Below are positions 1 through 64,000 of a stretch of 64,000 nt of DNA, piece after piece. Positions within the stretch are counted from its first letter, which is position 1. The number at the start of each line of letters is the position of its first letter. Position numbers and translations under genes: made by a program. Origin of the DNA: Oscillospiraceae bacterium (GTDB lineage: Bacteria > Bacillota > Clostridia > Saccharofermentanales > Saccharofermentanaceae); contig CACZML010000002.1 in the NCBI GenBank assembly GCA_902782235.1, forward strand, positions 1 through 64,000. Direction: 5' to 3'. The notes below the pieces were generated by a model, which was not told the origin of the DNA, did not search any database, and saw only the letters and a list, made by a program, of their open reading frames with translations.

Positions 1-764
1 GCAGAAACGCCCATTCTCTCGAGTGATCTTACTGTGTATACGAAGTGTTCTGTAAGTCCGCCGGTATCACCGTCGAAGATGATAGGCTTTGTCGTAACTT
101 CCATGATATCGTCGATAGTTCTGAATCTTGATGTCATGTCAACGAGCTCGATATCAGGCTTGCCCTTGGCCGTTGAATCGCAGAGAGATGAGATCCACAT
201 AGCATCGAACTGCTCGAGCTTGCCTTCGTGCTCAACGACGGTCTTCTCAACGATAAGACCTGTAAGGCCGCTGTGAGCCTCCATCGTCTTAACGATAGGT
301 GTCATCTTGATAAGCTGTCTTAAACGCTTACGGCGGTATTCAGGCATAGCGAGCTTTTCGCGAAGCTGCATGTCGATCTTCTTAACCTTCTCGTTATATG
401 TGTAAGGAATGTCGATAAGTTCACCGCCATATTCCTTAAGGAGTGCTACAACATTCTCGCGGATGGCACTCTCAGGACCTGTCTTCCAGTTATCACCATG
501 GATGACATAATCAGGCTTGATCTCAGCGATTACGTCGTTATACATTGAATCCTTCTGTACAACTACTTCATCAACTCCGTCGAGCTCCTTATAGAGCTTG
601 ATCCTCTCTTCAAGAGAGATCGTTGGGAATTTGTTGTATTTGATGCGGGCATCATCAGCAAGAGCACCGACAACAACGCGGCCGTACTCTTGTGCCTTCT
701 TGATGATGTTCAGATGTCCGTCATGGATAACATCAGTACAGAAACAGGTATAAACAGTTTTCAT
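1..764 (-). CDS. aepX: Phosphoenolpyruvate mutase (PEP phosphomutase) with N-terminal nucleotidyltransferase domain, 3' end outside window
   Basis: About 254 codons are present and the gene runs off the left edge. The first ~130 residues form a cytidylyltransferase-fold domain with the nucleotide-binding motif VIHDGH near residue 15 and HGDNWKTG near residue 95. From about residue 150 the PEP mutase/isocitrate lyase barrel begins, with the motif IIFDGDTGG that supplies the Mg-binding aspartates in this family. PEP mutase converts phosphoenolpyruvate to phosphonopyruvate, the first C-P bond-forming step of phosphonate synthesis. The catalytic EDKxxPK segment would lie outside the window. The start is an ATG behind AGGAG. 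It is the third gene of a phosphonate module attached to a capsule locus; phosphonopyruvate decarboxylase probably lies further left. The family assignment is firm; the role of the N-terminal domain is not known from sequence. Confidence 0.93.
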   Translation of the reverse strand, partial: MKTVYTCFCTDVIHDGHLNIIKKAQEYGRVVVGALADDARIKYNKFPTISLEERIKLYKELDGVDEVVVQKDSMYNDVIAEIKPDYVIHGDNWKTGPESAIRENVVALLKEYGGELIDIPYTYNEKVKKIDMQLREKLAMPEYRRKRLRQLIKMTPIVKTMEAHSGLTGLIVEKTVVEHEGKLEQFDAMWISSLCDSTAKGKPDIELVDMTSRFRTIDDIMEVTTKPIIFDGDTGGLTEHFVYTVRSLERMGVS

Positions 765-853
765 GGTTCAATTCTCCTAATAAATTAAGGGTATCTGAAT
801 GGCATAAGTTCTCAGTGCTTCATCGGAAACTGCGAAAAAGTCCTCAATAAACT

Positions 854-3145
854 TTACAATTCTGAATTGCCTAAGATCTTATGATACAGATAATCTATAG
901 ATTCCTTATCAAGTGCAATCGGATGATTCTTAAGTCTGTCCACGTTTACAGATGATGCGAGAAGCATATACTCAGCTTCATTTGCAGAAGGTGTGGACAA
1001 ATTAAGTCTCTTATATAACTCATCGAGATATGTGCAGACAAGCTTGGGGTCGTTGAACCCAAAAGTCTCAGCTATATAATCCAGAACTGACTTAAGATAA
1101 TCCTGTCCTCTCGGATCAATGCATTTATCCATATTTTCGAGCATCCACGGGAACAATGACTTTACGCAGAGCATAGCCGCATGACCGTGAGCAAGACCAT
1201 AAAGCGATGTGATCTTATAGCACATAGCATGTCCTGCTGTCGTCTGGGTTATATTGATCGCCTTGCCTGCCTTATAAGCTGCATTAAGCATCTCAAGGTT
1301 AGCAACCTTGTCATTAGCCAGATAACCGTCCAGGTTATCCAGAATAAGGTGGATTGCCTCACTCGCATACGCCTTGCTCTCATCAGTGCTGTTAACTGAC
1401 CAGATGGACTCGATCGAATGGCAGAGCGCATCGAACATGGTGCACTTTCTCTGATAGAGAGGCAGCGTCTTAAGAAGACTGCTGTCCATAAGAACAGTCT
1501 TAGGGATAATGCTCTCGTGGTTGATGGACTGCTTCGCACCGTTATAATAGATGACCGCGAACCTTGTAGCTTCAGAACCGGTTCCTGCCGTTGTGGGAAC
1601 AGCAAGGAACGGAATATCGTTCGGAACGATCTCCTGCTTAAGGAAGTTCTTATCAGGATCCATGTTGGAGAAAAGCTTAATGCACTTCGCAACGTCCATT
1701 GCAGAACCGCCGCCGATCGCGATAATTGCCTGGCATTTCTCCCTGTTAAATACGCTTACGCCCTCAACAACGGAATCGTATAAAGGATTAGGTGAGAAAT
1801 CGCTGAACGTAACGATCTTAACGCCAAGTCTCGGCTCAACGCTGTCCAGATATCTCTTGATGGGCATAACGTTTATAGAAGGACCGCAAACGAGCATAAT
1901 CTGTTTTGCACCGGTGGAAGTGATCCACTTATCGACCTTCTCATAGTTATTCTCAGCAGTGATTATTCCCTCAACGGATTTCCAGACATTAAGCTCAATA
2001 TCACGATTATCAGGATCAGTGAGCTCTCCGCTGAAAGTATTCTCAATAGATGCATATTTGGCATCAGCAGCATATGGGAACTCAACAAGTTTTCCGCCAT
2101 ATTCAGAAAGAAGGCTTATTACTTCGTCCCTGACCGGCTTCTGATAGCCTGTCTTCCAGTTATCACCGTGAACAACGATATCGGGCTTATATTTCCTGAT
2201 ATTGTCTGCGTAAGACAATGTATCCTGGTCTACTACTCTATAGACACCTGCGATGCTTGCAACGAGAGCTTTCCGCTCTGATCTTGGAACGATCGGCGCA
2301 CGCTTGTAGCTTGAGACTACCTCGTCGGAAAGAACGCCTACTGTGAGCTTTCCAAGCTTTGCTGCTTTCTTGATTATCGCAATATGTCCGCCGTGGATAA
2401 CGTTTGTTGAGAAAGACATGTAAACTGATCTGTTCTCGACTTCCTTAAGTCTTGCAGATACGACAGCAAGATCCTCAGGATTGTCGATCTCGGAGCAGAG
2501 TCTGTCCTTAACATCAAAAGCAGCGATATTGCACGCGCCATTAAGCTCATTAAGTGCATTCTCGGCGTAGCACTTGCGGTTGTCGCTCTCACAGAATTCG
2601 ATGATCTTATCAAGCCAGAGCTTCCAGTCTTCACGCTTAAGCTTATAGAGGGCCTGCGCTTCCATCGCGTCATCGAAGAAATTAATGCCGACCTTCTGTA
2701 CGAGGCCGTCCTTGATAACAGCCTTGAAATCCTTCTCCGGCAACGGGATCGTGGAAGATACCTTCATGCAGCTGGTAGGACAGTTCAGTATGTCTTCAAG
2801 CACAGAAGCCTCGAAAACAAGGTCTCCGTGCATGAGTACGATATCATCATCCAGGAATTCTCTTGCGCAGTAAATGCTGTAAATATAGTTGGTCTCAGCA
2901 TAAAGCGGGTTATTTACAAAGGTGAAATTCATCGGAAGGCCTAATGAGTGGCAGTAATCGACCAGAACTGTATCAAAATAGCCCGTAGTCATAACGACGT
3001 CTGTTACGCCACAGTCAAATAAGCACTTCAATTGTCTGGATAAAATGGTCTCTGTTCCTGAGATCTCGGTCATGCATTTCGGGTGTTCTGAAGTAAGCAC
3101 GCCCATTCTGTGGCCAAGACCGGAATTTAATATCAATGCTTTCAC
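854..3145 (-). CDS. Three-domain fusion: sugar-type NTP transferase, cytidylyltransferase-like domain, iron-containing alcohol dehydrogenase (phosphonoacetaldehyde reductase-like)
   Basis: This 763-residue protein has three parts. Residues 1-225 are a MobA/LicC-like nucleotidyltransferase (starts ALILNSGLGHRM; HPKCM is the usual lysine loop). Residues ~240-365 are a second nucleotidyltransferase of the HxGH type (VIHGGH near 253, HGDNWKTG near 325), closely like the N-terminus of the adjacent PEP mutase. Residues ~385-763 are a group III iron-type alcohol dehydrogenase (GTGSEAT near 525, GHAMCY near 637, GLAHGHAAM near 650, matching the metal-ligand histidine region). Such dehydrogenases reduce phosphonoacetaldehyde to 2-hydroxyethylphosphonate in known phosphonate pathways. 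I infer that one polypeptide makes and nucleotide-activates this product. The start is GTG behind AGAGG, and the gene has its own promoter after the upstream terminator. Which substrate each transferase uses is unknown. Confidence 0.85.
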   Translation of the reverse strand: MKALILNSGLGHRMGVLTSEHPKCMTEISGTETILSRQLKCLFDCGVTDVVMTTGYFDTVLVDYCHSLGLPMNFTFVNNPLYAETNYIYSIYCAREFLDDDIVLMHGDLVFEASVLEDILNCPTSCMKVSSTIPLPEKDFKAVIKDGLVQKVGINFFDDAMEAQALYKLKREDWKLWLDKIIEFCESDNRKCYAENALNELNGACNIAAFDVKDRLCSEIDNPEDLAVVSARLKEVENRSVYMSFSTNVIHGGHIAIIKKAAKLGKLTVGVLSDEVVSSYKRAPIVPRSERKALVASIAGVYRVVDQDTLSYADNIRKYKPDIVVHGDNWKTGYQKPVRDEVISLLSEYGGKLVEFPYAADAKYASIENTFSGELTDPDNRDIELNVWKSVEGIITAENNYEKVDKWITSTGAKQIMLVCGPSINVMPIKRYLDSVEPRLGVKIVTFSDFSPNPLYDSVVEGVSVFNREKCQAIIAIGGGSAMDVAKCIKLFSNMDPDKNFLKQEIVPNDIPFLAVPTTAGTGSEATRFAVIYYNGAKQSINHESIIPKTVLMDSSLLKTLPLYQRKCTMFDALCHSIESIWSVNSTDESKAYASEAIHLILDNLDGYLANDKVANLEMLNAAYKAGKAINITQTTAGHAMCYKITSLYGLAHGHAAMLCVKSLFPWMLENMDKCIDPRGQDYLKSVLDYIAETFGFNDPKLVCTYLDELYKRLNLSTPSANEAEYMLLASSVNVDRLKNHPIALDKESIDYLYHKILGNSEL

Positions 3146-3177
3146 GATATATGCCTCTATTCCATAAATTCACGAGA

Positions 3178-3183
3178 ATTATA
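3178..3183 (-). promoter_or_regulatory. Extended -10 promoter of the reductase fusion gene
   Basis: On the minus strand TATAAT is preceded by TGT, an extended -10 element. It lies ~30 bases before the GTG start at 3145 and just after the terminator of the upstream gene. No good -35 is visible, as is common for extended -10 promoters. Confidence 0.6.
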
Positions 3184-3203
3184 ACATAAGCTCTTAAAAT
3201 AAG

Positions 3204-3228
3204 AAAAAGGGGCACTTATTGTGCCCCT
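3204..3228 (-). terminator. Rho-independent terminator after pntC-aepT
   Basis: Minus-strand stem AGGGGCAC/GTGCCCCT with a 5-base loop, followed by TTTTTCTTATTTT. It separates the PntC-AepT transcript from the reductase fusion gene. Confidence 0.9.
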
Positions 3229-3245
3229 CTTGATTCTCGTACGGT

Positions 3246-5054
3246 TTAAGCTTTTTCGAGCACTGCTTTGAATGCTGCAACAAGCCTGTCGTTGTCTTCC
3301 TTATTTCTGATCGCGATCCTTATGTATTTGTCATCTCCGAGCTTGACCGAGAGGTCTCTGATAAGGATGTTGTAATCGAGAAGTTCCATGGAAAGCTTAT
3401 GAGCAGAATAGTTTGTAAGCTCGATCATGAGGAAGCTTGCCTGTGACGGGAAGATCTTAAGGCCGGGAATCTTCTCAAGTTCAGATCTGAATCTTCTTCT
3501 CTCCTGTCTGAACAAGACCTTGGCCTTGTCATAATCCTTCTCGTACTTCTCGTAGATCTGCATGTAGAATTCGGCAAATGAGTTGATGTTCCAGATGCAG
3601 ACATCCTTCTTCATCTTCGCGATTATTTCCTCATTTCCGGATGCGAGGACGCCCAGGCGGAGTCCCGGAACGCCGAACGACTTGGAGATGGACTTCATAA
3701 TGAACAGATGCTTATTTGCAGATACGATATCCTGAAGCATCAATGACCAGTCGTCTTCATCAGCAAAATCAATAAATGACTCGTCGAGAACGATATTTAC
3801 GTTATTTTCTTTTCCCCATTCAACGACCTTGAGCATGTCTTCTTTATGAATGAAATTTCCTGAAGGCATATCGGGATTTACGATTACCAGGTTCTCAACA
3901 GGATTTGCAGTAAAGAAATCCATGATGTCCTGTGCAGTATATGTATATCCCTGAGATGTTGTATCGAAGAAGACAGCCTGTCCCTTCGCGAATCTGTTGG
4001 GATATTCTTCGAACATAGGTCTGATGAAGCCGGTCCTGCCGTCAAGGAATCCCATAACGCTCTTAATAAGTTCGGAAGAGCCGTTGCCGATAACGATGTT
4101 TTCCTGACGGATATTGAAATTTCTGGAAGCCAGGAGCGCGTTTACCTTCATTCCGGAAGGATACTGGGTAAGAAGGCTCGGATAGCTTGCGATCATCTCT
4201 TCGACCATTCTCTTCGGCGGGAAATAAGGATTTACGAGATAGTAGTAATCCAAAAGGCCCGGGAATCTCCAATAACCGCCGTAAGTCTTGTGAAGACGGT
4301 CAAGCTTCTCTTCCTTGTCTTCACAGAATAAGATCTCAACGATCTTAAGATCTTCAATGTCATTTATCTCATACCAGAGCTTGCCGTTAAGCTTAGACAC
4401 CTTGATCTGAGGGTCATCGAGCATCGTAATTACTTTAAGATCATGCTGGAAGATATCACTGTTGCCCAAAGCGCTTGAATATGCCTCAAGGAGCGGAACA
4501 TATACCGAAGAAGAGAAATCCTTGCTGAACTTATAGACATTTACGGGCTTATAGTAATTGCCTGTCGATTCGAAATTGAGCCTTCTTTCAGAAGTAAAGC
4601 CGGTGATGTTATCCTCTCCGTCTACCGTGAGATAAGTTCCGTCCATCCAGTTCTCATACTTATCGACAAGAACGAGAGAATCTTTGGGATCTGCAATTAC
4701 ATCTTCGATTATTCCGTTTTCGAGGATAATGTCCGACTCAAAGAGCAGAGTGTCGTCTTCCGTCAGATAATCCTTGGCCAAAGCCAGCGAATAGATATTA
4801 TTAGTCTTATCGTAAATGGGGTTCTCAACAAAAACAACAGGGGTCTTGATATCAAGTGTTCCAACGTAATCGACCAGTCTCTTTCCTTCATAACCGACAA
4901 CGATTACGATCCTGTCAAGGTTCTGCTTCTCAAGCTGGTGAAGCATCCTGTCGATCAGGGAAACACCATTCACCTCTACCATGCACTTGGTATTGTTACG
5001 GGTGAGTTCCTTTAATCTCTTGCCCATACCTGCTGCTAAAATAACTGCCTGCAT
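3246..5054 (-). CDS. pntC: Bifunctional phosphonate cytidylyltransferase / 2-aminoethylphosphonate transaminase (PntC-AepT type)
   Basis: This 602-residue fusion starts with a nucleotidyltransferase (VILAAGMGKRL, residues 3-13, then NTKCMVEV) up to about residue 240. Residues ~265-602 form a fold-type I PLP aminotransferase. The PLP lysine is in SISKSFGVPG near residue 456, with VNPDMPSGN and VLDESF before it. Bacterial fusions of this type (known from Treponema denticola) transaminate phosphonoacetaldehyde to 2-aminoethylphosphonate and activate it as CMP-AEP. The aminotransferase half resembles histidinol-phosphate/threonine-phosphate decarboxylase enzymes, so on its own it could be misannotated. 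Context (PEP mutase, reductase fusion, capsule genes) supports the phosphonate role. It has its own promoter and terminator, and the ATG follows AGAGGAG. Confidence 0.85.
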   Translation of the reverse strand: MQAVILAAGMGKRLKELTRNNTKCMVEVNGVSLIDRMLHQLEKQNLDRIVIVVGYEGKRLVDYVGTLDIKTPVVFVENPIYDKTNNIYSLALAKDYLTEDDTLLFESDIILENGIIEDVIADPKDSLVLVDKYENWMDGTYLTVDGEDNITGFTSERRLNFESTGNYYKPVNVYKFSKDFSSSVYVPLLEAYSSALGNSDIFQHDLKVITMLDDPQIKVSKLNGKLWYEINDIEDLKIVEILFCEDKEEKLDRLHKTYGGYWRFPGLLDYYYLVNPYFPPKRMVEEMIASYPSLLTQYPSGMKVNALLASRNFNIRQENIVIGNGSSELIKSVMGFLDGRTGFIRPMFEEYPNRFAKGQAVFFDTTSQGYTYTAQDIMDFFTANPVENLVIVNPDMPSGNFIHKEDMLKVVEWGKENNVNIVLDESFIDFADEDDWSLMLQDIVSANKHLFIMKSISKSFGVPGLRLGVLASGNEEIIAKMKKDVCIWNINSFAEFYMQIYEKYEKDYDKAKVLFRQERRRFRSELEKIPGLKIFPSQASFLMIELTNYSAHKLSMELLDYNILIRDLSVKLGDDKYIRIAIRNKEDNDRLVAAFKAVLEKA

Positions 5055-5091
5055 ATATTTCTCCTCTGATGCGCTATAAAAAACAAGTAAT

Positions 5092-5097
5092 ATTATA
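5092..5097 (-). promoter_or_regulatory. -10 element of the pntC-aepT promoter
   Basis: TATAAT on the minus strand about 38 bases before the ATG at 5054, preceded by GTG. The -35 region is weak, so the promoter is a candidate only. Confidence 0.5.
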
Positions 5098-5178
5098 CAC
5101 TTAAGGATACGATGATAAATATCCTGTCATATCTGTCATGGCTTTTGATGCTGTTACCCGGCTTCATAAACATATATT

Positions 5179-6786
5179 TCAGCTGAGCTTTCCTGACAAT
5201 TCAGCCATGATCTCTGATTCAACAGCCATAGCATTCTCCCTGTTATCTGCTACCACGCTTACATATGTCTTGAGCTTGGGCTCAGTACCGGAAGGTCTTA
5301 CGACTACGGAAATATCCTTAGTGTAGAACTTAAGCACATCAGACTTCGGCAGACCGTTCAAGCCCTTGCTGTAATCTTCTGTCTTAATAACCTCCTGGCC
5401 GGCGATCGAATCAAGTCCCTGATGGAAAGATTCCATGATGGATCCCATCTTCTCCATTCCTGCAGAACCGGGGAATTCAAATGAATGAAGTGTATTTAAG
5501 CAATAACCGTATTCTTTATAAAGTTCATTAAGCTTATCGATAAGGCTTATGCCTCTTGTCTTATAGAAAGCAAACATCTCAGCGATAATGAATGCTGCAT
5601 TTACGGCGTCCTTATCCCTTACATAAGAGCCCGTAAGATATCCGTATGACTCTTCAAAGCCGCAGATATAGTCAGATTCCCTGCCCTTGGCTTCCATTCT
5701 TCCGATAACTTCTCCGATGAACTTAAAGCCGGTAAGAACGTTAACAGTCTCAACGCCGTAGTGGCTTGCGATCTTCTCAGCAAGATCCATCGTAACGATC
5801 GTCTTGATGAATACGGGATGTTCAGGCATCTTGTTATGCTTGATCCTCTGGCTGCAGATATAATCGAGCAGCAGGATGCCTACTTCGTTGCCTGAAAGCA
5901 GCCGGTAGTCACCGTCTGCTGTCTTTATAGCGATTCCGCATCTGTCAGCATCCGGGTCAGTCGCGAAAAGAAGATCCGCGCCTGTCTTCTCACAATACTG
6001 AAGTCCAAGCTCCATAGCTTCTCTGATCTCAGGATTCGGATAGGGGCATGTCGGGAAAGCTCGTGTAACAGGCTTTAATCCGGTACCGTTCAACGGTGAA
6101 TATACAATGGTTACGTTCTTATCGATCTCATCTCCGAAGAGGACTGACTGGCTCTTAACCGCTTCAATGAAGCCATCCATTACAGAATCAGGAATATATT
6201 CGATCTTGCCGTCAGCAACAGCTCCGTCAAAGTCAGTTGTCTTTACGTCAGCGAAGATATCCAGCTTCTCGATCTCAGAAAGGATCGTTGCAGCAGCTTC
6301 GGTTGTGATCTGGCACCCGTCAGCTCCGTAAACCTTATAACCGTTATATTTAGCGGGGTTATGTGATGCTGTTATCATAATGCCCTGCGAAGCCTTGAGA
6401 TCTCTTATTGCAAAGCTTACGGTCGGAACCGGATTTAATGTAGGCCAGATCCAAACTTTAAGACCGTTTGCAGCAAATACTGAAGCAGCAACCTTGGCAA
6501 AAAGATCAGATTTGATACGGCTGTCATAGCCGACAACAACGCCAGGCTGACCTTCAACAGTCTTTAAAAGATAATCAGAAAGGCCCTGGCTCGCCTTTGC
6601 TACAACGTAGATATTCATACGGTTGGTACCGGCGCCGATCGTGCCGCGGAGTCCGCCCGTACCGAATGCAAGGTTCCTGTAGAATGCATCCTCAACCGCA
6701 ACATCGTCCATACCCTTAAGTTCGGCATTGATCTCACTGTCTGTTGCAAGCTTTAACCAGCGTTCATATTCAGCTTTGTAATCCAT
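5179..6786 (-). CDS. Phosphoglucomutase/phosphomannomutase (alpha-D-phosphohexomutase family)
   Basis: The 535-residue protein has all four hallmark segments of the phosphohexomutase family: the phosphoserine loop TASHNPAKYNGYK near residue 138, the Mg-binding ATDPDADRCG near 260, the sugar loop GFEESYGYLTG near 372, and the phosphate-binding RPSGTEPK near 500. It interconverts hexose-6- and hexose-1-phosphates. Next to manA and manC it could supply mannose-1-phosphate for GDP-mannose; length and lineage fit a phosphoglucomutase of the PgcA type equally well. Its ATG sits right after the stop of the upstream gene, whose last codons carry the Shine-Dalgarno CAGGAG. It is the last gene of the gmd operon. 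Confidence 0.9.
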   Translation of the reverse strand: MDYKAEYERWLKLATDSEINAELKGMDDVAVEDAFYRNLAFGTGGLRGTIGAGTNRMNIYVVAKASQGLSDYLLKTVEGQPGVVVGYDSRIKSDLFAKVAASVFAANGLKVWIWPTLNPVPTVSFAIRDLKASQGIMITASHNPAKYNGYKVYGADGCQITTEAAATILSEIEKLDIFADVKTTDFDGAVADGKIEYIPDSVMDGFIEAVKSQSVLFGDEIDKNVTIVYSPLNGTGLKPVTRAFPTCPYPNPEIREAMELGLQYCEKTGADLLFATDPDADRCGIAIKTADGDYRLLSGNEVGILLLDYICSQRIKHNKMPEHPVFIKTIVTMDLAEKIASHYGVETVNVLTGFKFIGEVIGRMEAKGRESDYICGFEESYGYLTGSYVRDKDAVNAAFIIAEMFAFYKTRGISLIDKLNELYKEYGYCLNTLHSFEFPGSAGMEKMGSIMESFHQGLDSIAGQEVIKTEDYSKGLNGLPKSDVLKFYTKDISVVVRPSGTEPKLKTYVSVVADNRENAMAVESEIMAELSGKLS

Positions 6787-6788
6787 CT

Positions 6789-7826
6789 TTATAACTCCTG
6801 TTTTGTATTGTTTTCAATTATATCTGCGATCTTCGAATATTCATTCTCATAGATCTTATCTGACCAGCCGAAACTGTCCATCTTCTCAATTACTTTGCCG
6901 ATATCCTTAAGTTCATCGACCTTAATGGAAATCGCAAGCTTTCTGTCCTTTAACTGGTTAATGGTCATGGTATCTTCAGCTGTATCGTCACGCTCAAGCA
7001 ACGCAGTTCTTACACCCGCCGTAACAAACTCTGATACTGTAGACCAGCCTGCCTTTGCGATGCAGTAATCTGCCGCAGCGACATAGTCCTGAGTATTGTT
7101 TGTCTTCGGATCAAGATACTCAACATTATCGCCGATAAGCTTAAGCGCCCTTGTTACGATAAATGAATAAGGGAGTTTGCTAACGTCGATATCAAAATCA
7201 AATCCTGAATTGCTCGCACCGCAAGTAATAACAACGATAGGCTTATCGTGCGCTTCTCTTATTGCTTTTACCTTCTCAGGATCAAAAGGTCTGGCAGAAA
7301 AGCCCACTTCGATGCCTTCGCCGAAGAACCGGCGCGATGATTCATTTGCCAGATCGAAATATATGACCTTATCAGCCTGGTGGTAAGCATCTTTGTAGAC
7401 ATTTACGAGTTCTTCCGGAACAAAGGGTTCATACTGCTCGATCCATGTAAAGTTTGTCATGAGAAAACTTCTGATGCCCTTCTTCTTTGCAGCGATAACA
7501 GCCCACGGGCAGATATCGATGACATAAGCATCAGCATCCACGCTTTCTTCTATAAGGCGTTCCCACTTTGAGACATGTTCCTTTATCTTAGCAACAGTTG
7601 CGTCAGTGTCGATGATAAGCGAACCGGGAATTACAACAAGGCCGGCGTCAGTATTCTCGACGATTATCTCAGCTTTGTGGTCCAGATAGTCATCTGTCAC
7701 TTCAGCCTGCTGTTTTCCTGTGACAACAGTTACTTTATGACCTCTTCTGATGAGCTCTCTCATAACGGGAAGCTCTCTCATAAGATGGCCGAACCCGTGA
7801 TCGGTAATATAATAAGCAAATTTCAT
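6789..7826 (-). CDS. Glycosyltransferase-like protein, GT28/MurG-type fold
   Basis: About 345 residues. The N-terminus (YYITDHGFGHLMRELPV) is the glycine/histidine loop of GT-B enzymes related to MurG and to the N-terminal part of sugar kinases with glycosyltransferase-like folds. The C-terminal half has ITCGASNSGFDF and CIAKAGWSTVSEFVTAG, the donor-binding pattern of GT28 proteins. It probably transfers an activated sugar during assembly of the local glycan; donor and acceptor are unknown. An in-frame TTG lies 9 bases upstream, but the ATG at 7826, just after the manA stop, is the simpler start. It lies inside the gmd-fcl-manC-manA-pgm operon. Confidence 0.7.
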   Translation of the reverse strand: MKFAYYITDHGFGHLMRELPVMRELIRRGHKVTVVTGKQQAEVTDDYLDHKAEIIVENTDAGLVVIPGSLIIDTDATVAKIKEHVSKWERLIEESVDADAYVIDICPWAVIAAKKKGIRSFLMTNFTWIEQYEPFVPEELVNVYKDAYHQADKVIYFDLANESSRRFFGEGIEVGFSARPFDPEKVKAIREAHDKPIVVITCGASNSGFDFDIDVSKLPYSFIVTRALKLIGDNVEYLDPKTNNTQDYVAAADYCIAKAGWSTVSEFVTAGVRTALLERDDTAEDTMTINQLKDRKLAISIKVDELKDIGKVIEKMDSFGWSDKIYENEYSKIADIIENNTKQEL

Positions 7827-7828
7827 AA

Positions 7829-8803
7829 TCAACAACTTACATCCAGGATCTGTGCCTGACCGTGGAGCTTCATTTCGATGCTGCTCGCAGGAACAAAGAT
7901 GCAGTCTCCTTTAAAGAAATTGAGCATAAAGCCGTCAGCTGCTATTATTCCGCAACCGTCAACGCAGAGCAATGCATGGAACGAGTTTTCTTCAGTCTTG
8001 TAAGATGCAAGTTCCCTGTTAACCTCTGTGTTAAGAAGGAGTCTCTCGACCTGGAAATACTTGCACCGGCATAAAAGCTCACTTGCACATCCTGACTTAT
8101 ATCTTAAGACTCTCATAGGCTGGCGAGGAGCTGCGGAAGCCTTAAGTTTAGCTACTTCCAGGCCCTTACCGATATTCAGTTCTCTCTTTTCGCCGTTCTT
8201 GTCGACACGGCCATAGTCGTAAAGACGGTATGTGACGTTGGAATTTTCCTGGATCTCAGCGACAAGGCATCCGGAACCGATTGCATGAACCGTGCCGGAT
8301 TCAATGAAGAAAAGATCGTTCTTCTTTACCGGCACATGATTCAAGAGATTGCCTACCGTACCGTCATCTATTGCCTGCTTTACCTCATCAGCTTCAACAT
8401 CACGGTTAAAGCCATAGATGAGCGAGGCATCCTTCTTGGCATCAAGAACATACCAGAGTTCTGTCTTGCCAAGCTGGCCCTCATTTGCAAGGCTGTATTC
8501 ATCGTCGGGATGAACCTGTACAGAAAGGTCCTTATTTGCATCGATGAGCTTTATAAGGATCGGGAAATGACCGTTTGCAACCGTGGAAGCATGTGTTCCG
8601 ATATATTCAGGATGAGCTTTTAAGACCTCTGTTAATGTCTCTCCCGTAGTGAGCACAGAGCATCCGTCAGGATGCGTGGAACATACCCAAGCCTCTGCGA
8701 AAGGATCGGCATCCATGCCGAACTTGAAGTCATCATTAAGCCTTGAACCACCCCAGAGGTAGTCCTTGGCAGCAGGCTTTAACAAGAACGGCTTGTTATT
8801 CAT
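7829..8803 (-). CDS. manA: Mannose-6-phosphate isomerase, class I
   Basis: The 324-residue cupin protein contains the conserved metal site QVHPDDEYS near residue 97 and the family motif GKTELWYVLDA near 113. It interconverts fructose-6-phosphate and mannose-6-phosphate, the entry to GDP-mannose. The length is that of the short Firmicutes ManA proteins. The ATG follows AGGAGAG. It lies between manC and the GT28-like gene in one operon, giving a complete route from fructose-6-phosphate to GDP-fucose within the operon. Confidence 0.95.
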   Translation of the reverse strand: MNNKPFLLKPAAKDYLWGGSRLNDDFKFGMDADPFAEAWVCSTHPDGCSVLTTGETLTEVLKAHPEYIGTHASTVANGHFPILIKLIDANKDLSVQVHPDDEYSLANEGQLGKTELWYVLDAKKDASLIYGFNRDVEADEVKQAIDDGTVGNLLNHVPVKKNDLFFIESGTVHAIGSGCLVAEIQENSNVTYRLYDYGRVDKNGEKRELNIGKGLEVAKLKASAAPRQPMRVLRYKSGCASELLCRCKYFQVERLLLNTEVNRELASYKTEENSFHALLCVDGCGIIAADGFMLNFFKGDCIFVPASSIEMKLHGQAQILDVSC

Positions 8804-8816
8804 CTGGTCTCTCCTG

Positions 8817-10130
8817 TTACAGTTCGTACTTATGCTTGTCGGCTACGTTGATATCTTCGCCTAACTGGACTTCGATAAGCTGGATTCCTTCATCACCGGC
8901 AAAAACAGTGTGCTTGCAGCCGGCAGCCATTGTAACGACGTCTCCGGGCTTTACGAGCTGTTCCATTCCATCAACAACCGTACGTCCGGAACCGGCAATA
9001 ACAGTCCACACTTCATCACGCTTATCGTGGCTGTGATAGTTCATCTTATTACCAGGATTAAGTGTTACCTTAACCGTCATGGATGACTCTTCGACATCAA
9101 GGACTCTGTATGAACCCCAGCTCTTCTCAGCAAACATTACGCGCTGGACGATATCATCGACAAATGGCTTAATATAGGAGCTTTGCTCCTTATCGGATAC
9201 CAGGATTCCCTCAGGGCTTGCAGAGATAACCATATCCTTAAGTCCCATTCCAATGATCGGGATACCAAGCTCATTAATTATGTTTACATTGGAGCACTTT
9301 TCGTTAAGCGTGCCGTCTCCGATGATCGGATCTGTCATCGCTTCAGTCAGCGTGTTCCATGTACCAAGATCTTTCCATTCACCGTTATAACGGAGAACGT
9401 CTATTGAAGTCTCTGCCTCAACTACAGCATAGTCGAATGAGATCTTCTTCAAGTTCGCATAGTTCGAAAAGAGCTCGTCATAGTTATCGGTACCTAAAAG
9501 CTCCTTACTCTTATCGAGAACGTAAGAAAGCTTGTAAGCAAATACGCCGCCGTTCCAGAGAGCACCGCCGTCGATATATTCCTGGGCCTTCTCGGCTGTG
9601 GGCTTTTCTGTAAAGCCCCATCCGTCAGTACCGTCATCGTTCTTCTTAGGCTTGATGTAGCCATACTTCTCTGAAGGATAAGTCGGCTCTATGCCCATAA
9701 GCGTAAGATTCTTCTCACCCTTCGAAGCAGCTTCATAGAGCCTGTTTACGCACTCGAAATAAGAATCCTCAACATAAGGATCTACCGGGCATACGACGAC
9801 CGCCTCATCTCTCGGAACATTCATTACACAGTTAAGATATGCCGTTGCGAGTGCAATAGCTGCAAATGTATCCCTTCTGCAGGGCTCAACAGATACACCG
9901 ATATCCAGGCCGAGCTGGTTATGGATAGCGGACACCTGTGATTTGGATGTGGCAACAGTAACAACAGCATCAGGGTCGACAGACTTGATCTGGCCGTAGA
10001 TCCTCTGGACCATTGATTCCAGTTCGCCGTTCTCTTTTTTGAATATCTTGATGAACTGCTTTGAGCGGATGTCATTGGATAAAGGCCAGAGACGCTTTCC
10101 GGATCCGCCTGATAGAAGGATTATGTTCAT
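8817..10130 (-). CDS. manC: Mannose-1-phosphate guanylyltransferase
   Basis: The 437-residue protein starts with the nucleotidyltransferase signature LLSGGSGKRLWPLSN and SKQF. The domain runs to about residue 290 and includes FTEKP near 173 and NGGVF near 193. The last ~110 residues are a cupin domain (NYHSHDKRDEVWTV) as in bifunctional ManC/AlgA proteins; whether isomerase activity is retained is unclear because a separate ManA follows. It makes GDP-mannose from GTP and mannose-1-phosphate for the adjacent Gmd and Fcl. The ATG follows AAAGG. Confidence 0.95.
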   Translation of the reverse strand: MNIILLSGGSGKRLWPLSNDIRSKQFIKIFKKENGELESMVQRIYGQIKSVDPDAVVTVATSKSQVSAIHNQLGLDIGVSVEPCRRDTFAAIALATAYLNCVMNVPRDEAVVVCPVDPYVEDSYFECVNRLYEAASKGEKNLTLMGIEPTYPSEKYGYIKPKKNDDGTDGWGFTEKPTAEKAQEYIDGGALWNGGVFAYKLSYVLDKSKELLGTDNYDELFSNYANLKKISFDYAVVEAETSIDVLRYNGEWKDLGTWNTLTEAMTDPIIGDGTLNEKCSNVNIINELGIPIIGMGLKDMVISASPEGILVSDKEQSSYIKPFVDDIVQRVMFAEKSWGSYRVLDVEESSMTVKVTLNPGNKMNYHSHDKRDEVWTVIAGSGRTVVDGMEQLVKPGDVVTMAAGCKHTVFAGDEGIQLIEVQLGEDINVADKHKYEL

Positions 10131-10133
10131 AAA

Positions 10134-11078
10134 TTACCTTTCTGCTCTCATGGGGTTTTCGAGGAAGTCCTTATAAGCAAGTCTGATGCCGTCTTCAAGC
10201 TCAGTCTTGTATGTCCAGCCGAGCTTTGTTGCTTTCGAGACATCAAGAAGCTTTCTGGGAGTTCCGTTGGGCTTTGTCGTATCCCACTCGATACGGCCTT
10301 CATATCCGATTACTTTTGCAACGAGCTCTGTAAGTTCCTTGATGGTAAGCTCCTTGCCTGTTCCGGCATTTACTGTCTCATCACCGCTGTAGTTATTCAT
10401 GAGGAATACGCAGAGGTTAGCAAGATCGTCTACATATAAGAATTCACGCAAAGGTGAACCGTCACCCCAGCATGTTACGGATTCCTTGCCCTCGACCTTT
10501 GCCTCATGGAAACGGCGGATAAGAGCCGGAAGAACATGGCTGTGCTCCGGATGGTAATTATCGTTAGGTCCGTAAAGATTTGTAGGCATTACGGAAATAT
10601 AGTCAGTACCGTACTGGCCGTTAAGATATTCACAGTATTTAAGACCTGAGATCTTAGCGAGTGCATAAGCTTCATTGGTCTGCTCAAGTGAAGATGTGAG
10701 AAGGCATGACTCAGGCATAGGCTGGGGAGCCATTCTCGGATAGATGCATGAACTGCCTAAGAATTCGAGTTTCTTGCATCCGTTCTTCCATGCGCTGTGA
10801 ATGACGTTCATCTCGAGGATCATGTTCTCATACATGAAGTCAGCCTTAGCCTTGGCATTTCCCATGATGCCGCCGACCTTTGCGGCAGCGAGGAAAACAT
10901 ACTCGGGCTTCTCCTCTTCGAAAAATTTCTCGACCTGATCCTGCCTGGTAAGATCAAGTTCTTTATGTGTTCTTAAAACGAGATTGTGATATCCCTGACG
11001 CTCAAGCTCTCTTACGATAGCTGAGCCGACCATGCCTCTGTGTCCGGCAACGTAGATCTTAGCATTTTTGTCCATCAT
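10134..11078 (-). CDS. fcl: GDP-L-fucose synthase
   Basis: The 314-residue SDR enzyme has an NAD(P)-binding loop GHRGMVGSAIVREL near residue 12, the family-typical LGSSCIYPR near 107, and the YALAK catalytic pair near 138. It epimerises and reduces GDP-4-keto-6-deoxymannose to GDP-L-fucose. Two ATG codons stand in tandem; translation is likely coupled to gmd, whose stop lies next to the start. Gmd directly upstream supplies its substrate. Confidence 0.96.
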   Translation of the reverse strand: MMDKNAKIYVAGHRGMVGSAIVRELERQGYHNLVLRTHKELDLTRQDQVEKFFEEEKPEYVFLAAAKVGGIMGNAKAKADFMYENMILEMNVIHSAWKNGCKKLEFLGSSCIYPRMAPQPMPESCLLTSSLEQTNEAYALAKISGLKYCEYLNGQYGTDYISVMPTNLYGPNDNYHPEHSHVLPALIRRFHEAKVEGKESVTCWGDGSPLREFLYVDDLANLCVFLMNNYSGDETVNAGTGKELTIKELTELVAKVIGYEGRIEWDTTKPNGTPRKLLDVSKATKLGWTYKTELEDGIRLAYKDFLENPMRAER

Positions 11079-11079
11079 A

Positions 11080-12123
11080 TCAGAGCGCCTCTTTCATTGC
11101 TTTCTGCTGCTTAGCGAGCATTCTGTCGTGCTTAGCCATGATCTCAATGAGTTCCTCATATGTTGTCTTCTGAGGATTCCAGCCGAGAACCGTCTTAGCC
11201 TTTGTAGGATCGCCCCAGAGGTTATCAACGTCTGTAGGTCTGAACCATGCAGGATTTACGCAAACGAGCATCTTGCCTGTCTTAACGTCATAGCCCTTCT
11301 CGTCAACGCCTTCGCCCTCCCAACGGATCTCAATGCCGTTAGCTTTGAAAGCCTTCTCTGTGAAGTCACGTACTGTGTGCTGCTCGCCTGTTGCGATAAC
11401 GAAATCGTCAGGTGTCTCCTGCTGCATGATGAGCCACATGCACTCAACATAATCCTTTGCATAACCCCAGTCACGGAGGCTGTCCATATTGCCGAGCTCC
11501 AAGTGATCCTGAAGTCCTTCAGCGATCCTGCCTGCAGCTAAAGTGATCTTTCTTGTAACGAAGTTCTCACCGCGTCTTTCAGACTCATGGTTAAAGAGGA
11601 TGCCGTTTACAGCGAACATGCCGTATGCCTCACGGTATTCCTTGATCATCCAGAAGCCGTACTGCTTTGCAACAGCATAAGGGCTGTAAGGATGGAAAGG
11701 TGTTGTCTCTCTCTGGGGAACTTCCTCTACCTTGCCGAAGAGTTCTGATGTGCTTGCCTGATAGATCTTGCATGTCTTCTCAAGGCCTAACATTCTCATA
11801 GCTTCGAGAAGTCTTAATACGCCGATGGCATCAACATCACCGGAATACTCAGGAACATCGAAGCTTACCTGAACGTGGCTCTGGGCTGCTAAGTTATAGA
11901 TCTCATCAGGCATAACTTCCTTGATAATGCGGATAAGTGAAGTCGAGTCTGTAAGATCGCCGTCGTGGAGCTTTATCTTGTCCAAAATATGCTCAATACG
12001 GCCTGTGTTAGCAATGCTTGCACGGCGTGTGATGCCATGAACTTCATAACCCTTCTCGAGCAGGAACTCAGCCAAATAGGAACCGTCCTGACCTGTGATA
12101 CCTGTGATCAATGCCTTTTTCAT
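11080..12123 (-). CDS. gmd: GDP-mannose 4,6-dehydratase
   Basis: The 347-residue SDR enzyme begins [20 protein letters not shown], the hallmark of Gmd. It also has [12 protein letters not shown] near residue 78, STSELFGKV near 125, and the YxxxK pair in [10 protein letters not shown] near 149. [16 protein letters not shown] near 182 is characteristic of this enzyme. It converts GDP-mannose to GDP-4-keto-6-deoxy-mannose. It is the first gene after a terminator and a clear sigma-A promoter; the ATG follows GGAGGAG. Confidence 0.97.
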
Positions 12124-12141
12124 TTATGAATCTCCTCCAAA

Positions 12142-12170
12142 TTTATAATCATTAGCACAAAATGGTTCAA
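12142..12170 (-). promoter_or_regulatory. Sigma-A type promoter of the gmd operon
   Basis: Minus strand: -35 TTGAAC (12170-12165), 17-base spacer, -10 TATAAA (12147-12142). It gives a ~15-base leader to gmd and lies directly after the terminator of the AraC gene. Confidence 0.75.
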
Positions 12171-12180
12171 ATACTTGACC

Positions 12181-12232
12181 ATAATAAAATAAGCGAACCG
12201 CGCTAAGAATTCATCTTTTTGCAATTCGCTTA
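12181..12232 (-). terminator. Terminator between the AraC gene and gmd
   Basis: Minus-strand inverted repeat TAAGCGAA/TTCGCTTA around a ~27-base AT-rich loop, followed by TTTTATTATGG. It divides the polysaccharide locus into an assembly operon and a GDP-sugar precursor operon. Confidence 0.7.
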
Positions 12233-12250
12233 CATTATATAGCTTTTTTG

Positions 12251-13117
12251 TTACCACTGCTCACGGTAAACTGTAGGAGATACTCCCTCGACTTCTTTGA
12301 AAACCCGTGAAAAGTAATGAGGCGCGCCGATTCCGACTTCATATCCAATCTCTTCAACGCTCTTATTGGTGAATCTCAGGAGCTGTTTTGCATGTGTGAT
12401 CCTGACCGATAAAAGATAAGAAGTGATCGTCATGCCGAACTGCTCTTTGAATGAATGCGTCAGATAATGCTTCGAAATGTAGAACTTCGCACAAAGACTG
12501 TCTAATGAAATTTTCGATTCGTAATTCTCATCAAGATATGTCTTAACTTCCAGAACGCTGGCTTTCTTTACCGGTAGTGCCTTATCTTCAGGATGCCATG
12601 ACTCAGCCATTATGAGCCTTATAAGCGTGGAGAGCTTCTCATTTATCAGCATATCCCTCAGGTGTTCCGAACTTTTCGAGAGATCTATCAGCTCACAAAT
12701 GACATCAGTAAAAGGCTTTGTATCAGATGGCAAAAAAGAAGATCTGCCGCCTCTCTCGCAATATTTGTTATAGATGGAAGACAGCGTTGGTCCGTAGAAA
12801 TGACACCAGGACAAAGTCCAAAGATTATCAGGGTCCGGATGATGTGAATACTTCTTACGGCAGTCTATGAAAACACACGAGCCTTCACTAAGCTCATATT
12901 CCCTGCCGTTATATTCAAGGATCCCGCTGCCGTTCTCGACAATAAAGAACAGATAAGACTGGAGATTTGATCTGGAAGAAACGTGTGGTTTAAGCGCTTT
13001 AAGCCTTCCGATCTCCTGAAGGTGGAAAAGCGATGACCTTGCAAAAGTCGATGCCGTATAGAGGACTCGGTCTGAATCTACGACCTTTGACTTGCTGTTG
13101 GTAAAATAGTTTTCCAT
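12251..13117 (-). CDS. AraC-family transcriptional regulator
   Basis: The 288-residue protein has an N-terminal cupin-like sensing domain (residues ~15-165, with VENGSGILEYNGREY and an HH pair near 100). The C-terminal double helix-turn-helix AraC domain (~185-288) contains ISKHYLTHSFKEQFG and EEIGYEVGIGAPHYFSRVFK. This layout fits sugar-responsive AraC activators. It is the last gene of the assembly operon, 17 bases after the Wzy-like gene, so it is made together with the glycan machinery. Whether it controls this locus or the gmd promoter just downstream is unknown. The ATG follows GGGGAG. Confidence 0.88.
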   Translation of the reverse strand: MENYFTNSKSKVVDSDRVLYTASTFARSSLFHLQEIGRLKALKPHVSSRSNLQSYLFFIVENGSGILEYNGREYELSEGSCVFIDCRKKYSHHPDPDNLWTLSWCHFYGPTLSSIYNKYCERGGRSSFLPSDTKPFTDVICELIDLSKSSEHLRDMLINEKLSTLIRLIMAESWHPEDKALPVKKASVLEVKTYLDENYESKISLDSLCAKFYISKHYLTHSFKEQFGMTITSYLLSVRITHAKQLLRFTNKSVEEIGYEVGIGAPHYFSRVFKEVEGVSPTVYREQW

Positions 13118-13134
13118 TTGGCGGGTTCTCCCCT

Positions 13135-14367
13135 TTATCTTGCCTTGAGCCTAAGCTTTTCCTTTAACAACCTAAGTGTATCCTGTTTATCCAGATGCTT
13201 GTACTTAACTGCCAGAGCCAGTGAGTATGCGAGGAAAATGTAATTGTTATCCAGGAAGGATTCGCAGAGCATTACCACAAACAGACAGAATAGAAGAACA
13301 AGGATCAGCTGTGATTTTTTATTCTCCTTATCAGATGCCGTAATGAATACCATAAGGAGGAACACGAGATATCCGGCAAGAAGGATAATGCCGCCCTGGA
13401 TCAATATATCGAAGAACAGATTGTGGGCATTTCTCATGATGCCGTTCCACTTGATGATCCAGCCCGAATCAAAGTTGCCGTAACCTGCCAAAGGGTGTCT
13501 GGCGATCATCTTAATGCACATTTCCCAGATATATGTCCTTCCGGAAAAAGTAATATCTTTATGAAGGACATCCTGGATGATATTCCGGAGCGGCGGGATC
13601 ATGCCGGCATAAACAATAAGCATCGTGCAGCCGAAATATGCTACGAGGAGCGTTTTCATATTTATGAGTTTTGATCTGAGCTTCGATCTATGAATAAATA
13701 CAACATAACAGAGCATGACAAAGAAGCTTCCGATTCCTGTACCTGACATCGTAAGAAGATTAGTAGCGCCTCCAATGACAAGGGATATGACACGAAGGAC
13801 TCTGTTTATCTTCTTATCGGGCATCATGAAAGATGTCGCGATGGCGATAAGCACAGGCAGCGACAGACGGTTATCTACTTCCAGGAAGTTGACACGGTCA
13901 AGCTGTTTAAAAGCCATGTCTTCTGAATAAGTAAGCAAAGATGATATGCCTTCAGGCTTTAGGATCAGAAGCACGAGATTTACAGCGAGAAGGATATTTA
14001 AGAACCATGCCGTTACCTCGATCAGGCAGTTATCTTTCTTTCTGAGTTCGTAGGATACGATCAAAAAAACTGCTGCAAGATGCACACCCGAACGGATATA
14101 AAGCTTATAGTCACCGCCGTGATATACAACAAGCAATAATCCTGCCAGCAGATAGATAACAGCACCTAAAGTAATTATATTTTTCAGATTCTTAAAACTG
14201 CATGTTGCCGAGAGTATGATCGCAAAGAGCAAAACAACGCATTGCACCGGGAAAAGCTTGTTGTAAAACGACGATATGACCGGAATAAACTCAAAAGCCC
14301 TTGGCGTAAAAAAGACCAATCCAAAGAACAGTAAACCGATAATTTCTAAGAATCTGCTTTTTCTCAT
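13135..14367 (-). CDS. O-antigen ligase / Wzy-like polymerase membrane protein
   Basis: About 410 residues with roughly ten to twelve hydrophobic segments. A long loop near residues 260-310 carries the pattern of the Wzy/WaaL family (FSGRTYIWEM and PLAGYGNFDSGW, followed by NAHNLFFDILIQGG). Such proteins polymerise repeat units or ligate glycans on the outer face of the membrane. As the only such protein here it is the likely polymerase. I chose ATG 14367, two bases after the GT2 stop; a GTG three codons earlier is possible but overlaps the GT2 gene. Confidence 0.82.
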   Translation of the reverse strand: MRKSRFLEIIGLLFFGLVFFTPRAFEFIPVISSFYNKLFPVQCVVLLFAIILSATCSFKNLKNIITLGAVIYLLAGLLLVVYHGGDYKLYIRSGVHLAAVFLIVSYELRKKDNCLIEVTAWFLNILLAVNLVLLILKPEGISSLLTYSEDMAFKQLDRVNFLEVDNRLSLPVLIAIATSFMMPDKKINRVLRVISLVIGGATNLLTMSGTGIGSFFVMLCYVVFIHRSKLRSKLINMKTLLVAYFGCTMLIVYAGMIPPLRNIIQDVLHKDITFSGRTYIWEMCIKMIARHPLAGYGNFDSGWIIKWNGIMRNAHNLFFDILIQGGIILLAGYLVFLLMVFITASDKENKKSQLILVLLFCLFVVMLCESFLDNNYIFLAYSLALAVKYKHLDKQDTLRLLKEKLRLKAR

Positions 14368-14369
14368 GC

Positions 14370-15122
14370 TTACCACTCTTTATTTATCATATGCTTTAAG
14401 TTCCAGATAAAAGCCTTTACTTTGATAAGCGGGCTCTTTTTCTCCAGGCCGTTACTGATCTTGACGTTGTAATTATCAAGGATAGTCCTGTAGTAAACTT
14501 TATTGGAAGTTCCCTCAACAGAATAAACACAGACAACCCTTTCCTTATAAAAAAACTTATATCCCTTCAGATAAGCCTTAAGGAAGAAGTCATAATCAGC
14601 ACAGATCTTGAACTGTCCGTCAAACTTTATTTCGGAGAATACTCTCTTTCTCGTAAAAGTCGCCTGATGGCAGAAGAACTTATAATCACGAAGGAGTTTA
14701 ATGTCTTTATCTGCTTTATCAAGCTTTTTCAGATCACCTTTTACCCTGTAACTGTCACCATAGACCACATCATAGCCGGAATAATCACAGTCTCCAAAGA
14801 TATCCTTTAATACCTCAGGATCCGAGAACCTGTCATCGGCATTCATAAAGATGATCCATTCACCGGATGCCAGCCCTGCGCCCTTGTTCATCGCATCGTA
14901 GATACCGTTATCAGGCTCGGAAACATGCTTATATTCAATGCCTTTTGCGCTGAATGCGTCATCAAAACCTGCGATGATACCGTTTGTGTTATCTTTTGAT
15001 TTTCCGTCTACGATAATATATTCAAAGTCAGTAAAAGACTGCGACAGAACTGACTCTATCGTATCTCTTATTGTTTTCTCTGCATTGAAGCAGACTGTAA
15101 TGACACTGACTTTAAAACTCAT
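14370..15122 (-). CDS. Glycosyltransferase family 2
   Basis: The 250-residue GT-A enzyme has VSVITVCFNAEKTI at the N-terminus, EYIIVDGKSKD near residue 33 and the metal-binding region IFMNADDRF near 93 (the DxD position reads ADD). Proteins of this type add a single sugar to lipid-linked precursors. ATG 15122 follows AAGGATTGAAT; an upstream TTG is less likely. It sits in the assembly operon with short spacers on both sides. Confidence 0.88.
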   Translation of the reverse strand: MSFKVSVITVCFNAEKTIRDTIESVLSQSFTDFEYIIVDGKSKDNTNGIIAGFDDAFSAKGIEYKHVSEPDNGIYDAMNKGAGLASGEWIIFMNADDRFSDPEVLKDIFGDCDYSGYDVVYGDSYRVKGDLKKLDKADKDIKLLRDYKFFCHQATFTRKRVFSEIKFDGQFKICADYDFFLKAYLKGYKFFYKERVVCVYSVEGTSNKVYYRTILDNYNVKISNGLEKKSPLIKVKAFIWNLKHMINKEW

Positions 15123-15136
15123 ATTCAATCCTTTGT

Positions 15137-16046
15137 TCAGATCTCGAAAGAAGACTTACCGGGAAGGATCTTCTCGAAGCTCCGGATCAGCTGATCCCTG
15201 GTCTTCTCAAAATCATTGCCCTTATATTCGTCGTTTATTACGAGAACCTTCTTCTTACCTGATTCAATGACTTCACATATTTTAGTCACATCGTCATCAT
15301 TAATCTGGGTATATCCGAAGCATTGCTGAGACTTTACTGTGAAGTTTCCTTCCATGAGATGCCAATATCTCATAAGCCAGATGGAAATATCCTCTTTAGA
15401 TCTGAATCTCTTGTTCTGTGTTTCCTTAACAACAGCAGGCTCTGCTTCCCAGACCTTCTCGAAATCACTTTTAGTAAAGGCGGTCGGAACATGGTAGTCA
15501 CGAATGCCTGGAAATGTCGTCCATGGCTTTGCAAGCTTAAGCGTACGCAGTAATGATTTAGGGTCTTTTAAGCTGTACCATTTCGAGCGGTTAGCAGAAA
15601 TAACCTGCTGTTTATTAAAGTGCCTGTTGATAGCAAGCACATTATTAAGCCTTATATATTCGAAATCATTTGAAGGCGTAAGGCAGTCCAAAGCCGCATA
15701 ATCACAAGGGACTCCGTTAACGAAAAAATCTTCGGGCGTCATTGGAGCTACGGGGAAAAAGTCGTCATTGAATAAAACAAAATTGTTACTGAGACCTTTT
15801 ATCTTATGAATACCTATTCAGCCATTCAGGCTTCTGACCGCAGGTAACGAAATAAACCTTGCGGACCCACGGGGCAAACTTCTCAACACCCCTGAACCAA
15901 TAGCGCATGAGATCCCAGTCACGATATCTGTTCTCACCTGAATTATCCCCGGATGTAATGTTTCCAAGGAATTTAGCGCGTGTATTCTGCCATTCCGGAT
16001 CGTTTCCGTCGACCCATGTAACTACAAAATCGATATCGTTAGCCAT
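15137..16046 (-). pseudogene. Stealth-family capsular polysaccharide phosphotransferase, broken by an internal deletion
   Basis: Two open frames encode parts of one Stealth protein. The upstream part (16046-15804) has the start signature [14 protein letters not shown] and conserved region 2 ([13 protein letters not shown] to [11 protein letters not shown]), then a stop. The downstream part continues in another frame from about 15806 with [19 protein letters not shown], then MTPEDFF and a C-terminal region to 15137. About 30 residues that normally lie between these blocks are missing and the frame is lost, so this is a deletion with frameshift, not a point indel. Intact relatives transfer sugar-1-phosphates to build phosphodiester-linked capsules. 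An assembly error is possible. The gene overlaps the upstream GT4 gene by 8 bases. Confidence 0.88.
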
Positions 16047-17184
16047 TTTCTACCGCTCTCTTATATAAATCTTCAAGCTTTCTTATATTAGTACTTATAT
16101 CGAAACCTTTTTCAATAAAGAATTCTCTCCGGTCACATCTTACATTGTATTCTTTCATCATGGCTTCAGTCACGTCAGCCCAGACAGAAGGGCTCGCGCT
16201 AAGGCTTAAGGACTTAACTTTCTCCGTTAATAATGCAACTTCAGATATAGTATCTGATACAACACATATCAGGTCGGCTGCCTGAGCTTCAAGCAAAGCT
16301 ATTGGCAGGCCCTCATAAAGAGACGGGAAAAGGAAGATATCAGATGCCGTAAGAAGACCGGGAATATCATTTCTGTTGCCCAGGAAAAGAACATCTTCCC
16401 TAAGCCCAAGCTCTTCCGCTTTTGCCTTTATTTTGTCCTGTTCTTCACCGGTACCAACAAGAACAAGCTTGTAAGAATCATCTCGCTTATGAAGTTCATT
16501 GAATACATCAATGACCATGCCGTGATTCTTCTGGGTACGGAACTGGCCGACATGAATGATCACTTTCCTTCCATCAAGGCCTAATTCCTTCCGCACGGCA
16601 TTTCTAGTGTCTTCATCATAAGCATATGCCGACGAATCGATCGAATTATTGAGGAGAAGGTATTTATCACCATTGCATATCTTCTCACCGAAGAGCCACT
16701 TGCCAGCTTCAGGAGAACATGCAACGAAATATCCGGCATAGCGTCTTAAAAGGTGCTTCTCATAGATCAGATAACACTTATGAAGATGATCCTTTAACCC
16801 CTTGGGATTATCAAGCTGGTCAGTGTTATGGCTGTGTGCAATAAGTGCCTTTACGCCATGCTTTTTCGCTGCCTTAAGAGCCTCTTCACCGATCGCGTCC
16901 ATATGAGTATGTACAATGTCGTACTTGTGGTCTCTGAAGAACTCATCAAGCTCCCTGTTATGAAGCTTTCTGTCTACGCCTCTTGCCGTTATCTGATAAA
17001 ACCCGCATCCTAATGATTCAAGATATTTCTTATCATCAGACTGATCAGGTGTCTTATCGAAAATAAGGAAATCAATATGGAATCTGTCACGATCGATATT
17101 CTTCACGATATTGATCATGACATTCTCTGTACCGCCCTTTTTTAACGGACAACCGAAAACAAAAAGTATCCTTAAAGGGTTCAT
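16039..17184 (-). CDS. Glycosyltransferase family 4 (GT-B)
   Basis: The 381-residue protein starts [20 protein letters not shown], the acceptor-side loop of GT4 enzymes. It has the donor-binding pattern in [15 protein letters not shown] near residue 195 and the EX7E motif in [17 protein letters not shown] near 292. It retains configuration and uses a nucleotide sugar not predictable from sequence. Its start overlaps the previous gene's stop by 4 bases and its end overlaps the Stealth remnant, showing a tightly packed operon. Confidence 0.9.
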
Positions 17185-18365
17185 ACAAGTTCCTCGTAAA
17201 GCTTCATATATGCCTCGTATGTCTTATCCTTCGGGAACCTGAAAGAGCTTACCTCTATCCTCTTACCTGCATCACAGATCTCTCCGATCTTCAGGGCAAC
17301 ATTCTTAAGGTCATGAGGTTCAACGATATATCCGTCATTCTCCGTCATGGTCTCAGGAATTCCCGTACAGTTATATGCGACAACAGGTGTTCCGCACGCA
17401 AGAGATTCAACATTAGGAAGACCGAATGTCTCTTCCACGCTCGCATTAAAAAAGACATTGGAAGCGCTGTATATCCCGGCAAGTTCCTTGGGGCCATCTG
17501 TCCTTCCGATACCGATCATGTTGTCCGGAAGCGATGCCTTTTGCTTATCATTAAGTCCTACAAGAACGATCTTATAGCGTTCATCTAAGATCTTCGATAA
17601 TTCAATAAAATCTGCAAGACCTTTTCTAGTGTCCCAGGTGCTCGCAACGCCTAAAACGATACGCTTATCACCCACATTATATTTGATCCTGAAATTACCA
17701 GAAGAAGGCTTAAAGACGGATGTATCTATGCCGTTATAGATAACTCTTGAGGGAATATCTTTTAAGAATGAAGCCTTTAACTCGTTATCAAGCCACTTCG
17801 AGACACAAACCAGGTGAAGGTTCTTAACGGAATGGAACATCTGATTCTTTTCACTGAAATTCTTAGAGGAATTATCCTTGAAGATACTTGCCGGATAAGC
17901 TTTCTTCTGAGGGCATTTGCTGCATCCGTGGGTCTTCCATTTCTCACATCCTGCCATACTGTAATAGCAGCAGTGACCTGTATACGCCCAGCAGTCGTGA
18001 AGAGTCCAGACAACTGGCTTACCGGCATCCTTAAGATAGTCAAACAACATCGGGACATTTATATAATATCCATGAAGATTATGCAGATGAATGATATCCG
18101 GATCGTATTCTTTGATCTGCTTAATGAGTTTCTCCGTAGCACCTTTTGAATAATGGCCTGCTTTGTCAGTCAGCCTGGTAAAAACTCCGTCAGTATAGAC
18201 CGATAAAGGATTTCCTATCTTGAAAGACGGAACATCACCAGGGACTTCATTTCTTGCAAAAGCAACAGCGCCCTCATGCCCGCGCGCTCTTAATGTGCGG
18301 TAAATATCAACGGCTATCTTGCCGGTGCTCAAATTTCCGAATGTGTTTATCTGCAGTACTTTCAC
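17181..18365 (-). CDS. Glycosyltransferase family 4, WcaC-like
   Basis: The 394-residue protein has KVLQINTFGNLSTGKIA at the N-terminus and the cysteine-rich stretch typical of colanic-acid-type GT4 enzymes (WTLHDCWAYTGHCCYY near residue 120, then GCSKCPQKKAYP). The EX7E motif is in SVEETFGLPNVESLACG near 310. It overlaps the next GT4 gene by 4 bases (ATGA), indicating coupled translation. Donor sugar unknown. Confidence 0.88.
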   Translation of the reverse strand: MKVLQINTFGNLSTGKIAVDIYRTLRARGHEGAVAFARNEVPGDVPSFKIGNPLSVYTDGVFTRLTDKAGHYSKGATEKLIKQIKEYDPDIIHLHNLHGYYINVPMLFDYLKDAGKPVVWTLHDCWAYTGHCCYYSMAGCEKWKTHGCSKCPQKKAYPASIFKDNSSKNFSEKNQMFHSVKNLHLVCVSKWLDNELKASFLKDIPSRVIYNGIDTSVFKPSSGNFRIKYNVGDKRIVLGVASTWDTRKGLADFIELSKILDERYKIVLVGLNDKQKASLPDNMIGIGRTDGPKELAGIYSASNVFFNASVEETFGLPNVESLACGTPVVAYNCTGIPETMTENDGYIVEPHDLKNVALKIGEICDAGKRIEVSSFRFPKDKTYEAYMKLYEELV

Positions 18366-18385
18366 GCTGTATTCACCTGGATTAA

Positions 18386-19663
18386 TCAGAGCTTTGATAT
18401 CACATCTGTATATTTCTTAATGCTTATGTCTTTTGTCAGGTTCTTAACGAGATAATCATGTCCCCTGTTGCCCATTTCAGCCAGCTCGCTGCTGTCTGCG
18501 TTATCGATGAACCATCTGATATTATCTTCAACAGCCTTGTAATCACCGGGCTCAGAAACCTTTCCACAGCCGATTTCATTGATCAGCATCTCGACTTCAG
18601 AACCCTTCTCGAGAACTGCAAGAACAGGCTTCGCAACGCCTGCGATTCCATAGAACTTGCTCGGACACGATACTCCCTTGATTCCCTTGGCATTTACGCA
18701 CCAGTGAACGTCAGCGGCATTGAGGCTGTAGATGAGCTTGTCCTTATCCTGGTAAGGGATGAAAACAACTGAATCCATATTGTGCTCTTTAACGTAAGCT
18801 GTAAGCTTATCAAGCACGCTTCCTGCGCCTACGAATGCGAAAACAACGTCTCTGCCGTCGGGCGTCTTGCTGCCGTTAAACTTTTCGATGACTTTGATAA
18901 GGCCTTCAAGATCGTAATAAAGGCCGATATTGCCCGAATACATGATTATGTATTTATTCTCAAGGCCGTACTTCTGCTTAAATTCCAGAATGCCATGTTC
19001 AGAAGGATCCAGAGGATATATCTGCTTCTCGTCGATCCAGTTGTTGATCATGGTATGTTCAGGAACTTCTTCGCCCTTAAACCTGTTTTTCAGCGTATCA
19101 ACGAGGTCTCGGCCTACTGTGATAACAAGATCAGACTTCCTGCAGGATTTCTTATCAAGGCTCATGGCAACCTTCAACACAGGCTTGAGCTTTACATATC
19201 CTGTAGCCAGGATCTGCTCAGGGTTATAGTCCTGAATGCAGTAAATGAACTTGGGGTGTTCACCTGATTCAGTCCTGATCTTTTTCTTGCCGTAAACACC
19301 GAGCATACCGCCCATAATAGGAGGCTGAGATATCGTGAAGATATAGTCCTGCGGACCAACCTTCTTTGTTACTTTCCTGGCCTGTGTGTAGTATGCGAGG
19401 AGATTTTTGATCCTGCTCTTCTTGCTTGCTTTCGAAAACTCAGGAACAGGAACTCTGTAAAGCTTTACTCCGTTTAAGGACTCTTCGTAGATCTTCTTTT
19501 CCTTATATTTCTCATCGATCTTTCCGGTATAAGATGGCACTGTGCAGATAACCGTAACGTCAAAATCATCCTGCATTCCTTCAGCCATATCCTGAAGGAT
19601 CTGGCCTGTAGATGCTTTATCCGGCGCGTAATAATGCGCATATATAAGGATTTTCTTCTTCAT
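18386..19663 (-). CDS. Glycosyltransferase family 4, WbuB/WcaI-like
   Basis: The 425-residue protein opens with KKKILIYAHYYAPDKAST and then a Q-rich GT4 N-terminal domain. The C-terminal domain has YIIMYSGNIGLYYDLEGL near residue 240 and PSKFYGIAGVAKPVLAV near 350, typical of WbuB-like fucosyl/N-acetylfucosaminyl transferases. A fucosyl donor would match the GDP-fucose genes nearby; that is inference. Its start codon overlaps the stop of the acyltransferase gene (TGATG). Confidence 0.87.
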   Translation of the reverse strand: MKKKILIYAHYYAPDKASTGQILQDMAEGMQDDFDVTVICTVPSYTGKIDEKYKEKKIYEESLNGVKLYRVPVPEFSKASKKSRIKNLLAYYTQARKVTKKVGPQDYIFTISQPPIMGGMLGVYGKKKIRTESGEHPKFIYCIQDYNPEQILATGYVKLKPVLKVAMSLDKKSCRKSDLVITVGRDLVDTLKNRFKGEEVPEHTMINNWIDEKQIYPLDPSEHGILEFKQKYGLENKYIIMYSGNIGLYYDLEGLIKVIEKFNGSKTPDGRDVVFAFVGAGSVLDKLTAYVKEHNMDSVVFIPYQDKDKLIYSLNAADVHWCVNAKGIKGVSCPSKFYGIAGVAKPVLAVLEKGSEVEMLINEIGCGKVSEPGDYKAVEDNIRWFIDNADSSELAEMGNRGHDYLVKNLTKDISIKKYTDVISKL

Positions 19664-20244
19664 CAGGAGTCTCCGAGCTTTCTTATCACTCTGCCGGGAT
19701 TACCGACGATTACCGAACCTGCTTCAAACTTACCTGAAACTACGGCACCTGCACCGACTACACAGCCGTCGCCAAGTTCCGTTCCTTTTAAGATAATTGC
19801 ATTGCAGCCGATGAAACAGTTCTTTCCGATCTTAATGGGTTTTGAAGGAACAAGATCGCTGTCTCCGCCCTTCTTGTCTGCAAGAAGCTTATTTCGAGTC
19901 TCAGCTTCAATAGGATGGAAATCGTTGTCCAGGATCTTCGTATTGCCGCCGATCGCAGTATTCTCGCCGATCTCAATGCCTTTTCTGGCATAGATAGTAA
20001 CGCCGCTCATACCGACGTTATCGCCTATTCTGATATATGCGCCGGGAGCACGTGTAACAATAATGGTCCTGCTGTAAAGACCGACCAGATTGGACAGGAA
20101 TGAGGACTTGATAGTAACGTTATTTCCAAGTGTGAGCTCTGCGCCCTTCTTGTTGAAGATAACGGGAACGCCCTTTAAAAGAAGGCCTTTGCCATATTTG
20201 ACCTTAGCAGCTTTCATTACAAGCTTATACCAGTTGCTGTTCAT
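19663..20244 (-). CDS. Hexapeptide-repeat acyltransferase (sugar O-acetyltransferase-like)
   Basis: The 193-residue protein shows left-handed beta-helix hexapeptide repeats from about residue 30 to 185 (for example IRIGDNVGMSGVTIYARKGI, then IKIGKNCFIGCNAIILKG and VVGAGAVVSGKF). The active-site histidine is probably in LDNDFHPIEAE near residue 112. It most likely acetylates a sugar of the surface polysaccharide. Gene order and a one-base overlap with the next glycosyltransferase place it in the assembly operon. Confidence 0.88.
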   Translation of the reverse strand: MNSNWYKLVMKAAKVKYGKGLLLKGVPVIFNKKGAELTLGNNVTIKSSFLSNLVGLYSRTIIVTRAPGAYIRIGDNVGMSGVTIYARKGIEIGENTAIGGNTKILDNDFHPIEAETRNKLLADKKGGDSDLVPSKPIKIGKNCFIGCNAIILKGTELGDGCVVGAGAVVSGKFEAGSVIVGNPGRVIRKLGDS

Positions 20245-20286
20245 GACCCCTCCTAAACGCTCCTTAAATACCCAAATCCTATATGC

Positions 20287-21729
20287 TTACATCGCACCTT
20301 TTCCGGTAAAGACTACACCGATCGTCTTAAGCAGGATCTTAAAATCAAGACCCAGGCTCCAGTTTGAGATATATTCCGTATCGAGTCTTACTACTTCTTC
20401 AAAGTCTGTGATCTCAGATCTTCCGCTTACCTGCCACATACCTGTGATGCCGGGCTTAACGGCCATTCTCGCGCGGTGATGGTAATGATATTTCTCATAC
20501 TCATCGATCGTAGGCGGTCTGGTACCTACTGTCGACATGGAACCTGTTAATACATTGAAGAACTGCGGGAATTCATCAAGGCTCGTTCTTCTGATAAACT
20601 CACCGATACCGGTCTTCTTTGTTCCGTCAGGAAGGATCTTGTTGCCGATGATCCTCGGATCAAAATCCATCTTAAACATCATTCCGTCCTTAACGAGGTT
20701 ATCGTCCATAAGTTCCTGTTTCATCTGTTCAGCATCCATTCTCATGGAGCGGATCTTGTAGATCCAGATATGCTGGCCGTTCTTACCGATTCTCTTCTGC
20801 TTGAAAAGAATAGGTCCGGGTGACTGGATCTTGATGATAGGTCCTACGATAATCATGATGAGCACCGCAATGATGCTTCCGATTATGCCTGCGAAAATAT
20901 CGAATAAACGCTTAATGAGGATCTGTACAGGCGTTGCATAGTTAACTGCTGTAGTAAGAACTGATGTTCCGCCGATCTTCTCTGAGAATCTCTTAACTCC
21001 GGAACGGCCCAGGTAAGGAACGTGATAATGTGTCGGAACAGCCATCGTAGCGCACGCATCCATAAGTCTTACGACTGCCCTGTCATTGATGGGCGCATCG
21101 ATATAGACTGAATCGACCCATTCTTTTGCAATATACTGTGCGGCCTTCTTCATGTCAGATACGACAGGGATGCCCTGAACGCTTTTAAGATTGGAATTCT
21201 CGAGAAGGATGATTCCTGTAACATCGTAGCCGGCGCGGTTATCGCTTAAAAGCTGCGAGATGATCTGATCAGCATTCTTCTCGGAAACAACAACGAGCAT
21301 ATTATTACGCTCTCTCCTGAATCTGCTGTGCTGGAGTATAGCCTTCCAGAGCGCTCTGAAGCAGTATCCTGCGACCACATACATAAGCGCGGTTCCGCCA
21401 AGAACAAATCTCGAATAATAAACGTCCTGCTGGGATGAGACCAGATAGAACAAAACGATAGCAAACACATAAATGCTGTGCTTTCCGAATTCGATAAGCT
21501 CTCTTGTGTAGGATCTCTTAATAACGTCGTGAAGAGAGTTATTAAGAACGATAACCAAAAGGTCAGCAAGCAAGAGTAATATGCCCAGATTCCTGTATGA
21601 ATGGTTAAAATAAACCCATTCATGGAACCTGAAGTAATATACGAGCATATATGAGAGCTGATTGATAAGGATATCAAGCAACATAAAGTCTATGTGCTTT
21701 GACCAGCCCTGTGCGTTTCTCTTATACAC
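20287..21729 (-). CDS. Polyprenyl-phosphate sugar-phosphate transferase (initiating, WcaJ/CpsE-like)
   Basis: The 480-residue protein has four N-terminal membrane segments, a CoA-binding-like middle domain (~140-240) and a further membrane hairpin at ~285-305. The C-terminal catalytic domain has ILFKQKRIGKNGQ, YKIRSMRMDAE near residue 325, GTRPPTIDEYEKY near 405 and KPGITGMWQVSGRS near 425. It starts the repeat unit by moving a sugar-1-phosphate (usually glucose, galactose or a derivative) onto undecaprenyl phosphate. The start is GTG, supported by GAGGG six bases upstream. Confidence 0.94.
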   Translation of the reverse strand: MYKRNAQGWSKHIDFMLLDILINQLSYMLVYYFRFHEWVYFNHSYRNLGILLLLADLLVIVLNNSLHDVIKRSYTRELIEFGKHSIYVFAIVLFYLVSSQQDVYYSRFVLGGTALMYVVAGYCFRALWKAILQHSRFRRERNNMLVVVSEKNADQIISQLLSDNRAGYDVTGIILLENSNLKSVQGIPVVSDMKKAAQYIAKEWVDSVYIDAPINDRAVVRLMDACATMAVPTHYHVPYLGRSGVKRFSEKIGGTSVLTTAVNYATPVQILIKRLFDIFAGIIGSIIAVLIMIIVGPIIKIQSPGPILFKQKRIGKNGQHIWIYKIRSMRMDAEQMKQELMDDNLVKDGMMFKMDFDPRIIGNKILPDGTKKTGIGEFIRRTSLDEFPQFFNVLTGSMSTVGTRPPTIDEYEKYHYHHRARMAVKPGITGMWQVSGRSEITDFEEVVRLDTEYISNWSLGLDFKILLKTIGVVFTGKGAM

Positions 21730-21743
21730 TTAAAACCCTCTTT

Positions 21744-22259
21744 TTATTTCTTGGGCGGGAGCTTATCGATGATCTCAAGACCCACCTTGATCTCTCTGGG
21801 ACCACCCATAAAGTCTGCCCTGATAATAGCGATCCTCTTGTGACGGTTGACCTTCAGGATGCTTCCTTCAAGGCCGTGCAAAGGACCGTACTTGATAATG
21901 ATATTGTCACCTTCGATAACGCCTACAGATTCCTGTGCAATGTAATCGTCACCGATAAGTATTCTCAAAAACTTCTCTTCATCGGGTGATATCGAACTAT
22001 ACCCGTAGCCTGTTCCCAGGATCTTCGTAAATGCGTTTATCTTTTTTAAACGCAGATAAAAACTCTCTACGTCATTTGTCTGGAAGAAAATGTATCCCGG
22101 GAAAAGCGGCATAGTAACCTTAGTCCACTCGCCCTTGATACTTTTTCTCCGTTCAAACAAAGGAACGAAGATCTCTTCACCATCATCTTTGACTTCGAGC
22201 TTTAATCGTTCTGCAAGCTTAAGCTCGTCGCCAGTGCGCACTTGAACTACGTACCACAT
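21744..22259 (-). CDS. loaP: LoaP/NusG-like transcription antiterminator
   Basis: The 171-residue protein has the NusG N-terminal domain (starts MWYVVQVRTGDELKLAERL; LFPGYIFFQ near residue 54) and a C-terminal KOW domain (GPLHGLEGSILKVNRHKR near 125). It is a specialised NusG paralogue rather than housekeeping NusG because it sits as the second gene of a polysaccharide operon. LoaP proteins of Firmicutes prevent termination across long biosynthetic operons and recognise an RNA hairpin in the leader. The hairpin at 22355-22385 just upstream is a candidate element. No convincing Shine-Dalgarno precedes the ATG. Confidence 0.85.
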   Translation of the reverse strand: MWYVVQVRTGDELKLAERLKLEVKDDGEEIFVPLFERRKSIKGEWTKVTMPLFPGYIFFQTNDVESFYLRLKKINAFTKILGTGYGYSSISPDEEKFLRILIGDDYIAQESVGVIEGDNIIIKYGPLHGLEGSILKVNRHKRIAIIRADFMGGPREIKVGLEIIDKLPPKK

Positions 22260-22347
22260 GCCGATATTTTACCATTAAAGCCAAAAGTATTATAAATAAT
22301 ATATTTAAGGCAACTTGCGTCAGTTTTGGTGAAACTGTGTAAGAAAA

Positions 22348-22385
22348 ATGAATGAATCCTCCGTGAAAGGGCTTCACAGAGGATT
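22348..22385 (-). terminator. Hairpin with T-rich tail between wzz and loaP (possible attenuator)
   Basis: Minus-strand stem AATCCTCTGTGAA/TTTCACGGAGGATT with one mismatch and a short GCCC-type loop, followed by CATTCATTTTTC. The tail is imperfect, so it may end part of the transcripts and allow readthrough when LoaP acts. Confidence 0.6.
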
Positions 22386-22412
22386 ACTTCTAAAATAACA
22401 ATGATTTTTGTG

Positions 22413-23945
22413 TCAGATTATGACAGCGCCAATGATCTTTGTTCCTGCGTTACCGATCAAAGCGATCTCATCAGCAACATTCTTGTACAGGGATACATTA
22501 CGCTGCTCTAAAAGAACTACACCATCATATTCAGGAATAAGCTTAAGGATATCAGGGTCGCTGAACAGGTCAGGTCTGTAATCGCCCTTAAGACCAAGCT
22601 TCTTAACCGCTTCTTCCATAGCCTTCTTATCACCTGTACCTGTGATAAGGATCTTGTTCAGACCGGTTGTAATGTTGCTGTAGTTATTGGAGATGAGCTT
22701 TATGTTATTCTCTGAACTCATCTTTGTATCATCTTCAGACTTAATGTCGATATATTCAGTATATCCGCATCTTTTGCCGGAAGGCTTCAATACGCCGATC
22801 TTCTTTACGGACTTAAACTTGCCGAAGAACTGCGCCTGTGTCGTAATCTTCTTTCCGAATACGTATACAAGTACAAGGATAACGGTAACAACGCAGAAAC
22901 CGGCGATGAAGCCGAGTGCACCAAACTTGATGCCGGGCTTAATGGTTCCCCAGAAACTTACATTAGTTTCAGCATCAGCTGCCTGAACACCGGAATCGTT
23001 TGCTTCCTGTTCATTTGCAAAATATTCAAGGAGGTCTTCCTTATCTGAAACACCAAGATCTTTTGCAATCTGGTCTAATGAATCGTTATAGCCGATGATC
23101 TGCTTCTGCAAAGTCTCGATCCTGGATGTCTGGTTAGCCTGATTGTCTCTTATCTGGGCATCGACCTTAACATTCTGCTGTACACCTACATTCGTAAGCG
23201 AATGATCTGCTAATGAGACCTTGATCCTGTCAGATTCTGAAAGGATCCTTTTCGCAACAAGATCAATAACTTCATCAGTAAATTCTCTGGAAGGTCCTAC
23301 AACCCTTACATTAAATGAAGCAACCTTTCCGACCGGATTATCTGTAGAAAGGATCGCACCATCCGATACCTGGCTGTCAAAATAGATAACTTCCTTGATG
23401 TAATCTGCTTTAAGGCCGTTCTTATCAGCATATGCATCAAGATAATCTCCGCTTTGAACGGTATTCTGGTAAGCACTGATAAGAGCCCTGTCAAGACCTC
23501 CGGTTACATTATCCTTAAGAGTGATAACGAACTGGCACTTTGCCTCATAGACATTCTCAGCATCGATCTGCATATACACGGAATCAGAAAGATAATGTCT
23601 CTGATGATCTATCTGTGAATTCACCTTAGTGATAGCAGCAGCAATGTCACGTGCTCTGTCGACTTTCTGAATACGGTTCTGATAAGAGATATCAGACTCA
23701 TTATCCTCTCTAACTCTCAGATCAAGCGTTCCTGAAGATACACCGCTCTTTCTGGTGATCTTATATGCGAAAAGAGCGCCGCCCAACAACACTGCAACGA
23801 TCAAGATTATTCCTAGATTCCTTAAGACTGCATAAAGCAGATCCTTAAGACTGAGCATGGAATCATTATCATTGGAATCCAACATCAGAACGACATTATT
23901 GCCGTTAGTGTTAAGATCCGTCTGCTCTCTTTTATTCGAATCCAT
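22413..23945 (-). CDS. Wzz/Wzc-like chain-length determinant with degenerate kinase-like C-terminus
   Basis: About 510 residues. A transmembrane segment lies near residues 36-56 (NLGIILIVAVLLGG) and a second near 335-360. Between them is the external Wzz domain with polar coiled-coil character. Residues ~385-510 on the inner side look like a tyrosine-kinase (CpsD/Wzc) domain: ILITGTGDKKAMEEA stands where the P-loop should be, and YDGVVLLEQRNVSLY aligns with the later kinase region. The P-loop lysine-serine/threonine is absent. I chose ATG 23945 because AAGGAGATAAT precedes it; an upstream in-frame ATG lacks such a site. First gene of the assembly operon. Confidence 0.85.
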   Translation of the reverse strand: MDSNKREQTDLNTNGNNVVLMLDSNDNDSMLSLKDLLYAVLRNLGIILIVAVLLGGALFAYKITRKSGVSSGTLDLRVREDNESDISYQNRIQKVDRARDIAAAITKVNSQIDHQRHYLSDSVYMQIDAENVYEAKCQFVITLKDNVTGGLDRALISAYQNTVQSGDYLDAYADKNGLKADYIKEVIYFDSQVSDGAILSTDNPVGKVASFNVRVVGPSREFTDEVIDLVAKRILSESDRIKVSLADHSLTNVGVQQNVKVDAQIRDNQANQTSRIETLQKQIIGYNDSLDQIAKDLGVSDKEDLLEYFANEQEANDSGVQAADAETNVSFWGTIKPGIKFGALGFIAGFCVVTVILVLVYVFGKKITTQAQFFGKFKSVKKIGVLKPSGKRCGYTEYIDIKSEDDTKMSSENNIKLISNNYSNITTGLNKILITGTGDKKAMEEAVKKLGLKGDYRPDLFSDPDILKLIPEYDGVVLLEQRNVSLYKNVADEIALIGNAGTKIIGAVII

Positions 23946-23973
23946 TATTATCTCCTTAAAAAATAATATTTTT

Positions 23974-24002
23974 ATTATAAACTTAACGGCTTTTATCCAC
24001 AA
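23974..24002 (-). promoter_or_regulatory. Promoter of the polysaccharide assembly operon
   Basis: Minus strand: -35 TTGTGG (24002-23997), 17-base spacer, -10 TATAAT (23979-23974), about 28 bases before the wzz-like ATG. The leader is too short to hold a long LoaP target before wzz. Confidence 0.65.
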
Positions 24003-24100
24003 ACGAGCAACCTATCCTATAGTGCACTCGATCATCAGACAACCTATCGGCAAATTGCCAAAATACTGTCTTACGACACTTCAGATTTTACCAATTGTGT

Positions 24101-24106
24101 TATGAT
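24101..24106 (+). promoter_or_regulatory. Extended -10 of the M20 dipeptidase gene
   Basis: TGTTATGAT forms an extended -10 ~28 bases before the ATG at 24135. The -35 (ACTTCA) is poor. Confidence 0.5.
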
Positions 24107-24134
24107 TCAAAACAGAAAGAAACGGAGGCGTTAA

Positions 24135-25454
24135 ATGGACAATCCCTCATTATCTGAATCAGAATTCAGTTTTCTCAAAAATCTAATTTCAATAGAAAGT
24201 ACAGGCTCTTCACCTGTAGAAGACCCCTCTTACGGCACACTTCCCTACGGCACTAAACCCTTCTCTGCGTTAAAGTTCTTTTTAGACGACGCAGCTGCTT
24301 CAGGCATGCGCACAGGAACGATCGACAACCGTGTCGGCTGGTGCGAAGCAGGTCCCGAAAATGCCGACCTCATCGGTATTGTATGTCATCTGGATGTTGT
24401 ACCTTCTGGCAACGGATGGAACACCGATCCTTTCGAACTGACACTTAAGGACAGTATCCTCTACGGGAGAGGAATCGTTGACGATAAAGGCCCTGCTGCT
24501 GCAAGTTATTTTGCAATGAAAAGACTTATGGCAAGCGGTTATGAATTCAAAAAAAGGATCCGCCTGATCCTTGGAACAGATGAAGAAAGAACCTGTTCCT
24601 GTGTTGAGACATATGCTGCAAAGGGCGAGATCCCTTCATTCTCGATAACTCCTGATGCCGAATTCCCTGTTATCTATGCGGAAAAAGGCATAATGAACAT
24701 AAAGATCTCAGATGACAATCCGTCTGCAATTAAGGCTTCTGCAGGCACTGCTGCAAATATGGTACCTGCGCAGAGCTCCTGCGTAATTGGCGGCAAAGAA
24801 TACATTGCCAAAGGCAAGACAGCACATGCATCAAAGCCCGATCTTGGCATAAACGCAATTTTCGAGATGATAAAGATGCTCGACCAGGATAACGCAGATT
24901 ATTCTTCATCACCCATATTGAGCTTCATATCAAAGGAAATCGTCGGCAAGAGCGCCGCTGAATATACAGGCTGTGACGTAACTGACGAGTCAGGCAGTGT
25001 TACAGCAAATCCTTCTATCCTGAAGTGCGGCGAAGATGGTGAATCACTCGTTATCGATATAAGATGCCCTGTCAGCTACAGCATGGATTCGATCACTTCA
25101 TACATCGCTATGAGAGCAGCTGAATACGGACTTTTCGCAGAGATCACAAACCAGATGGCACCGCTTTATAAGGCAAAGGATCTGCCTGAGATATCAGTCC
25201 TCACAGACATCTGGAAAGAGAACATGCCTTCTTACAGCGGATACCTTCCGGAATACCTGGAGACATATACAGAACCTATCGCGATCGGCGGCGGAACATA
25301 CGCCCGTCACATGCCTAATACAATTGCTTTCGGCATTCAGACACCCTGGCAGGAAGACCAGTGCCATCAGACAAACGAATGCAGGGCTCTAAAGGATTTC
25401 GAGACCGATATAAAGGTTCTTACAGAAGCAATCAAGGCGTTATCCGAACAGTAA
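24135..25454 (+). CDS. M20-family dipeptidase (PepV/Sapep-like)
   Basis: The 439-residue metallopeptidase has CHLDVVPSGNGW near residue 83 (metal-binding His and nearby catalytic Asp), LYGRGIVDDKGP near 111 (bridging Asp), LGTDEERTC near 140 (catalytic and metal-binding glutamates) and GGTYARHMPNTIAFG near 388. This pattern and the insert before the last domain match Xaa-His/PepV-type dipeptidases, which cleave dipeptides in the cytosol. The ATG is behind GGAGG. It is monocistronic and divergent from the polysaccharide operon, with a shared terminator downstream. Confidence 0.9.
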   Translation: MDNPSLSESEFSFLKNLISIESTGSSPVEDPSYGTLPYGTKPFSALKFFLDDAAASGMRTGTIDNRVGWCEAGPENADLIGIVCHLDVVPSGNGWNTDPFELTLKDSILYGRGIVDDKGPAAASYFAMKRLMASGYEFKKRIRLILGTDEERTCSCVETYAAKGEIPSFSITPDAEFPVIYAEKGIMNIKISDDNPSAIKASAGTAANMVPAQSSCVIGGKEYIAKGKTAHASKPDLGINAIFEMIKMLDQDNADYSSSPILSFISKEIVGKSAAEYTGCDVTDESGSVTANPSILKCGEDGESLVIDIRCPVSYSMDSITSYIAMRAAEYGLFAEITNQMAPLYKAKDLPEISVLTDIWKENMPSYSGYLPEYLETYTEPIAIGGGTYARHMPNTIAFGIQTPWQEDQCHQTNECRALKDFETDIKVLTEAIKALSEQ

Positions 25455-25474
25455 ATACTTCAGAACAAAAAAAT

Positions 25475-25504
25475 AAGCGCTGACCATTAAGATCAGCGCT
25501 TTTA
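25475..25504. terminator. Bidirectional terminator between convergent genes
   Basis: Stem AAGCGCTGA/TCAGCGCTT with a 9-base loop. T-rich tails exist on both sides (TTTTATTATG on plus, ATTTTTTTG on minus), serving the M20 gene and the NlpC/P60 gene. Confidence 0.9.
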
Positions 25505-25524
25505 TTATGTCTGTTGTTATTCTC

Positions 25525-26841
25525 TTATCTTACACGTCTGATGTGTGCGATGTTCTTTGCGGAAGAGAACTTGTCTGCAACAACGCCGTACTTTGCACCC
25601 TTTGCGTGTACATAAGTATCATTTCCGATATAGAGCGCGGAGTGTTCCATTGTTCCGTCACCGTTACGGTCAAAGCAGATGATGTCGCCGCACTGGATGT
25701 CTTCTTTTGCAACTTCCTTACCCTTCTTGGACTGGCTTGTAGCGCCGTGAGGGAGCGAGATGTTGTAGTAGTTCTTGTAGCAGTACATAACGAAACCGGA
25801 ACAGTCGAAGCCCTTAGTCGGAGAAGAACCGCCGGCTACGTACTTACAGCCGATAAAGCTCTTAACATACTTAGCGAAATCTCCGGACTTATCACCGACC
25901 TTGCCGGATGAGCTGTTGGACGGCTTAGGTGTATTTGTAGCCTTGGAACCAGAACCGGAGCTGGGTGCCTTGGTAGTTGTATAGCTTGCCTTTACATAGT
26001 AACCGGAGCTTGACTTATACCAGCCGTTATCTGTCTCGGCGACAACGGAAATCTTTGTTCCCTCCTTAATGGTAGAAAGCAAAGAATATGAAATACCAGG
26101 GCCTGATCTTGTATTAAGAGAAGTCGAAGCGTAAACAGTCTTGCTTACCTTTGTCTCCTTAACGCCGTTCTTGGTAGTCGTGGTTGAAGAAGATGATGAC
26201 TTCTTAGTAGTTGTTGTCTTTTTCTTAGGCTTAGGAGTATTTGTAGGCTTGGGTGTAGGAGTATTAGTAGGAACTGGTGTGATAACTGTAGCTGACAGTT
26301 CTGTGTTCTTGATATAACCCTGTGTTCCGTCAGAAAGCTTAACAAGTGACCATTCCTTATTATGAGAGATCCTTACAACCGTATCACCGATCTTAAGCTT
26401 TTTCTCTTTATCAGCAGCTGCATCCTTCTTGGAATCTGCCTTATCCTCAGCAAACTCGGTAACAGCCGCATCATCAACCTTAAGCGGAACAAGGGAAACA
26501 TTACTCTTAAGCCAGTATGTACCACCGTCATAAGTTACCGGATCTGCAGGATCATTGTTGTAGTCGACAGTTACATCAGCAAAAGAAGTAACAGCCTTAA
26601 AAGTATAATCATTGATAGAAACATTAGGATTACCAAGGCTTATCGAGACAACACCTGTCTCAGAGACCTTCTCATCTTCAGTCAGAAGACGCTCATAGAA
26701 ATCCTGTGTTCCGGGTGCAAGAAGTGACGGACTCTGAAGACCGATACGGTCCTTGGAACCGCATTCATAAATGCAGATTGAACCGATGGCGAAGCTTGCC
26801 GCCATTACAGCTGATACTATGTTGAGCACTCTGTAATTCAA
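25525..26841 (-). CDS. Secreted SH3-domain NlpC/P60 peptidoglycan hydrolase
   Basis: The 438-residue protein has an N-terminal membrane/signal segment (residues ~5-24). A bacterial SH3 domain follows near 150-190, then a Thr/Pro/Lys/Ser-rich linker with TNTPKPTNTPKP-like repeats, a second SH3 domain near 225-285 (LNTRSGPGISYSLL) and a second linker. The C-terminal C40 domain spans ~325-438. Catalytic Cys is in FDCSGFV near 344 and His in MEHSALYIG near 399. It should cut peptide bonds in the cell-wall stem (gamma-D-Glu-diamino-acid type). The start is TTG, supported by AAGGAG about ten bases upstream. Confidence 0.92.
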   Translation of the reverse strand: MNYRVLNIVSAVMAASFAIGSICIYECGSKDRIGLQSPSLLAPGTQDFYERLLTEDEKVSETGVVSISLGNPNVSINDYTFKAVTSFADVTVDYNNDPADPVTYDGGTYWLKSNVSLVPLKVDDAAVTEFAEDKADSKKDAAADKEKKLKIGDTVVRISHNKEWSLVKLSDGTQGYIKNTELSATVITPVPTNTPTPKPTNTPKPKKKTTTTKKSSSSSTTTTKNGVKETKVSKTVYASTSLNTRSGPGISYSLLSTIKEGTKISVVAETDNGWYKSSSGYYVKASYTTTKAPSSGSGSKATNTPKPSNSSSGKVGDKSGDFAKYVKSFIGCKYVAGGSSPTKGFDCSGFVMYCYKNYYNISLPHGATSQSKKGKEVAKEDIQCGDIICFDRNGDGTMEHSALYIGNDTYVHAKGAKYGVVADKFSSAKNIAHIRRVR

Positions 26842-27009
26842 TCTTTTGTTTCTCCTTCTTCACGCCTATTACGATTTGTACTGTGATTTTACCATTTTTG
26901 CTCTATGGATTTCCTGCAAAATTAAGCAAAACTCGGGCAGATGCCTATAAATGCCACAAAATTGTAATATAAATCGGCCAAAAACGATATTTTCGGGCTT
27001 AAATCCCAG

Positions 27010-27041
27010 AAAAAACCTCCGTCACTTACAAAGTGCGGAGG
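27010..27041 (-). terminator. Terminator of the tRNA-His-Gln-Lys operon
   Basis: Minus-strand stem CCTCCG/CGGAGG with inner CACTT/AAGTG pairing, followed by TTTTTT. It lies 15 bases after tRNA-Lys. Confidence 0.9.
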
Positions 27042-27056
27042 CTATTAACATCAAGT

Positions 27057-27132
27057 TGGTGGCTCACTGGAGGTTCGAACTCCAGACCCCTTGATTAAAA
27101 GTCAAGTGCTCTACCGGCTGAGCTAGTGAACC
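27057..27132 (-). tRNA. tRNA-Lys (anticodon UUU)
   Basis: 76 bases including encoded CCA. Acceptor stem GGTTCAC/GTGAGCC, anticodon stem CTTGA/TCAAG with loop CTTTTAA (anticodon TTT), and T-loop TTCGAAC are all present. Confidence 0.96.
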
Positions 27133-27136
27133 AAAT

Positions 27137-27211
27137 TGGCTGGGGTGGCAGGATTTGAACCTACGAATGCGGGAGTCAAAGACCCGTGCCTTACCCCTTG
27201 GCTACACCCCA
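27137..27211 (-). tRNA. tRNA-Gln (anticodon UUG)
   Basis: 75 bases including encoded CCA. Acceptor stem TGGGGTG/CACCCCA, anticodon loop CTTTGAC (anticodon TTG), T-loop TTCAAAT. It begins with U, as usual for glutamine tRNAs. Confidence 0.95.
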
Positions 27212-27234
27212 GTGATAAGAGGCAATTAAAAAAT

Positions 27235-27312
27235 TGGGGTGGGATATGGGATTCGAACCCATGATATCTAGTGCCACAAACTAGCGCTCTAACCAACTGA
27301 ACTAATCCCACC
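27235..27312 (-). tRNA. tRNA-His (anticodon GUG)
   Basis: 78 bases including encoded CCA. The gene encodes the extra 5' G (G-1) paired with C73, diagnostic for tRNA-His. Anticodon GTG lies in the loop TTGTGGC-type sequence; T-loop TTCGAAT. First of three tRNAs in one transcript. Confidence 0.95.
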
Positions 27313-27333
27313 ATGACAGCCAATTGCCTAAAA

Positions 27334-27362
27334 AGTATAATGTTAACTATGTTTTAAGTCAA
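27334..27362 (-). promoter_or_regulatory. Promoter of the tRNA operon
   Basis: Minus strand: -35 TTGACT (27362-27357), 17-base spacer, -10 TATACT (27339-27334), ~20 bases before tRNA-His. Near-consensus, as expected for a stable RNA operon. Confidence 0.85.
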
Positions 27363-27370
27363 GCAGATAT

Positions 27371-27400
27371 TTGCACCTAAATACTAAGTTGTACTATAAT
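27371..27400 (+). promoter_or_regulatory. Promoter of argJ
   Basis: -35 TTGCAC (27371-27376), 18-base spacer, -10 TATAAT (27395-27400). The -10 overlaps an upstream in-frame ATG at 27399, which argues that translation starts later, at 27432. Confidence 0.75.
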
Positions 27401-27431
27401 GCGACAGATAACTAATAAAGAGGTTAAATTC

Positions 27432-28685
27432 ATGGAAGAAGAATTAACTAAATCCTATATAACAATGCCTAAGGGCTTTAAGGCTAACGGCGTTTCCGCA
27501 GGCATGAAGTGCGCAGATCCTGCCAACATCAACGAGAACGATCCCAAGTCTTCTTATCTTGATGTCGGAATGGTCTATTCCGATACTCTCTGCAACGTTG
27601 CAGGCGTTTACACATCAAACCTTGTAAAAGGTCATTCACTCGTAAGATCCATCGGAATCATCGAAAACACAGGCAAAGCAAAAGGTATCATCGTTAACAG
27701 CAAAGTTGCCAATGCAGGCGTAGGCGCTGTCGGTATTGAGGACGCTGCAAAAGTTGCAGAAACAGCCTCTTCCCTTTTAGGCTGTGATGTTAACGAGATC
27801 CTTACCGCATCCACAGGCGTTATCGGTTCAAGACTCCCTCTTGATAAGATGCTCCCTGTAATTCCCTCATTGGTTAACGGCTTGTCTGAGTCTGAGGAAA
27901 CCGCTCACAACGCTGAGTACGCAATGATGACAACTGATACTGTTCCGAAGGAAGTATCCGCCCAGATCGAGCTTACTGACGGCAAAACGGTTACCATCTC
28001 AGGCATGGCTAAGGGCTCAGGCATGATCCACCCTAACCTCGCCACCATGATCAGCATCTTCACTACTGACTGCGGCATTGATTCCGCTTCATTAAAGAAG
28101 ATGCTCCAGAAGGCTGTTAAGTATACATTCAACAGAGTTTCCGTAGATGGTGACACATCCGTCTGCGATATGGTCGTAATCTTCTCTAACGGCGCCTCAG
28201 GCGTCGAGATCGCTGAAGGTACAGAAGATTATCAACTTTTCGAGGAAGCCCTCTGCAAGCTCGCTGAGGACATTGCAAGGATGTTAGCAAGCGACGGCGA
28301 AGGTGCAACCAAGTTCGTTGAGATCGAAGTTCACGGCGCTAAGGACGAGAAGGACGCAAAGCTCATCGTCACATCCGTTGCAAGATCACCTCTCTGCAAG
28401 ACAGCTTTCTTCGGTGAAGACGCAAATATCGGCCGTATCCTTACAGCAGTCGGCTATTCCGGCGCTATGTTCGATCCTGAGAAGGTCGACATTCACTTAA
28501 ACGGCCTCCTCATGTATAAAGACGGCGCAGCCGTTGCTTTCGACGAAGAGGAAGCATCCAAGCTTCTCGCTGAGCACGACCTTAAGGTCGACATCACTCT
28601 CTACGAAGGCGACGCTTACGACAGAATGTTCACATGCGACTTCTCATACGATTACGTTAAGATCAACGGAAGCTACAGAACATAA
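27432..28685 (+). CDS. argJ: Bifunctional glutamate N-acetyltransferase / N-acetylglutamate synthase
   Basis: About 417 residues. It has the ornithine acetyltransferase hallmarks: VNSKVANAGVG near residue 92, TGVIGSRLP near 130 and the self-cleavage site NLATMISIFTTD near 205, where the Thr becomes the N-terminal nucleophile of the beta chain. It moves acetyl groups from N-acetylornithine to glutamate in the cyclic arginine pathway. No other arginine genes adjoin it. ATG 27432 is chosen because AAAGAGG precedes it; the ATG at 27399 overlaps the promoter. Confidence 0.96.
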   Translation: MEEELTKSYITMPKGFKANGVSAGMKCADPANINENDPKSSYLDVGMVYSDTLCNVAGVYTSNLVKGHSLVRSIGIIENTGKAKGIIVNSKVANAGVGAVGIEDAAKVAETASSLLGCDVNEILTASTGVIGSRLPLDKMLPVIPSLVNGLSESEETAHNAEYAMMTTDTVPKEVSAQIELTDGKTVTISGMAKGSGMIHPNLATMISIFTTDCGIDSASLKKMLQKAVKYTFNRVSVDGDTSVCDMVVIFSNGASGVEIAEGTEDYQLFEEALCKLAEDIARMLASDGEGATKFVEIEVHGAKDEKDAKLIVTSVARSPLCKTAFFGEDANIGRILTAVGYSGAMFDPEKVDIHLNGLLMYKDGAAVAFDEEEASKLLAEHDLKVDITLYEGDAYDRMFTCDFSYDYVKINGSYRT

Positions 28686-28708
28686 TTAATTAGAATTCAT
28701 TATTGTTT

Positions 28709-28737
28709 AAAGGCAGTCTTCGCAGGCTGCCTTTTAT
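28709..28737 (+). terminator. Terminator of argJ
   Basis: Stem AAAGGCAG/CTGCCTTT with a short loop, followed by TTATTATG, ~25 bases after the argJ stop. Confidence 0.85.
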
Positions 28738-28818
28738 TATGTCTGTTTAAAATCGGACAGAATCCTGGAAGCACCTTACTTTTGCCGGATTTTTGAGCGG
28801 CCGCAGAAAACAGCCGAA

Positions 28819-29054
28819 AATACGGTTATTAATGCGGTAGCAGCCATATTAGATGCCGTATTTTACGCCGAAAATGCCCAAAAATACGGCAAATGATGCG
28901 GCAACAGCCATATTGAATGCCCTAAATTTCGCCGAAAACGCCCGAAAATACGGCAATTGATGCGGCAGCAGCCATATTGAATGCCGTATTTTTCCTTATT
29001 AGGGTCCGAAAATACGGTTATTAATGCGGCTATAGCCATATCAGATGCCGTATT
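28819..29054. repeat. Tandem array of four palindromic units at exact 64-base spacing
   Basis: AATACGG recurs at 28819, 28883, 28947 and 29011, each time 64 bases apart. Each unit opens with AATACGG, has a core of the form ATGCGGCAGCAGCCATATT and closes with GCCGTATT (28856, 28984, 29048; degenerate in unit 2). Each ~44-base unit can fold as an imperfect hairpin on either strand; ~20-base spacers (GCCGAAAANGCCC-like) separate them. A degenerate half-copy may lie at 28780-28800. The array fills most of the argJ-tig gap (28686-29126), which holds no credible gene. It is not a CRISPR array, because repeats and spacers are both repeated. Confidence 0.85.
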
Positions 29055-29065
29055 CTGCGTCCATA

Positions 29066-29101
29066 ACAAAAACACCCCGCAAGGACTAACCTCACGGGGT
29101 G
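29066..29101 (-). terminator. Terminator of tig
   Basis: Minus-strand stem CACCCCG/CGGGGTG with a 15-base loop, followed by TTTTTGTT, ~25 bases after the trigger factor stop. Confidence 0.9.
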
Positions 29102-29126
29102 CATTAATTCTGATTCTAAAGAAGAA

Positions 29127-30458
29127 TTACTCTTCTGTCTTAGCCTCTTCTGCAGCGGGTTCTTCAGCAGCCTTGGGCTCAACCTTAACAGCCTTGGAAG
29201 CAAGATACTCAACTGTCTTACGAGCGCGGATGGAATCCTTGATGAATGCGGAATCCTCGCCGATGGACTTCTTAACTTCCTCAACATCGATCTTGTAAGA
29301 GTTAGCGATCTGAGCGAGCTCTTCGTTGTAATCCTCGTCTGTGACCTCAGGGTTGATCTTCTCTGTGATCTTCTCGATAACGAGTGAAGACTTAACTCTT
29401 ACGCGTGCCATAGGCTCGAGAGACTTCTTGAAGTCATCCATGCTCTGGCCAACATACTGGAGGTACATATCAAGAGCGATGCCCTGGTTGGACATACGAG
29501 CTGCCTGCTCGTCAGCCATCTGCTCAACTTCGTTCTGAACCATTGACTCAGGGATGTCGATCTCGCAGTTGTCGCATACGGCACGAACTGTCTCGTTCTC
29601 GAAAGCTGCCTTGTTGTCCTTGTCAGCTCTCTCCTGCTGCTTTGCTCTTACGTCAGCCTTGAGCTCATCGAGAGTATCGAACTCGGAAACGTCCTTTGCG
29701 AACTCGTCGTCAAGCTCAGGAACGATCTCTGTCTTGATTGCGTGGATCTTAACGTTGAATGTAGCGTCAGCGCCCTTGAGGTCTTCTGCGTGATAATCTT
29801 CAGGGAACTTAACTTCGATCGTGAACTCTTCACCAACGTTGTGGCCTGCTACCTGCTCCTCGAAACCGGGGATGAAAGACTTGGAACCGAGCTTGAGGTT
29901 ATAACCCTCGCCCTTGCCGCCTTCGAAAGCAACGCCGTCCTTAAAGCCTTCGTAATCGATTGTAACTGTGTCGCCTTCCTGAGCTGCACGGTCTTCAACT
30001 TCCTCGAGAGAAGCATTTCTCTTTCTCATGCGCTCGATCTCAGCGTCAACGTCCTCGTCTGTAACAACCTGATCCTTGAAAGGAACTTCAACGCCCTCAT
30101 ACTGACCAAGCTCAAACTCAGGCTTAACATAAACTGTGATCGTGTACTTGATGCCGTCTTCGTTAAGGTCTGTAACGTCCATCTCAGGTCTGGAAACTAC
30201 CTTGAGATCGTGCTCCTTAACTGCCTCAGGATACTGAGTATTAGCGATCTCGTTCATAGCGTCCTCATAAAGAACGCCCTCTCCGTAATACTGGCAAACG
30301 AGCTGATAAGGAACCTTGCCCTTACGGAAACCGGGAACCTGGAATCTGCCCTTGTTCTTGTTGTAAGCCTTCTTAAGGGCTTCACTCCACTCTTCCTTGC
30401 CTGCCTCAAGGCTGATTACTACCTGAGAGTGCTCTTTCTTCTCAATTGTGGATGCCAT
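29127..30458 (-). CDS. tig: Trigger factor (ribosome-associated chaperone / prolyl isomerase)
   Basis: The 443-residue protein has the ribosome-binding N-terminal domain with the signature FRKGKVPYQLV near residue 45. An FKBP-type domain spans ~165-245 (GDTVTIDYEGF, then FIPGFEEQVAG). The C-terminal helical chaperone region ends in an Ala/Glu-rich tail. It binds nascent chains at the ribosome exit tunnel. The ATG follows GGAGG. Transcribed alone, with a promoter at 30505-30534. Confidence 0.96.
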   Translation of the reverse strand: MASTIEKKEHSQVVISLEAGKEEWSEALKKAYNKNKGRFQVPGFRKGKVPYQLVCQYYGEGVLYEDAMNEIANTQYPEAVKEHDLKVVSRPEMDVTDLNEDGIKYTITVYVKPEFELGQYEGVEVPFKDQVVTDEDVDAEIERMRKRNASLEEVEDRAAQEGDTVTIDYEGFKDGVAFEGGKGEGYNLKLGSKSFIPGFEEQVAGHNVGEEFTIEVKFPEDYHAEDLKGADATFNVKIHAIKTEIVPELDDEFAKDVSEFDTLDELKADVRAKQQERADKDNKAAFENETVRAVCDNCEIDIPESMVQNEVEQMADEQAARMSNQGIALDMYLQYVGQSMDDFKKSLEPMARVRVKSSLVIEKITEKINPEVTDEDYNEELAQIANSYKIDVEEVKKSIGEDSAFIKDSIRARKTVEYLASKAVKVEPKAAEEPAAEEAKTEE

Positions 30459-30504
30459 GTTATATCCTCCAAATAATTATTAATAAATTAATAGCCGAGT
30501 ATGA

Positions 30505-30534
30505 ATTGTATCACAGGGCGGCGAAAAATTGCAA
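30505..30534 (-). promoter_or_regulatory. Promoter of tig
   Basis: Minus strand: -35 TTGCAA (30534-30529), 18-base spacer, -10 TACAAT (30510-30505), preceded by TGTGA. Confidence 0.65.
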
Positions 30535-30536
30535 TA

Positions 30537-31061
30537 TTATAATACGGTTACTTGTATTCCCTTTAAGACATCAAGTGTTGCCTGATGAAGATCAGGTGCA
30601 AAAGATGCGGTAAGAGACGAATCGACGATTACCTCTGCTTCAGGCGCAGCAGCCTTGGCAATTACGGCATTGGATACAACGCAGATGTTGGAAACCAGGC
30701 CGCAGACTTCAATGCTGGAAATCTCCGAAGCGTTCTCATTAAGGTATTCTGCGAGCTCGACGCTGCCGAAAGTGAGCTTTTCGAAGCACTTCTTGCCTTC
30801 GAGCAGGGGCTTGAGCTCATCACAGAGCCCCCAGCCGTCTGAACCCTTAATGCAGTGAGGCACAGGAAGGTTCTTTCCCTCCTGAGTCTCCATGTAGTTC
30901 TCGAAATGGGTATCAAGCGTATAGACTATCTCATCGCCTGATTCTTCGAATTCCCTGATCTTGGATACGATACCGGGAATGATCTTGTCCGCACCTTCAA
31001 AGCCGAGTGCGCCGTCAATGAAATCCTTCTGCATGTCTACGACAACAAGAATCTTACGCAT
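30537..31061 (-). CDS. Isochorismatase-family cysteine hydrolase (nicotinamidase-like)
   Basis: About 174 residues. It has the family's catalytic Asp in VVVDMQKDFIDGAL near residue 9, a central Lys region in CFEKLTFGS near 97, and the nucleophilic Cys in GLVSNICVVSNAV near 125. These hydrolases act on amides such as nicotinamide or on isochorismate; the overall look is closest to nicotinamidase-related proteins. The start ATG 31061 is fixed by GGAGG; the open frame extends upstream into tRNA-Arg, which is not coding. Confidence 0.85.
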   Translation of the reverse strand: MRKILVVVDMQKDFIDGALGFEGADKIIPGIVSKIREFEESGDEIVYTLDTHFENYMETQEGKNLPVPHCIKGSDGWGLCDELKPLLEGKKCFEKLTFGSVELAEYLNENASEISSIEVCGLVSNICVVSNAVIAKAAAPEAEVIVDSSLTASFAPDLHQATLDVLKGIQVTVL

Positions 31062-31083
31062 ATGATAACCTCCTTCGGGTATT

Positions 31084-31113
31084 AAAAAAGCTGCCGCTTG
31101 GAGCAACAGCTTT
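31084..31113 (-). terminator. Terminator of tRNA-Arg
   Basis: Minus-strand stem AAAGCTG/CAGCTTT with a 13-base loop, followed by TTTAATA, directly after the tRNA 3' end. Confidence 0.85.
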
Positions 31114-31118
31114 GTATG

Positions 31119-31195
<77 letters not shown>

Positions 31196-31228
31196 GTATA
31201 AATGCATTGGTCTCCCAATAGCCTAATA

Positions 31229-31257
31229 ATGATATTACTTGAAGCCTTGAATGTCAA
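31229..31257 (-). promoter_or_regulatory. Promoter of tRNA-Arg
   Basis: Minus strand: perfect -35 TTGACA (31257-31252), 17-base spacer, -10 TATCAT (31234-31229). Confidence 0.85.
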
Positions 31258-31275
31258 TCACGATTTAGTTAGAAT
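31247..31275 (+). promoter_or_regulatory. Promoter of the tyrosine phosphatase gene
   Basis: -35 TTGAAT (31247-31252), 17-base spacer, -10 TAGAAT (31270-31275). Its -35 touches that of the divergent tRNA-Arg promoter. Confidence 0.6.
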
Positions 31276-31305
31276 ACTTTCGATTAAATCATATGGGGAA
31301 TAAAT

Positions 31306-32049
31306 ATGAGCAATTATAATCCTGATACACAGCTGGTAACCGGACTGGCTTTTGTAAACTGCCGCGATCTGGGCGGCATGCCTTTAGCAGGCGGAAAGAC
31401 TTTTCGCAAAGGCATATTCTTAAGATCCGAATCACCTCAATGGCTCTCTCCTGAAGCGATCAAACAGGTCAAAGACTATGGCGTTAAGACCGTGATAGAC
31501 CTTCGCGGCGAGGAAGAGATAAAGCAAGACGGCAACCCTTTCATGTACGATCCGGATGTCGATTACCACAATGTTCCGCTTCTTAACGGCAATCCGAACG
31601 ACACCATGGACCAGACGATGGAATATTTGAGAACACATATTCTCGGCGATTATTACATCATTATCGCCGAAGAGATGGGCGACCGCCTGGTTGATATAAT
31701 GCGTGTCCTTATTAACTGCGACGGTCTTGCGCTTTTCCACTGCCAGCACGGCAAAGACAGGACAGGCGTTGTTGCTGCTCTCCTCTACCTTATCTCCGGT
31801 GCTTCAAGAGATGACATAATCAGAAACTATGAGGTCTCGGAATATTACCTAAGAGATCTTCTTGCACCCATCATCAGAAAGATGCCGGAAGATCTAAGGC
31901 ATGCCCTTAATTCCAACCGTGAGAACATGATCAAGTTCTTAGATTATCTGGACAGCAAGTGGGACGGAAATGCAGAAAAGCTTCTCATGGCAAACGGGCT
32001 CACATCAGATGAGCTCACCACGCTTAAATCCAAATGTATTGCTGATTAA
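31306..32049 (+). CDS. Tyrosine/dual-specificity protein phosphatase (Y_phosphatase3 family)
   Basis: The 247-residue protein has the phosphatase P-loop FHCQHGKDRTG near residue 145 (Cys nucleophile and Arg). The N-terminal FVNCRDLGGMPL near 17 and VIDLRGEEE near 64 are typical of bacterial MptpB/LipA-like tyrosine phosphatases. Such enzymes dephosphorylate phosphotyrosine, -serine or phosphoinositides. No signal peptide, so likely cytosolic. Its last 4 bases overlap the convergent lipoprotein gene. Confidence 0.9.
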   Translation: MSNYNPDTQLVTGLAFVNCRDLGGMPLAGGKTFRKGIFLRSESPQWLSPEAIKQVKDYGVKTVIDLRGEEEIKQDGNPFMYDPDVDYHNVPLLNGNPNDTMDQTMEYLRTHILGDYYIIIAEEMGDRLVDIMRVLINCDGLALFHCQHGKDRTGVVAALLYLISGASRDDIIRNYEVSEYYLRDLLAPIIRKMPEDLRHALNSNRENMIKFLDYLDSKWDGNAEKLLMANGLTSDELTTLKSKCIAD

Positions 32050-33350
32050 CCTACGGCTTCGCCGACAATGATCTTTTTTACGTTTCCGAAGTCATCGAAA
32101 TCGAACTTAAGGACAAACTCACCGTCGACATTCCTAAACGAACCCTGGAAGTCTGACATATCGAACATCGGATAGATCAGAAGAAGCTCAGATACATTCA
32201 TTCCGACATAGAGATCATCACCGAGCTTAAACTCGCTGGAATTATGGATTACGATCGAAGTAAGTCTTCCGGTTGTCCATTTACCATTCTTTATCTCTGC
32301 TGTAAGCCTTATGGTCATTCCCTTATAAGCAAGCGTTACGACTCCGTTTGCCGGTATCTTCATAACAGGCTCACCTAAGAGTCTGTACAACTCGTTCTGG
32401 CTGTATGTCGAACCTAATCTGAGCTTGTTCTCGCCATCCTTAACAAGACGGATCTCGTCAACTGAAGAAGTAATGTGGTCCTTAATACAGAACGTACCGC
32501 TCTTATACTTGCGGAGATCTACAGTCTTGGAGACAAAGCCGTCATTATATTCCGTGAAGACTTCAGGAATTACATATGAGATGTGCGTCGGCGAAAGGAG
32601 CTTCAGTTCGAAATCATCAGAATGAGTCCTGACCTTAAGCTTGTAGTATTCGCAGATGTAAGTAGCCTTAGCGTAAACAACTGAATTAAGATAAATGTCA
32701 GAGGCATAGGAGTCCTTTATTACTGCTTCCAGGCCATCGACATTCTCATCATCGATCATGTCGAAATAACGGTTTATGTATGCATAAGCAAACATTGAAT
32801 CCGTGATATATCTTCCGGCGATCGTACAGCCGTTTTCAGTCTTGGAGATAGTGAATCTGACAGGCGAAGCCTTAGGATCCCTGTCTTTTGAATAGCAGAG
32901 TTCAACGACATCCATATCACCATATTCGTCTACAGTTGAAAATTCTTCACCCGCAAAGGCATCGATCGAACTGAAGTAAGATTCCTTCTCGGAATCATCA
33001 AGGAATCTGAAAGAATTTACCGTACCATGAGCATTCGAACTTTTTCTTAAGATCGAACAATACTCATAGAACACAGAATATGTAAGGCCTTCGAGCTGGT
33101 TCTCAGGTATCTTGGAAAAGCATTCGGATACATCCCTCTCGCTCATGATCGCATTCGTCACGATCAGCGCAAGTTCAGACTCTGAAAGCACCTTGGAGGA
33201 CGTCTTAAAACCTTTTGAAATGCCTTTAAAGAGATTGCAGCCGGAAAGGCAGACTGTCATTCCGAATAACATCGAAAAGCACATGACCATAGCAAGGATC
33301 CTCTTAAAAGATCCTCTGATATTCAGCCTGCTGTCAACCTGCTTATTCAA
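32046..33350 (-). CDS. Putative lipoprotein of unknown function
   Basis: The 434-residue protein has a basic N-terminus, a hydrophobic segment and a lipobox LSGC (Cys at residue 38), so it should be lipid-anchored outside the membrane. The mature part is about 400 residues, with mixed alpha/beta composition. A middle segment resembles NTF2-like or DUF4878-type folds only vaguely, and I assign no function. The start is TTG immediately after the rlmB stop, using GAGG in the rlmB 3' end as ribosome site, so it is the last gene of the cysS operon. Confidence 0.8.
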   Translation of the reverse strand: MNKQVDSRLNIRGSFKRILAMVMCFSMLFGMTVCLSGCNLFKGISKGFKTSSKVLSESELALIVTNAIMSERDVSECFSKIPENQLEGLTYSVFYEYCSILRKSSNAHGTVNSFRFLDDSEKESYFSSIDAFAGEEFSTVDEYGDMDVVELCYSKDRDPKASPVRFTISKTENGCTIAGRYITDSMFAYAYINRYFDMIDDENVDGLEAVIKDSYASDIYLNSVVYAKATYICEYYKLKVRTHSDDFELKLLSPTHISYVIPEVFTEYNDGFVSKTVDLRKYKSGTFCIKDHITSSVDEIRLVKDGENKLRLGSTYSQNELYRLLGEPVMKIPANGVVTLAYKGMTIRLTAEIKNGKWTTGRLTSIVIHNSSEFKLGDDLYVGMNVSELLLIYPMFDMSDFQGSFRNVDGEFVLKFDFDDFGNVKKIIVGEAVG

Positions 33351-33352
33351 TC

Positions 33353-34222
33353 TCAGTCCTCTTTATGTCTCTTTGCCTGTGCTTCGAAAAGCACTACGCC
33401 TGCTGCAACAGCAGCATTCAGGCTGTTTACGTGTCCTGTCATGGGAATGGAAACCGTAAAGTCGCAGCACTTCCTTACTCCGTCTCGCATTCCGTCACCT
33501 TCACTGCCTATTACCACTACAAGATTACCAGAGTAATCAGCATCGTGGTATTCATAATCAGCATTCATATCCGTACCGCAGACCCAGAAGTTATCCTTCT
33601 CCTTCAGTCTCGTAAGTGTCTGTGCAAGATTAGTAACTCTTGCTACAGGAACATATTCGATAGCTCCGGCGGAAGCCTTAGCGACCATCGAATCCAAAGA
33701 TACGGATCTTCTCTCAGGAATGATGACACCGTCAACACCGCAGCAATCGGATATTCTCAGGATAGAGCCAAGATTATAGGCGTCTTTTATCTCATCCAAA
33801 GCAACAAGCAAAGCCGGTCTTCCCTCATCCCTGCATTTACCGATTATCTCATCAAGATCGGCATATTTATGGGGTGCTACTGAGGCAATAACGCCCTGAT
33901 GATTATGAGTATTACTCATCTTATCAAGGATCTGTCTTGTAGCTCTCGTAACGATTATTCCACGCTTGTTTGCTTCATCTAAGATCCTGATAAGTCCGTG
34001 ATCTAACGGCTTATCGCCTTCAGGCTTTAAGATCCAGATCTTATTGAAGTCCCTACCTGCCTGAAGCGCTTCGGTTACGGCATTTCTACCCTCGAGCTTA
34101 TCCGTGGAACCCTGCTCTGTAAAAGCATCGTCTTCGCGGTCGCGCTTAAACTCCGGTCTTCCCTGTTTTGCAGGTCTTCCGGGTTTTCTGTCCTGGTTAA
34201 AACGTCTCTTGCCTTTATCCAT
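33353..34222 (-). CDS. rlmB: 23S rRNA (guanosine-2'-O-)-methyltransferase RlmB / TrmH-family (SpoU)
   Basis: The 289-residue protein starts with a ~45-residue basic tail (KRRFNQDRKPGRPAKQGR). A substrate-binding domain follows (GRNAVTEALQAG near residue 45), then the SPOUT knot with DAYNLGSILRISDCCGVDGV near 148, VVVIGSEGDGMRDGV near 233 and SIPMTGHVNSLNAAVAAGV near 255. These are the three SpoU motifs. It methylates a ribose in 23S rRNA (or tRNA). It overlaps mrnC by 8 bases; the cysS-mrnC-rlmB order is conserved in Firmicutes. Confidence 0.93.
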   Translation of the reverse strand: MDKGKRRFNQDRKPGRPAKQGRPEFKRDREDDAFTEQGSTDKLEGRNAVTEALQAGRDFNKIWILKPEGDKPLDHGLIRILDEANKRGIIVTRATRQILDKMSNTHNHQGVIASVAPHKYADLDEIIGKCRDEGRPALLVALDEIKDAYNLGSILRISDCCGVDGVIIPERRSVSLDSMVAKASAGAIEYVPVARVTNLAQTLTRLKEKDNFWVCGTDMNADYEYHDADYSGNLVVVIGSEGDGMRDGVRKCCDFTVSIPMTGHVNSLNAAVAAGVVLFEAQAKRHKED

Positions 34223-34643
34223 TCTGTTCAGTTTCCTTCGTTATTACGCCGTCACAGATATCAAAGCTCTTATAGATCAGATATTCCATTCTGGGTTCTT
34301 CATTATTGAGGAAGAGATATCCCAGGAGCGCTTCGAAGCCTGTCGCGTACATGTAATCAGCATGATTCGCATTTTTCGAGACCGCATGAGGATTGGAATT
34401 CTTGCCTCTTCTGAAGTAATCCGCTTCCTTCTCCGTCAGTTCATCCTGCAGGATCCTTGCACTGTTCGCCTGAGCCTCTGCAGATACATAGTGGACCGTA
34501 TTATTGTGCATCTTATTGTTGCTTCCGGCACCATGTGTTGCAGATTTGCAGCGCGCGTAAAGCTCATAGATAGAGTCACCTATGTAGGCTAATACAAGAG
34601 GCGATACTTCGCGGAGGTCCTGTGCGATGAACGGTTTTATCAT
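34215..34643 (-). CDS. mrnC: Mini-ribonuclease 3
   Basis: The 142-residue protein is an RNase III catalytic domain without the double-strand RNA-binding domain. It has LAYIGDSIYELYAR near residue 19 (catalytic Asp in GDS) and ATGFEALLGYLFL near 105 (catalytic Glu in FEA). Mini-III matures 23S rRNA ends in Firmicutes. The start overlaps the cysS stop by one base, and the gene sits between cysS and rlmB as in many relatives. Confidence 0.95.
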   Translation of the reverse strand: MIKPFIAQDLREVSPLVLAYIGDSIYELYARCKSATHGAGSNNKMHNNTVHYVSAEAQANSARILQDELTEKEADYFRRGKNSNPHAVSKNANHADYMYATGFEALLGYLFLNNEEPRMEYLIYKSFDICDGVITKETEQNG

Positions 34644-36052
34644 TAATTAGCCTTCTCGATCTTAAAGCCGCCCGGTACATCCTTTACGGTGTAACCCTTG
34701 GACTGGATCTCATCTCTGATCCTGTCTGCCTCAGCGTAATCCTTAGCCTTTTTAGCTTCAGCTCTCTTATTAGCGAGCTCCGTGATCTCTTCGGGGATCT
34801 CATCCTCAAGATCCAAAAGGATACCGAGGACGCCGGTAAGCTCAACGATCTTGTCTCTTGCAGCCTTGAGCATATCAGCAGATACCTTGGCTTCCTGTGC
34901 ACTCGCGTTTGTCTGGCGTACAAGATTGAAGATATCCGTAATAGCATCAGCGCTGTTAAGATCATCATCCATATGAGCGATGAAGCTCTCACCGGCTGTC
35001 TTAATAGCATCTTCCAAGACCTTGTCAGCTTCGGCATCGCCTGCAAAGCTGCCATTATTCAATACGAAGTCTGCATTCCTTACGCAGTTGGAGATTCTTC
35101 CGAGGCTCGTCTGTGCAGCTGCAAGGAGCTCATCAGAGAAGTTGATGGGGCTTCTGTAGTGACCGAGCAGAATGAAGAATCTGATTACGTTGTAAGGATA
35201 CTTCTTTGCGATATCCCTGATCGTGAAGAAGTTACCCAATGACTTGCTCATCTTCTCGCCGTCGATGTTAACGAAAGCGTTGTGGACAAAATAATTGCAG
35301 AATGCGCAGCCGTTTGCAGCCTCGCTCTGTGCGATCTCATTCTCATGATGAGGGAAGATAAGATCCTGTCCGCCGCCGTGGATATCGATAGTATCACCAA
35401 GATACTGCTTGATCATGGCAGAGCACTCAATGTGCCAGCCCGGTCTTCCTTCACCCCAGGGTGAACCCCATGAAGGCTCGCCCTCTTTCTTGAACTTCCA
35501 TACTGCAAAGTCACCCGGATTCTTCTTGCCTTCATAAGAAGCCTTACGTTCGCCGCCGCCTGCCTCAAGTTCATCGAGCTTATAGTGTGAGAGCTTACCG
35601 TAATCAGCTTTCTTGGAAACGTCATAATAAACGCCGTCGCCTTCGATGATGTAAGTGTAGCCATTCTTTTCCATAGCCTTGATGAGGCCGATAATAGCCT
35701 TCATAGACTGGGTGGCTCTGGGCTGGTATGTCTGGTGCTTAATGTTAAGGCCGTCAGCATCAACGTAGTATTCCTTGATGAAGCGGTCAGCCAGCTGCTC
35801 AACAGTGATGCCTTCCTCATTGGCACGCTTGATCATCTTGTCGTCGATATCCGTAAAGTTCTGAACGAATGTAACGTCATAACCTCTGTATTCAAGATAT
35901 CTTGCAAGTGTATCGAAAGTAACGAACGGTCTTGCATTGCCAAGATGGAAATAGTTGTAGACCGTAGGGCCGCAGGCATACATCTTGACCTTGCCTTCTT
36001 CAATAGGTTTGAATTCTTCCTTGTATCGTGTGAGTGTGTTGTAAAGTTTCAT
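34643..36052 (-). CDS. cysS: Cysteinyl-tRNA synthetase
   Basis: The 469-residue class I synthetase contains the zinc Cys in MYACGPTVYNYFHLGN near residue 27 (with the HIGH-like HLGN), GWHIECSAM near 205, FPHHENEIAQ near 232 and the KMSKSLGN loop near 265. It charges tRNA-Cys. The ATG follows AAGGAG. It has a promoter at 36404-36432 and an unusual ~345-base leader with a hairpin and a short open frame. Confidence 0.97.
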   Translation of the reverse strand: MKLYNTLTRYKEEFKPIEEGKVKMYACGPTVYNYFHLGNARPFVTFDTLARYLEYRGYDVTFVQNFTDIDDKMIKRANEEGITVEQLADRFIKEYYVDADGLNIKHQTYQPRATQSMKAIIGLIKAMEKNGYTYIIEGDGVYYDVSKKADYGKLSHYKLDELEAGGGERKASYEGKKNPGDFAVWKFKKEGEPSWGSPWGEGRPGWHIECSAMIKQYLGDTIDIHGGGQDLIFPHHENEIAQSEAANGCAFCNYFVHNAFVNIDGEKMSKSLGNFFTIRDIAKKYPYNVIRFFILLGHYRSPINFSDELLAAAQTSLGRISNCVRNADFVLNNGSFAGDAEADKVLEDAIKTAGESFIAHMDDDLNSADAITDIFNLVRQTNASAQEAKVSADMLKAARDKIVELTGVLGILLDLEDEIPEEITELANKRAEAKKAKDYAEADRIRDEIQSKGYTVKDVPGGFKIEKAN

Positions 36053-36102
36053 ATATCAATTCTCCTTTTCGTGTTAAATCATTAAACCGGTCAGATCATG
36101 AT

Positions 36103-36222
36103 TCAACATCGACAGGATCTAATGTTAATCAATTTCAGGTATAAAAAAACAGCACCAGCCTCAATATCATAGGCCGGGCCGTGAGATGCTGAATTATATG
36201 CATCAATATATTGTTCCATCAT
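36103..36222 (-). CDS. Small open reading frame in the cysS leader (39 aa), possible leader peptide
   Basis: Tandem ATG codons follow TTTTAAGGAG with ideal spacing, better than most real genes here. The peptide begins MMEQYIDAYNSASHGP, has no membrane segment and ends RSCRC, so two of its last three codons are TGT (Cys). Codons 12-27 overlap the terminator-like hairpin. Translation could influence expression of the following cysS. No homologue is known to me. The Cys codons lie after the hairpin, which does not fit classical attenuation. Confidence 0.45.
   Translation of the reverse strand: MMEQYIDAYNSASHGPAYDIEAGAVFLYLKLINIRSCRC
36143..36191 (-). terminator. Terminator-like hairpin in the cysS leader
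   Basis: Minus-strand arms CAGCA/TGCTG with inner GGCC/GGCT pairing, followed by seven T residues. It lies between promoter and cysS, so it must be regulated or partial. Confidence 0.55.
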
Positions 36223-36403
36223 ATTCTCCTTAAAACCCCCGAAACACAGCGGACTCTGATTGACACCCGGAAATCCAGGGCGGTGCTCAGGTATCAGATC
36301 TCAATAGTCCAACTTACAAGGCTTTACATCAAAAAGACAGGCCCAAGCTCCTTATTACGTCATGTAGGTCCAATTTAGAGGCCACCATGCTCGAGTTATC
36401 TAT

Positions 36404-36432
36404 ATTTTAATATAAAAAGCGGGATATGCCAA
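36404..36432 (-). promoter_or_regulatory. Promoter of the cysS operon
   Basis: Minus strand: -35 TTGGCA (36432-36427), 17-base spacer, -10 TAAAAT (36409-36404). The -35 lies inside the purB terminator hairpin. Confidence 0.65.
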
Positions 36433-36464
36433 ACTGCGATTACGCCAGTCGGAATATCCCGCTT
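36414..36464 (-). terminator. Terminator of the aminotransferase-purB operon
   Basis: Minus-strand stem AAGCGGGATAT/ATATCCCGCTT with a ~29-base loop, followed by TTTATATT. Confidence 0.88.
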
Positions 36465-36495
36465 AAGTTTCTTTTTTGTTCCGCTTACCAGTTGC

Positions 36496-37938
36496 TTATA
36501 CTTTCAGCTCGACTTCACTTACTTCAAGGTCATCCCTGTGCGCTGCAATCAAAGGTCTGACACACTCGTTGAGGAATGCGTCAACCTGCTCGGGACATCG
36601 GCCGATATAAAGCTTGGGATCTCTTAACTTGATGAGTTCATCCATTGTCATGCCGAACTTGGGATCAGCTGCGATCCTCTCGAGAAGATCATTGGGCTTA
36701 CCTTCATTCTTAACAACAGAACCTGCCTGCATAGAGAGCTGGCGGATCTCCTCGTGAAGTTCCTGACGGTTTCCGCCCTTCTTTGTTGCTTCCATCATGA
36801 TATTCTCTGTCATCATGAAAGGAAGTTCATCAAGGATGTGCTTTTCGATCATCTTGGGATATACAACAAGACCGGAAACAACGTTTGTGTAAATGCCGAG
36901 GATTGCATCAACTGCAAGGAATGCCTCAGGAACTGAGATTCTCTTATTTGCAGAGTCATCCAAAGTTCTCTCAAACCACTGCTCTGAAGATGTCATTGCA
37001 GGATTTAAGACATCAGCAATTACATATCTGGAAAGAGATGCGATTCTCTCGGATCTCATCGGATTTCTCTTATAAGCCATAGCGGAAGATCCGATCTGGT
37101 TCTTCTCAAAAGGCTCCTCGATCTCCTTTAAATGCTGGAGAAGTCTGATATCGTTAGAGAACTTGTGAGCGCTCTGTGCGATAGCAGCAAGAGCGGAAAG
37201 AACCGTGTAATCGATCTTTCTGGAATATGTCTGGCCTGATACATAGTAGGACTGCTCAAAGCCCATTTTCTCGCATATCTTCTTGTCGAGCGCAACGCAC
37301 TTCTCGTGGTCGCCGTCGAAAAGATCATAGAAAGAAGCCTGTGTACCTGTTGTACCCTTGCATCCGAGGAGCTTCAAAGAAGCAATTGCATTCTCTACTG
37401 TCTCAAGATCGAAAACGAGGTCCTGGAGCCAGAGTGTAGCCCTCTTACCTACTGTTACGAGCTGTGCGGGCTGGAAATGTGTGAATCCCAGAGTAGGCAT
37501 AGCCTTATATTCGTCAGCAAAATCAGCGAGCTTTGCGATAACGACTACAAGTCTCTTCTTAATGAGCTCTAAAGCTTCTCTCATTATGATGATGTCTGTG
37601 TTGTCACCGACATAGCATGATGTAGCACCGAGGTGGATGATAGCATCAGCACCTGAACCCTTGACCTGCTTGCCGTAAGAATGGACATGAGCCATTACGT
37701 CGTGACGGCGGATCTTCTCCTCTGCAGCGGCATCCTCATAATCAATATCATCCTTGTGAGCCTTGAGATCAGCGATCTGCTCATCAGTGATGTTAAGACC
37801 TAATTCCTTCTCAGCTTCTGCCAATGCGATCCAGAGAAGTCTCCATGTGCGGAACTTCTTGTCAGGAGAAAAGATGTACTGCATCTCCTTGCTGGCATAG
37901 CGGGAGTTTAAGGGGCTCTCGTAAGTGTCTTTAGTCAT
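36496..37938 (-). CDS. purB: Adenylosuccinate lyase
   Basis: The 480-residue fumarase/aspartase-superfamily enzyme has YESPLNSRYAS at the N-terminus, HDVMAHVHSYG near residue 80, TSCYVGDNTD near 107, and the flexible-loop signature GSSAMAYKRNPMRSERI near 287. It works twice in purine synthesis, releasing fumarate from SAICAR and from adenylosuccinate. The length and sequence match the long eukaryote-like PurB subfamily also found in Clostridia. It is cotranscribed with the aminotransferase upstream (2-base gap). Confidence 0.95.
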   Translation of the reverse strand: MTKDTYESPLNSRYASKEMQYIFSPDKKFRTWRLLWIALAEAEKELGLNITDEQIADLKAHKDDIDYEDAAAEEKIRRHDVMAHVHSYGKQVKGSGADAIIHLGATSCYVGDNTDIIIMREALELIKKRLVVVIAKLADFADEYKAMPTLGFTHFQPAQLVTVGKRATLWLQDLVFDLETVENAIASLKLLGCKGTTGTQASFYDLFDGDHEKCVALDKKICEKMGFEQSYYVSGQTYSRKIDYTVLSALAAIAQSAHKFSNDIRLLQHLKEIEEPFEKNQIGSSAMAYKRNPMRSERIASLSRYVIADVLNPAMTSSEQWFERTLDDSANKRISVPEAFLAVDAILGIYTNVVSGLVVYPKMIEKHILDELPFMMTENIMMEATKKGGNRQELHEEIRQLSMQAGSVVKNEGKPNDLLERIAADPKFGMTMDELIKLRDPKLYIGRCPEQVDAFLNECVRPLIAAHRDDLEVSEVELKV

Positions 37939-37940
37939 TA

Positions 37941-39227
37941 TTAAAGATCCTCCAACAATTTATCCACTGCTGTGATTTTAGCACAGATTGAGAGGATTCT
38001 GACGGCCTTCTCGATATCTTCTATAACAGGGAAAGAAGGAGCAAGTCTGATATTGGAATCAGAAGGATCCTTGCCGTAAGGATAGCTTGCGCCTGCAGGT
38101 GTAAGAGCTACGCCTGCCTCCTTGCACATTGAGACGATCTTAGTAGCAGTTCCGGGCATAGCATAGAAGCTTACGAAATATCCGCCCTTAGGGTCTGTCC
38201 AGTGCCAGAGATTATCAAAACCGAGCTCTTCGTTAAGAACATTCTTGCATGCTTCGAACTTCGGACGCAGGATTGCTGCATGCTTCATCATGTGAGCATA
38301 TACAGCCTCAGCGTCAGGAAGATATCTTGCGTGAGCTAACTGGTTGACCTTGTTGGTGCAGATAGCCTGGGCATTCAGATACTTCTTAGCCCATGTCATG
38401 TTGTCCTTATTTGCAGCGAAGCAGGAAATACCGCCGCCTGCGAATGTAATCTTGGATGAGGAAGCGAACTCATATACTCTGTTTGCGTGGCCAAAACTTG
38501 CGCAAAGAGAAAGCATGTCAGGAAGCTTGCCCCATGTGTTTCTGTCCTCATAGAGGTGATGGCAGACATAAGCGTTATCCCAGAAGATCCTGAAATCAGG
38601 AGCTGCGGTCTCCATTTTCGCGAGTCTCTCGCAAACCTCAGCAGAATAAACAACGCCGTCAGGATTGCTGTAGCAAGGAACGCACCAGATACCCTTAACG
38701 TTCTCATCCTTAACGAGTTCTTCAACAACGTCCATATCAGGGCCATTCTCTGTCATGGGAACTGCGATAAGCTCAAAGCCCATTGTCTCAGTAACTCTGA
38801 AGTGTCTGTCATAACCGGGAGCCGGGCAAAGCCACTTTCTTCCCTCTACATGTGACCAGGGCTTAGGTGAATCAACTTCACCGAAGACCATTGAACGCAT
38901 GATCGCATCGTACATCTGGTTCAAAGATGAGGAATTACCCATGAAGATATTGTCCTTGTCTGTTCCAAGGATCTCTGCAAAGACAGCTCTGATCTCTTCG
39001 ATACCGGGAGCGATACCGTAGTTTCTTGTATCTTCGTTCTTAGCGGTCTTGAACCCGTCCTTAAGTGTGTCGTATATATCGTTGGAAAGATCCAGCTGGA
39101 TCGGGGAAGGCTTTCCGCGGGTCATGTCGAGCGTAAGATTAAGTGCCTTGCACTTCTCATAACGTTCGTTCAGCGCAGCTCTCTCTTTGAGGAGCTCTTC
39201 TTTTGTCATCTCACGGTAACCCTTCAT
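37941..39227 (-). CDS. PLP-dependent aminotransferase, subgroup Ic (Asp_aminotransf family)
   Basis: The 428-residue fold-type I enzyme has LNLTLDMTRGKPSPIQLDLS near residue 30 and the PLP lysine in FASSSKITFAGGG near 253. SNPDGVVYSAEVCERLA near 183 places the conserved Asn-Pro pair. The pattern matches the PF12897-type aspartate/alanine aminotransferases common in Clostridia. The amino acid used is not certain. Start ATG 39227 follows AGGAAGG. It shares an operon with purB, where an aspartate-linked role would fit, but this is inference. Confidence 0.85.
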   Translation of the reverse strand: MKGYREMTKEELLKERAALNERYEKCKALNLTLDMTRGKPSPIQLDLSNDIYDTLKDGFKTAKNEDTRNYGIAPGIEEIRAVFAEILGTDKDNIFMGNSSSLNQMYDAIMRSMVFGEVDSPKPWSHVEGRKWLCPAPGYDRHFRVTETMGFELIAVPMTENGPDMDVVEELVKDENVKGIWCVPCYSNPDGVVYSAEVCERLAKMETAAPDFRIFWDNAYVCHHLYEDRNTWGKLPDMLSLCASFGHANRVYEFASSSKITFAGGGISCFAANKDNMTWAKKYLNAQAICTNKVNQLAHARYLPDAEAVYAHMMKHAAILRPKFEACKNVLNEELGFDNLWHWTDPKGGYFVSFYAMPGTATKIVSMCKEAGVALTPAGASYPYGKDPSDSNIRLAPSFPVIEDIEKAVRILSICAKITAVDKLLEDL

Positions 39228-39309
39228 GATAAGCCAACCTTCCTAAAATGAAATTTTGAAATTTGAATCTTGCATTTTTGACAGGATTTTCCCCTCAAAA
39301 ACCTCAACA

Positions 39310-39337
39310 ATTATAGTCTATTAACTTAGTAAAGCAA
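39310..39337 (-). promoter_or_regulatory. Promoter upstream of the aminotransferase-purB operon
   Basis: Minus strand: -35 TTGCTT (39337-39332), 16-base spacer, -10 TATAAT (39315-39310). It leaves an ~75-base leader. Confidence 0.55.
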
Positions 39338-39410
39338 TAAATAAAACTTGCCAAAATGGCATTTCTTCTTCTCAAAAATGCATTTTCCGACAAATTCGGC
39401 ACTTTGCACA

Positions 39411-39785
39411 TCAAAAGGGCACAAAATCGATTCTGAGTATATTACCTTGCTTATCGTGAGTTACCATCACGACCTCGAAAATCAGGTTCCTGTCGTAGAG
39501 ATCATTCTCCAGCACATAATACTCTGCTGTCTTCATGACTTTCCGTCTTTTAGAGGCTGTGACAGACTCCGCCGAATCAGGATATGTACCCCTGTTCTGC
39601 CTGGTCCTGACCTCAAGAATATGGATGTCACCGTCCTTCTCTGCGATTATGTCTATCTCACCTACATTATGGACAGAATAGTTTCTTGTTATGATGGTGA
39701 ATCCCTTGTCATGAAGGAGTTTTGCTGACGCTTCTTCGCCTTTATCACCAATAAGGCGTTTAAATGTTAGATTTCGTTCTTTCAT
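39411..39785 (-). CDS. yraN: YraN family protein (UPF0102, endonuclease-like fold)
   Basis: The 124-residue protein has GDKGEEASAKLLHDKGF near residue 13, YSVHNVGEIDIIAEKDG near 37 and ILEVRTRQN near 57. The E-x-D and E-V-R residues match the PD-(D/E)XK-like core of the UPF0102 family, except that the usual VEVK lysine is replaced by Arg here. The cellular role is unknown; it is often next to rnhB or DNA-processing genes. It stands alone, divergent from the GGDEF-EAL gene. Confidence 0.9.
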   Translation of the reverse strand: MKERNLTFKRLIGDKGEEASAKLLHDKGFTIITRNYSVHNVGEIDIIAEKDGDIHILEVRTRQNRGTYPDSAESVTASKRRKVMKTAEYYVLENDLYDRNLIFEVVMVTHDKQGNILRIDFVPF

Positions 39786-39885
39786 ATTTATCCTATTTGT
39801 CTTGTTTTTTTGATAATTATCGTATATGTTGTTATTCGTACTTTAGTGCCTTAAAATTTAGTTATTAAAATATAAAGGGAAGATT

Positions 39886-41592
39886 ATGATCGCTGGTACA
39901 CCAGACATAAAGATTTTCTTTGAGACTCTCGATGAGTGCGTCGAGTGTAAGTTCAACGATAAATTTTCCCGATATGCAGACTATCTTTCGATCGCCAAGA
40001 TCGAAGACACTCAGATAATCAGCGGCAAGCCCGTCTCCAAGAACGTGGATTATCTTGCAGATAATGTTGGTCAGGAATTCTTTGAAGTCACATTGGGCAA
40101 CGGTGATTCCGTTACTACAACCGTCAGGTTTACATATAAGCAGTTCCCTCCCCAGTTCACAGTCGAACAGGAGGAGTTCATGCGGATCTTCAGAGACAGC
40201 GTTGCAAACAAGATCGCCGTATCGCGTCTGAGCAACCAGTATTCATTCCTCTTCAATCACGATATTGAGTTCGGAATGTATAACCAGAACTACCTGATGA
40301 CCAGATTGGATGAGATGTTCGCCAAAGGAACAGCCATCAAGTATTCCGTTGCCTTCATCAACATCAAGCACGTAAACCAGTTAAACAGATACTTCGGTTC
40401 TGACATCGCCGGTTCTGCGATCAAGCTTTTCGGAGCAAAGCTGAATACTTTCCCTGAAGAAGACAAGGGCGAATTCGCTGCTCATTTGGGCGGCGACAAC
40501 TTCGTAATCGTTATTATCACTTCCCGCCTCCCCGAGCTCGAAGAATTCATTAAATCCGTACCTGTCTCACTTACTTACGGAGGCGACAGGTTCGAACACA
40601 TCTTTAACTGCAGGGCCGGCATCACCACGATCCGTTCCAGCCACCGTTTTGGAAACCATGTTATGGGCGAATGCTCACAGGCATTCAGTTATTCAAAAAA
40701 GAACAATATCGATATCGTCTACTACACCGAAGAGATCAACGAGAAGCATCACAACAATACAGAGACTCTCAACAGGGCTTTAAACGAGCACAAGTTCCTT
40801 ATCTACTATCAGCCGGTAATTAACCTTGAAGATAAGCCTACGCTGCACGCTGCCGAAGCTCTTGCAAGGTGGCCTCTGGACGGCAAGATCATTTCACCCC
40901 AGGAGTTCATCACTCTTGCTACCGATTCAGGTATCGTAACCAAGATCGACTTCTATGTCCTTGAGAACGTCTGCAAGAACATCAAGTCATGGCAGGAACA
41001 GGGCCTTTCCATTGTTCCTATCTCGATCAATTTCTCAGGCCGTCACCTCTTCAATGCTTCCATTGCCACAGACATTCTCGAAGTAATCGACAGATACGGT
41101 GTTGACCACAAGCTCATCGGAATCGAATTCCAGGAGCCTGACTTCACACAGAGAATGCCGGTCCTCAAGGATGTCAGCCATACACTGAGCGAAGCCGGAG
41201 TTCTCGTTACTCTCGATAAGTTCAGCACCGGCCAGTCCACGCTTACCCTTCTCCACGATATGGATGCAAGCTACGTTAAGATCGGTGCAGACAGATTTGA
41301 CCCTGACGACCCGAAGGGCCGTATCATCACGAATGACATGATCAACCTTGCAAACATCTTAGGTTACAAGGTCATCTGCGAAGGCGTTGAGTCACAGAAA
41401 CAGGTCGACGACCTCAAGATGTGCGGCTGCAACCTTTTCCAGTCTTTCTTCTTCGACAAGCCGATGTCCGAGAGATTCTTCGTTAACAGACTCCAGAACC
41501 CGTCCTACGATTACGAGACGGTTGGAACCATACCTGTAAGCACAGATGTGGATAACGCTATCTCCGCCATCAGCTCGGAAGAATCTGTATAA
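39886..41592 (+). CDS. Degenerate GGDEF-EAL domain protein
   Basis: The 568-residue cytosolic protein has an N-terminal region of ~130 residues with no recognised domain. A diguanylate-cyclase-like domain follows (~130-290), with GGDNF near residue 201 in place of GGDEF. The EAL domain (~300-550) keeps AEALARW near 323, but the metal-binding DDFG reads DKFS near 443 and the usual KxD reads KIG near 465. Both catalytic centres are therefore probably impaired, and it may bind c-di-GMP or act as a protein partner. The ATG follows AAAGGGAAG. Single gene. Confidence 0.9.
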   Translation: MIAGTPDIKIFFETLDECVECKFNDKFSRYADYLSIAKIEDTQIISGKPVSKNVDYLADNVGQEFFEVTLGNGDSVTTTVRFTYKQFPPQFTVEQEEFMRIFRDSVANKIAVSRLSNQYSFLFNHDIEFGMYNQNYLMTRLDEMFAKGTAIKYSVAFINIKHVNQLNRYFGSDIAGSAIKLFGAKLNTFPEEDKGEFAAHLGGDNFVIVIITSRLPELEEFIKSVPVSLTYGGDRFEHIFNCRAGITTIRSSHRFGNHVMGECSQAFSYSKKNNIDIVYYTEEINEKHHNNTETLNRALNEHKFLIYYQPVINLEDKPTLHAAEALARWPLDGKIISPQEFITLATDSGIVTKIDFYVLENVCKNIKSWQEQGLSIVPISINFSGRHLFNASIATDILEVIDRYGVDHKLIGIEFQEPDFTQRMPVLKDVSHTLSEAGVLVTLDKFSTGQSTLTLLHDMDASYVKIGADRFDPDDPKGRIITNDMINLANILGYKVICEGVESQKQVDDLKMCGCNLFQSFFFDKPMSERFFVNRLQNPSYDYETVGTIPVSTDVDNAISAISSEESV

Positions 41593-41696
41593 GCACTCCG
41601 CAAGTTCGCTCCAGTCCACTTATAGATCCAAGTGCTACTTCGTCTTTATTATTTGTGCTATATTATTGCTAATTTTCATTTATAAGAGGTATTACT

Positions 41697-42887
41697 ATGA
41701 TTTCCAAGAAAATGGCTGAAGCTCTTAAGGGCGGCTCAGAGATCCGTAAGATGTTCGAAGAAGGCGGCAGACTTAAGGCTATCTATGGCGCTGAGAATGT
41801 ATACGACTTCTCTATCGGCAATCCCGACTTAGAGCCTCCGAAGGAAGTTTTCGATGCGTTAAAGGACCTTGCAAACAATCCCACACCCGGAATGCACGGC
41901 TATATGCCTAATGCCGGATATCCGTCCACACGCCAGATCGTAGCTGAAAAGCGCGGCAAGGAAGCCGGAATGGAGATCGGTCCTGATGCAATCTGCATGA
42001 CTGTCGGCGCTGCATCCGCAATGAACGACGTTCTTCACGCGCTCCTCGACGCTGATGACGAAGTAATCCTTCTTGCACCCTACTTCATGGAGTACAACGG
42101 CTATGTTGCAAACCACAACGGCAAGGTTGTCATCGTTCAGACTGACGATAAGTTCATGCCCGTCATCGCTGATATCGAAAAGGCTATCACGTCAAAGACC
42201 AAGGCCATCATCGTTAACTCTCCTAACAACCCGTCCGGCGTCGTATATCCGGCCGGGCTCCTTACAGAGCTTAACGATATGCTCAAGAAGCAGGACCACA
42301 CTATCTATGTTATCTCTGATGAGCCTTATATCGACCTGGCATACGACGGAGCAGAGGTTCCCTGTGCTCTCAAGTATATTGACAACCTCATCATCTGCTT
42401 CTCATGGAGCAAGTCGCTGTCACTCCCCGGCGAGAGAATCGGTTATACTCTTGTTTCACCTAAGTGCGCTGATTTCGCTGAGCTTACAGGCGCTATCGTT
42501 CTTTCCAACAGAACACTTGGAAGCGTTAATGCTCCCGCTATCTGGCAGAAGGTTATCGAGAAGGCTATTTACGCTAAGGTAGATGTTGCCAACTACGAGA
42601 ACAGAAGAAACCTTCTTTACTCCAACATCGTTGACGCAGGCTTTGATGCAGTTAAACCTAACGGTGCTCTCTACATCTTCATGAATACACCTAAGGGATT
42701 AACAGATGAAGAGTTCGCAAAGATCTGTGCCAAGCAGAATCTCCTTCTCGTTAAGGGCTCCAGCTTCGCACGTCCCGGTTACTGCCGTCTTGCTTTCTGC
42801 GTTTCCGAAGTATCCATCAGGAATTCCAGAAAGGCATTCTTCGCAGTAGCTGAGGAGCTTGGCATAAGCCACAGAGCCGAGCTCTGA
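41697..42887 (+). CDS. Pyridoxal-phosphate aminotransferase class I/II (aspartate aminotransferase-like)
   Basis: The 396-residue protein has VYDFSIGNPDLEPP near residue 37, VNSPNNPSGVVYP near 172 and the PLP lysine in FSWSKSLSLPGERIGY near 237, followed by RPGYCRLAFC near 361 with the substrate-binding Arg. This is a typical AspB/PatA-like enzyme; the substrate cannot be fixed. The ATG follows AAGAGG. It is convergent with the sortase gene with only three bases between, so no separate terminator fits there. Confidence 0.88.
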   Translation: MISKKMAEALKGGSEIRKMFEEGGRLKAIYGAENVYDFSIGNPDLEPPKEVFDALKDLANNPTPGMHGYMPNAGYPSTRQIVAEKRGKEAGMEIGPDAICMTVGAASAMNDVLHALLDADDEVILLAPYFMEYNGYVANHNGKVVIVQTDDKFMPVIADIEKAITSKTKAIIVNSPNNPSGVVYPAGLLTELNDMLKKQDHTIYVISDEPYIDLAYDGAEVPCALKYIDNLIICFSWSKSLSLPGERIGYTLVSPKCADFAELTGAIVLSNRTLGSVNAPAIWQKVIEKAIYAKVDVANYENRRNLLYSNIVDAGFDAVKPNGALYIFMNTPKGLTDEEFAKICAKQNLLLVKGSSFARPGYCRLAFCVSEVSIRNSRKAFFAVAEELGISHRAEL

Positions 42888-42890
42888 TCC

Positions 42891-43574
42891 TTAGGAAGGA
42901 ATTAGGGTAACGATAAAGCGCCAGCTGTTGCCTTTTTCCCTGGCACAGGTAACGAGAGTGATCATTACAGGATAGTCGCTTGAAGTACCTACATAGTTTT
43001 GAAGTTCATAGGGTGAACAGTAGTAAGTACCGTTCACCCTATAATTATGCGTAAAGCCGTCGGGCGTGGTTATCGTGACGTCATCATCTTTCTTTATCTT
43101 CGTAAGCTTATCGAAGATCGTATGTGTAATCGTATTTCTGTGTCCTACGATCACCGCATTACCGGGGGATTCCAGGCGCGCAGTGTTCTTCATCAGTATC
43201 ACACCGTACCGCATGGCAAGCTTGGTATTCTCTTCCCAGACAGGCTCTTCAATGCCAAGTGACGGTATCTCTATTATTCCTGCCAGATGCAGGGATTCAC
43301 AGGCCTTATCATTGCCTGATATATAGCCTGTGATCCCTAACCAGCTGTCCAGCACATCTGTCTCTGGTTCTCCTTCTTCACCTTCTATGGAAAGATAATC
43401 CCCTGCCGGCACTTCGAAAACCAGATCTCCTGTATCCGTCATATCCAATATCTCTTCTTTTACAGATTCTCTTACAAATGACTTCGCATATTCTTTAAAT
43501 CCGGCCAGAAGACCGGTTACAGATAAAGCTGTCAGAATTGATGCCAAAATGCCTTTGCGTATCTTACTTACCAT
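42891..43574 (-). CDS. Sortase
   Basis: The 227-residue transpeptidase has an N-terminal membrane anchor (residues ~8-25). The catalytic His is in VIVGHRNTITH near 144, Cys in LVTCAREKGNSWRF near 209 with the Arg seven residues later, and a typical beta-barrel core begins at LAGIIEIPSLGIEEPV. Short length and LVTC pattern resemble class C/D sortases. Its start overlaps the 3' end of the large wall-protein gene by 7 bases, so that protein, with its LPISG motif, is the likely substrate. Confidence 0.93.
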   Translation of the reverse strand: MVSKIRKGILASILTALSVTGLLAGFKEYAKSFVRESVKEEILDMTDTGDLVFEVPAGDYLSIEGEEGEPETDVLDSWLGITGYISGNDKACESLHLAGIIEIPSLGIEEPVWEENTKLAMRYGVILMKNTARLESPGNAVIVGHRNTITHTIFDKLTKIKKDDDVTITTPDGFTHNYRVNGTYYCSPYELQNYVGTSSDYPVMITLVTCAREKGNSWRFIVTLIPS

Positions 43575-46500
43575 CTTCTTGTCCTTTTGATCCTTTTCCT
43601 TTTGACTTCAATAGTGATTGCCACTGCTCCGGCACCGATCGATATGAAGAAGACAACAAAACCCCAGACGGATTCTCCGCTTAAAAGCTCACCTGATATA
43701 GGAAGGTTGGTAACCGCAAGGCTCTGGTCTTTGTTATTAAGATCCTCGTGGGATATTACCCTGACGTCTTCAGTCTGGATACCCTGCGCGATCTCTTCTT
43801 CTGTGGACATGTCATAGATATTCTCGATAACCACAACAGTGTCACCTGCTTCCAGACCGGATGACTTGAACTTAATAGTTACATCAACCACCCCTGAAGG
43901 CTGCTCCGGTTCAAACTGCTGGAGCGATACGACTTCGTTTCCCTTGTTAGTTACTTCCGTTCCGTCCGTAAGCTTCAGTGTCGCTTTTGCATAATATGTA
44001 CGACCCGCTTCCAGATTGGAATAGCTCACATGATCCACTATCGTGACTGTCGAATTATTAAGGAATGTCTTATCACCCTTAACTGTAGCCGCAACCGTCT
44101 TACATGAAGGTCTTCTCAAAGTCTGTCCTTCATCTTCAATGTCTTCGTGAGCTGCTATCGGAAGATCGGTTCCTTCAATCTTCAGGACTTCAAAAACTAC
44201 AAGCCCTGCTGAATCTTCCGGCACCTTCACATCTTCAAAGCTGACTATTACAAAGCCCTCTGCTGACTCAGGAACAAAGGAAACTTCCTCTGAATAAGTC
44301 TTTCCTTCCTGATCCACATAGATCTGTCCGGTACTCTTATCCATAAGTGTTCCGGTAACTACAAACCTGTCACCGGGATCAAGGCCTTCGAAGCTTACCT
44401 TGTCATTAATTCCAACACTGTCTGCAAGCGTCAGCACACCTGAATTCGTCTTGCTGTCTGAAGCAGTAGTTGAGATCTTCGGCTCCACAGTTACGGTCTG
44501 GTCTTCATCATCCAGATCCTTATGCTCTGCGATCAGGATATCCCTGAAGTACAGTTCCTCAACGCATACGATCGCAAGAGATTGAGCACCTTGCCCGAAT
44601 GCCCGGGAATACAGATAGCTGCTGTCGATATTAAACTTCACATACACATCGCCTGTTACAACATCTCTGCCCTGATCATCCTTACTTAAGGTTCCAAGTG
44701 AACTGTCCGCTTTGAATGAGACTTCCGCCTTATATTCCTTGCCGTCTTTATCCTTTAAGACTTCACCGCTTATGCGGTCTGTCAGACTTCCTTTGATCTT
44801 ATATTCATAGCCTGCCGTCAGATTTTCGAAATGCACCTTATCAGTAAGATTTATGCTCTTACCGCAATTAGCGGCGTGAGAACCATTCATATCAGTGAGC
44901 GTGGTTGTGATATCAGGATTGATATCAAGCTTATTGGTAACGCTTACTTCGATCACCTTGTTATCGTCTTCTTCAGTGATCCTTACGATCCTTGTCCTGC
45001 CCTCTGAACCATCGTCCCAGACAGCTTTGTAAGCCGGCTCTATCTTCTCATCGATCCGGTACCACCCTGTCGGAAGATTAGAGAAATAGACTAATCCGAG
45101 AGAATCAGTCTTGCCCTTTGTCAGTTCTGAAGTCTGCCATGAGGGCTCATTACCCTTGCCGCCATAGAAGATGCTGAATTCAACATTGCCAACCTGTTTA
45201 TCTTCCGAAGTCTTGGTTACCTTTATCTTTCCTTCGGTTCTGTCATTGGTAATTGTCTCGGCAACTTTATCAGTACCTATTGTGATCTTCCTGATCCATT
45301 TCTCATCCGGGCCCATCTCGAACCCCTCAGGGATCTTATATGTGAACGACGCCGAAGTTCCTCTATACCCTTTATCAGGATAAATCTCTGCAAGTACATA
45401 ATCTCCGGCTGGAACATCAAAAAATTCAAGGTCACTTCCGCCCGCTGTTTTCCACAATACTTTTCCATCTTTCTCTGACACTCCTTCCGCAAGTTCCAAA
45501 GTCATGTCTTTATTCCAGAGCTCGAAAACAAAACCATCCTTCGTATCGTCTTCATCAGTTACTTTCTTATCTGCGGAGAACTCGCCTGACAGTTTGTTGT
45601 TCTCGCACTTAAAGGAATATGTCTTCTTAGAATCAATGCCTTCTGTTTTGAACTTATACTGGTATGTCGTATCGCCGGTCTTCATCCAACCGGAATCGTT
45701 AGTATATTCAAAATCAATTTCGTTTCCGTCAATGCACTTAAAAGCTTCATCTTTTTCGAACTCTTCAGTCACAACATATTCGGTGCTGTACTTGATCGGA
45801 AACGATTCAGATGACCACTTGCTGCCATAAGCGTCATACCAGTTCCAGCTGCCGTCAGAATACTTATATGTAGCTACAAGTTTTGAATCCTCCGTTACAG
45901 TAAACACAGTCGATGTAATATCGAATGCTGTCGTCGTGGTCTTCTCCAAAGAAATGCTGCTTCCGTCTGTATAGAGTCCTGCACCTTTACCTCTGCCGGC
46001 CGTAGAATCCGTTGTTTCCATATTCGTTATGAGCACAACTTCCGAACCTGAAGTGTAGGCGTAATCACTTTTTACCGTGTGATAGAGTTCATCTCCGCCG
46101 ATCTTAGAAACCGAGTATTCGAGCTTTCCTTTTGATCCGTCTGTTTCGGTAAGCCTTATATGAACTGCATATCCGTTCGTATCCATAAACTTATAGATAC
46201 CGGGGACATTCCCGTCCTGATCTTTTAAGCTTTTCTTTGTTCCGTCAGGCAGGATCACGCCATCCGGAGCAGTCGTCTCCCGGATATAGATGGTATCCTC
46301 ATAACTTCCCTGCTGGCCTGTCATCGCGGTCATTTTGTATTTCTGCTTTGTATATGTAGAACCGCTAAGTGCAAAGTAATCTGTGTAGATACCATCGCCG
46401 TCTTCATCGCGCAGTTCACCTGTCAGATCGTTTAGTTCAGGATCCTTAAATACCGAGAAAATCGCACCAGTATAGTTGATGCCGGACGGGTCTCTCTTAT

Positions 46501-47308
46501 CAAGTGTGAAGCCTACATAAGCAACATCGACTAATCCTGTTGCCTTAAGCCCCATGAAGCCCGTAAAGCTGCCTTTACCGGATTCTGATGAACTGCTCGC
46601 AAGAGACTTCTTAAGGAAGTATCCGGAAGTGGAACTGGCAGTCCAGTGCATTGCGGTGCCATTCTCGATTCCTGCGTAAATCGTTATGTGCTGGGCATTC
46701 GTCTTATCATTATTGTCGTTCCACCACATGATCATGTCGCCGGGCTTAAAGCCGTATTTATTGATTATGTTGATCCACTCATCGTTCTGGATACCCTTCT
46801 TGCCGTTGGTCTCAAAGCTTGAAAAGTGATTCTCCGATGGCTTTATGCTTCTCTTCTTAAGAATGCCGTTAGTAAAGCTGGACTTTATTCCTGCAAATCC
46901 CGGTCTCTCAAATCCGTATTTATCCGGCGTTCCGCCACCTGAATAAGACAAGGTCTTCTTTCCGTAAGAACCTGACGTGCCTGTTATCTTTGCAGTCTTA
47001 AGGGCAACACTGTACGCAAGACTTACAGAGCCGGCGCAGTCGATGCCGTTCCAGCCACCGCCGCCCCACTGGTATTTGACTCCGTCCATCTTCTTGCAGG
47101 CAGCAAGTATCGCATCACGGAAAGCCTTCTCGCTCTTATATCCGGCAGCTTTAGTATTGCTTTCCGTAACGAGGGCATTAGAGCTTAATACCGCGGCATT
47201 AACATTCAAAGTTCCAATAAAAAACGGCAACGTGCATATCGCAACTGTTGCCGTCAGCAGACCGGATAATATCCGGTTCCTGCATTTTCTCAACCGTTTA
47301 TGTCTCAC
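43568..47308 (-). CDS. Large cell-wall surface protein: NlpC/P60-like domain, SpaA-type domains, three VaFE repeats, LPISG anchor
   Basis: The 1246-residue protein has a signal segment at ~8-40. Residues ~55-250 resemble an NlpC/P60 domain, with Cys in GIDCAGSVSLAY near 89 and His in AQHITIYAGIENG near 206. Several SpaA/Cna-B-like beta domains fill ~265-800 (for example VGFTLDKRDPSG near 275, GKIKVTKTSED near 690). Three VaFE repeats (~810-1190) each end in HKDLDDEDQT, HEDIEDEGQT or HEDLNNKDQS near 933, 1056 and 1188; such domains form intramolecular ester bonds. LPISG at 1202-1206, a membrane span and a basic tail give sortase anchoring. Probably an adhesin or pilin-like stalk with wall-cleaving head. 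Confidence 0.88.
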   Translation of the reverse strand: MRHKRLRKCRNRILSGLLTATVAICTLPFFIGTLNVNAAVLSSNALVTESNTKAAGYKSEKAFRDAILAACKKMDGVKYQWGGGGWNGIDCAGSVSLAYSVALKTAKITGTSGSYGKKTLSYSGGGTPDKYGFERPGFAGIKSSFTNGILKKRSIKPSENHFSSFETNGKKGIQNDEWINIINKYGFKPGDMIMWWNDNNDKTNAQHITIYAGIENGTAMHWTASSTSGYFLKKSLASSSSESGKGSFTGFMGLKATGLVDVAYVGFTLDKRDPSGINYTGAIFSVFKDPELNDLTGELRDEDGDGIYTDYFALSGSTYTKQKYKMTAMTGQQGSYEDTIYIRETTAPDGVILPDGTKKSLKDQDGNVPGIYKFMDTNGYAVHIRLTETDGSKGKLEYSVSKIGGDELYHTVKSDYAYTSGSEVVLITNMETTDSTAGRGKGAGLYTDGSSISLEKTTTTAFDITSTVFTVTEDSKLVATYKYSDGSWNWYDAYGSKWSSESFPIKYSTEYVVTEEFEKDEAFKCIDGNEIDFEYTNDSGWMKTGDTTYQYKFKTEGIDSKKTYSFKCENNKLSGEFSADKKVTDEDDTKDGFVFELWNKDMTLELAEGVSEKDGKVLWKTAGGSDLEFFDVPAGDYVLAEIYPDKGYRGTSASFTYKIPEGFEMGPDEKWIRKITIGTDKVAETITNDRTEGKIKVTKTSEDKQVGNVEFSIFYGGKGNEPSWQTSELTKGKTDSLGLVYFSNLPTGWYRIDEKIEPAYKAVWDDGSEGRTRIVRITEEDDNKVIEVSVTNKLDINPDITTTLTDMNGSHAANCGKSINLTDKVHFENLTAGYEYKIKGSLTDRISGEVLKDKDGKEYKAEVSFKADSSLGTLSKDDQGRDVVTGDVYVKFNIDSSYLYSRAFGQGAQSLAIVCVEELYFRDILIAEHKDLDDEDQTVTVEPKISTTASDSKTNSGVLTLADSVGINDKVSFEGLDPGDRFVVTGTLMDKSTGQIYVDQEGKTYSEEVSFVPESAEGFVIVSFEDVKVPEDSAGLVVFEVLKIEGTDLPIAAHEDIEDEGQTLRRPSCKTVAATVKGDKTFLNNSTVTIVDHVSYSNLEAGRTYYAKATLKLTDGTEVTNKGNEVVSLQQFEPEQPSGVVDVTIKFKSSGLEAGDTVVVIENIYDMSTEEEIAQGIQTEDVRVISHEDLNNKDQSLAVTNLPISGELLSGESVWGFVVFFISIGAGAVAITIEVKRKRIKRTRRW

Positions 47309-48267
47309 GATGCTTCCTCCACCTGGTCTTCAACACGTTCGATCGATCCGTTCTCGATGCTGTACTTATAGATGCTGTCGGACAATCTGTCGGATGTTCT
47401 TACGTGTTCGCTGTTTGTTTCCCTGACAAGACTGATGAGCTTGGAGCTCTCAGAGAAAGTCTCGGTCGACAGGATAACAAGGTCATGGACCGATGAAGGC
47501 AGTATGTAGCAGTCGGTTCCGATGTTCTTTACCACCTTTTTAAGCACGTCCGTATAAAGGAGTGCATTCGCACCGAAGAATTCGTATTCATTGCTGATGA
47601 CATAAACTCTTTCTTTTGCAGGCACTTCGTCCATACCTGCAAAAGAATTCTCTACGTCCTTATCTGTTGCTCCCCAGCGTCTCATCATGCGGCTCATTGT
47701 CTCTTCGATACGCTCGCTCTTGAACGGGAAGATCTTCTTTGTATTCTTCTTTGCAAGACTGTATAAAAGCTTCTCTGTAAGATCTTCGACATTTGCTATG
47801 TCGTGCGTAATAAGGAAGCCGGAGACACCGTGCTCATCAACATTGACGATCACTCTGTATACGATCGTCAGATCCATGAAGTCCCTGTGCGGACAGAGAT
47901 TGATCATCTCCTGATTCTCCTTGGTATTTACGACCTGGAAAACGATCTTATCCTTCATCGTTGCAAAATCCAGCTTCATAACATCCTCAGGCATATACTT
48001 GAGCGACTCCTCAAGGTAGATCGCCTGATTGGCCATGACCTTCTCGAAAGAATTACAGTCAAGATACTGATCGTACATTCTCTCCATATAGAAGGTCGGG
48101 CTGCAGTAAGATTTTTTCTTGCCCTTAGGCTTTATCACCACGCCTGTAAGGCAGGTATTCACCTTCGGGACTTTTCTAAGCTCGAGTTCGCAGTCCTGAT
48201 ATTTCTCCGGCATGTAATCCAGGAACTCTCTCATAACTCTCTTCTTGAAACTCTCGTAATCCATCAT
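47305..48267 (-). CDS. DUF5688-like protein of unknown function
   Basis: About 320 residues, no signal peptide or membrane segment, so probably cytosolic. The N-terminus YESFKKRVMREFLDYMP and the block SYCSPTFYMERMYDQYL resemble the DUF5688 proteins frequent in Lachnospiraceae and relatives, whose function is unknown. The start ATG 48267 (tandem ATGs) is behind GGAGG; the upstream extension of the frame runs through a terminator. It overlaps the wall-protein gene by 4 bases, so it is the first gene of the surface operon. Confidence 0.8.
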   Translation of the reverse strand: MMDYESFKKRVMREFLDYMPEKYQDCELELRKVPKVNTCLTGVVIKPKGKKKSYCSPTFYMERMYDQYLDCNSFEKVMANQAIYLEESLKYMPEDVMKLDFATMKDKIVFQVVNTKENQEMINLCPHRDFMDLTIVYRVIVNVDEHGVSGFLITHDIANVEDLTEKLLYSLAKKNTKKIFPFKSERIEETMSRMMRRWGATDKDVENSFAGMDEVPAKERVYVISNEYEFFGANALLYTDVLKKVVKNIGTDCYILPSSVHDLVILSTETFSESSKLISLVRETNSEHVRTSDRLSDSIYKYSIENGSIERVEDQVEEAS

Positions 48268-48297
48268 GTTCTGTTCCTCCGTATAAAAATTTAGCCA

Positions 48298-48330
48298 TAA
48301 AAAAACGCACCCCTTGAAAAAGGATGCGTT
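48298..48330 (-). terminator. Terminator upstream of the surface operon (end of the def-thiN operon)
   Basis: Minus-strand stem AACGCATCC/GGGTGCGTT with a 9-base loop and seven T residues. It lies ~125 bases after thiN, and no second terminator is visible between. Confidence 0.9.
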
Positions 48331-48455
48331 CATTCATTTGCAGTTTAAGTTTAGTCGGTTTTGCAGTCTCATTCAATAGCCAAAAGTCTCAATTTTGGCA
48401 CCCTAAAATCACATTTGCAAAAACAGAAAAGCTGGAAACCCCTGGTATTATTGCG

Positions 48456-49127
48456 TTACACGGATTTAGTAACTGCGACTAAGAGCATTCCTGATTTTAT
48501 GGAAACAGAGATCTTTTTTGCGGACTTTTTCGGATGGTTCGAAAAAGAGAAAGAAGATCCGGCAGTAAGTTCACTGTCATCAAGCGGATAATAAAGGCCT
48601 TTAGTCGTTACACCCTTAACTTTCTTCCCGAAGTTCCACGGGATAAGGGATACAGCTGCTTCTCCTTCATAAGGTGTCACATCTATCTGCACCTTATCTT
48701 CGCCTGACAAAGGGTAACAGTAAGTAACGCCATCTGTAACAACGATGTCTCTTCCTTCACCCTTAAGCTTCAAAGCTATTCCAAGGTTTGCGATAACATG
48801 ATCGATCCTTGCAGATACCGGACACAAGAGCATGATCTTGTCACCTGCTTCAGTCTTGTTAAGAGCTATCTCTGTGTCAGTCCAGTCCTTTTCGACGGGA
48901 TAGATCTCAGTAAAGACTTTATTCTTCTCAGCAAACTTAAGTCCCTTTTGGGAAATGGAATCCATATCGCCTAACAGGATGTCAGGAACAATATTCAGAC
49001 GCGCAAGATGATCACAGCCTGAATCACAGGCAATGATGACCTTCTCTTCTATGGATGCGGAAAAACTTCTTATGACATCAGAAGCTTCCTGAGGCAAAGG
49101 GCCTCCCGTTACGATAAGGTAGCGCAT
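48456..49127 (-). CDS. thiN: Thiamine pyrophosphokinase
   Basis: The 223-residue protein has IIACDSGCDHLARLNI near residue 31, LLGDMDSIS near 51 (family GDxDS), EKDWTDTEIALN near 79 (KDxTD) and SARIDHVIANLG near 104 (variant of GGRxDH). It converts thiamine and ATP to thiamine diphosphate. It overlaps rpe by 19 bases and is the last gene of the def-fmt-rsmB-rlmN-prpC-prkC-rsgA-rpe-thiN series. The C-terminal ~40 residues are less conserved. Confidence 0.93.
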   Translation of the reverse strand: MRYLIVTGGPLPQEASDVIRSFSASIEEKVIIACDSGCDHLARLNIVPDILLGDMDSISQKGLKFAEKNKVFTEIYPVEKDWTDTEIALNKTEAGDKIMLLCPVSARIDHVIANLGIALKLKGEGRDIVVTDGVTYCYPLSGEDKVQIDVTPYEGEAAVSLIPWNFGKKVKGVTTKGLYYPLDDSELTAGSSFSFSNHPKKSAKKISVSIKSGMLLVAVTKSV

Positions 49128-49771
49128 GACTTAAGATCTTCAATAGCCTTGGCAGGATCTTCAGCGTTAAACACAGTGCTTCCTGCAACAAACAGTCTGG
49201 CGCCTGCATCGTATACTTCCTTAACGTTGGCAAGAGTGATACCGCCGTCAACGGAAATGATCGTATCAGCGCCCTGCTCGTCAATCGCTTTTCGAAGCTT
49301 TGCGATCCTCTCATTAGAAGAAGGCAGATAACCCTGGCCGCCAAAACCCGGATAAACAGTCATGATAAGGATGATGTCGACCTTACCGATATAAGGAAAA
49401 ACCTTCTCGACAGGAGTGTCGGGATGGATAGAGATTCCTGCGCTTAAGCCTAATGAACGGATCTCTTCGATGAGCTTATCAGGATCATCGGAACACTCAA
49501 GATGGAAAGTTATATTGTCGGAACCGGCATCTGCGAAAGCCTTGATATACTTCTCGGGATTGGTGATCATGAGATGCGTATAGAACTTCATGTCCGTATA
49601 CTTACGGATCGACTGGATAACCGGGATACCGAAGGAAATGTTATTTACGTAGTGTCCGTCCATAACATCAATATGGAGGTATTCGGCATTATTCTCAACA
49701 GCCTTGATGTCTCTCATCAGGTAGCCGAAATCAGCAGCAAGTATAGACGGTGCTATCTCAATATCTTTCAT
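49109..49771 (-). CDS. rpe: Ribulose-phosphate 3-epimerase
   Basis: The 220-residue TIM barrel has APSILAADFGYL near residue 6, LHIDVMDGHYV near 32 (catalytic Asp), THLMITNPEKY near 65, MTVYPGFGGQGYLP near 137 and SVDGGITLANV near 173 (second catalytic Asp). It interconverts ribulose-5- and xylulose-5-phosphate in the pentose phosphate pathway. The start overlaps rsgA by 4 bases (ATGA). Confidence 0.96.
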   Translation of the reverse strand: MKDIEIAPSILAADFGYLMRDIKAVENNAEYLHIDVMDGHYVNNISFGIPVIQSIRKYTDMKFYTHLMITNPEKYIKAFADAGSDNITFHLECSDDPDKLIEEIRSLGLSAGISIHPDTPVEKVFPYIGKVDIILIMTVYPGFGGQGYLPSSNERIAKLRKAIDEQGADTIISVDGGITLANVKEVYDAGARLFVAGSTVFNAEDPAKAIEDLKSCATLS

Positions 49772-50694
49772 TGCTTTCTCCTATGCTTGTAATTGTTCCT
49801 ATTATCGTAAAGCTCCGTGTAAAAGCTCTTATATCTCTCGTACCGGCCTTCGTCTATCAGCCCTTCAGATAAGGCATTCCTTACAACACAGCCGTCTTCT
49901 TTCCTGTGCGAGCAGTCATCGAACCTGCAGCCTGTCGCTATGGAAGTTATCTCAGGATATCCGTAAAGAACATCCCTGTAATCGACACCCTGGTCCTCTA
50001 ATGAAAGAGAAGTAAATCCCGGTGTGTCGCATATAAAGCCGTCGAAAAACTCGTGAAGTTCAACATGTCTCGTCGTATGCTTTCCGCGCTTTATCTTGGC
50101 GCTTACTTCGCCTGTCTCCATCAGGTCATACCCTAAAAGAGAATTGCAAAGCGTGCTCTTGCCGACACCTGAAGGACCCGCAAAGGCGGCAATTCCATCA
50201 CCTATTATATCCTTAAGATCACTTTTGGTAAGAGGCTTATCAGGTGAAGATAACAGAACTTCATAACCTGCCTTCGTATAAACTGAACAAAGCCTCTCAC
50301 CATTATCTTCATTAAGGTCACTCTTGGTAAAGATGATGACCGGCTTGATGTCTCTTAAAGAGCACACCAGAAGCATTTTATCGAGCAAAGTAAGGTCGGG
50401 TTCAGGATTTGTAACCGAGAAAGTCAGAAGCATTATCGAGAGATTTGCCACAGGGGGTCTTGCGATAAAGCTTACACGTTCAGAGATATCAGTTATGACA
50501 TAAGGAATATCAGGATCACCTGAAGGCATTATGGTAACCCTGTCGCCGATAGCCGGCTTTATTCCCTTAAGTCTGAACTGTCCTCTTGCTGCGCACTGGA
50601 CATACTCATTTATGCCGTCGTTTTCGAAGCGGACGGTATAAACACCGCCCACGCCCTTAGTGATTACGCCTCGAAAAGGATCGACATCTGCCAT
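49768..50694 (-). CDS. rsgA: Ribosome small-subunit assembly GTPase RsgA
   Basis: The 308-residue circularly permuted GTPase has an N-terminal OB domain (~1-75) and G4 in VIIFTKSDLNE near residue 115. The P-loop GPSGVGKSTLCNSLLG is near 172 and G3 in CDTPGFTSL near 222. The C-terminal zinc site is C-x5-C-x-H-x6-C (CRFDDCSHRKEDGC near 262). It assists late 30S maturation. Placed directly after prkC, as is common in Firmicutes. Confidence 0.96.
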   Translation of the reverse strand: MADVDPFRGVITKGVGGVYTVRFENDGINEYVQCAARGQFRLKGIKPAIGDRVTIMPSGDPDIPYVITDISERVSFIARPPVANLSIMLLTFSVTNPEPDLTLLDKMLLVCSLRDIKPVIIFTKSDLNEDNGERLCSVYTKAGYEVLLSSPDKPLTKSDLKDIIGDGIAAFAGPSGVGKSTLCNSLLGYDLMETGEVSAKIKRGKHTTRHVELHEFFDGFICDTPGFTSLSLEDQGVDYRDVLYGYPEITSIATGCRFDDCSHRKEDGCVVRNALSEGLIDEGRYERYKSFYTELYDNRNNYKHRRKQ

Positions 50695-50706
50695 CTTCCC
50701 TTTACC

Positions 50707-52833
50707 TTATCCGTTGTTGCCCGGACCGGGATTCTGTTGGTTCTGGTTAGGATCCTGCGGATCAGGGTTGTCTCCTCCACCCGGACCCGGATCCGGCGGC
50801 GGAACAGGTGTATTCGTCGGCGGAGGCGGAACAGGTGTATCCGTAGGCGGTACCGGAGTATTGGTCGGGAGCGCCGAGAATACAGCGGTATATGTAGTGC
50901 TCTCCTTAACTACGAATGTGAAGTTCGGTGTGTAGCATACGATATTGCCTAAAGAGTCCATCCAGTATTCGAACTTGAATCCGTTAGCAGGTGTAGCTGT
51001 GAGCGTTACCTGGGTATTAAGATCGTATTTGCCTGAACCTGTTACGGTACCGGTACCCTTCATGACTATCTCGACTACAGCCTGAGGAGGTGTAGGAGTA
51101 GGCGTACCGCCGTTCTGATAGTCTTCCTTCGTACCAACGTAAAGCTTAACTGAAGATTTTCTTCCTACAGTCGTACCTGCTACAGGGTTTGTAAGGATTA
51201 CGTACTGCTTCTTGGCATCAAGAGCGAGAACCTCTGCAGAACCTTCAACAGAGTAGTTGAGGTTAGCTTCTTCAAGCTTCTTCTTAGCCTCTGCTACTGT
51301 ATTTCCGACTACATCAGGAACAACTGATGAAGAAGGCTCAGTAGCGTAGATAATGATTACCGTCTCACCTCTTAAGAGCTGTGTGCCTGCTTCAGGCTCA
51401 GTTCTGATAACAAGACCTGCTTCGTACTTGTCAGAAGGCTCAAGACGGAGAACCGGTTCAAGACCAAGGTTCTTAAGTGATCTGAACGCATCCTGATAGT
51501 TAGCGCCTGCATATTCCTGCAGGATAATGGACTCATCTGCAGAAGATACGGTGATAACAAGAGGATTAAGTCTGTTTGTTGTTGAGATCGTAACGCCTTC
51601 CTTAATGCTCTGTGCGATAACGATACCAGGCTCCTTATCTGTGACCTTATAGTCGATCGTATAGTAAACCTGGGCTGCATCAAGTCTGCTGATTACCTCA
51701 TCAGCCTTAAGGCCGACATAATTCTCGACAGTATAGTCGGTATTGACAGAGATCTCCGTTGCATTGCCGACGGCTCTTATTACAAGGATTCCGATACCGA
51801 TAAGAACGCCGATGATGACAACGATAATGAGAGCAAGAAGGACATTATCCCTGAATCTGGAGATGCGTCTTGCTTCAGCACTTTTCTCGATCTCGGAGAT
51901 CTTCTCGTATTCAGGATCCTGTCTGAAAGAGATGGTGGTATCTGAATTGACAGCCTTTTCGGGCACATTGGAAATGACACCATATACACCGTTAGGATCT
52001 ACGAGCAAAGAGTCGAGCTCTGTTACGAGCTGACGCATTGTCTGATAACGTCTCTCGGGGCTCTTCTGCATACATTTTGCAATGATGGAATCAAGACCCT
52101 TCGGAATGCCCTGCATGAGTGATGAAGGAACCGGAGGTGTCTCCTGCAAGTGCTTAACCGCGATGGCAACATTGGAATCTCCATCGAAAGGAAGTCTTCC
52201 CGTTACCATCTCGAAAAGTGATACACCAAGAGAATAAATATCTGACTGAGGTCCTACATTACCGCCTCTTGCCTGCTCAGGTGAGAAGTAATGAACTGAT
52301 CCCATCTGAACGCCTGTCATCGTGATCGTTGTGGATGAAGCGGCACGTGCGATACCGAAGTCAGTGATCTTTGCGACACGGTCACGAGAGATGAGGATGT
52401 TCTGAGGCTTAATGTCTCTGTGAACGATTCCGTTCTGGTGAGCGTAATCCAGAGCAAGGCCGATCTGGATAACAATCGGGACTGCATTTCTCCAGTCAAG
52501 GTGACCGTTCTGGTTGATGAGGTCTTTTACCGTGATGCCTTCGATATATTCCTGAACGATATATCTGAAATTACCTTCGTGTCCTACACCGTAAACTTTA
52601 ACGATATTTGCGTGATTCAATGAAGCAACCGATTTAGCTTCGGCATCGAATCTTCTGATGAACTCATCGTCAGATGAGAACTCGGGCTTTAAGATCTTGA
52701 TGGCAACGTTTACGCCGGTATTCATATCGATTCCGAGATATACGTTAGCCATGCCGCCTGAGCCTATGAGCTTGACGATCCTGTACTTATTCGCAAATAT
52801 CATGCCCTCCGGGCCGTGAACCTGATTTGCCAT
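50707..52833 (-). CDS. prkC: PASTA-domain Ser/Thr protein kinase with extra extracellular domain and proline-rich tail
   Basis: The 708-residue protein has a kinase domain at ~17-275: GSGGMANVY loop, VAIKIL lysine, IVHRDIKPQNIL near 136 and ITDFGIARA near 155. One membrane span (~332-355) is followed by three PASTA domains (~360-425, 430-495, 500-575). Then comes a ~75-residue region (VEIVMKGTGTVTGSG to TTYTAVFSA) resembling InlB-B/bacterial Ig-like repeats, and a Pro/Gly/Asn-rich tail with TNTPVPP-type repeats. It senses wall fragments such as lipid II and controls wall growth; PrpC next to it reverses its phosphorylations. Confidence 0.95.
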   Translation of the reverse strand: MANQVHGPEGMIFANKYRIVKLIGSGGMANVYLGIDMNTGVNVAIKILKPEFSSDDEFIRRFDAEAKSVASLNHANIVKVYGVGHEGNFRYIVQEYIEGITVKDLINQNGHLDWRNAVPIVIQIGLALDYAHQNGIVHRDIKPQNILISRDRVAKITDFGIARAASSTTITMTGVQMGSVHYFSPEQARGGNVGPQSDIYSLGVSLFEMVTGRLPFDGDSNVAIAVKHLQETPPVPSSLMQGIPKGLDSIIAKCMQKSPERRYQTMRQLVTELDSLLVDPNGVYGVISNVPEKAVNSDTTISFRQDPEYEKISEIEKSAEARRISRFRDNVLLALIIVVIIGVLIGIGILVIRAVGNATEISVNTDYTVENYVGLKADEVISRLDAAQVYYTIDYKVTDKEPGIVIAQSIKEGVTISTTNRLNPLVITVSSADESIILQEYAGANYQDAFRSLKNLGLEPVLRLEPSDKYEAGLVIRTEPEAGTQLLRGETVIIIYATEPSSSVVPDVVGNTVAEAKKKLEEANLNYSVEGSAEVLALDAKKQYVILTNPVAGTTVGRKSSVKLYVGTKEDYQNGGTPTPTPPQAVVEIVMKGTGTVTGSGKYDLNTQVTLTATPANGFKFEYWMDSLGNIVCYTPNFTFVVKESTTYTAVFSALPTNTPVPPTDTPVPPPPTNTPVPPPDPGPGGGDNPDPQDPNQNQQNPGPGNNG

Positions 52834-52842
52834 ATTATCTCC

Positions 52843-53589
52843 TTATAATTCGGTTACGGGCTCTGCCCTTACAACTGTAACCGTAATATTGTCTGTACTT
52901 TCTCCTTCAAGCGCCTGGGCAATGAGCTTGCTGCAGATGCTCTCAGGTTTATTCCTTTCCATAGTGCAGGCCTTGAACTGTTCGTTGCTCATATAGGAAT
53001 ATAGTCCGTCTGAGCACAGGAAGACCAGATCACCGTAACTTATATTATAACTGTAAATATCAGGATTAAGATACTGGTTCTCCCCTACGACCTTGAAAAG
53101 CCTTGATCTGCCGGGATGGTACTTGGCCTCATCCTCAGAAAGAAGACCCTGTTTTACGAGCTTTCCTGCTTCATTATGATCCTCGGTGAGCTTAATGAGC
53201 TCCGAACCGTGAAGAAGATACCCTCTGGTATCTCCGATATGTGCGATAGTAAGTTCCGTTCCCTTAAGAAGCGCAACGGTAAGAGTCGTACACATGCCCA
53301 TACGCTCCCTGTTCTCAAGGCAGTCGTGAAGGATCATGATATTGACTCTGTTGAATATGACCTTAAGGAACTGCGGAAGCTCATCCTTGCTGTCGATAAA
53401 AGCAAGGCTGTCCTTTAAGGTGGTCATGACGCCGTTTACAGCGATCTTGCTGGCTATCTCACCACAATTCTCACCGCCGACACCGTCTGCAACGACCATG
53501 CAGAAATAACTTCCAATGGTTGAATAGGCAAAACTGTCTTCGTTTGTATCCCTTGAGGGACCTTTTTCTGACATTCCGTAAGCTAACAT
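52843..53589 (-). CDS. prpC: PP2C-family serine/threonine phosphatase
   Basis: About 248 residues. It has the metal-binding RDTNEDSF near residue 14, MVVADGVGGENCGEIAS near 33, LTIAHIGDTRGYLL near 112, LTEDHNEAG near 133 and DNITVTVVRA near the C-terminus, the standard PP2C/PPM motifs. It dephosphorylates targets of the adjacent PrkC kinase. ATG 53589 overlaps the rlmN end by 7 bases and follows GAGGC; an upstream extension of the frame is not needed. Confidence 0.95.
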   Translation of the reverse strand: MLAYGMSEKGPSRDTNEDSFAYSTIGSYFCMVVADGVGGENCGEIASKIAVNGVMTTLKDSLAFIDSKDELPQFLKVIFNRVNIMILHDCLENRERMGMCTTLTVALLKGTELTIAHIGDTRGYLLHGSELIKLTEDHNEAGKLVKQGLLSEDEAKYHPGRSRLFKVVGENQYLNPDIYSYNISYGDLVFLCSDGLYSYMSNEQFKACTMERNKPESICSKLIAQALEGESTDNITVTVVRAEPVTEL

Positions 53590-54623
53590 CTTTCTGCCTC
53601 TATTGTTCCCCTTCTGAGCTGACCGCATGCGGCCATAATGTCGCTGCCCATCTCACGCCTGATAGTAGCATTTATTCCGCCGGATTCAAGGATATCCCTG
53701 AACTGCTTTACTTTTGCCGGAGATGCCGACTGGAATTTAGTACCCGGCACCTTATTCATTGCAATGAGATTCACGTGATAAAGTCCGCCCTTTAAGAGCT
53801 TAACGAGTTCCGCTGCGCATTGGGGCGTGTCGTTTATTCCTGCCAGAAGGCTGTACTCGAAAGTAATCCTTCTGCTTGTAGCCTTTGTATAGTCCTTGCA
53901 TGCCCTCATGAGCTGCTCGATAGAATAAGCCTTCGCAACCGGCATGAGTTTTTTACGGAGCTCGTCATTAGGCGCATGCAGTGATACTGCAAGGTTTACC
54001 TGAAGACCTTCTTTTGTAAATTCCTCGATCTTTGGAACAAGTCCGCATGTGGATAAAGTAATATGTCTTGCGCCTAAATTTAAGCCGTCCGGATCATTTG
54101 CAAGCCTTATAAAGCCCATAACATTATCGTAGTTATCGAAAGGCTCACCGATGCCCATTATTACTACGCTGTGCACCCTCTCGCCCAGGACTTTCTGAGT
54201 AACGGAAACCTGTGCAAGAAGTTCACCAGCTGAGAGGTTTCTTCCGAAATCGATCTTTGCGGATGCGCAGAAAGCACAGCCCATGCGGCATCCGGCCTGA
54301 GAAGATATGCAGACGGAGATTCCAGTCTTATATCTCATGGCTACAGTCTCAATGATGTTGCCGTCGTAGAGCTTATATACGAACTTCTCTGTACCGTCGA
54401 GCTTGGATACCAGGTGTTCTTTCAATTCAAAGCCGCCGAAAATGAAGTCCTCTTCGAGCATTGCTCTTACGTTTTTGGGAACATTCGTCATGTCATCAGT
54501 GGATACAGCGCCTGATGAGAGCCAGCCGTAGATCTGCGAAGCGCGGTATTTAGGAACGCCCCGTGATTCGCACCAGGCTGTAAGATCTTTAAGAGTTAGA
54601 TCCAGACAGAACTTATCCTTCAA
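53583..54623 (-). CDS. rlmN: Dual-specificity 23S rRNA/tRNA adenine-C2 methyltransferase
   Basis: About 346 residues. The radical-SAM cluster motif is CRMGCAFC near residue 112 in SSQAGCRMGCAFCASA, with MGIGEPFDNYDNV near 166 and the second catalytic Cys near the C-terminus. It methylates C2 of A2503 in 23S rRNA and A37 in some tRNAs. A TTG start at 54623 is preferred because it follows the rsmB stop and AGGAAG with normal spacing and gives the usual family length; an upstream ATG would overlap rsmB by 52 bases. Confidence 0.93.
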   Translation of the reverse strand: MKDKFCLDLTLKDLTAWCESRGVPKYRASQIYGWLSSGAVSTDDMTNVPKNVRAMLEEDFIFGGFELKEHLVSKLDGTEKFVYKLYDGNIIETVAMRYKTGISVCISSQAGCRMGCAFCASAKIDFGRNLSAGELLAQVSVTQKVLGERVHSVVIMGIGEPFDNYDNVMGFIRLANDPDGLNLGARHITLSTCGLVPKIEEFTKEGLQVNLAVSLHAPNDELRKKLMPVAKAYSIEQLMRACKDYTKATSRRITFEYSLLAGINDTPQCAAELVKLLKGGLYHVNLIAMNKVPGTKFQSASPAKVKQFRDILESGGINATIRREMGSDIMAACGQLRRGTIEAERC

Positions 54624-54625
54624 GA

Positions 54626-56041
54626 TCAATCTTCCTTTCTGTCTCTTTCCATGCGGCAGATAAAGAATCCTTCGCACTTATCTTTATGAGGAAGAAGCGT
54701 GATCATGCCGTTTGCGACACTCTCTTCTCTTTCCTCGTCCATATATATCCCCTCAGGAAGATACTTGTCGATCGGAACAGTATGGAACTTACGGTGTTCT
54801 GAAAGGAAAGCCTCAACCTGATTCTGGTTCTCATCTGAATTAAGAGTGCATGTGCAGTAAATGAGAGTTCCGCCGGGACGGACCATTTTCGCTGCATGCT
54901 CTAAGATCGAATACTGCAAAGGAAGGAGCTCGTCCAATTCATCGTAAGTAAACTTATCCCTGATATCAGGCTTTCTTCCCAGAAGACCCAGGCCGCTGCA
55001 AGGGACATCACACAATACGATGTCATAAGACTTCTTGGAATCCTTATCATCCTTATTGATCGTCGATGCGTCAGCGCAGATCGTCTCAATGGATGTAAGG
55101 CCCAATCTCTCACAGTTATCCTTTATGAGCTTTAATCTGGACTCATTGATGTCAACGGCATAGATATAGAGATCATCCCTGCACATCTGTGCCATATGGG
55201 TGGACTTACCTCCGGGAGCTGCACAGCAGTCAAGTATCTTGTCAGCAACTCTGGGGTGTGCCACGTGGGACGCGAGCATTGCACCCTGACCCTGAACGAA
55301 CATTCCGTACTTATTGAAGCACTCGGAATTCTCAAGGCCGTTAAGTCCGCCTGTTATCTCAACGCAGTCAGGAATGAAGCTGCCCTTAACAGCAGAAATT
55401 CCTTCCTTCTTAAGCTCTTTTAAAAGTGTATCCTGATCGACCTTATGAGCATCGAATCTTACGGTGATGTTAAGAGGCTCTAAGAATGCTTTGCCGATCT
55501 CAAAAGCTTCCTGCTTACCAAAGTCTTTCTTCAATACACCATAGATCTCAGGCTTTAATGCAACTCTGATACCGGGCTTAAACTGGTCGAGATAACGCTT
55601 TGCTTCAGGAGCTTCAGCGAACTTTCTCAAAACAGCATTTACATAGCCTGATGCTTTGTGGTTATACTTCTTCGTGATCTCAACGGAAGCATCTACAGCT
55701 GCATAAGCAGGAATGTTGTTGCCGAACTGGATCTGCCAGACTGCCATCCTTATAGCGGTCCTTGCAACAGGATCCATGAACTCGGTCTCTTCTTTTGTTA
55801 TATGTCTGATAAGGAAATCGATCGTGAATGTATATGTCAGAGTTCCATAGAGCATGGCTCTCGCAAAATCGATCTTCTTGCCCTCAGCGCTAGCGATCTT
55901 ATCTGCCTTCTTGATTACGAGATTGGAATAAGCATCCTTCTCATATACCCAGTAGAGCATGAGAAAGCATAATTCTCTTTCATTATCCTCGGCAATTAAT
56001 CTTTGCAGTTCTTTCTTCTTATACTTGATCTCGTCAGACAT
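54626..56041 (-). CDS. rsmB: 16S rRNA (cytosine-967-C5)-methyltransferase
   Basis: The 471-residue protein has an N-terminal NusB-like domain (~1-155), a linker and a Rossmann methyltransferase domain (~255-471). SAM loop CCAAPGGKSTHMAQM near residue 263, DVPCSGLGLLGRKPDIR near 343 and the catalytic YCTCTLNSDENQ near 397 are clear. It methylates C967 of 16S rRNA using SAM. Position between fmt and rlmN matches the conserved operon. Confidence 0.95.
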   Translation of the reverse strand: MSDEIKYKKKELQRLIAEDNERELCFLMLYWVYEKDAYSNLVIKKADKIASAEGKKIDFARAMLYGTLTYTFTIDFLIRHITKEETEFMDPVARTAIRMAVWQIQFGNNIPAYAAVDASVEITKKYNHKASGYVNAVLRKFAEAPEAKRYLDQFKPGIRVALKPEIYGVLKKDFGKQEAFEIGKAFLEPLNITVRFDAHKVDQDTLLKELKKEGISAVKGSFIPDCVEITGGLNGLENSECFNKYGMFVQGQGAMLASHVAHPRVADKILDCCAAPGGKSTHMAQMCRDDLYIYAVDINESRLKLIKDNCERLGLTSIETICADASTINKDDKDSKKSYDIVLCDVPCSGLGLLGRKPDIRDKFTYDELDELLPLQYSILEHAAKMVRPGGTLIYCTCTLNSDENQNQVEAFLSEHRKFHTVPIDKYLPEGIYMDEEREESVANGMITLLPHKDKCEGFFICRMERDRKED

Positions 56042-56051
56042 AAGGCTACTC

Positions 56052-57011
56052 CTACATTATCGGATTTCCGACGGTGAAATTATGGGCGCAGTCTCTTGAA
56101 GCCAGTCTCTTGCCCCCCGGCACCTGCAGTTCCTTTACCTTTAGAAATCCCTTGCCGCACTTAACAATAAGGTTCTCACCTTTAGCTTTGACTACGATTC
56201 CGGGCTGGACATTCATAAGCTCAGCCGGGATAAGCGTCTCGTCCTCTACTACTTCTGAATCAAGCACTTTGAGCTTGTTCTCGCCCTTCATTACAAATGC
56301 ACCGGGCCAGGCGCTCAAAGCTCTTACCCTGTTATGAATATCCGATGCATCCTGATCCCATGTGAACTCGCCTTCCTCAGGTCTTATCGGAGGGCATGAG
56401 GTTGCGAGTGAATCGTCCTGCTTTGTTGCAGTAAGTTCTCCTGCCACCCATGAATCGATAATTGAAGGAAGCTTCTCAGCGCTTGCAACAGCAAGTCTGT
56501 TCATGAGTGATTCCGTGTGTTCATTGGGATCAATGGAGACTTCGATCTTCTCGATGATGTCTCCCGTATCCATACCGACATCCATCTTCATGAATGTGAT
56601 GCCTGTTACCTTATCACCTTCCAGAACTGCGCGCTGAACGGGCGCAGAGCCTCTTCTTGCAGGAAGAAGGCTGCCGTGGCAATTTATGCAGCCATATTTA
56701 GGAAGATCCAAAACTGCCTTGGGAAGGATCTTTCCGTATGCTGCGGTAACAATGAGATCTGCGTTATATGAGGAAAGCTTTTCGAGTGCTTCCTCAGTCT
56801 TTAATGTATCGGGCTGATAAACCTCAATGCCGTTATCCTGAGCCAGGACCTTTACCGGAGGAGCTGTAAGGATATGCTTGCGTCCTACGGGCTTATCCGG
56901 CTGGCAGAGTGCAAGGACGACATTGTAGCCGCCTTCGATAAGTGCCTTGAGATTCGTCTCCGCGAATTCAGGCGTTCCCATGAATATTATCTTAAGTTCA
57001 CGCCTGTCCAT
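56052..57011 (-). CDS. fmt: Methionyl-tRNA formyltransferase
   Basis: The 319-residue enzyme has IIFMGTPEFAETNL at the N-terminus, CQPDKPVGR near residue 40, NCHGSLLPARRGSAPVQRA near 110 (catalytic Asn-His region) and DTGDIIEK near 146. A C-terminal OB-like domain begins near 205. It formylates initiator Met-tRNA. ATG 57011 follows GAGGACTGATAAT; the longer open frame into def is not used. Confidence 0.95.
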   Translation of the reverse strand: MDRRELKIIFMGTPEFAETNLKALIEGGYNVVLALCQPDKPVGRKHILTAPPVKVLAQDNGIEVYQPDTLKTEEALEKLSSYNADLIVTAAYGKILPKAVLDLPKYGCINCHGSLLPARRGSAPVQRAVLEGDKVTGITFMKMDVGMDTGDIIEKIEVSIDPNEHTESLMNRLAVASAEKLPSIIDSWVAGELTATKQDDSLATSCPPIRPEEGEFTWDQDASDIHNRVRALSAWPGAFVMKGENKLKVLDSEVVEDETLIPAELMNVQPGIVVKAKGENLIVKCGKGFLKVKELQVPGGKRLASRDCAHNFTVGNPIM

Positions 57012-57015
57012 ATTA

Positions 57016-57498
57016 TCAGTCCTCAGCGTTTTCAGTCTTATAGATCTTACCGTCAACAGATTTGTCAATGAAGAGAATACCGTTCAGGTGATCGTTCTCA
57101 TGACAGATGCATCTGGCAAGAAGGTCATCAGCTTCGAGTTCAAACTCGTTGCCGTTACGGTCAAGAGCCTTAACCTTGACATGCGAAGGTCTCTCGACTT
57201 CGCATGTCTTGCCGGGAACAGAAAGACATCCTTCGTTATCTGTCTGTGAGCCGGAGGCCTCAAGGATCTCAGGATTGATAAACTCGATAAGACCGTGCTC
57301 ATCACCTACGTCAACGATGAATACTCTTCTTAAAACGCCGACCTGGGGAGCTGCAATGCCGATGCCTCTGCCCTCGAAATACATAGTGTCAGCCATATCA
57401 TCCAGGAGCTTAATGATCCTGGGTGTGATCTCCTCTACAGGTCTGCTTGTCTTGCGAAGCAGCGGGTCACCTTCAAGTACTAAATTTCTTAAAGCCAT
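57016..57498 (-). CDS. def: Peptide deformylase
   Basis: The 160-residue metalloenzyme has motif 1 GIGIAAPQVG near residue 45, motif 2 EGCLSVPG near 88 (metal Cys) and motif 3 CHENDHLNGILF near 131 (HExxH). It removes the formyl group from new proteins. It is the first gene of the operon, with a promoter at 57532-57559 and GGAGG upstream of the ATG. Confidence 0.96.
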   Translation of the reverse strand: MALRNLVLEGDPLLRKTSRPVEEITPRIIKLLDDMADTMYFEGRGIGIAAPQVGVLRRVFIVDVGDEHGLIEFINPEILEASGSQTDNEGCLSVPGKTCEVERPSHVKVKALDRNGNEFELEADDLLARCICHENDHLNGILFIDKSVDGKIYKTENAED

Positions 57499-57531
57499 CT
57501 TATGGCCTCCAATCCATATTTTTCCTCATAT

Positions 57532-57559
57532 ATTATAAATTATTATATAGTACAAACAA
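57532..57559 (-). promoter_or_regulatory. Promoter of the def-thiN operon
   Basis: Minus strand: -35 TTGTTT (57559-57554), 16-base spacer, -10 TATAAT (57537-57532). It partly overlaps the ahcY terminator. Confidence 0.6.
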
Positions 57560-57585
57560 GTGCCGAAGATTTACTCCGGCACTTG
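57557..57585 (-). terminator. Terminator of the punA-ahcY operon
   Basis: Minus-strand stem CAAGTGCCG/CGGCACTTG with an 11-base loop, followed by a weak TTTGTACT tail. Confidence 0.8.
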
Positions 57586-57615
57586 CTGTTTTTAGTCTAA
57601 ATTGTCTATGAAATA

Positions 57616-58875
57616 TCAAAGATCCCAGGAACTTATATATTTCTTCTGCTCTTCCGTAAGCTCGTCGATCTTGATTCCCTTTGTTCCCAAAAGGATCTCG
57701 GCTACCCTGTTGTCGATGACTTCAGGAGTCTGATATACATCAATCGGGAGCCTGTCTTTGTTTGTGGCAATATACATTGCAGACTGTGCCTGCAGAGCAA
57801 AGCTCATGTCCATGATCTCTACAGGATGTCCGTCACCTGATGCGAGGTTAACAAGTCTTCCTTCAGCGATAACGCAGACAGTCTTACCGTTGGAAAGCTT
57901 ATATCCGATGATGTTATTTCTGAGTTCAGTCTGCTCAACGCACATTTTCTTCAGCTCGGCAACACTTACTTCACAGTCGAAATGCCCTGCATTGCAGCAT
58001 ACCGCACCATCCTTCATGGCCTCGAAATGTCTTCCTACGATTACATCCTTACAGCCTGTAACGGTTACGAAGAAATCACCAAGCGGAGCTGCCTCATCCA
58101 TGGTCATGACCTGATAACCTTCCATGATTGCTTCGCATGCCTTAACTGGATCGATCTCAGTAACGATAACCTTTGCGCCAAGACCCTTTGCCCTCATGGC
58201 AACGCCTCTGCCGCACATGCCGTAACCTGCGACAACAACTGTCTTTCCGGCTACTACAAGGTTCGTAGTAGCCATGATCGCTGTCCAGACAGATTGGCCT
58301 GTTCCGAATCTGTTGTCGAAAAGGTGCTTACATCTAGCATCGTTAACAGCGATAACAGGATAAAGAAGCTTGTTCTCGCCCTTAAGGATCTCAAGTCTGT
58401 GAACACCCGTCGTTGTCTCTTCACAGCCGCCAAGCACATTTGCTGCCATATCTTTAAGTTCTGAATGCAGGAGCAAAGCAAAATCTCCGCCGTCATCAAT
58501 AACGATGTCAGGCTTAAAGCTCAATGCCTTCTTAAGTCTGCCCCAGTATTCCTCTTCACCGTCACCGTGTACTGCATAGACGTTCATTATGTCCATCGAA
58601 GCGAGTGCAGCAGCAACGTCATCCTGTGTGGATAAGGGATTGCATCCTGTAAGAGCAACTTCAGCTCCGCCTCTTGCCAAAGCTCTGGCAAGGCACGCGG
58701 TCTTTGCTTCAACGTGAACGGATACGGAGATCTTCATACCCTTGAAAGGCTGTTTCTCGATAAGCTCAGCCTCGATAGCCCTTAAAACAGGCATGTTGCG
58801 GTAAGCCCATTCGATCTTCTCGATACCCGTCGGCGCAAGATTGATATCTCTTACTTCGTAATTGAATTTAGCCAT
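57616..58875 (-). CDS. ahcY: Adenosylhomocysteinase
   Basis: The 419-residue NAD-dependent enzyme has SVHVEAKTACLAR near residue 50, TTGVHRLEI near 155, DNRFGTGQSVWTAIM near 192, and the NAD-binding GYGMCGRGVAMRAKG near 217. It splits S-adenosylhomocysteine to adenosine and homocysteine, clearing the product of the many methyltransferases nearby. It lies directly downstream of the purine nucleoside phosphorylase, so the adenosine can enter purine salvage after deamination. Confidence 0.96.
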   Translation of the reverse strand: MAKFNYEVRDINLAPTGIEKIEWAYRNMPVLRAIEAELIEKQPFKGMKISVSVHVEAKTACLARALARGGAEVALTGCNPLSTQDDVAAALASMDIMNVYAVHGDGEEEYWGRLKKALSFKPDIVIDDGGDFALLLHSELKDMAANVLGGCEETTTGVHRLEILKGENKLLYPVIAVNDARCKHLFDNRFGTGQSVWTAIMATTNLVVAGKTVVVAGYGMCGRGVAMRAKGLGAKVIVTEIDPVKACEAIMEGYQVMTMDEAAPLGDFFVTVTGCKDVIVGRHFEAMKDGAVCCNAGHFDCEVSVAELKKMCVEQTELRNNIIGYKLSNGKTVCVIAEGRLVNLASGDGHPVEIMDMSFALQAQSAMYIATNKDRLPIDVYQTPEVIDNRVAEILLGTKGIKIDELTEEQKKYISSWDL

Positions 58876-58890
58876 TGGAATTCTTTCCTC

Positions 58891-59736
58891 TCAAACATTG
58901 ATTCTTTTAACAAACTCTTTAACAAGCGCGCAGCTGTTAGCTGACGCCAAAGATGCATTATCAAGCACTTCCTGCTCTGACAAAGGGTTTCCGGATATTC
59001 CTGCAGCCATATTTGTTATGCAGGACATAGCGGCAACTCTTATTCCCATATGGGAAGCTGCGATAGCTTCAGGCACTGTAGACATGCCGACACAGTCAGC
59101 ACCCATTACACGGAGCGCTCTGATCTCAGCAGGCGTCTCGTACTGAGGCCCCTTGGTATAAGCATAAACGCCTCTGCTTATCCTGATATTAAGGTCTCTT
59201 GCGCTGTTGACCAGAGTATCCGTCAATTCAGGATCGTAGACATGACACTGGTCAGGAAATCTGGTGCCAAATTCAGCGATATTAGGACCCCTTAAAACAG
59301 GTTCAGCATTAAATGAAAGATGGTCTGTAATTGCCACTAACTCGGGCACTTTCATCTCGAGATTGATTCCGCCGGAAGCATTGGTCAGAAGAAGGACCTT
59401 TACGCCTAATCTTCCCATTACCCTGACATAGAAAGTAACGGTCTCCATCGGATAACCTTCATAATAATGGAACCTGCCGTTCATCATGAAAACCGGCTTT
59501 CCTGAAAGATTTCCTGCGATAAGGGAACCCTTGTGTCCGGGTGCTGTCGATACCGGGAATCCGGGAATATCCTTATAGGGTATCTCTATGGCGTCCTCAG
59601 CCATCTCAGAGAGCGGACCTAAACCCGAACCGAGCACGATACAAACAGCGGGAAGCGTTCTGTCAGACAAAACGCTCCTGATATAATCAGCAGCGCCGTC
59701 TACACGTTCAATAAATTCTTTAATATCTGTAATCAT
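58891..59736 (-). CDS. punA: Purine nucleoside phosphorylase (trimeric, PNP/MTAP family)
   Basis: About 281 residues. It has VLGSGLGPLSEMA near residue 31 (phosphate loop), MNGRFHYYEGYP near 83, LLTNASGGIN near 115 and GADCVGMSTVPEA near 213. It phosphorolyses inosine, guanosine and related nucleosides. ATG 59736 lies only seven bases after a TATAAT, with no Shine-Dalgarno, suggesting a leaderless message; a TTG 17 codons upstream lacks support. It heads a two-gene operon with ahcY. Confidence 0.93.
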   Translation of the reverse strand: MITDIKEFIERVDGAADYIRSVLSDRTLPAVCIVLGSGLGPLSEMAEDAIEIPYKDIPGFPVSTAPGHKGSLIAGNLSGKPVFMMNGRFHYYEGYPMETVTFYVRVMGRLGVKVLLLTNASGGINLEMKVPELVAITDHLSFNAEPVLRGPNIAEFGTRFPDQCHVYDPELTDTLVNSARDLNIRISRGVYAYTKGPQYETPAEIRALRVMGADCVGMSTVPEAIAASHMGIRVAAMSCITNMAAGISGNPLSEQEVLDNASLASANSCALVKEFVKRINV

Positions 59737-59742
59737 AGGACA

Positions 59743-59748
59743 ATTATA
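59743..59748 (-). promoter_or_regulatory. -10 element directly before punA (candidate leaderless promoter)
   Basis: Minus-strand TATAAT followed by TGTCCT and then the ATG, placing the likely transcription start on the start codon. No good -35 is visible. Confidence 0.4.
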
Positions 59749-59797
59749 TAATTTATTTTCTGTTTTCGCGATTGAAAATGCGGCCAAAAAACATTAC

Positions 59798-59830
59798 AAA
59801 AAAAGGGCCGGCAAACTTGTTGCCGACCCT
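59798..59830 (-). terminator. Terminator of the secA operon
   Basis: Minus-strand stem AGGGTCGGCA/TGCCGGCCCT with a 7-base loop, followed by seven T residues. Confidence 0.92.
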
Positions 59831-59859
59831 GTAAAGTCTTTAGATCTTAAGTATTAGAA

Positions 59860-62655
59860 TTACTTCTTGCCGCAGCAATCCTTATACTTCTTGCCTGAAC
59901 CGCAAGGGCACGGATCGTTTCTTCCGACCTTGGAGGAATCACGCTTGATGGGTGCCTGAGGAGCATTATTGCCTGCAGTGCCCTCAATGCGCTTGGATGC
60001 AGACTGAGGTGTTACAGCGGCTGCACTTGCGTGGCTCTCCTTCATCTCCTTGACCTGGGGCTTAGCCTCAATATGTGTCTCAGGAGTGAATCTTGCTCTC
60101 ATAATGAACTTAACAGCATCATTCTGGATGTTCTCGTTCATCTCTTCGAACATTGCAGAACCTTCGAGCTTATACTCAACAACAGGATCGTGCTGACCGA
60201 TACTTCTCATTCTGATGGAGTTGGAGAGCTGATCCAATGCATCGATGTGATCCATCCACTTGAGGTCAACTGTTCTTAAGAGGATCTGACGCTCAGCTTC
60301 ACGGAAGACTTCCTTAGTGATCTCTTTTTCCTTCTCTTCAACGACAGCCTTAGCCTCATCTGCAATTTTCTCTGCGAGCTCATCACAATCAGGGATATCC
60401 TTGCTGCTGTCCTGAACGAGGAGAACGGAAGGAAGCTGACCGAAGATCTCTTCGAGCATCTTACCGAGAGAATATCTCTCAGTTGTTGTGATCTTGCCGT
60501 CAAGAGCGAACTGGTTGCAGACTCTTGAAGCAACTCTCTCGATCATCTGGAGGTAGATTCCGTGTACGTCCTCACCCATGATGACCTGTTTTCTCTGATC
60601 GTATGTGATAGTTCTCTGAACGTTGTTAACGTCGTCGTATTCGAGGACGGACTTACGTGCTGAGAAGTGCATTGCTTCGAGCTTCTTCTGTGAGCTGTCG
60701 ATAACCTTTGTAAGAGATCTAACCTGGAGCTCCATATCATCTTCGATTCCAAGGCTCTCATAGATAACTGAAACTCTTTCACCACCGAAGATTCTTAAGA
60801 GGTCATCCTCAAGTGACAGGAAGAACTTGGATCTTCCGGGGTCACCCTGACGTCCTGCACGTCCCTTAAGCTGGTTATCGATACGTCTTGATTCGTGACG
60901 CTCTGTACCAACGATGTAAAGACCGCCTAACTCTCTTACTTCAGCAGCCTCAGGTGCGAGTTCTTCCTTATACTTGCTCTCGAGGTCGGAGAATCTCTTT
61001 CTGGCCTCAAGGATAAGCTCGTCTTCGGTCTCGTTATGAGCTGTGGATGCAGTGATAAGGTCTTCTGTATAACCTAATCTTCTCATCTCCTGAAGAGCCA
61101 TATACTCAGCATTACCGCCGAGGATAATATCGGTACCACGGCCTGCCATGTTCGTAGCGATAGTAACAGCGCCCTTACGGCCGGCCTGAGCAACGATCTC
61201 AGCTTCTCTCATATGGTTCTTAGCGTTCAATACGTTGTGCTTGATTCCATACTTGGAGAAGATACGTGAAAGGAGCTCTGACTTATCTACGTTAACTGTA
61301 CCGACAAGTACAGGCTGGCCCTTATCGTTGGCTTCCTTAACTGTCTTAAGGATAGCTGCATACTTACCGTTCTCTGTCTTGAATACTGCGTCGTACTCGT
61401 CGATTCTCGCGATAGGTCTGTTTGTAGGGATCTGGATAACGTCGAGGTTATAGATCTGTCTGAATTCTGCTTCCTCTGTATAAGCTGTACCGGTCATACC
61501 GGAGAGCTTTGTGTACATACGGAAGAAGTTCTGGAATGTAATGGTTGCAAGTGTCTTATTCTCATTTGCGACCTTAACGTTCTCTTTTGCTTCGATAGCC
61601 TGGTGGATACCATCGCTGAAACGTCTGCCCGGCATAAGTCGTCCGGTAAAGTCGTCTACGATGATTACCTGACCGTCCTGTACGATGTACTGCTGGTCTT
61701 TCTTGAAGTTACCGTTAGCCTTCAAAGCATTGTTGATATAGTGCTGAAGGTCGAAGTTATCAGGATCGGAGAGGTTCTCGATATTGAAGTACTTCTCTGC
61801 CTTTGCGATACCATTTGCTGTAAGGACTGATGTCTTAGCCTTCTCGTCTGTAACGTAATCAGCATCACCAACGAGTTCGTCCATATCGACCTTGTCGTCT
61901 GTCTCGATAACTGTGTACTGCTTCAAGGTCTTAACAAATGTATCAGCCTTCTGGTAGAGGTCTGAAGATTCTGTTCCGCGGCCTGAAATGATGAGAGGTG
62001 TTCTTGCCTCATCGATTAGGATCGAGTCGACCTCGTCGACGATAGCGTAATTCAGTTCTCTCTGAGCGATCTGATCCTTGCTAACGACCATGTTGTCACG
62101 GAGATAGTCGAATCCGAATTCGTTATTTGTTCCGTAAACGATGTCGCATGCATACATGCTCTTACGGTCCTTCATGGGAATATCGTGAATGATGAGACCA
62201 ACGCTCATGTTAAGGAACTTGTAGATCTTACCCATCCACTCAGAGTCACGCTTTGCGAGGTAGTCGTTTACTGTTACTACGTGAACACCCTTTCCTGTAA
62301 GTGCATTTAAGTAAACAGGCATTGTAGCTACGAGAGTCTTACCTTCACCCGTCTTCATCTCGGCGATTCTGCCCTGGTGGAGAATGATACCGCCGATGAC
62401 CTGTACTCTGTAAGGCTTCATTCCCAGAACTCTCCAGGAAGCCTCTCTTACAGTTGCGAATGCCTCAGGAAGCAATGAATCCAATGATTCACCGTCTTCA
62501 TATCTCTTTTTGAATTCTGCGGTCTTTCCTGCAAGGTCATGATCAGAGAGCTTTGAATACTCTTCTTCATATGAGAAGACCTTGTCAACAAGAGGATTGA
62601 TCCTCTTAAGTTCGTGATCGCTGTGTGTGCCGAAAATGCTTTCAATTAAACCCAT
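59860..62655 (-). CDS. secA: Preprotein translocase ATPase SecA
   Basis: The 931-residue protein has the Walker A AEMKTGEGKTLVA near residue 100, Walker B VDEVDSILIDEARTP near 207, NMAGRGTDIILGG near 500, and GRAGRQGDPG near 605. The C-terminal zinc motif CPCGSGKKYKDCC (residues ~916-928) binds SecB or ribosomes/phospholipids in the family. It drives protein export through SecYEG. It is longer than most SecA proteins because of an alanine/proline-rich linker before the zinc motif, as in many Clostridia. Confidence 0.97.
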   Translation of the reverse strand: MGLIESIFGTHSDHELKRINPLVDKVFSYEEEYSKLSDHDLAGKTAEFKKRYEDGESLDSLLPEAFATVREASWRVLGMKPYRVQVIGGIILHQGRIAEMKTGEGKTLVATMPVYLNALTGKGVHVVTVNDYLAKRDSEWMGKIYKFLNMSVGLIIHDIPMKDRKSMYACDIVYGTNNEFGFDYLRDNMVVSKDQIAQRELNYAIVDEVDSILIDEARTPLIISGRGTESSDLYQKADTFVKTLKQYTVIETDDKVDMDELVGDADYVTDEKAKTSVLTANGIAKAEKYFNIENLSDPDNFDLQHYINNALKANGNFKKDQQYIVQDGQVIIVDDFTGRLMPGRRFSDGIHQAIEAKENVKVANENKTLATITFQNFFRMYTKLSGMTGTAYTEEAEFRQIYNLDVIQIPTNRPIARIDEYDAVFKTENGKYAAILKTVKEANDKGQPVLVGTVNVDKSELLSRIFSKYGIKHNVLNAKNHMREAEIVAQAGRKGAVTIATNMAGRGTDIILGGNAEYMALQEMRRLGYTEDLITASTAHNETEDELILEARKRFSDLESKYKEELAPEAAEVRELGGLYIVGTERHESRRIDNQLKGRAGRQGDPGRSKFFLSLEDDLLRIFGGERVSVIYESLGIEDDMELQVRSLTKVIDSSQKKLEAMHFSARKSVLEYDDVNNVQRTITYDQRKQVIMGEDVHGIYLQMIERVASRVCNQFALDGKITTTERYSLGKMLEEIFGQLPSVLLVQDSSKDIPDCDELAEKIADEAKAVVEEKEKEITKEVFREAERQILLRTVDLKWMDHIDALDQLSNSIRMRSIGQHDPVVEYKLEGSAMFEEMNENIQNDAVKFIMRARFTPETHIEAKPQVKEMKESHASAAAVTPQSASKRIEGTAGNNAPQAPIKRDSSKVGRNDPCPCGSGKKYKDCCGKK

Positions 62656-62670
62656 TTTGTACGTTACCCT

Positions 62671-63096
62671 TTATTGTTTTTGTTCGTTATTTTCTCCGGA
62701 AGCTTCCTTGAGTCTTTCAAGTGCCGTTCTGTATCCGCCTTCGGGATTTACATAGCAGTTCTTGACTCTCGAAATGGTCGTGGAGCTGACCTTCGTTGAA
62801 GATCTGGCCTTACCACGCACTCTGCCGGTTGATTTCTTGCCATTGCCAGCCTTGTCGGCTGCAGGTTCTTCTGCCGGTGAGATCTCTTTGATGATCTCTT
62901 CGTAGCTCTTACCCTGTTCGATCCTTCTTACGATCTGCCAACGGTGAAGAAATGAGTGCAGCTCATTTATCGAGCAGAGATCCACAAAGAACTTATGCAT
63001 CTCAGTGCTGTCCCTCATAGTCAGCATTGCGTTATAAAGATCGGTTAATTCCTCTAACTCACTTTCAGTAAAATGGTTGTCCTTAATGTCGTCCAT
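62671..63096 (-). CDS. YerC/YecD-type TrpR-like DNA-binding protein with insertion in the helix-turn-helix
   Basis: The 141-residue protein matches the YerC family at residues ~20-73 (LYNAMLTMRDSTEMHKFF, HRWQIVRRIEQGKSYEEI) and ~101-130 (TKVSSTTISRVKNCYV, GGYRTALERL). Normally these two parts are directly joined as a TrpR-like HTH. Here ~26 residues rich in Lys/Arg/Gly/Ser (~74-100) are inserted just before the recognition helix. The family is thought to regulate transcription; no ligand is known. It is co-transcribed upstream of secA. Confidence 0.85.
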   Translation of the reverse strand: MDDIKDNHFTESELEELTDLYNAMLTMRDSTEMHKFFVDLCSINELHSFLHRWQIVRRIEQGKSYEEIIKEISPAEEPAADKAGNGKKSTGRVRGKARSSTKVSSTTISRVKNCYVNPEGGYRTALERLKEASGENNEQKQ

Positions 63097-63117
63097 CTTG
63101 TCCCCTTTTACCTGTAA

Positions 63118-63351
63118 TTACGAAACGACTCTCAGGATGTAGTCCCAGATAGGCTTTGCATATCCAAGATATACTGCCGCAAAGACAACTGTGGCAGCAA
63201 GCACGAGAAGAATACCCAAAAGCAATCTGGAAAAGATAAGATTTGTCTTGGCTTTCCTAAGAGAGTCCCCAATTGAAAGAGACGCCGTCTTGTCGGTTGT
63301 AATTTTTGAATTAGCAAGACTGGGACGTCTTACGCTGTTATTATGTCTCAA
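63118..63351 (-). CDS. Small single-span membrane protein of unknown function
   Basis: About 77 residues. A polar N-terminal half is followed by one hydrophobic segment (FSRLLLGILLVLAATVVFAA, residues ~42-61) and a short YxxPIWDY-containing tail. I find no family match. It is the size of SecE, but the SecE signature is absent. The start is TTG at 63351, set by GGAGG eight bases upstream. A promoter lies at 63379-63407, so it is the first gene of the secA operon. Confidence 0.7.
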   Translation of the reverse strand: MRHNNSVRRPSLANSKITTDKTASLSIGDSLRKAKTNLIFSRLLLGILLVLAATVVFAAVYLGYAKPIWDYILRVVS

Positions 63352-63378
63352 TTTGCATACCTCCAAACATACCCATAC

Positions 63379-63407
63379 ATAATAACAAATTATTATTTTT
63401 AATACAA
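63379..63407 (-). promoter_or_regulatory. Promoter of the secA operon
   Basis: Minus strand: -35 TTGTAT (63407-63402), 17-base spacer, -10 TATTAT (63384-63379). Confidence 0.6.
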
Positions 63408-63423
63408 TAAAGGGGCAGGCATG

Positions 63424-64000
63424 TCAGTTGTTGTATCTTTCCGAGGTCCCGTATTCGCTGATATCGAGTATAACGCCCTGTACAAAGGCATATCCCTTAA
63501 GTTTCTCGACAGTTTCTTTGCCGATAGGACCGGAGTTTTCAGGTATTATAACCTTAAGATGTCTGGAATCAACCCTGTCCACACTGTATTTTTGGCCGTT
63601 TATCGTGACAGTCTGAGGTTCAAAGCTCTTAAGAGACTTGATATCTGCCATTATCTTCTTCTCGATATTCTTTGTGTCCTGATAGTAAGGAGAAGTGAGA
63701 TCAATGCTCCTTATGGCCGTAACCTCGCCACCGTTGACTGAATCCACCACGGGAAAGGTCTTCGGAAGATTTGCTCCGTATCTTTCCCTGAACGCATCTC
63801 CCCTGTCGAAATTATTAAGTGACCAGATACCGTCCTTGTCTTCCTCCTCTGTCTCCATGTGCTCTTCTCCGTTTAGCATAAGGACAGGCTCTCCATAAAG
63901 CGGGATGACCGAATATATGCTCCTCGTTTTCTTTCCGGCTATGGTAACGACTGAATAATCCGTCACCACTTCGATAATGTTGTGGCTGTCGTTGACTGCG
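63424..64000 (-). CDS. Unknown protein, 5' end outside window
   Basis: The last ~191 residues of a protein whose frame is open to the right edge. The region is soluble, acidic in the middle (METEEEDKDGIW) and has repeated Val/Ile-rich beta-strand segments such as VTINGQKYSVDRVDSRH and VQGVILDISEYG. The pattern recalls the extracytoplasmic part of divisome or cell-wall proteins such as FtsQ/DivIB, but I cannot assign it. It ends 17 bases before the secA operon promoter. Confidence 0.7.
   Translation of the reverse strand, partial: AVNDSHNIIEVVTDYSVVTIAGKKTRSIYSVIPLYGEPVLMLNGEEHMETEEEDKDGIWSLNNFDRGDAFRERYGANLPKTFPVVDSVNGGEVTAIRSIDLTSPYYQDTKNIEKKIMADIKSLKSFEPQTVTINGQKYSVDRVDSRHLKVIIPENSGPIGKETVEKLKGYAFVQGVILDISEYGTSERYNN

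Follow-up and report, generated by a model that had tools for sequence, protein, structure and literature searches.

A MobA-HxGH-dehydrogenase fusion of a gut bacterium as a predicted one-protein route from phosphonoacetaldehyde to CMP-2-hydroxyethylphosphonate

Introduction

PntC-AepT (Tde1415) from Treponema denticola, described by Rice et al. 2019 (PMC6697681), joins an N-terminal MobA/LicC-type nucleotidyltransferase to an enzyme that forms, from phosphonoacetaldehyde, the phosphonate that is then activated, and its genes lie in surface-glycan clusters. Within T. denticola PntC, Glu104 and Glu196 are placed at the AEP amine (PMC6697681). Fom1 of fosfomycin biosynthesis is a CyTase-PepM fusion whose HxGH cytidylyltransferase domain was crystallized with the CMP-activated form of 2-hydroxyethylphosphonate (CMP-HEP; 5X3D). 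MobA-HxGH-PepM triple fusions, represented by 42 Ppm proteins with both PF12804 and PF01467, are likewise already known (PMC6697681). Phosphonyl-tailoring after C-P bond formation was termed enigmatic in 2019, with only the AEP branch having characterized activating enzymes (PMC6697681), and in marine phosphonate, HEP esters on polysaccharides are a major component (PMC9381506). Our search of open-licence papers found no surface-tailoring enzyme that activates HEP.

Here, we analyzed a window of 64,000 nucleotides from a gut bacterium (Oscillospiraceae bacterium, GCA_902782235.1, contig CACZML010000002.1, positions 1 to 64,000, forward strand), which encodes a fusion protein resembling PntC-AepT in its N-terminal MobA/LicC-type domain and its surface-glycan setting. 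It differs in carrying an iron-type alcohol dehydrogenase (Fe-ADH), expected to yield HEP, instead of the aminotransferase that yields AEP, in having an additional HxGH domain, and in replacing Glu104 with His. Its HxGH domain belongs to the same family as that of Fom1, but the Fom1 domain is fused to PepM in an antibiotic pathway, whereas the window domain has MobA and Fe-ADH as its fusion partners and is encoded in a polysaccharide locus. The triple fusions share both nucleotidyltransferase domains and their order, and at most loci the two genes that follow encode a reductase and phosphonopyruvate decarboxylase (Ppd), but their C-terminal partner is PepM rather than Fe-ADH. The sulfoacetaldehyde reductase BkTauF (6JKO, PMC6616044) and the phosphonoacetaldehyde reductase PhpC are iron-type dehydrogenases like the window domain, but both are stand-alone enzymes. 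Full-text literature searches, which covered open-licence papers, returned no description of a PntC-reductase fusion; the first-pass annotation of this DNA likewise named no known reductase counterpart of PntC-AepT.

Results

The fusion gene (854..3145, minus strand) is an open reading frame with a GTG start that encodes 763 amino acids. Residues 1-232 (2450..3145) form a MobA/PntC-like nucleotidyltransferase domain of the MobA/LicC type (PF12804), residues 237-375 (2021..2437) form an HxGH cytidylyltransferase domain resembling the Fom1 CyTase, and residues 386-763 (857..1990) form an iron-type alcohol dehydrogenase (PF00465/PF25137), a probable phosphonoacetaldehyde reductase. The Pfam search placed NTP_transf_3 at residues 3-121, CTP_transf_like at 248-336, and Fe-ADH with ADH_Fe_C at 394-670; each hit exceeded its curated cut-off. 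All three domains are in frame in 12 full-length relatives with 60-93% identity, and alignments of 13 and 15 sequences revealed invariant residues in the MobA domain (G9, G11, R13, K23, D108, and D221), the HxGH domain (H251 and H254), and the dehydrogenase (GGGS at 478-481, D572, H576, H639, and H653). The first-pass annotation had described three such domains with intact motifs in one polypeptide and had proposed a Pfam search; the search, the relatives, and the alignments all bear this description out. Including the window, the full-length fusion occurs in 16 genomes of the same family (61-93% identity), and one more copy is cut by a contig end. Scanning public genomes identified 17 loci with the MobA-HxGH-FeADH architecture (L076-L092), labelled Saccharofermentans, Ruminococcaceae, Clostridiales, and Lachnospiraceae, with ruminants as the main source. 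Since 12 in-frame relatives and 17 public loci share the architecture, the fusion is not a frameshift, a chimera, or a product of chance, and its presence in independent genomes also rules out an assembly artefact.

A phmmer search of the HxGH domain against solved structures gave 5X3D, the Fom1 cytidylyltransferase domain in its HEP-CMP-bound form according to the entry title, as the best match (E 9.5e-39). The whole-protein model had low confidence for this middle domain, which was then folded alone with 39 sequences (pLDDT 90). The resulting model superimposed on 5X3D with Z 21.1 and rmsd 1.3 Å over 126 residues at 50% identity, and the next entry reached Z 16.4. The branching point of Fom1 was not resolved in a tree of HxGH domains containing it and an outgroup, and percentage identity was used in its place: HxGH domains of the modules are 45-58% identical to Fom1, compared with 32-41% for those fused directly to PepM (AEP-type). 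With the HxGH fold and its nearest similarity to the CMP-HEP-bound Fom1 domain, the window domain groups with the Fom1 type. Because of the structure match and this identity gap, we assign the Fom1-like HxGH, on sequence and predicted fold, to the putative HEP module. The HEP-type HxGH is absent from two genomes with the module (G052 and G082), and three others have only MobA and Fe-ADH together (G012, G056, and G081); since it is lacking in 5 of the 43 genomes, this domain is not indispensable.

In the MobA domain, the position of PntC Glu104 is occupied by His (His106) in all 87 distinct module sequences. The comparison set has Glu there in all 13 AEP-type domains and Ser in the one remaining row of 14, a nucleotidyltransferase joined to a choline-kinase-like domain; the PntC-AepT encoded in the window itself keeps Glu. 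The position of Glu196 appears still to be Glu (E195), in a part of the alignment that is less secure. G9, G11, R13, and K23 are present in 87/87 module domains, and none of the catalytic residues Arg, Lys, and Asp has changed. The GXG(T/S)R...PK motif is recognizable; at its T/S position several relatives have Ser, whereas the window protein has His. Module MobA domains are ~26-32% identical to those of PntC-AepT. Because Glu104 is replaced by His106, the module domain is PntC-like but would not be classed as an AEP cytidylyltransferase, and His106 together with intact catalytic residues fits an acceptor without an amine. Glu or His at PntC position 104 would offer a one-residue signature predicting AEP or HEP.

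The dehydrogenase domain retains the GGGS and PTTAGTGSE motifs and the D/H/H/H metal ligands (D572, H576, H639, and H653), and its GGGSxxDxxK pattern with these ligands identifies it as an iron-type alcohol dehydrogenase. Across 84 relatives, the NAD and metal motifs are almost fully conserved, and the ligands vary only at position 576 (H in 75, Q in 9), where BkTauF also has Q. A fold search with the whole fusion model returned dehydrogenases only, and BkTauF and AdhE tied for the best match (Z 41.4 and rmsd 2.7 over 358 residues for BkTauF). By sequence, too, BkTauF ranked first among solved structures (4.1e-29), at ~23% identity; sulfoacetaldehyde is the sulfonate analogue of phosphonoacetaldehyde. 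Thr257 and Phe265, which are essential for BkTauF activity (PMC6616044), align with T635 and Y643 of the fusion, both invariant in the 84 relatives, so that the essential Thr is kept and Phe is replaced by Tyr. The NCBIfam equivalog for phosphonate Fe-ADH (TIGR03405, PsrA) scored 144 bits, far below its cut-off of 423.7. NCBIfam scores did not discriminate a substrate, as ErcA, PsrA, lactaldehyde reductase, and other families scored alike, all under their cut-offs.

The same domains occur as an operon, MobA-HxGH-PepM followed by Fe-ADH and Ppd, in about 50 related Clostridia loci, an arrangement commoner than the fusion; Clostridium symbiosum ATCC 14940 and Ruminococcus flavefaciens 007c are among the cultured strains that have it. 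Among the 55 triple-fusion loci with at least one downstream gene called, Fe-ADH is immediately next in 49 and Ppd follows in 42, so that at these 42 loci the un-fused homologue is encoded with PepM and Ppd, as expected of a phosphonoacetaldehyde reductase. PepM converts PEP to phosphonopyruvate, from which Ppd forms phosphonoacetaldehyde. Because Fe-ADH is the sole enzyme encoded between the two, the simplest reading is that it reduces phosphonoacetaldehyde to HEP, and the gene order reads as a putative route from PEP to HEP. Other arrangements are MobA-HxGH followed by a separate Fe-ADH (L065 and L066), MobA and Fe-ADH with HxGH-PepM (L067 and L068), and MobA and Fe-ADH only (L069 and L070). 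This range indicates that the window protein is a rearrangement in which Fe-ADH has replaced PepM at the C-terminus. Six partner changes are needed on the tree of the shared MobA-HxGH part, and a single origin of the Fe-ADH fusions was rejected by the AU test (p 0.001); the partner domain has therefore been exchanged more than once. Separately, no Fe-ADH lies nearby at the MobA-HxGH-PepM loci L124, L129, L132, L139, and L155, whose activators may use a substrate, or give a product, other than HEP.

The first-pass annotation had proposed a co-occurrence survey and held that the architecture should not occur away from PEP mutase genes. PepM was found in 43/43 family genomes with the MobA/Fe-ADH module, compared with 90/115 in the family background (hypergeometric 1.2e-6, a value that overstates the evidence as the genomes are related). 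Among 22 tested genomes with the fusion or MobA/Fe-ADH variants, all 22 carried a PepM 79-97% identical to the fragment on contig C53 of the window's genome, and 20 carried Ppd. At 8 of the 17 fusion loci PepM lay outside the fetched flanks, which weakens the expected proximity, but every genome tested encodes PepM elsewhere.

Adjoining the fusion in the window, on the same strand, are an HxGH-PepM gene (3..764, PF13714) that runs into the contig end and, on the other side, a PntC-AepT fusion of the AEP branch (3246..5054), recognized by domain search as a MobA domain with a class I/II aminotransferase, whose MobA part matches Tde-PntC (6pd1). A set comprising a winged-helix (MarR-like)-MobA fusion, a class V aminotransferase, and HxGH-PepM occurs at L048 (9236-10132), with equivalents at L049, L050, and L076-L081; it apparently serves as the AEP branch next to the HEP fusion, in place of the window-type PntC-AepT. 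At L104 (1845-3611), a nucleotidyltransferase fused to a choline/ethanolamine-kinase-like domain is encoded next to the HEP operon and a MobA gene of the winged-helix kind. The window's genome has a second HxGH-PepM gene at the end of contig C53 and Ppd on contig C73. The C53 paralogue reads EDKKGLKKNS at the EDKxxxxxNS motif, and the window copy ends before the motif. These two HxGH-PepM genes are distinct and each is cut by a contig end (window 3-764, at the start of contig C2 of genome G000; L003:14912-15880, at the end of C53). Most relatives have one copy, and the pair possibly reflects either an additional locus or an assembly that mixes strains.

Upstream of these genes on the minus strand, 5179..12123 holds sugar-nucleotide genes for PGM/PMM, a GT28-like protein, and enzymes that we take, from sequence and established knowledge rather than domain search, to be ManA, ManC, GDP-fucose synthase (FCL), and GDP-mannose dehydratase (GMD). 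Similar genes adjoin the fusion in relatives. They are followed by polysaccharide genes (13135..21729, minus strand) for a Wzy-type ligase, glycosyltransferases, and a bacterial sugar transferase, a probable acceptor-glycan cluster. A protein of 785-790 amino acids, without a Pfam or NCBIfam match, lies between the sugar-nucleotide genes and the fusion at L078 (3534-5906), and also in L048, L049, and L059; the window does not encode it.

Discussion

We estimate a probability of roughly 0.8 that this single protein would reduce phosphonoacetaldehyde to HEP and then add CMP, making it the HEP counterpart of PntC-AepT. In the reactions that we infer, PepM, encoded by the next gene, and Ppd, encoded on another contig, would make phosphonoacetaldehyde; the C-terminal Fe-ADH domain would reduce it with NAD(P)H to HEP; and the N-terminal cytidylyltransferase part would combine HEP with CTP to give CMP-HEP. 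The Fom1-like HxGH domain is the best-supported candidate for this last step, and MobA would act as another HEP-type cytidylyltransferase, or take the principal role where a genome lacks the HxGH copy. The first-pass annotation had suggested the same sequence of reductase, HEP, and CMP-HEP in one protein, and the gene order at 42 loci, the Fom1 structure, and the loss of the amine-binding Glu now favor it. The fusion and the commoner three-gene operon thereby name testable enzymes for HEP activation.

The labour that we infer for the two nucleotidyltransferases could be divided otherwise, as the two folds may either both make CMP-HEP or serve different acceptors. Only the reductase and HxGH might act on HEP, with MobA activating another acceptor (a phosphonate, choline-phosphate, or sugar-phosphate), so that the protein would supply two activated building blocks. 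Two unrelated cytidylyltransferase folds would be redundant if both made CMP-HEP, and MobA, distant from its PntC-AepT counterparts, has no characterized close relative. However, MobA is inseparable from Fe-ADH, adjoining or fused, even where the HEP-type HxGH is missing (L067-L070), which argues that both belong to the same pathway branch and makes separate acceptors unlikely. MobA and Fe-ADH form the core in all 43 module genomes, as would also be expected if MobA were the real HEP cytidylyltransferase and HxGH a vestigial or allosteric remnant of an ancestral triple fusion. We consider such a remnant unlikely as well, because the HxGH domain keeps its H251xGH254 and HGD motifs, stays 60-96% identical to the window copy across its relatives, and is close to the CMP-HEP-bound Fom1 domain.

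A role of the fusion unrelated to phosphonates, with the dehydrogenase reducing a different aldehyde from sugar or polyol metabolism, would accommodate the eight fusion loci without PepM in their flanks, the location in polysaccharide clusters, and the Fe-ADH family scores that do not discriminate a substrate. It is highly improbable given that Fe-ADH lies between PepM and Ppd at 42 loci, that PepM occurs in every module genome, and that the partner HxGH domain resembles a HEP enzyme.

If the reading of the fusion as a HEP reductase and cytidylyltransferase is true, CMP-HEP would serve as a donor for decorating cell-surface sugars, with a LicD- or CDP-glycerol-type transferase placing HEP on a surface glycan. 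LicD and CDP-glycerol glycerophosphotransferase families use CDP- or CMP-activated donors, and CMP-HEP would therefore fit as a donor. No LicD or Glyphos_transf domain was found among the window genes searched; other contigs of the same genome carry four LicD and one Glyphos_transf. In L067 a LicD gene separates MobA from Fe-ADH, and in L051 one adjoins the fusion; genes resembling CDP-glycerol glycerophosphotransferases are found in the vicinity of the L061, L069, and L129 modules. It is conceivable, but quite doubtful, that the two cytidylyltransferase domains differ in function and that the adjoining CDP-glycerol-type enzymes polymerize CMP-HEP into a repeating HEP ester, a polymer that would be the phosphonate counterpart of teichoic acid.

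Two further kinds of gene were observed beside these modules. At L069 (15290-15889), a cytidylate-kinase-like gene, which perhaps recycles CMP, is clustered with MobA, Fe-ADH, and a CDP-glycerol-type transferase. Fusions of a YidC-like domain (PF02096) with a sulfatase-superfamily domain (PF00884), of ~850-880 amino acids, adjoin PntC-AepT and the HEP module (L061:11428-14016, L061:14035-16665, and L069:12709-15255). We know of no described fusion of this kind, and these proteins could be membrane phosphonate transferases.
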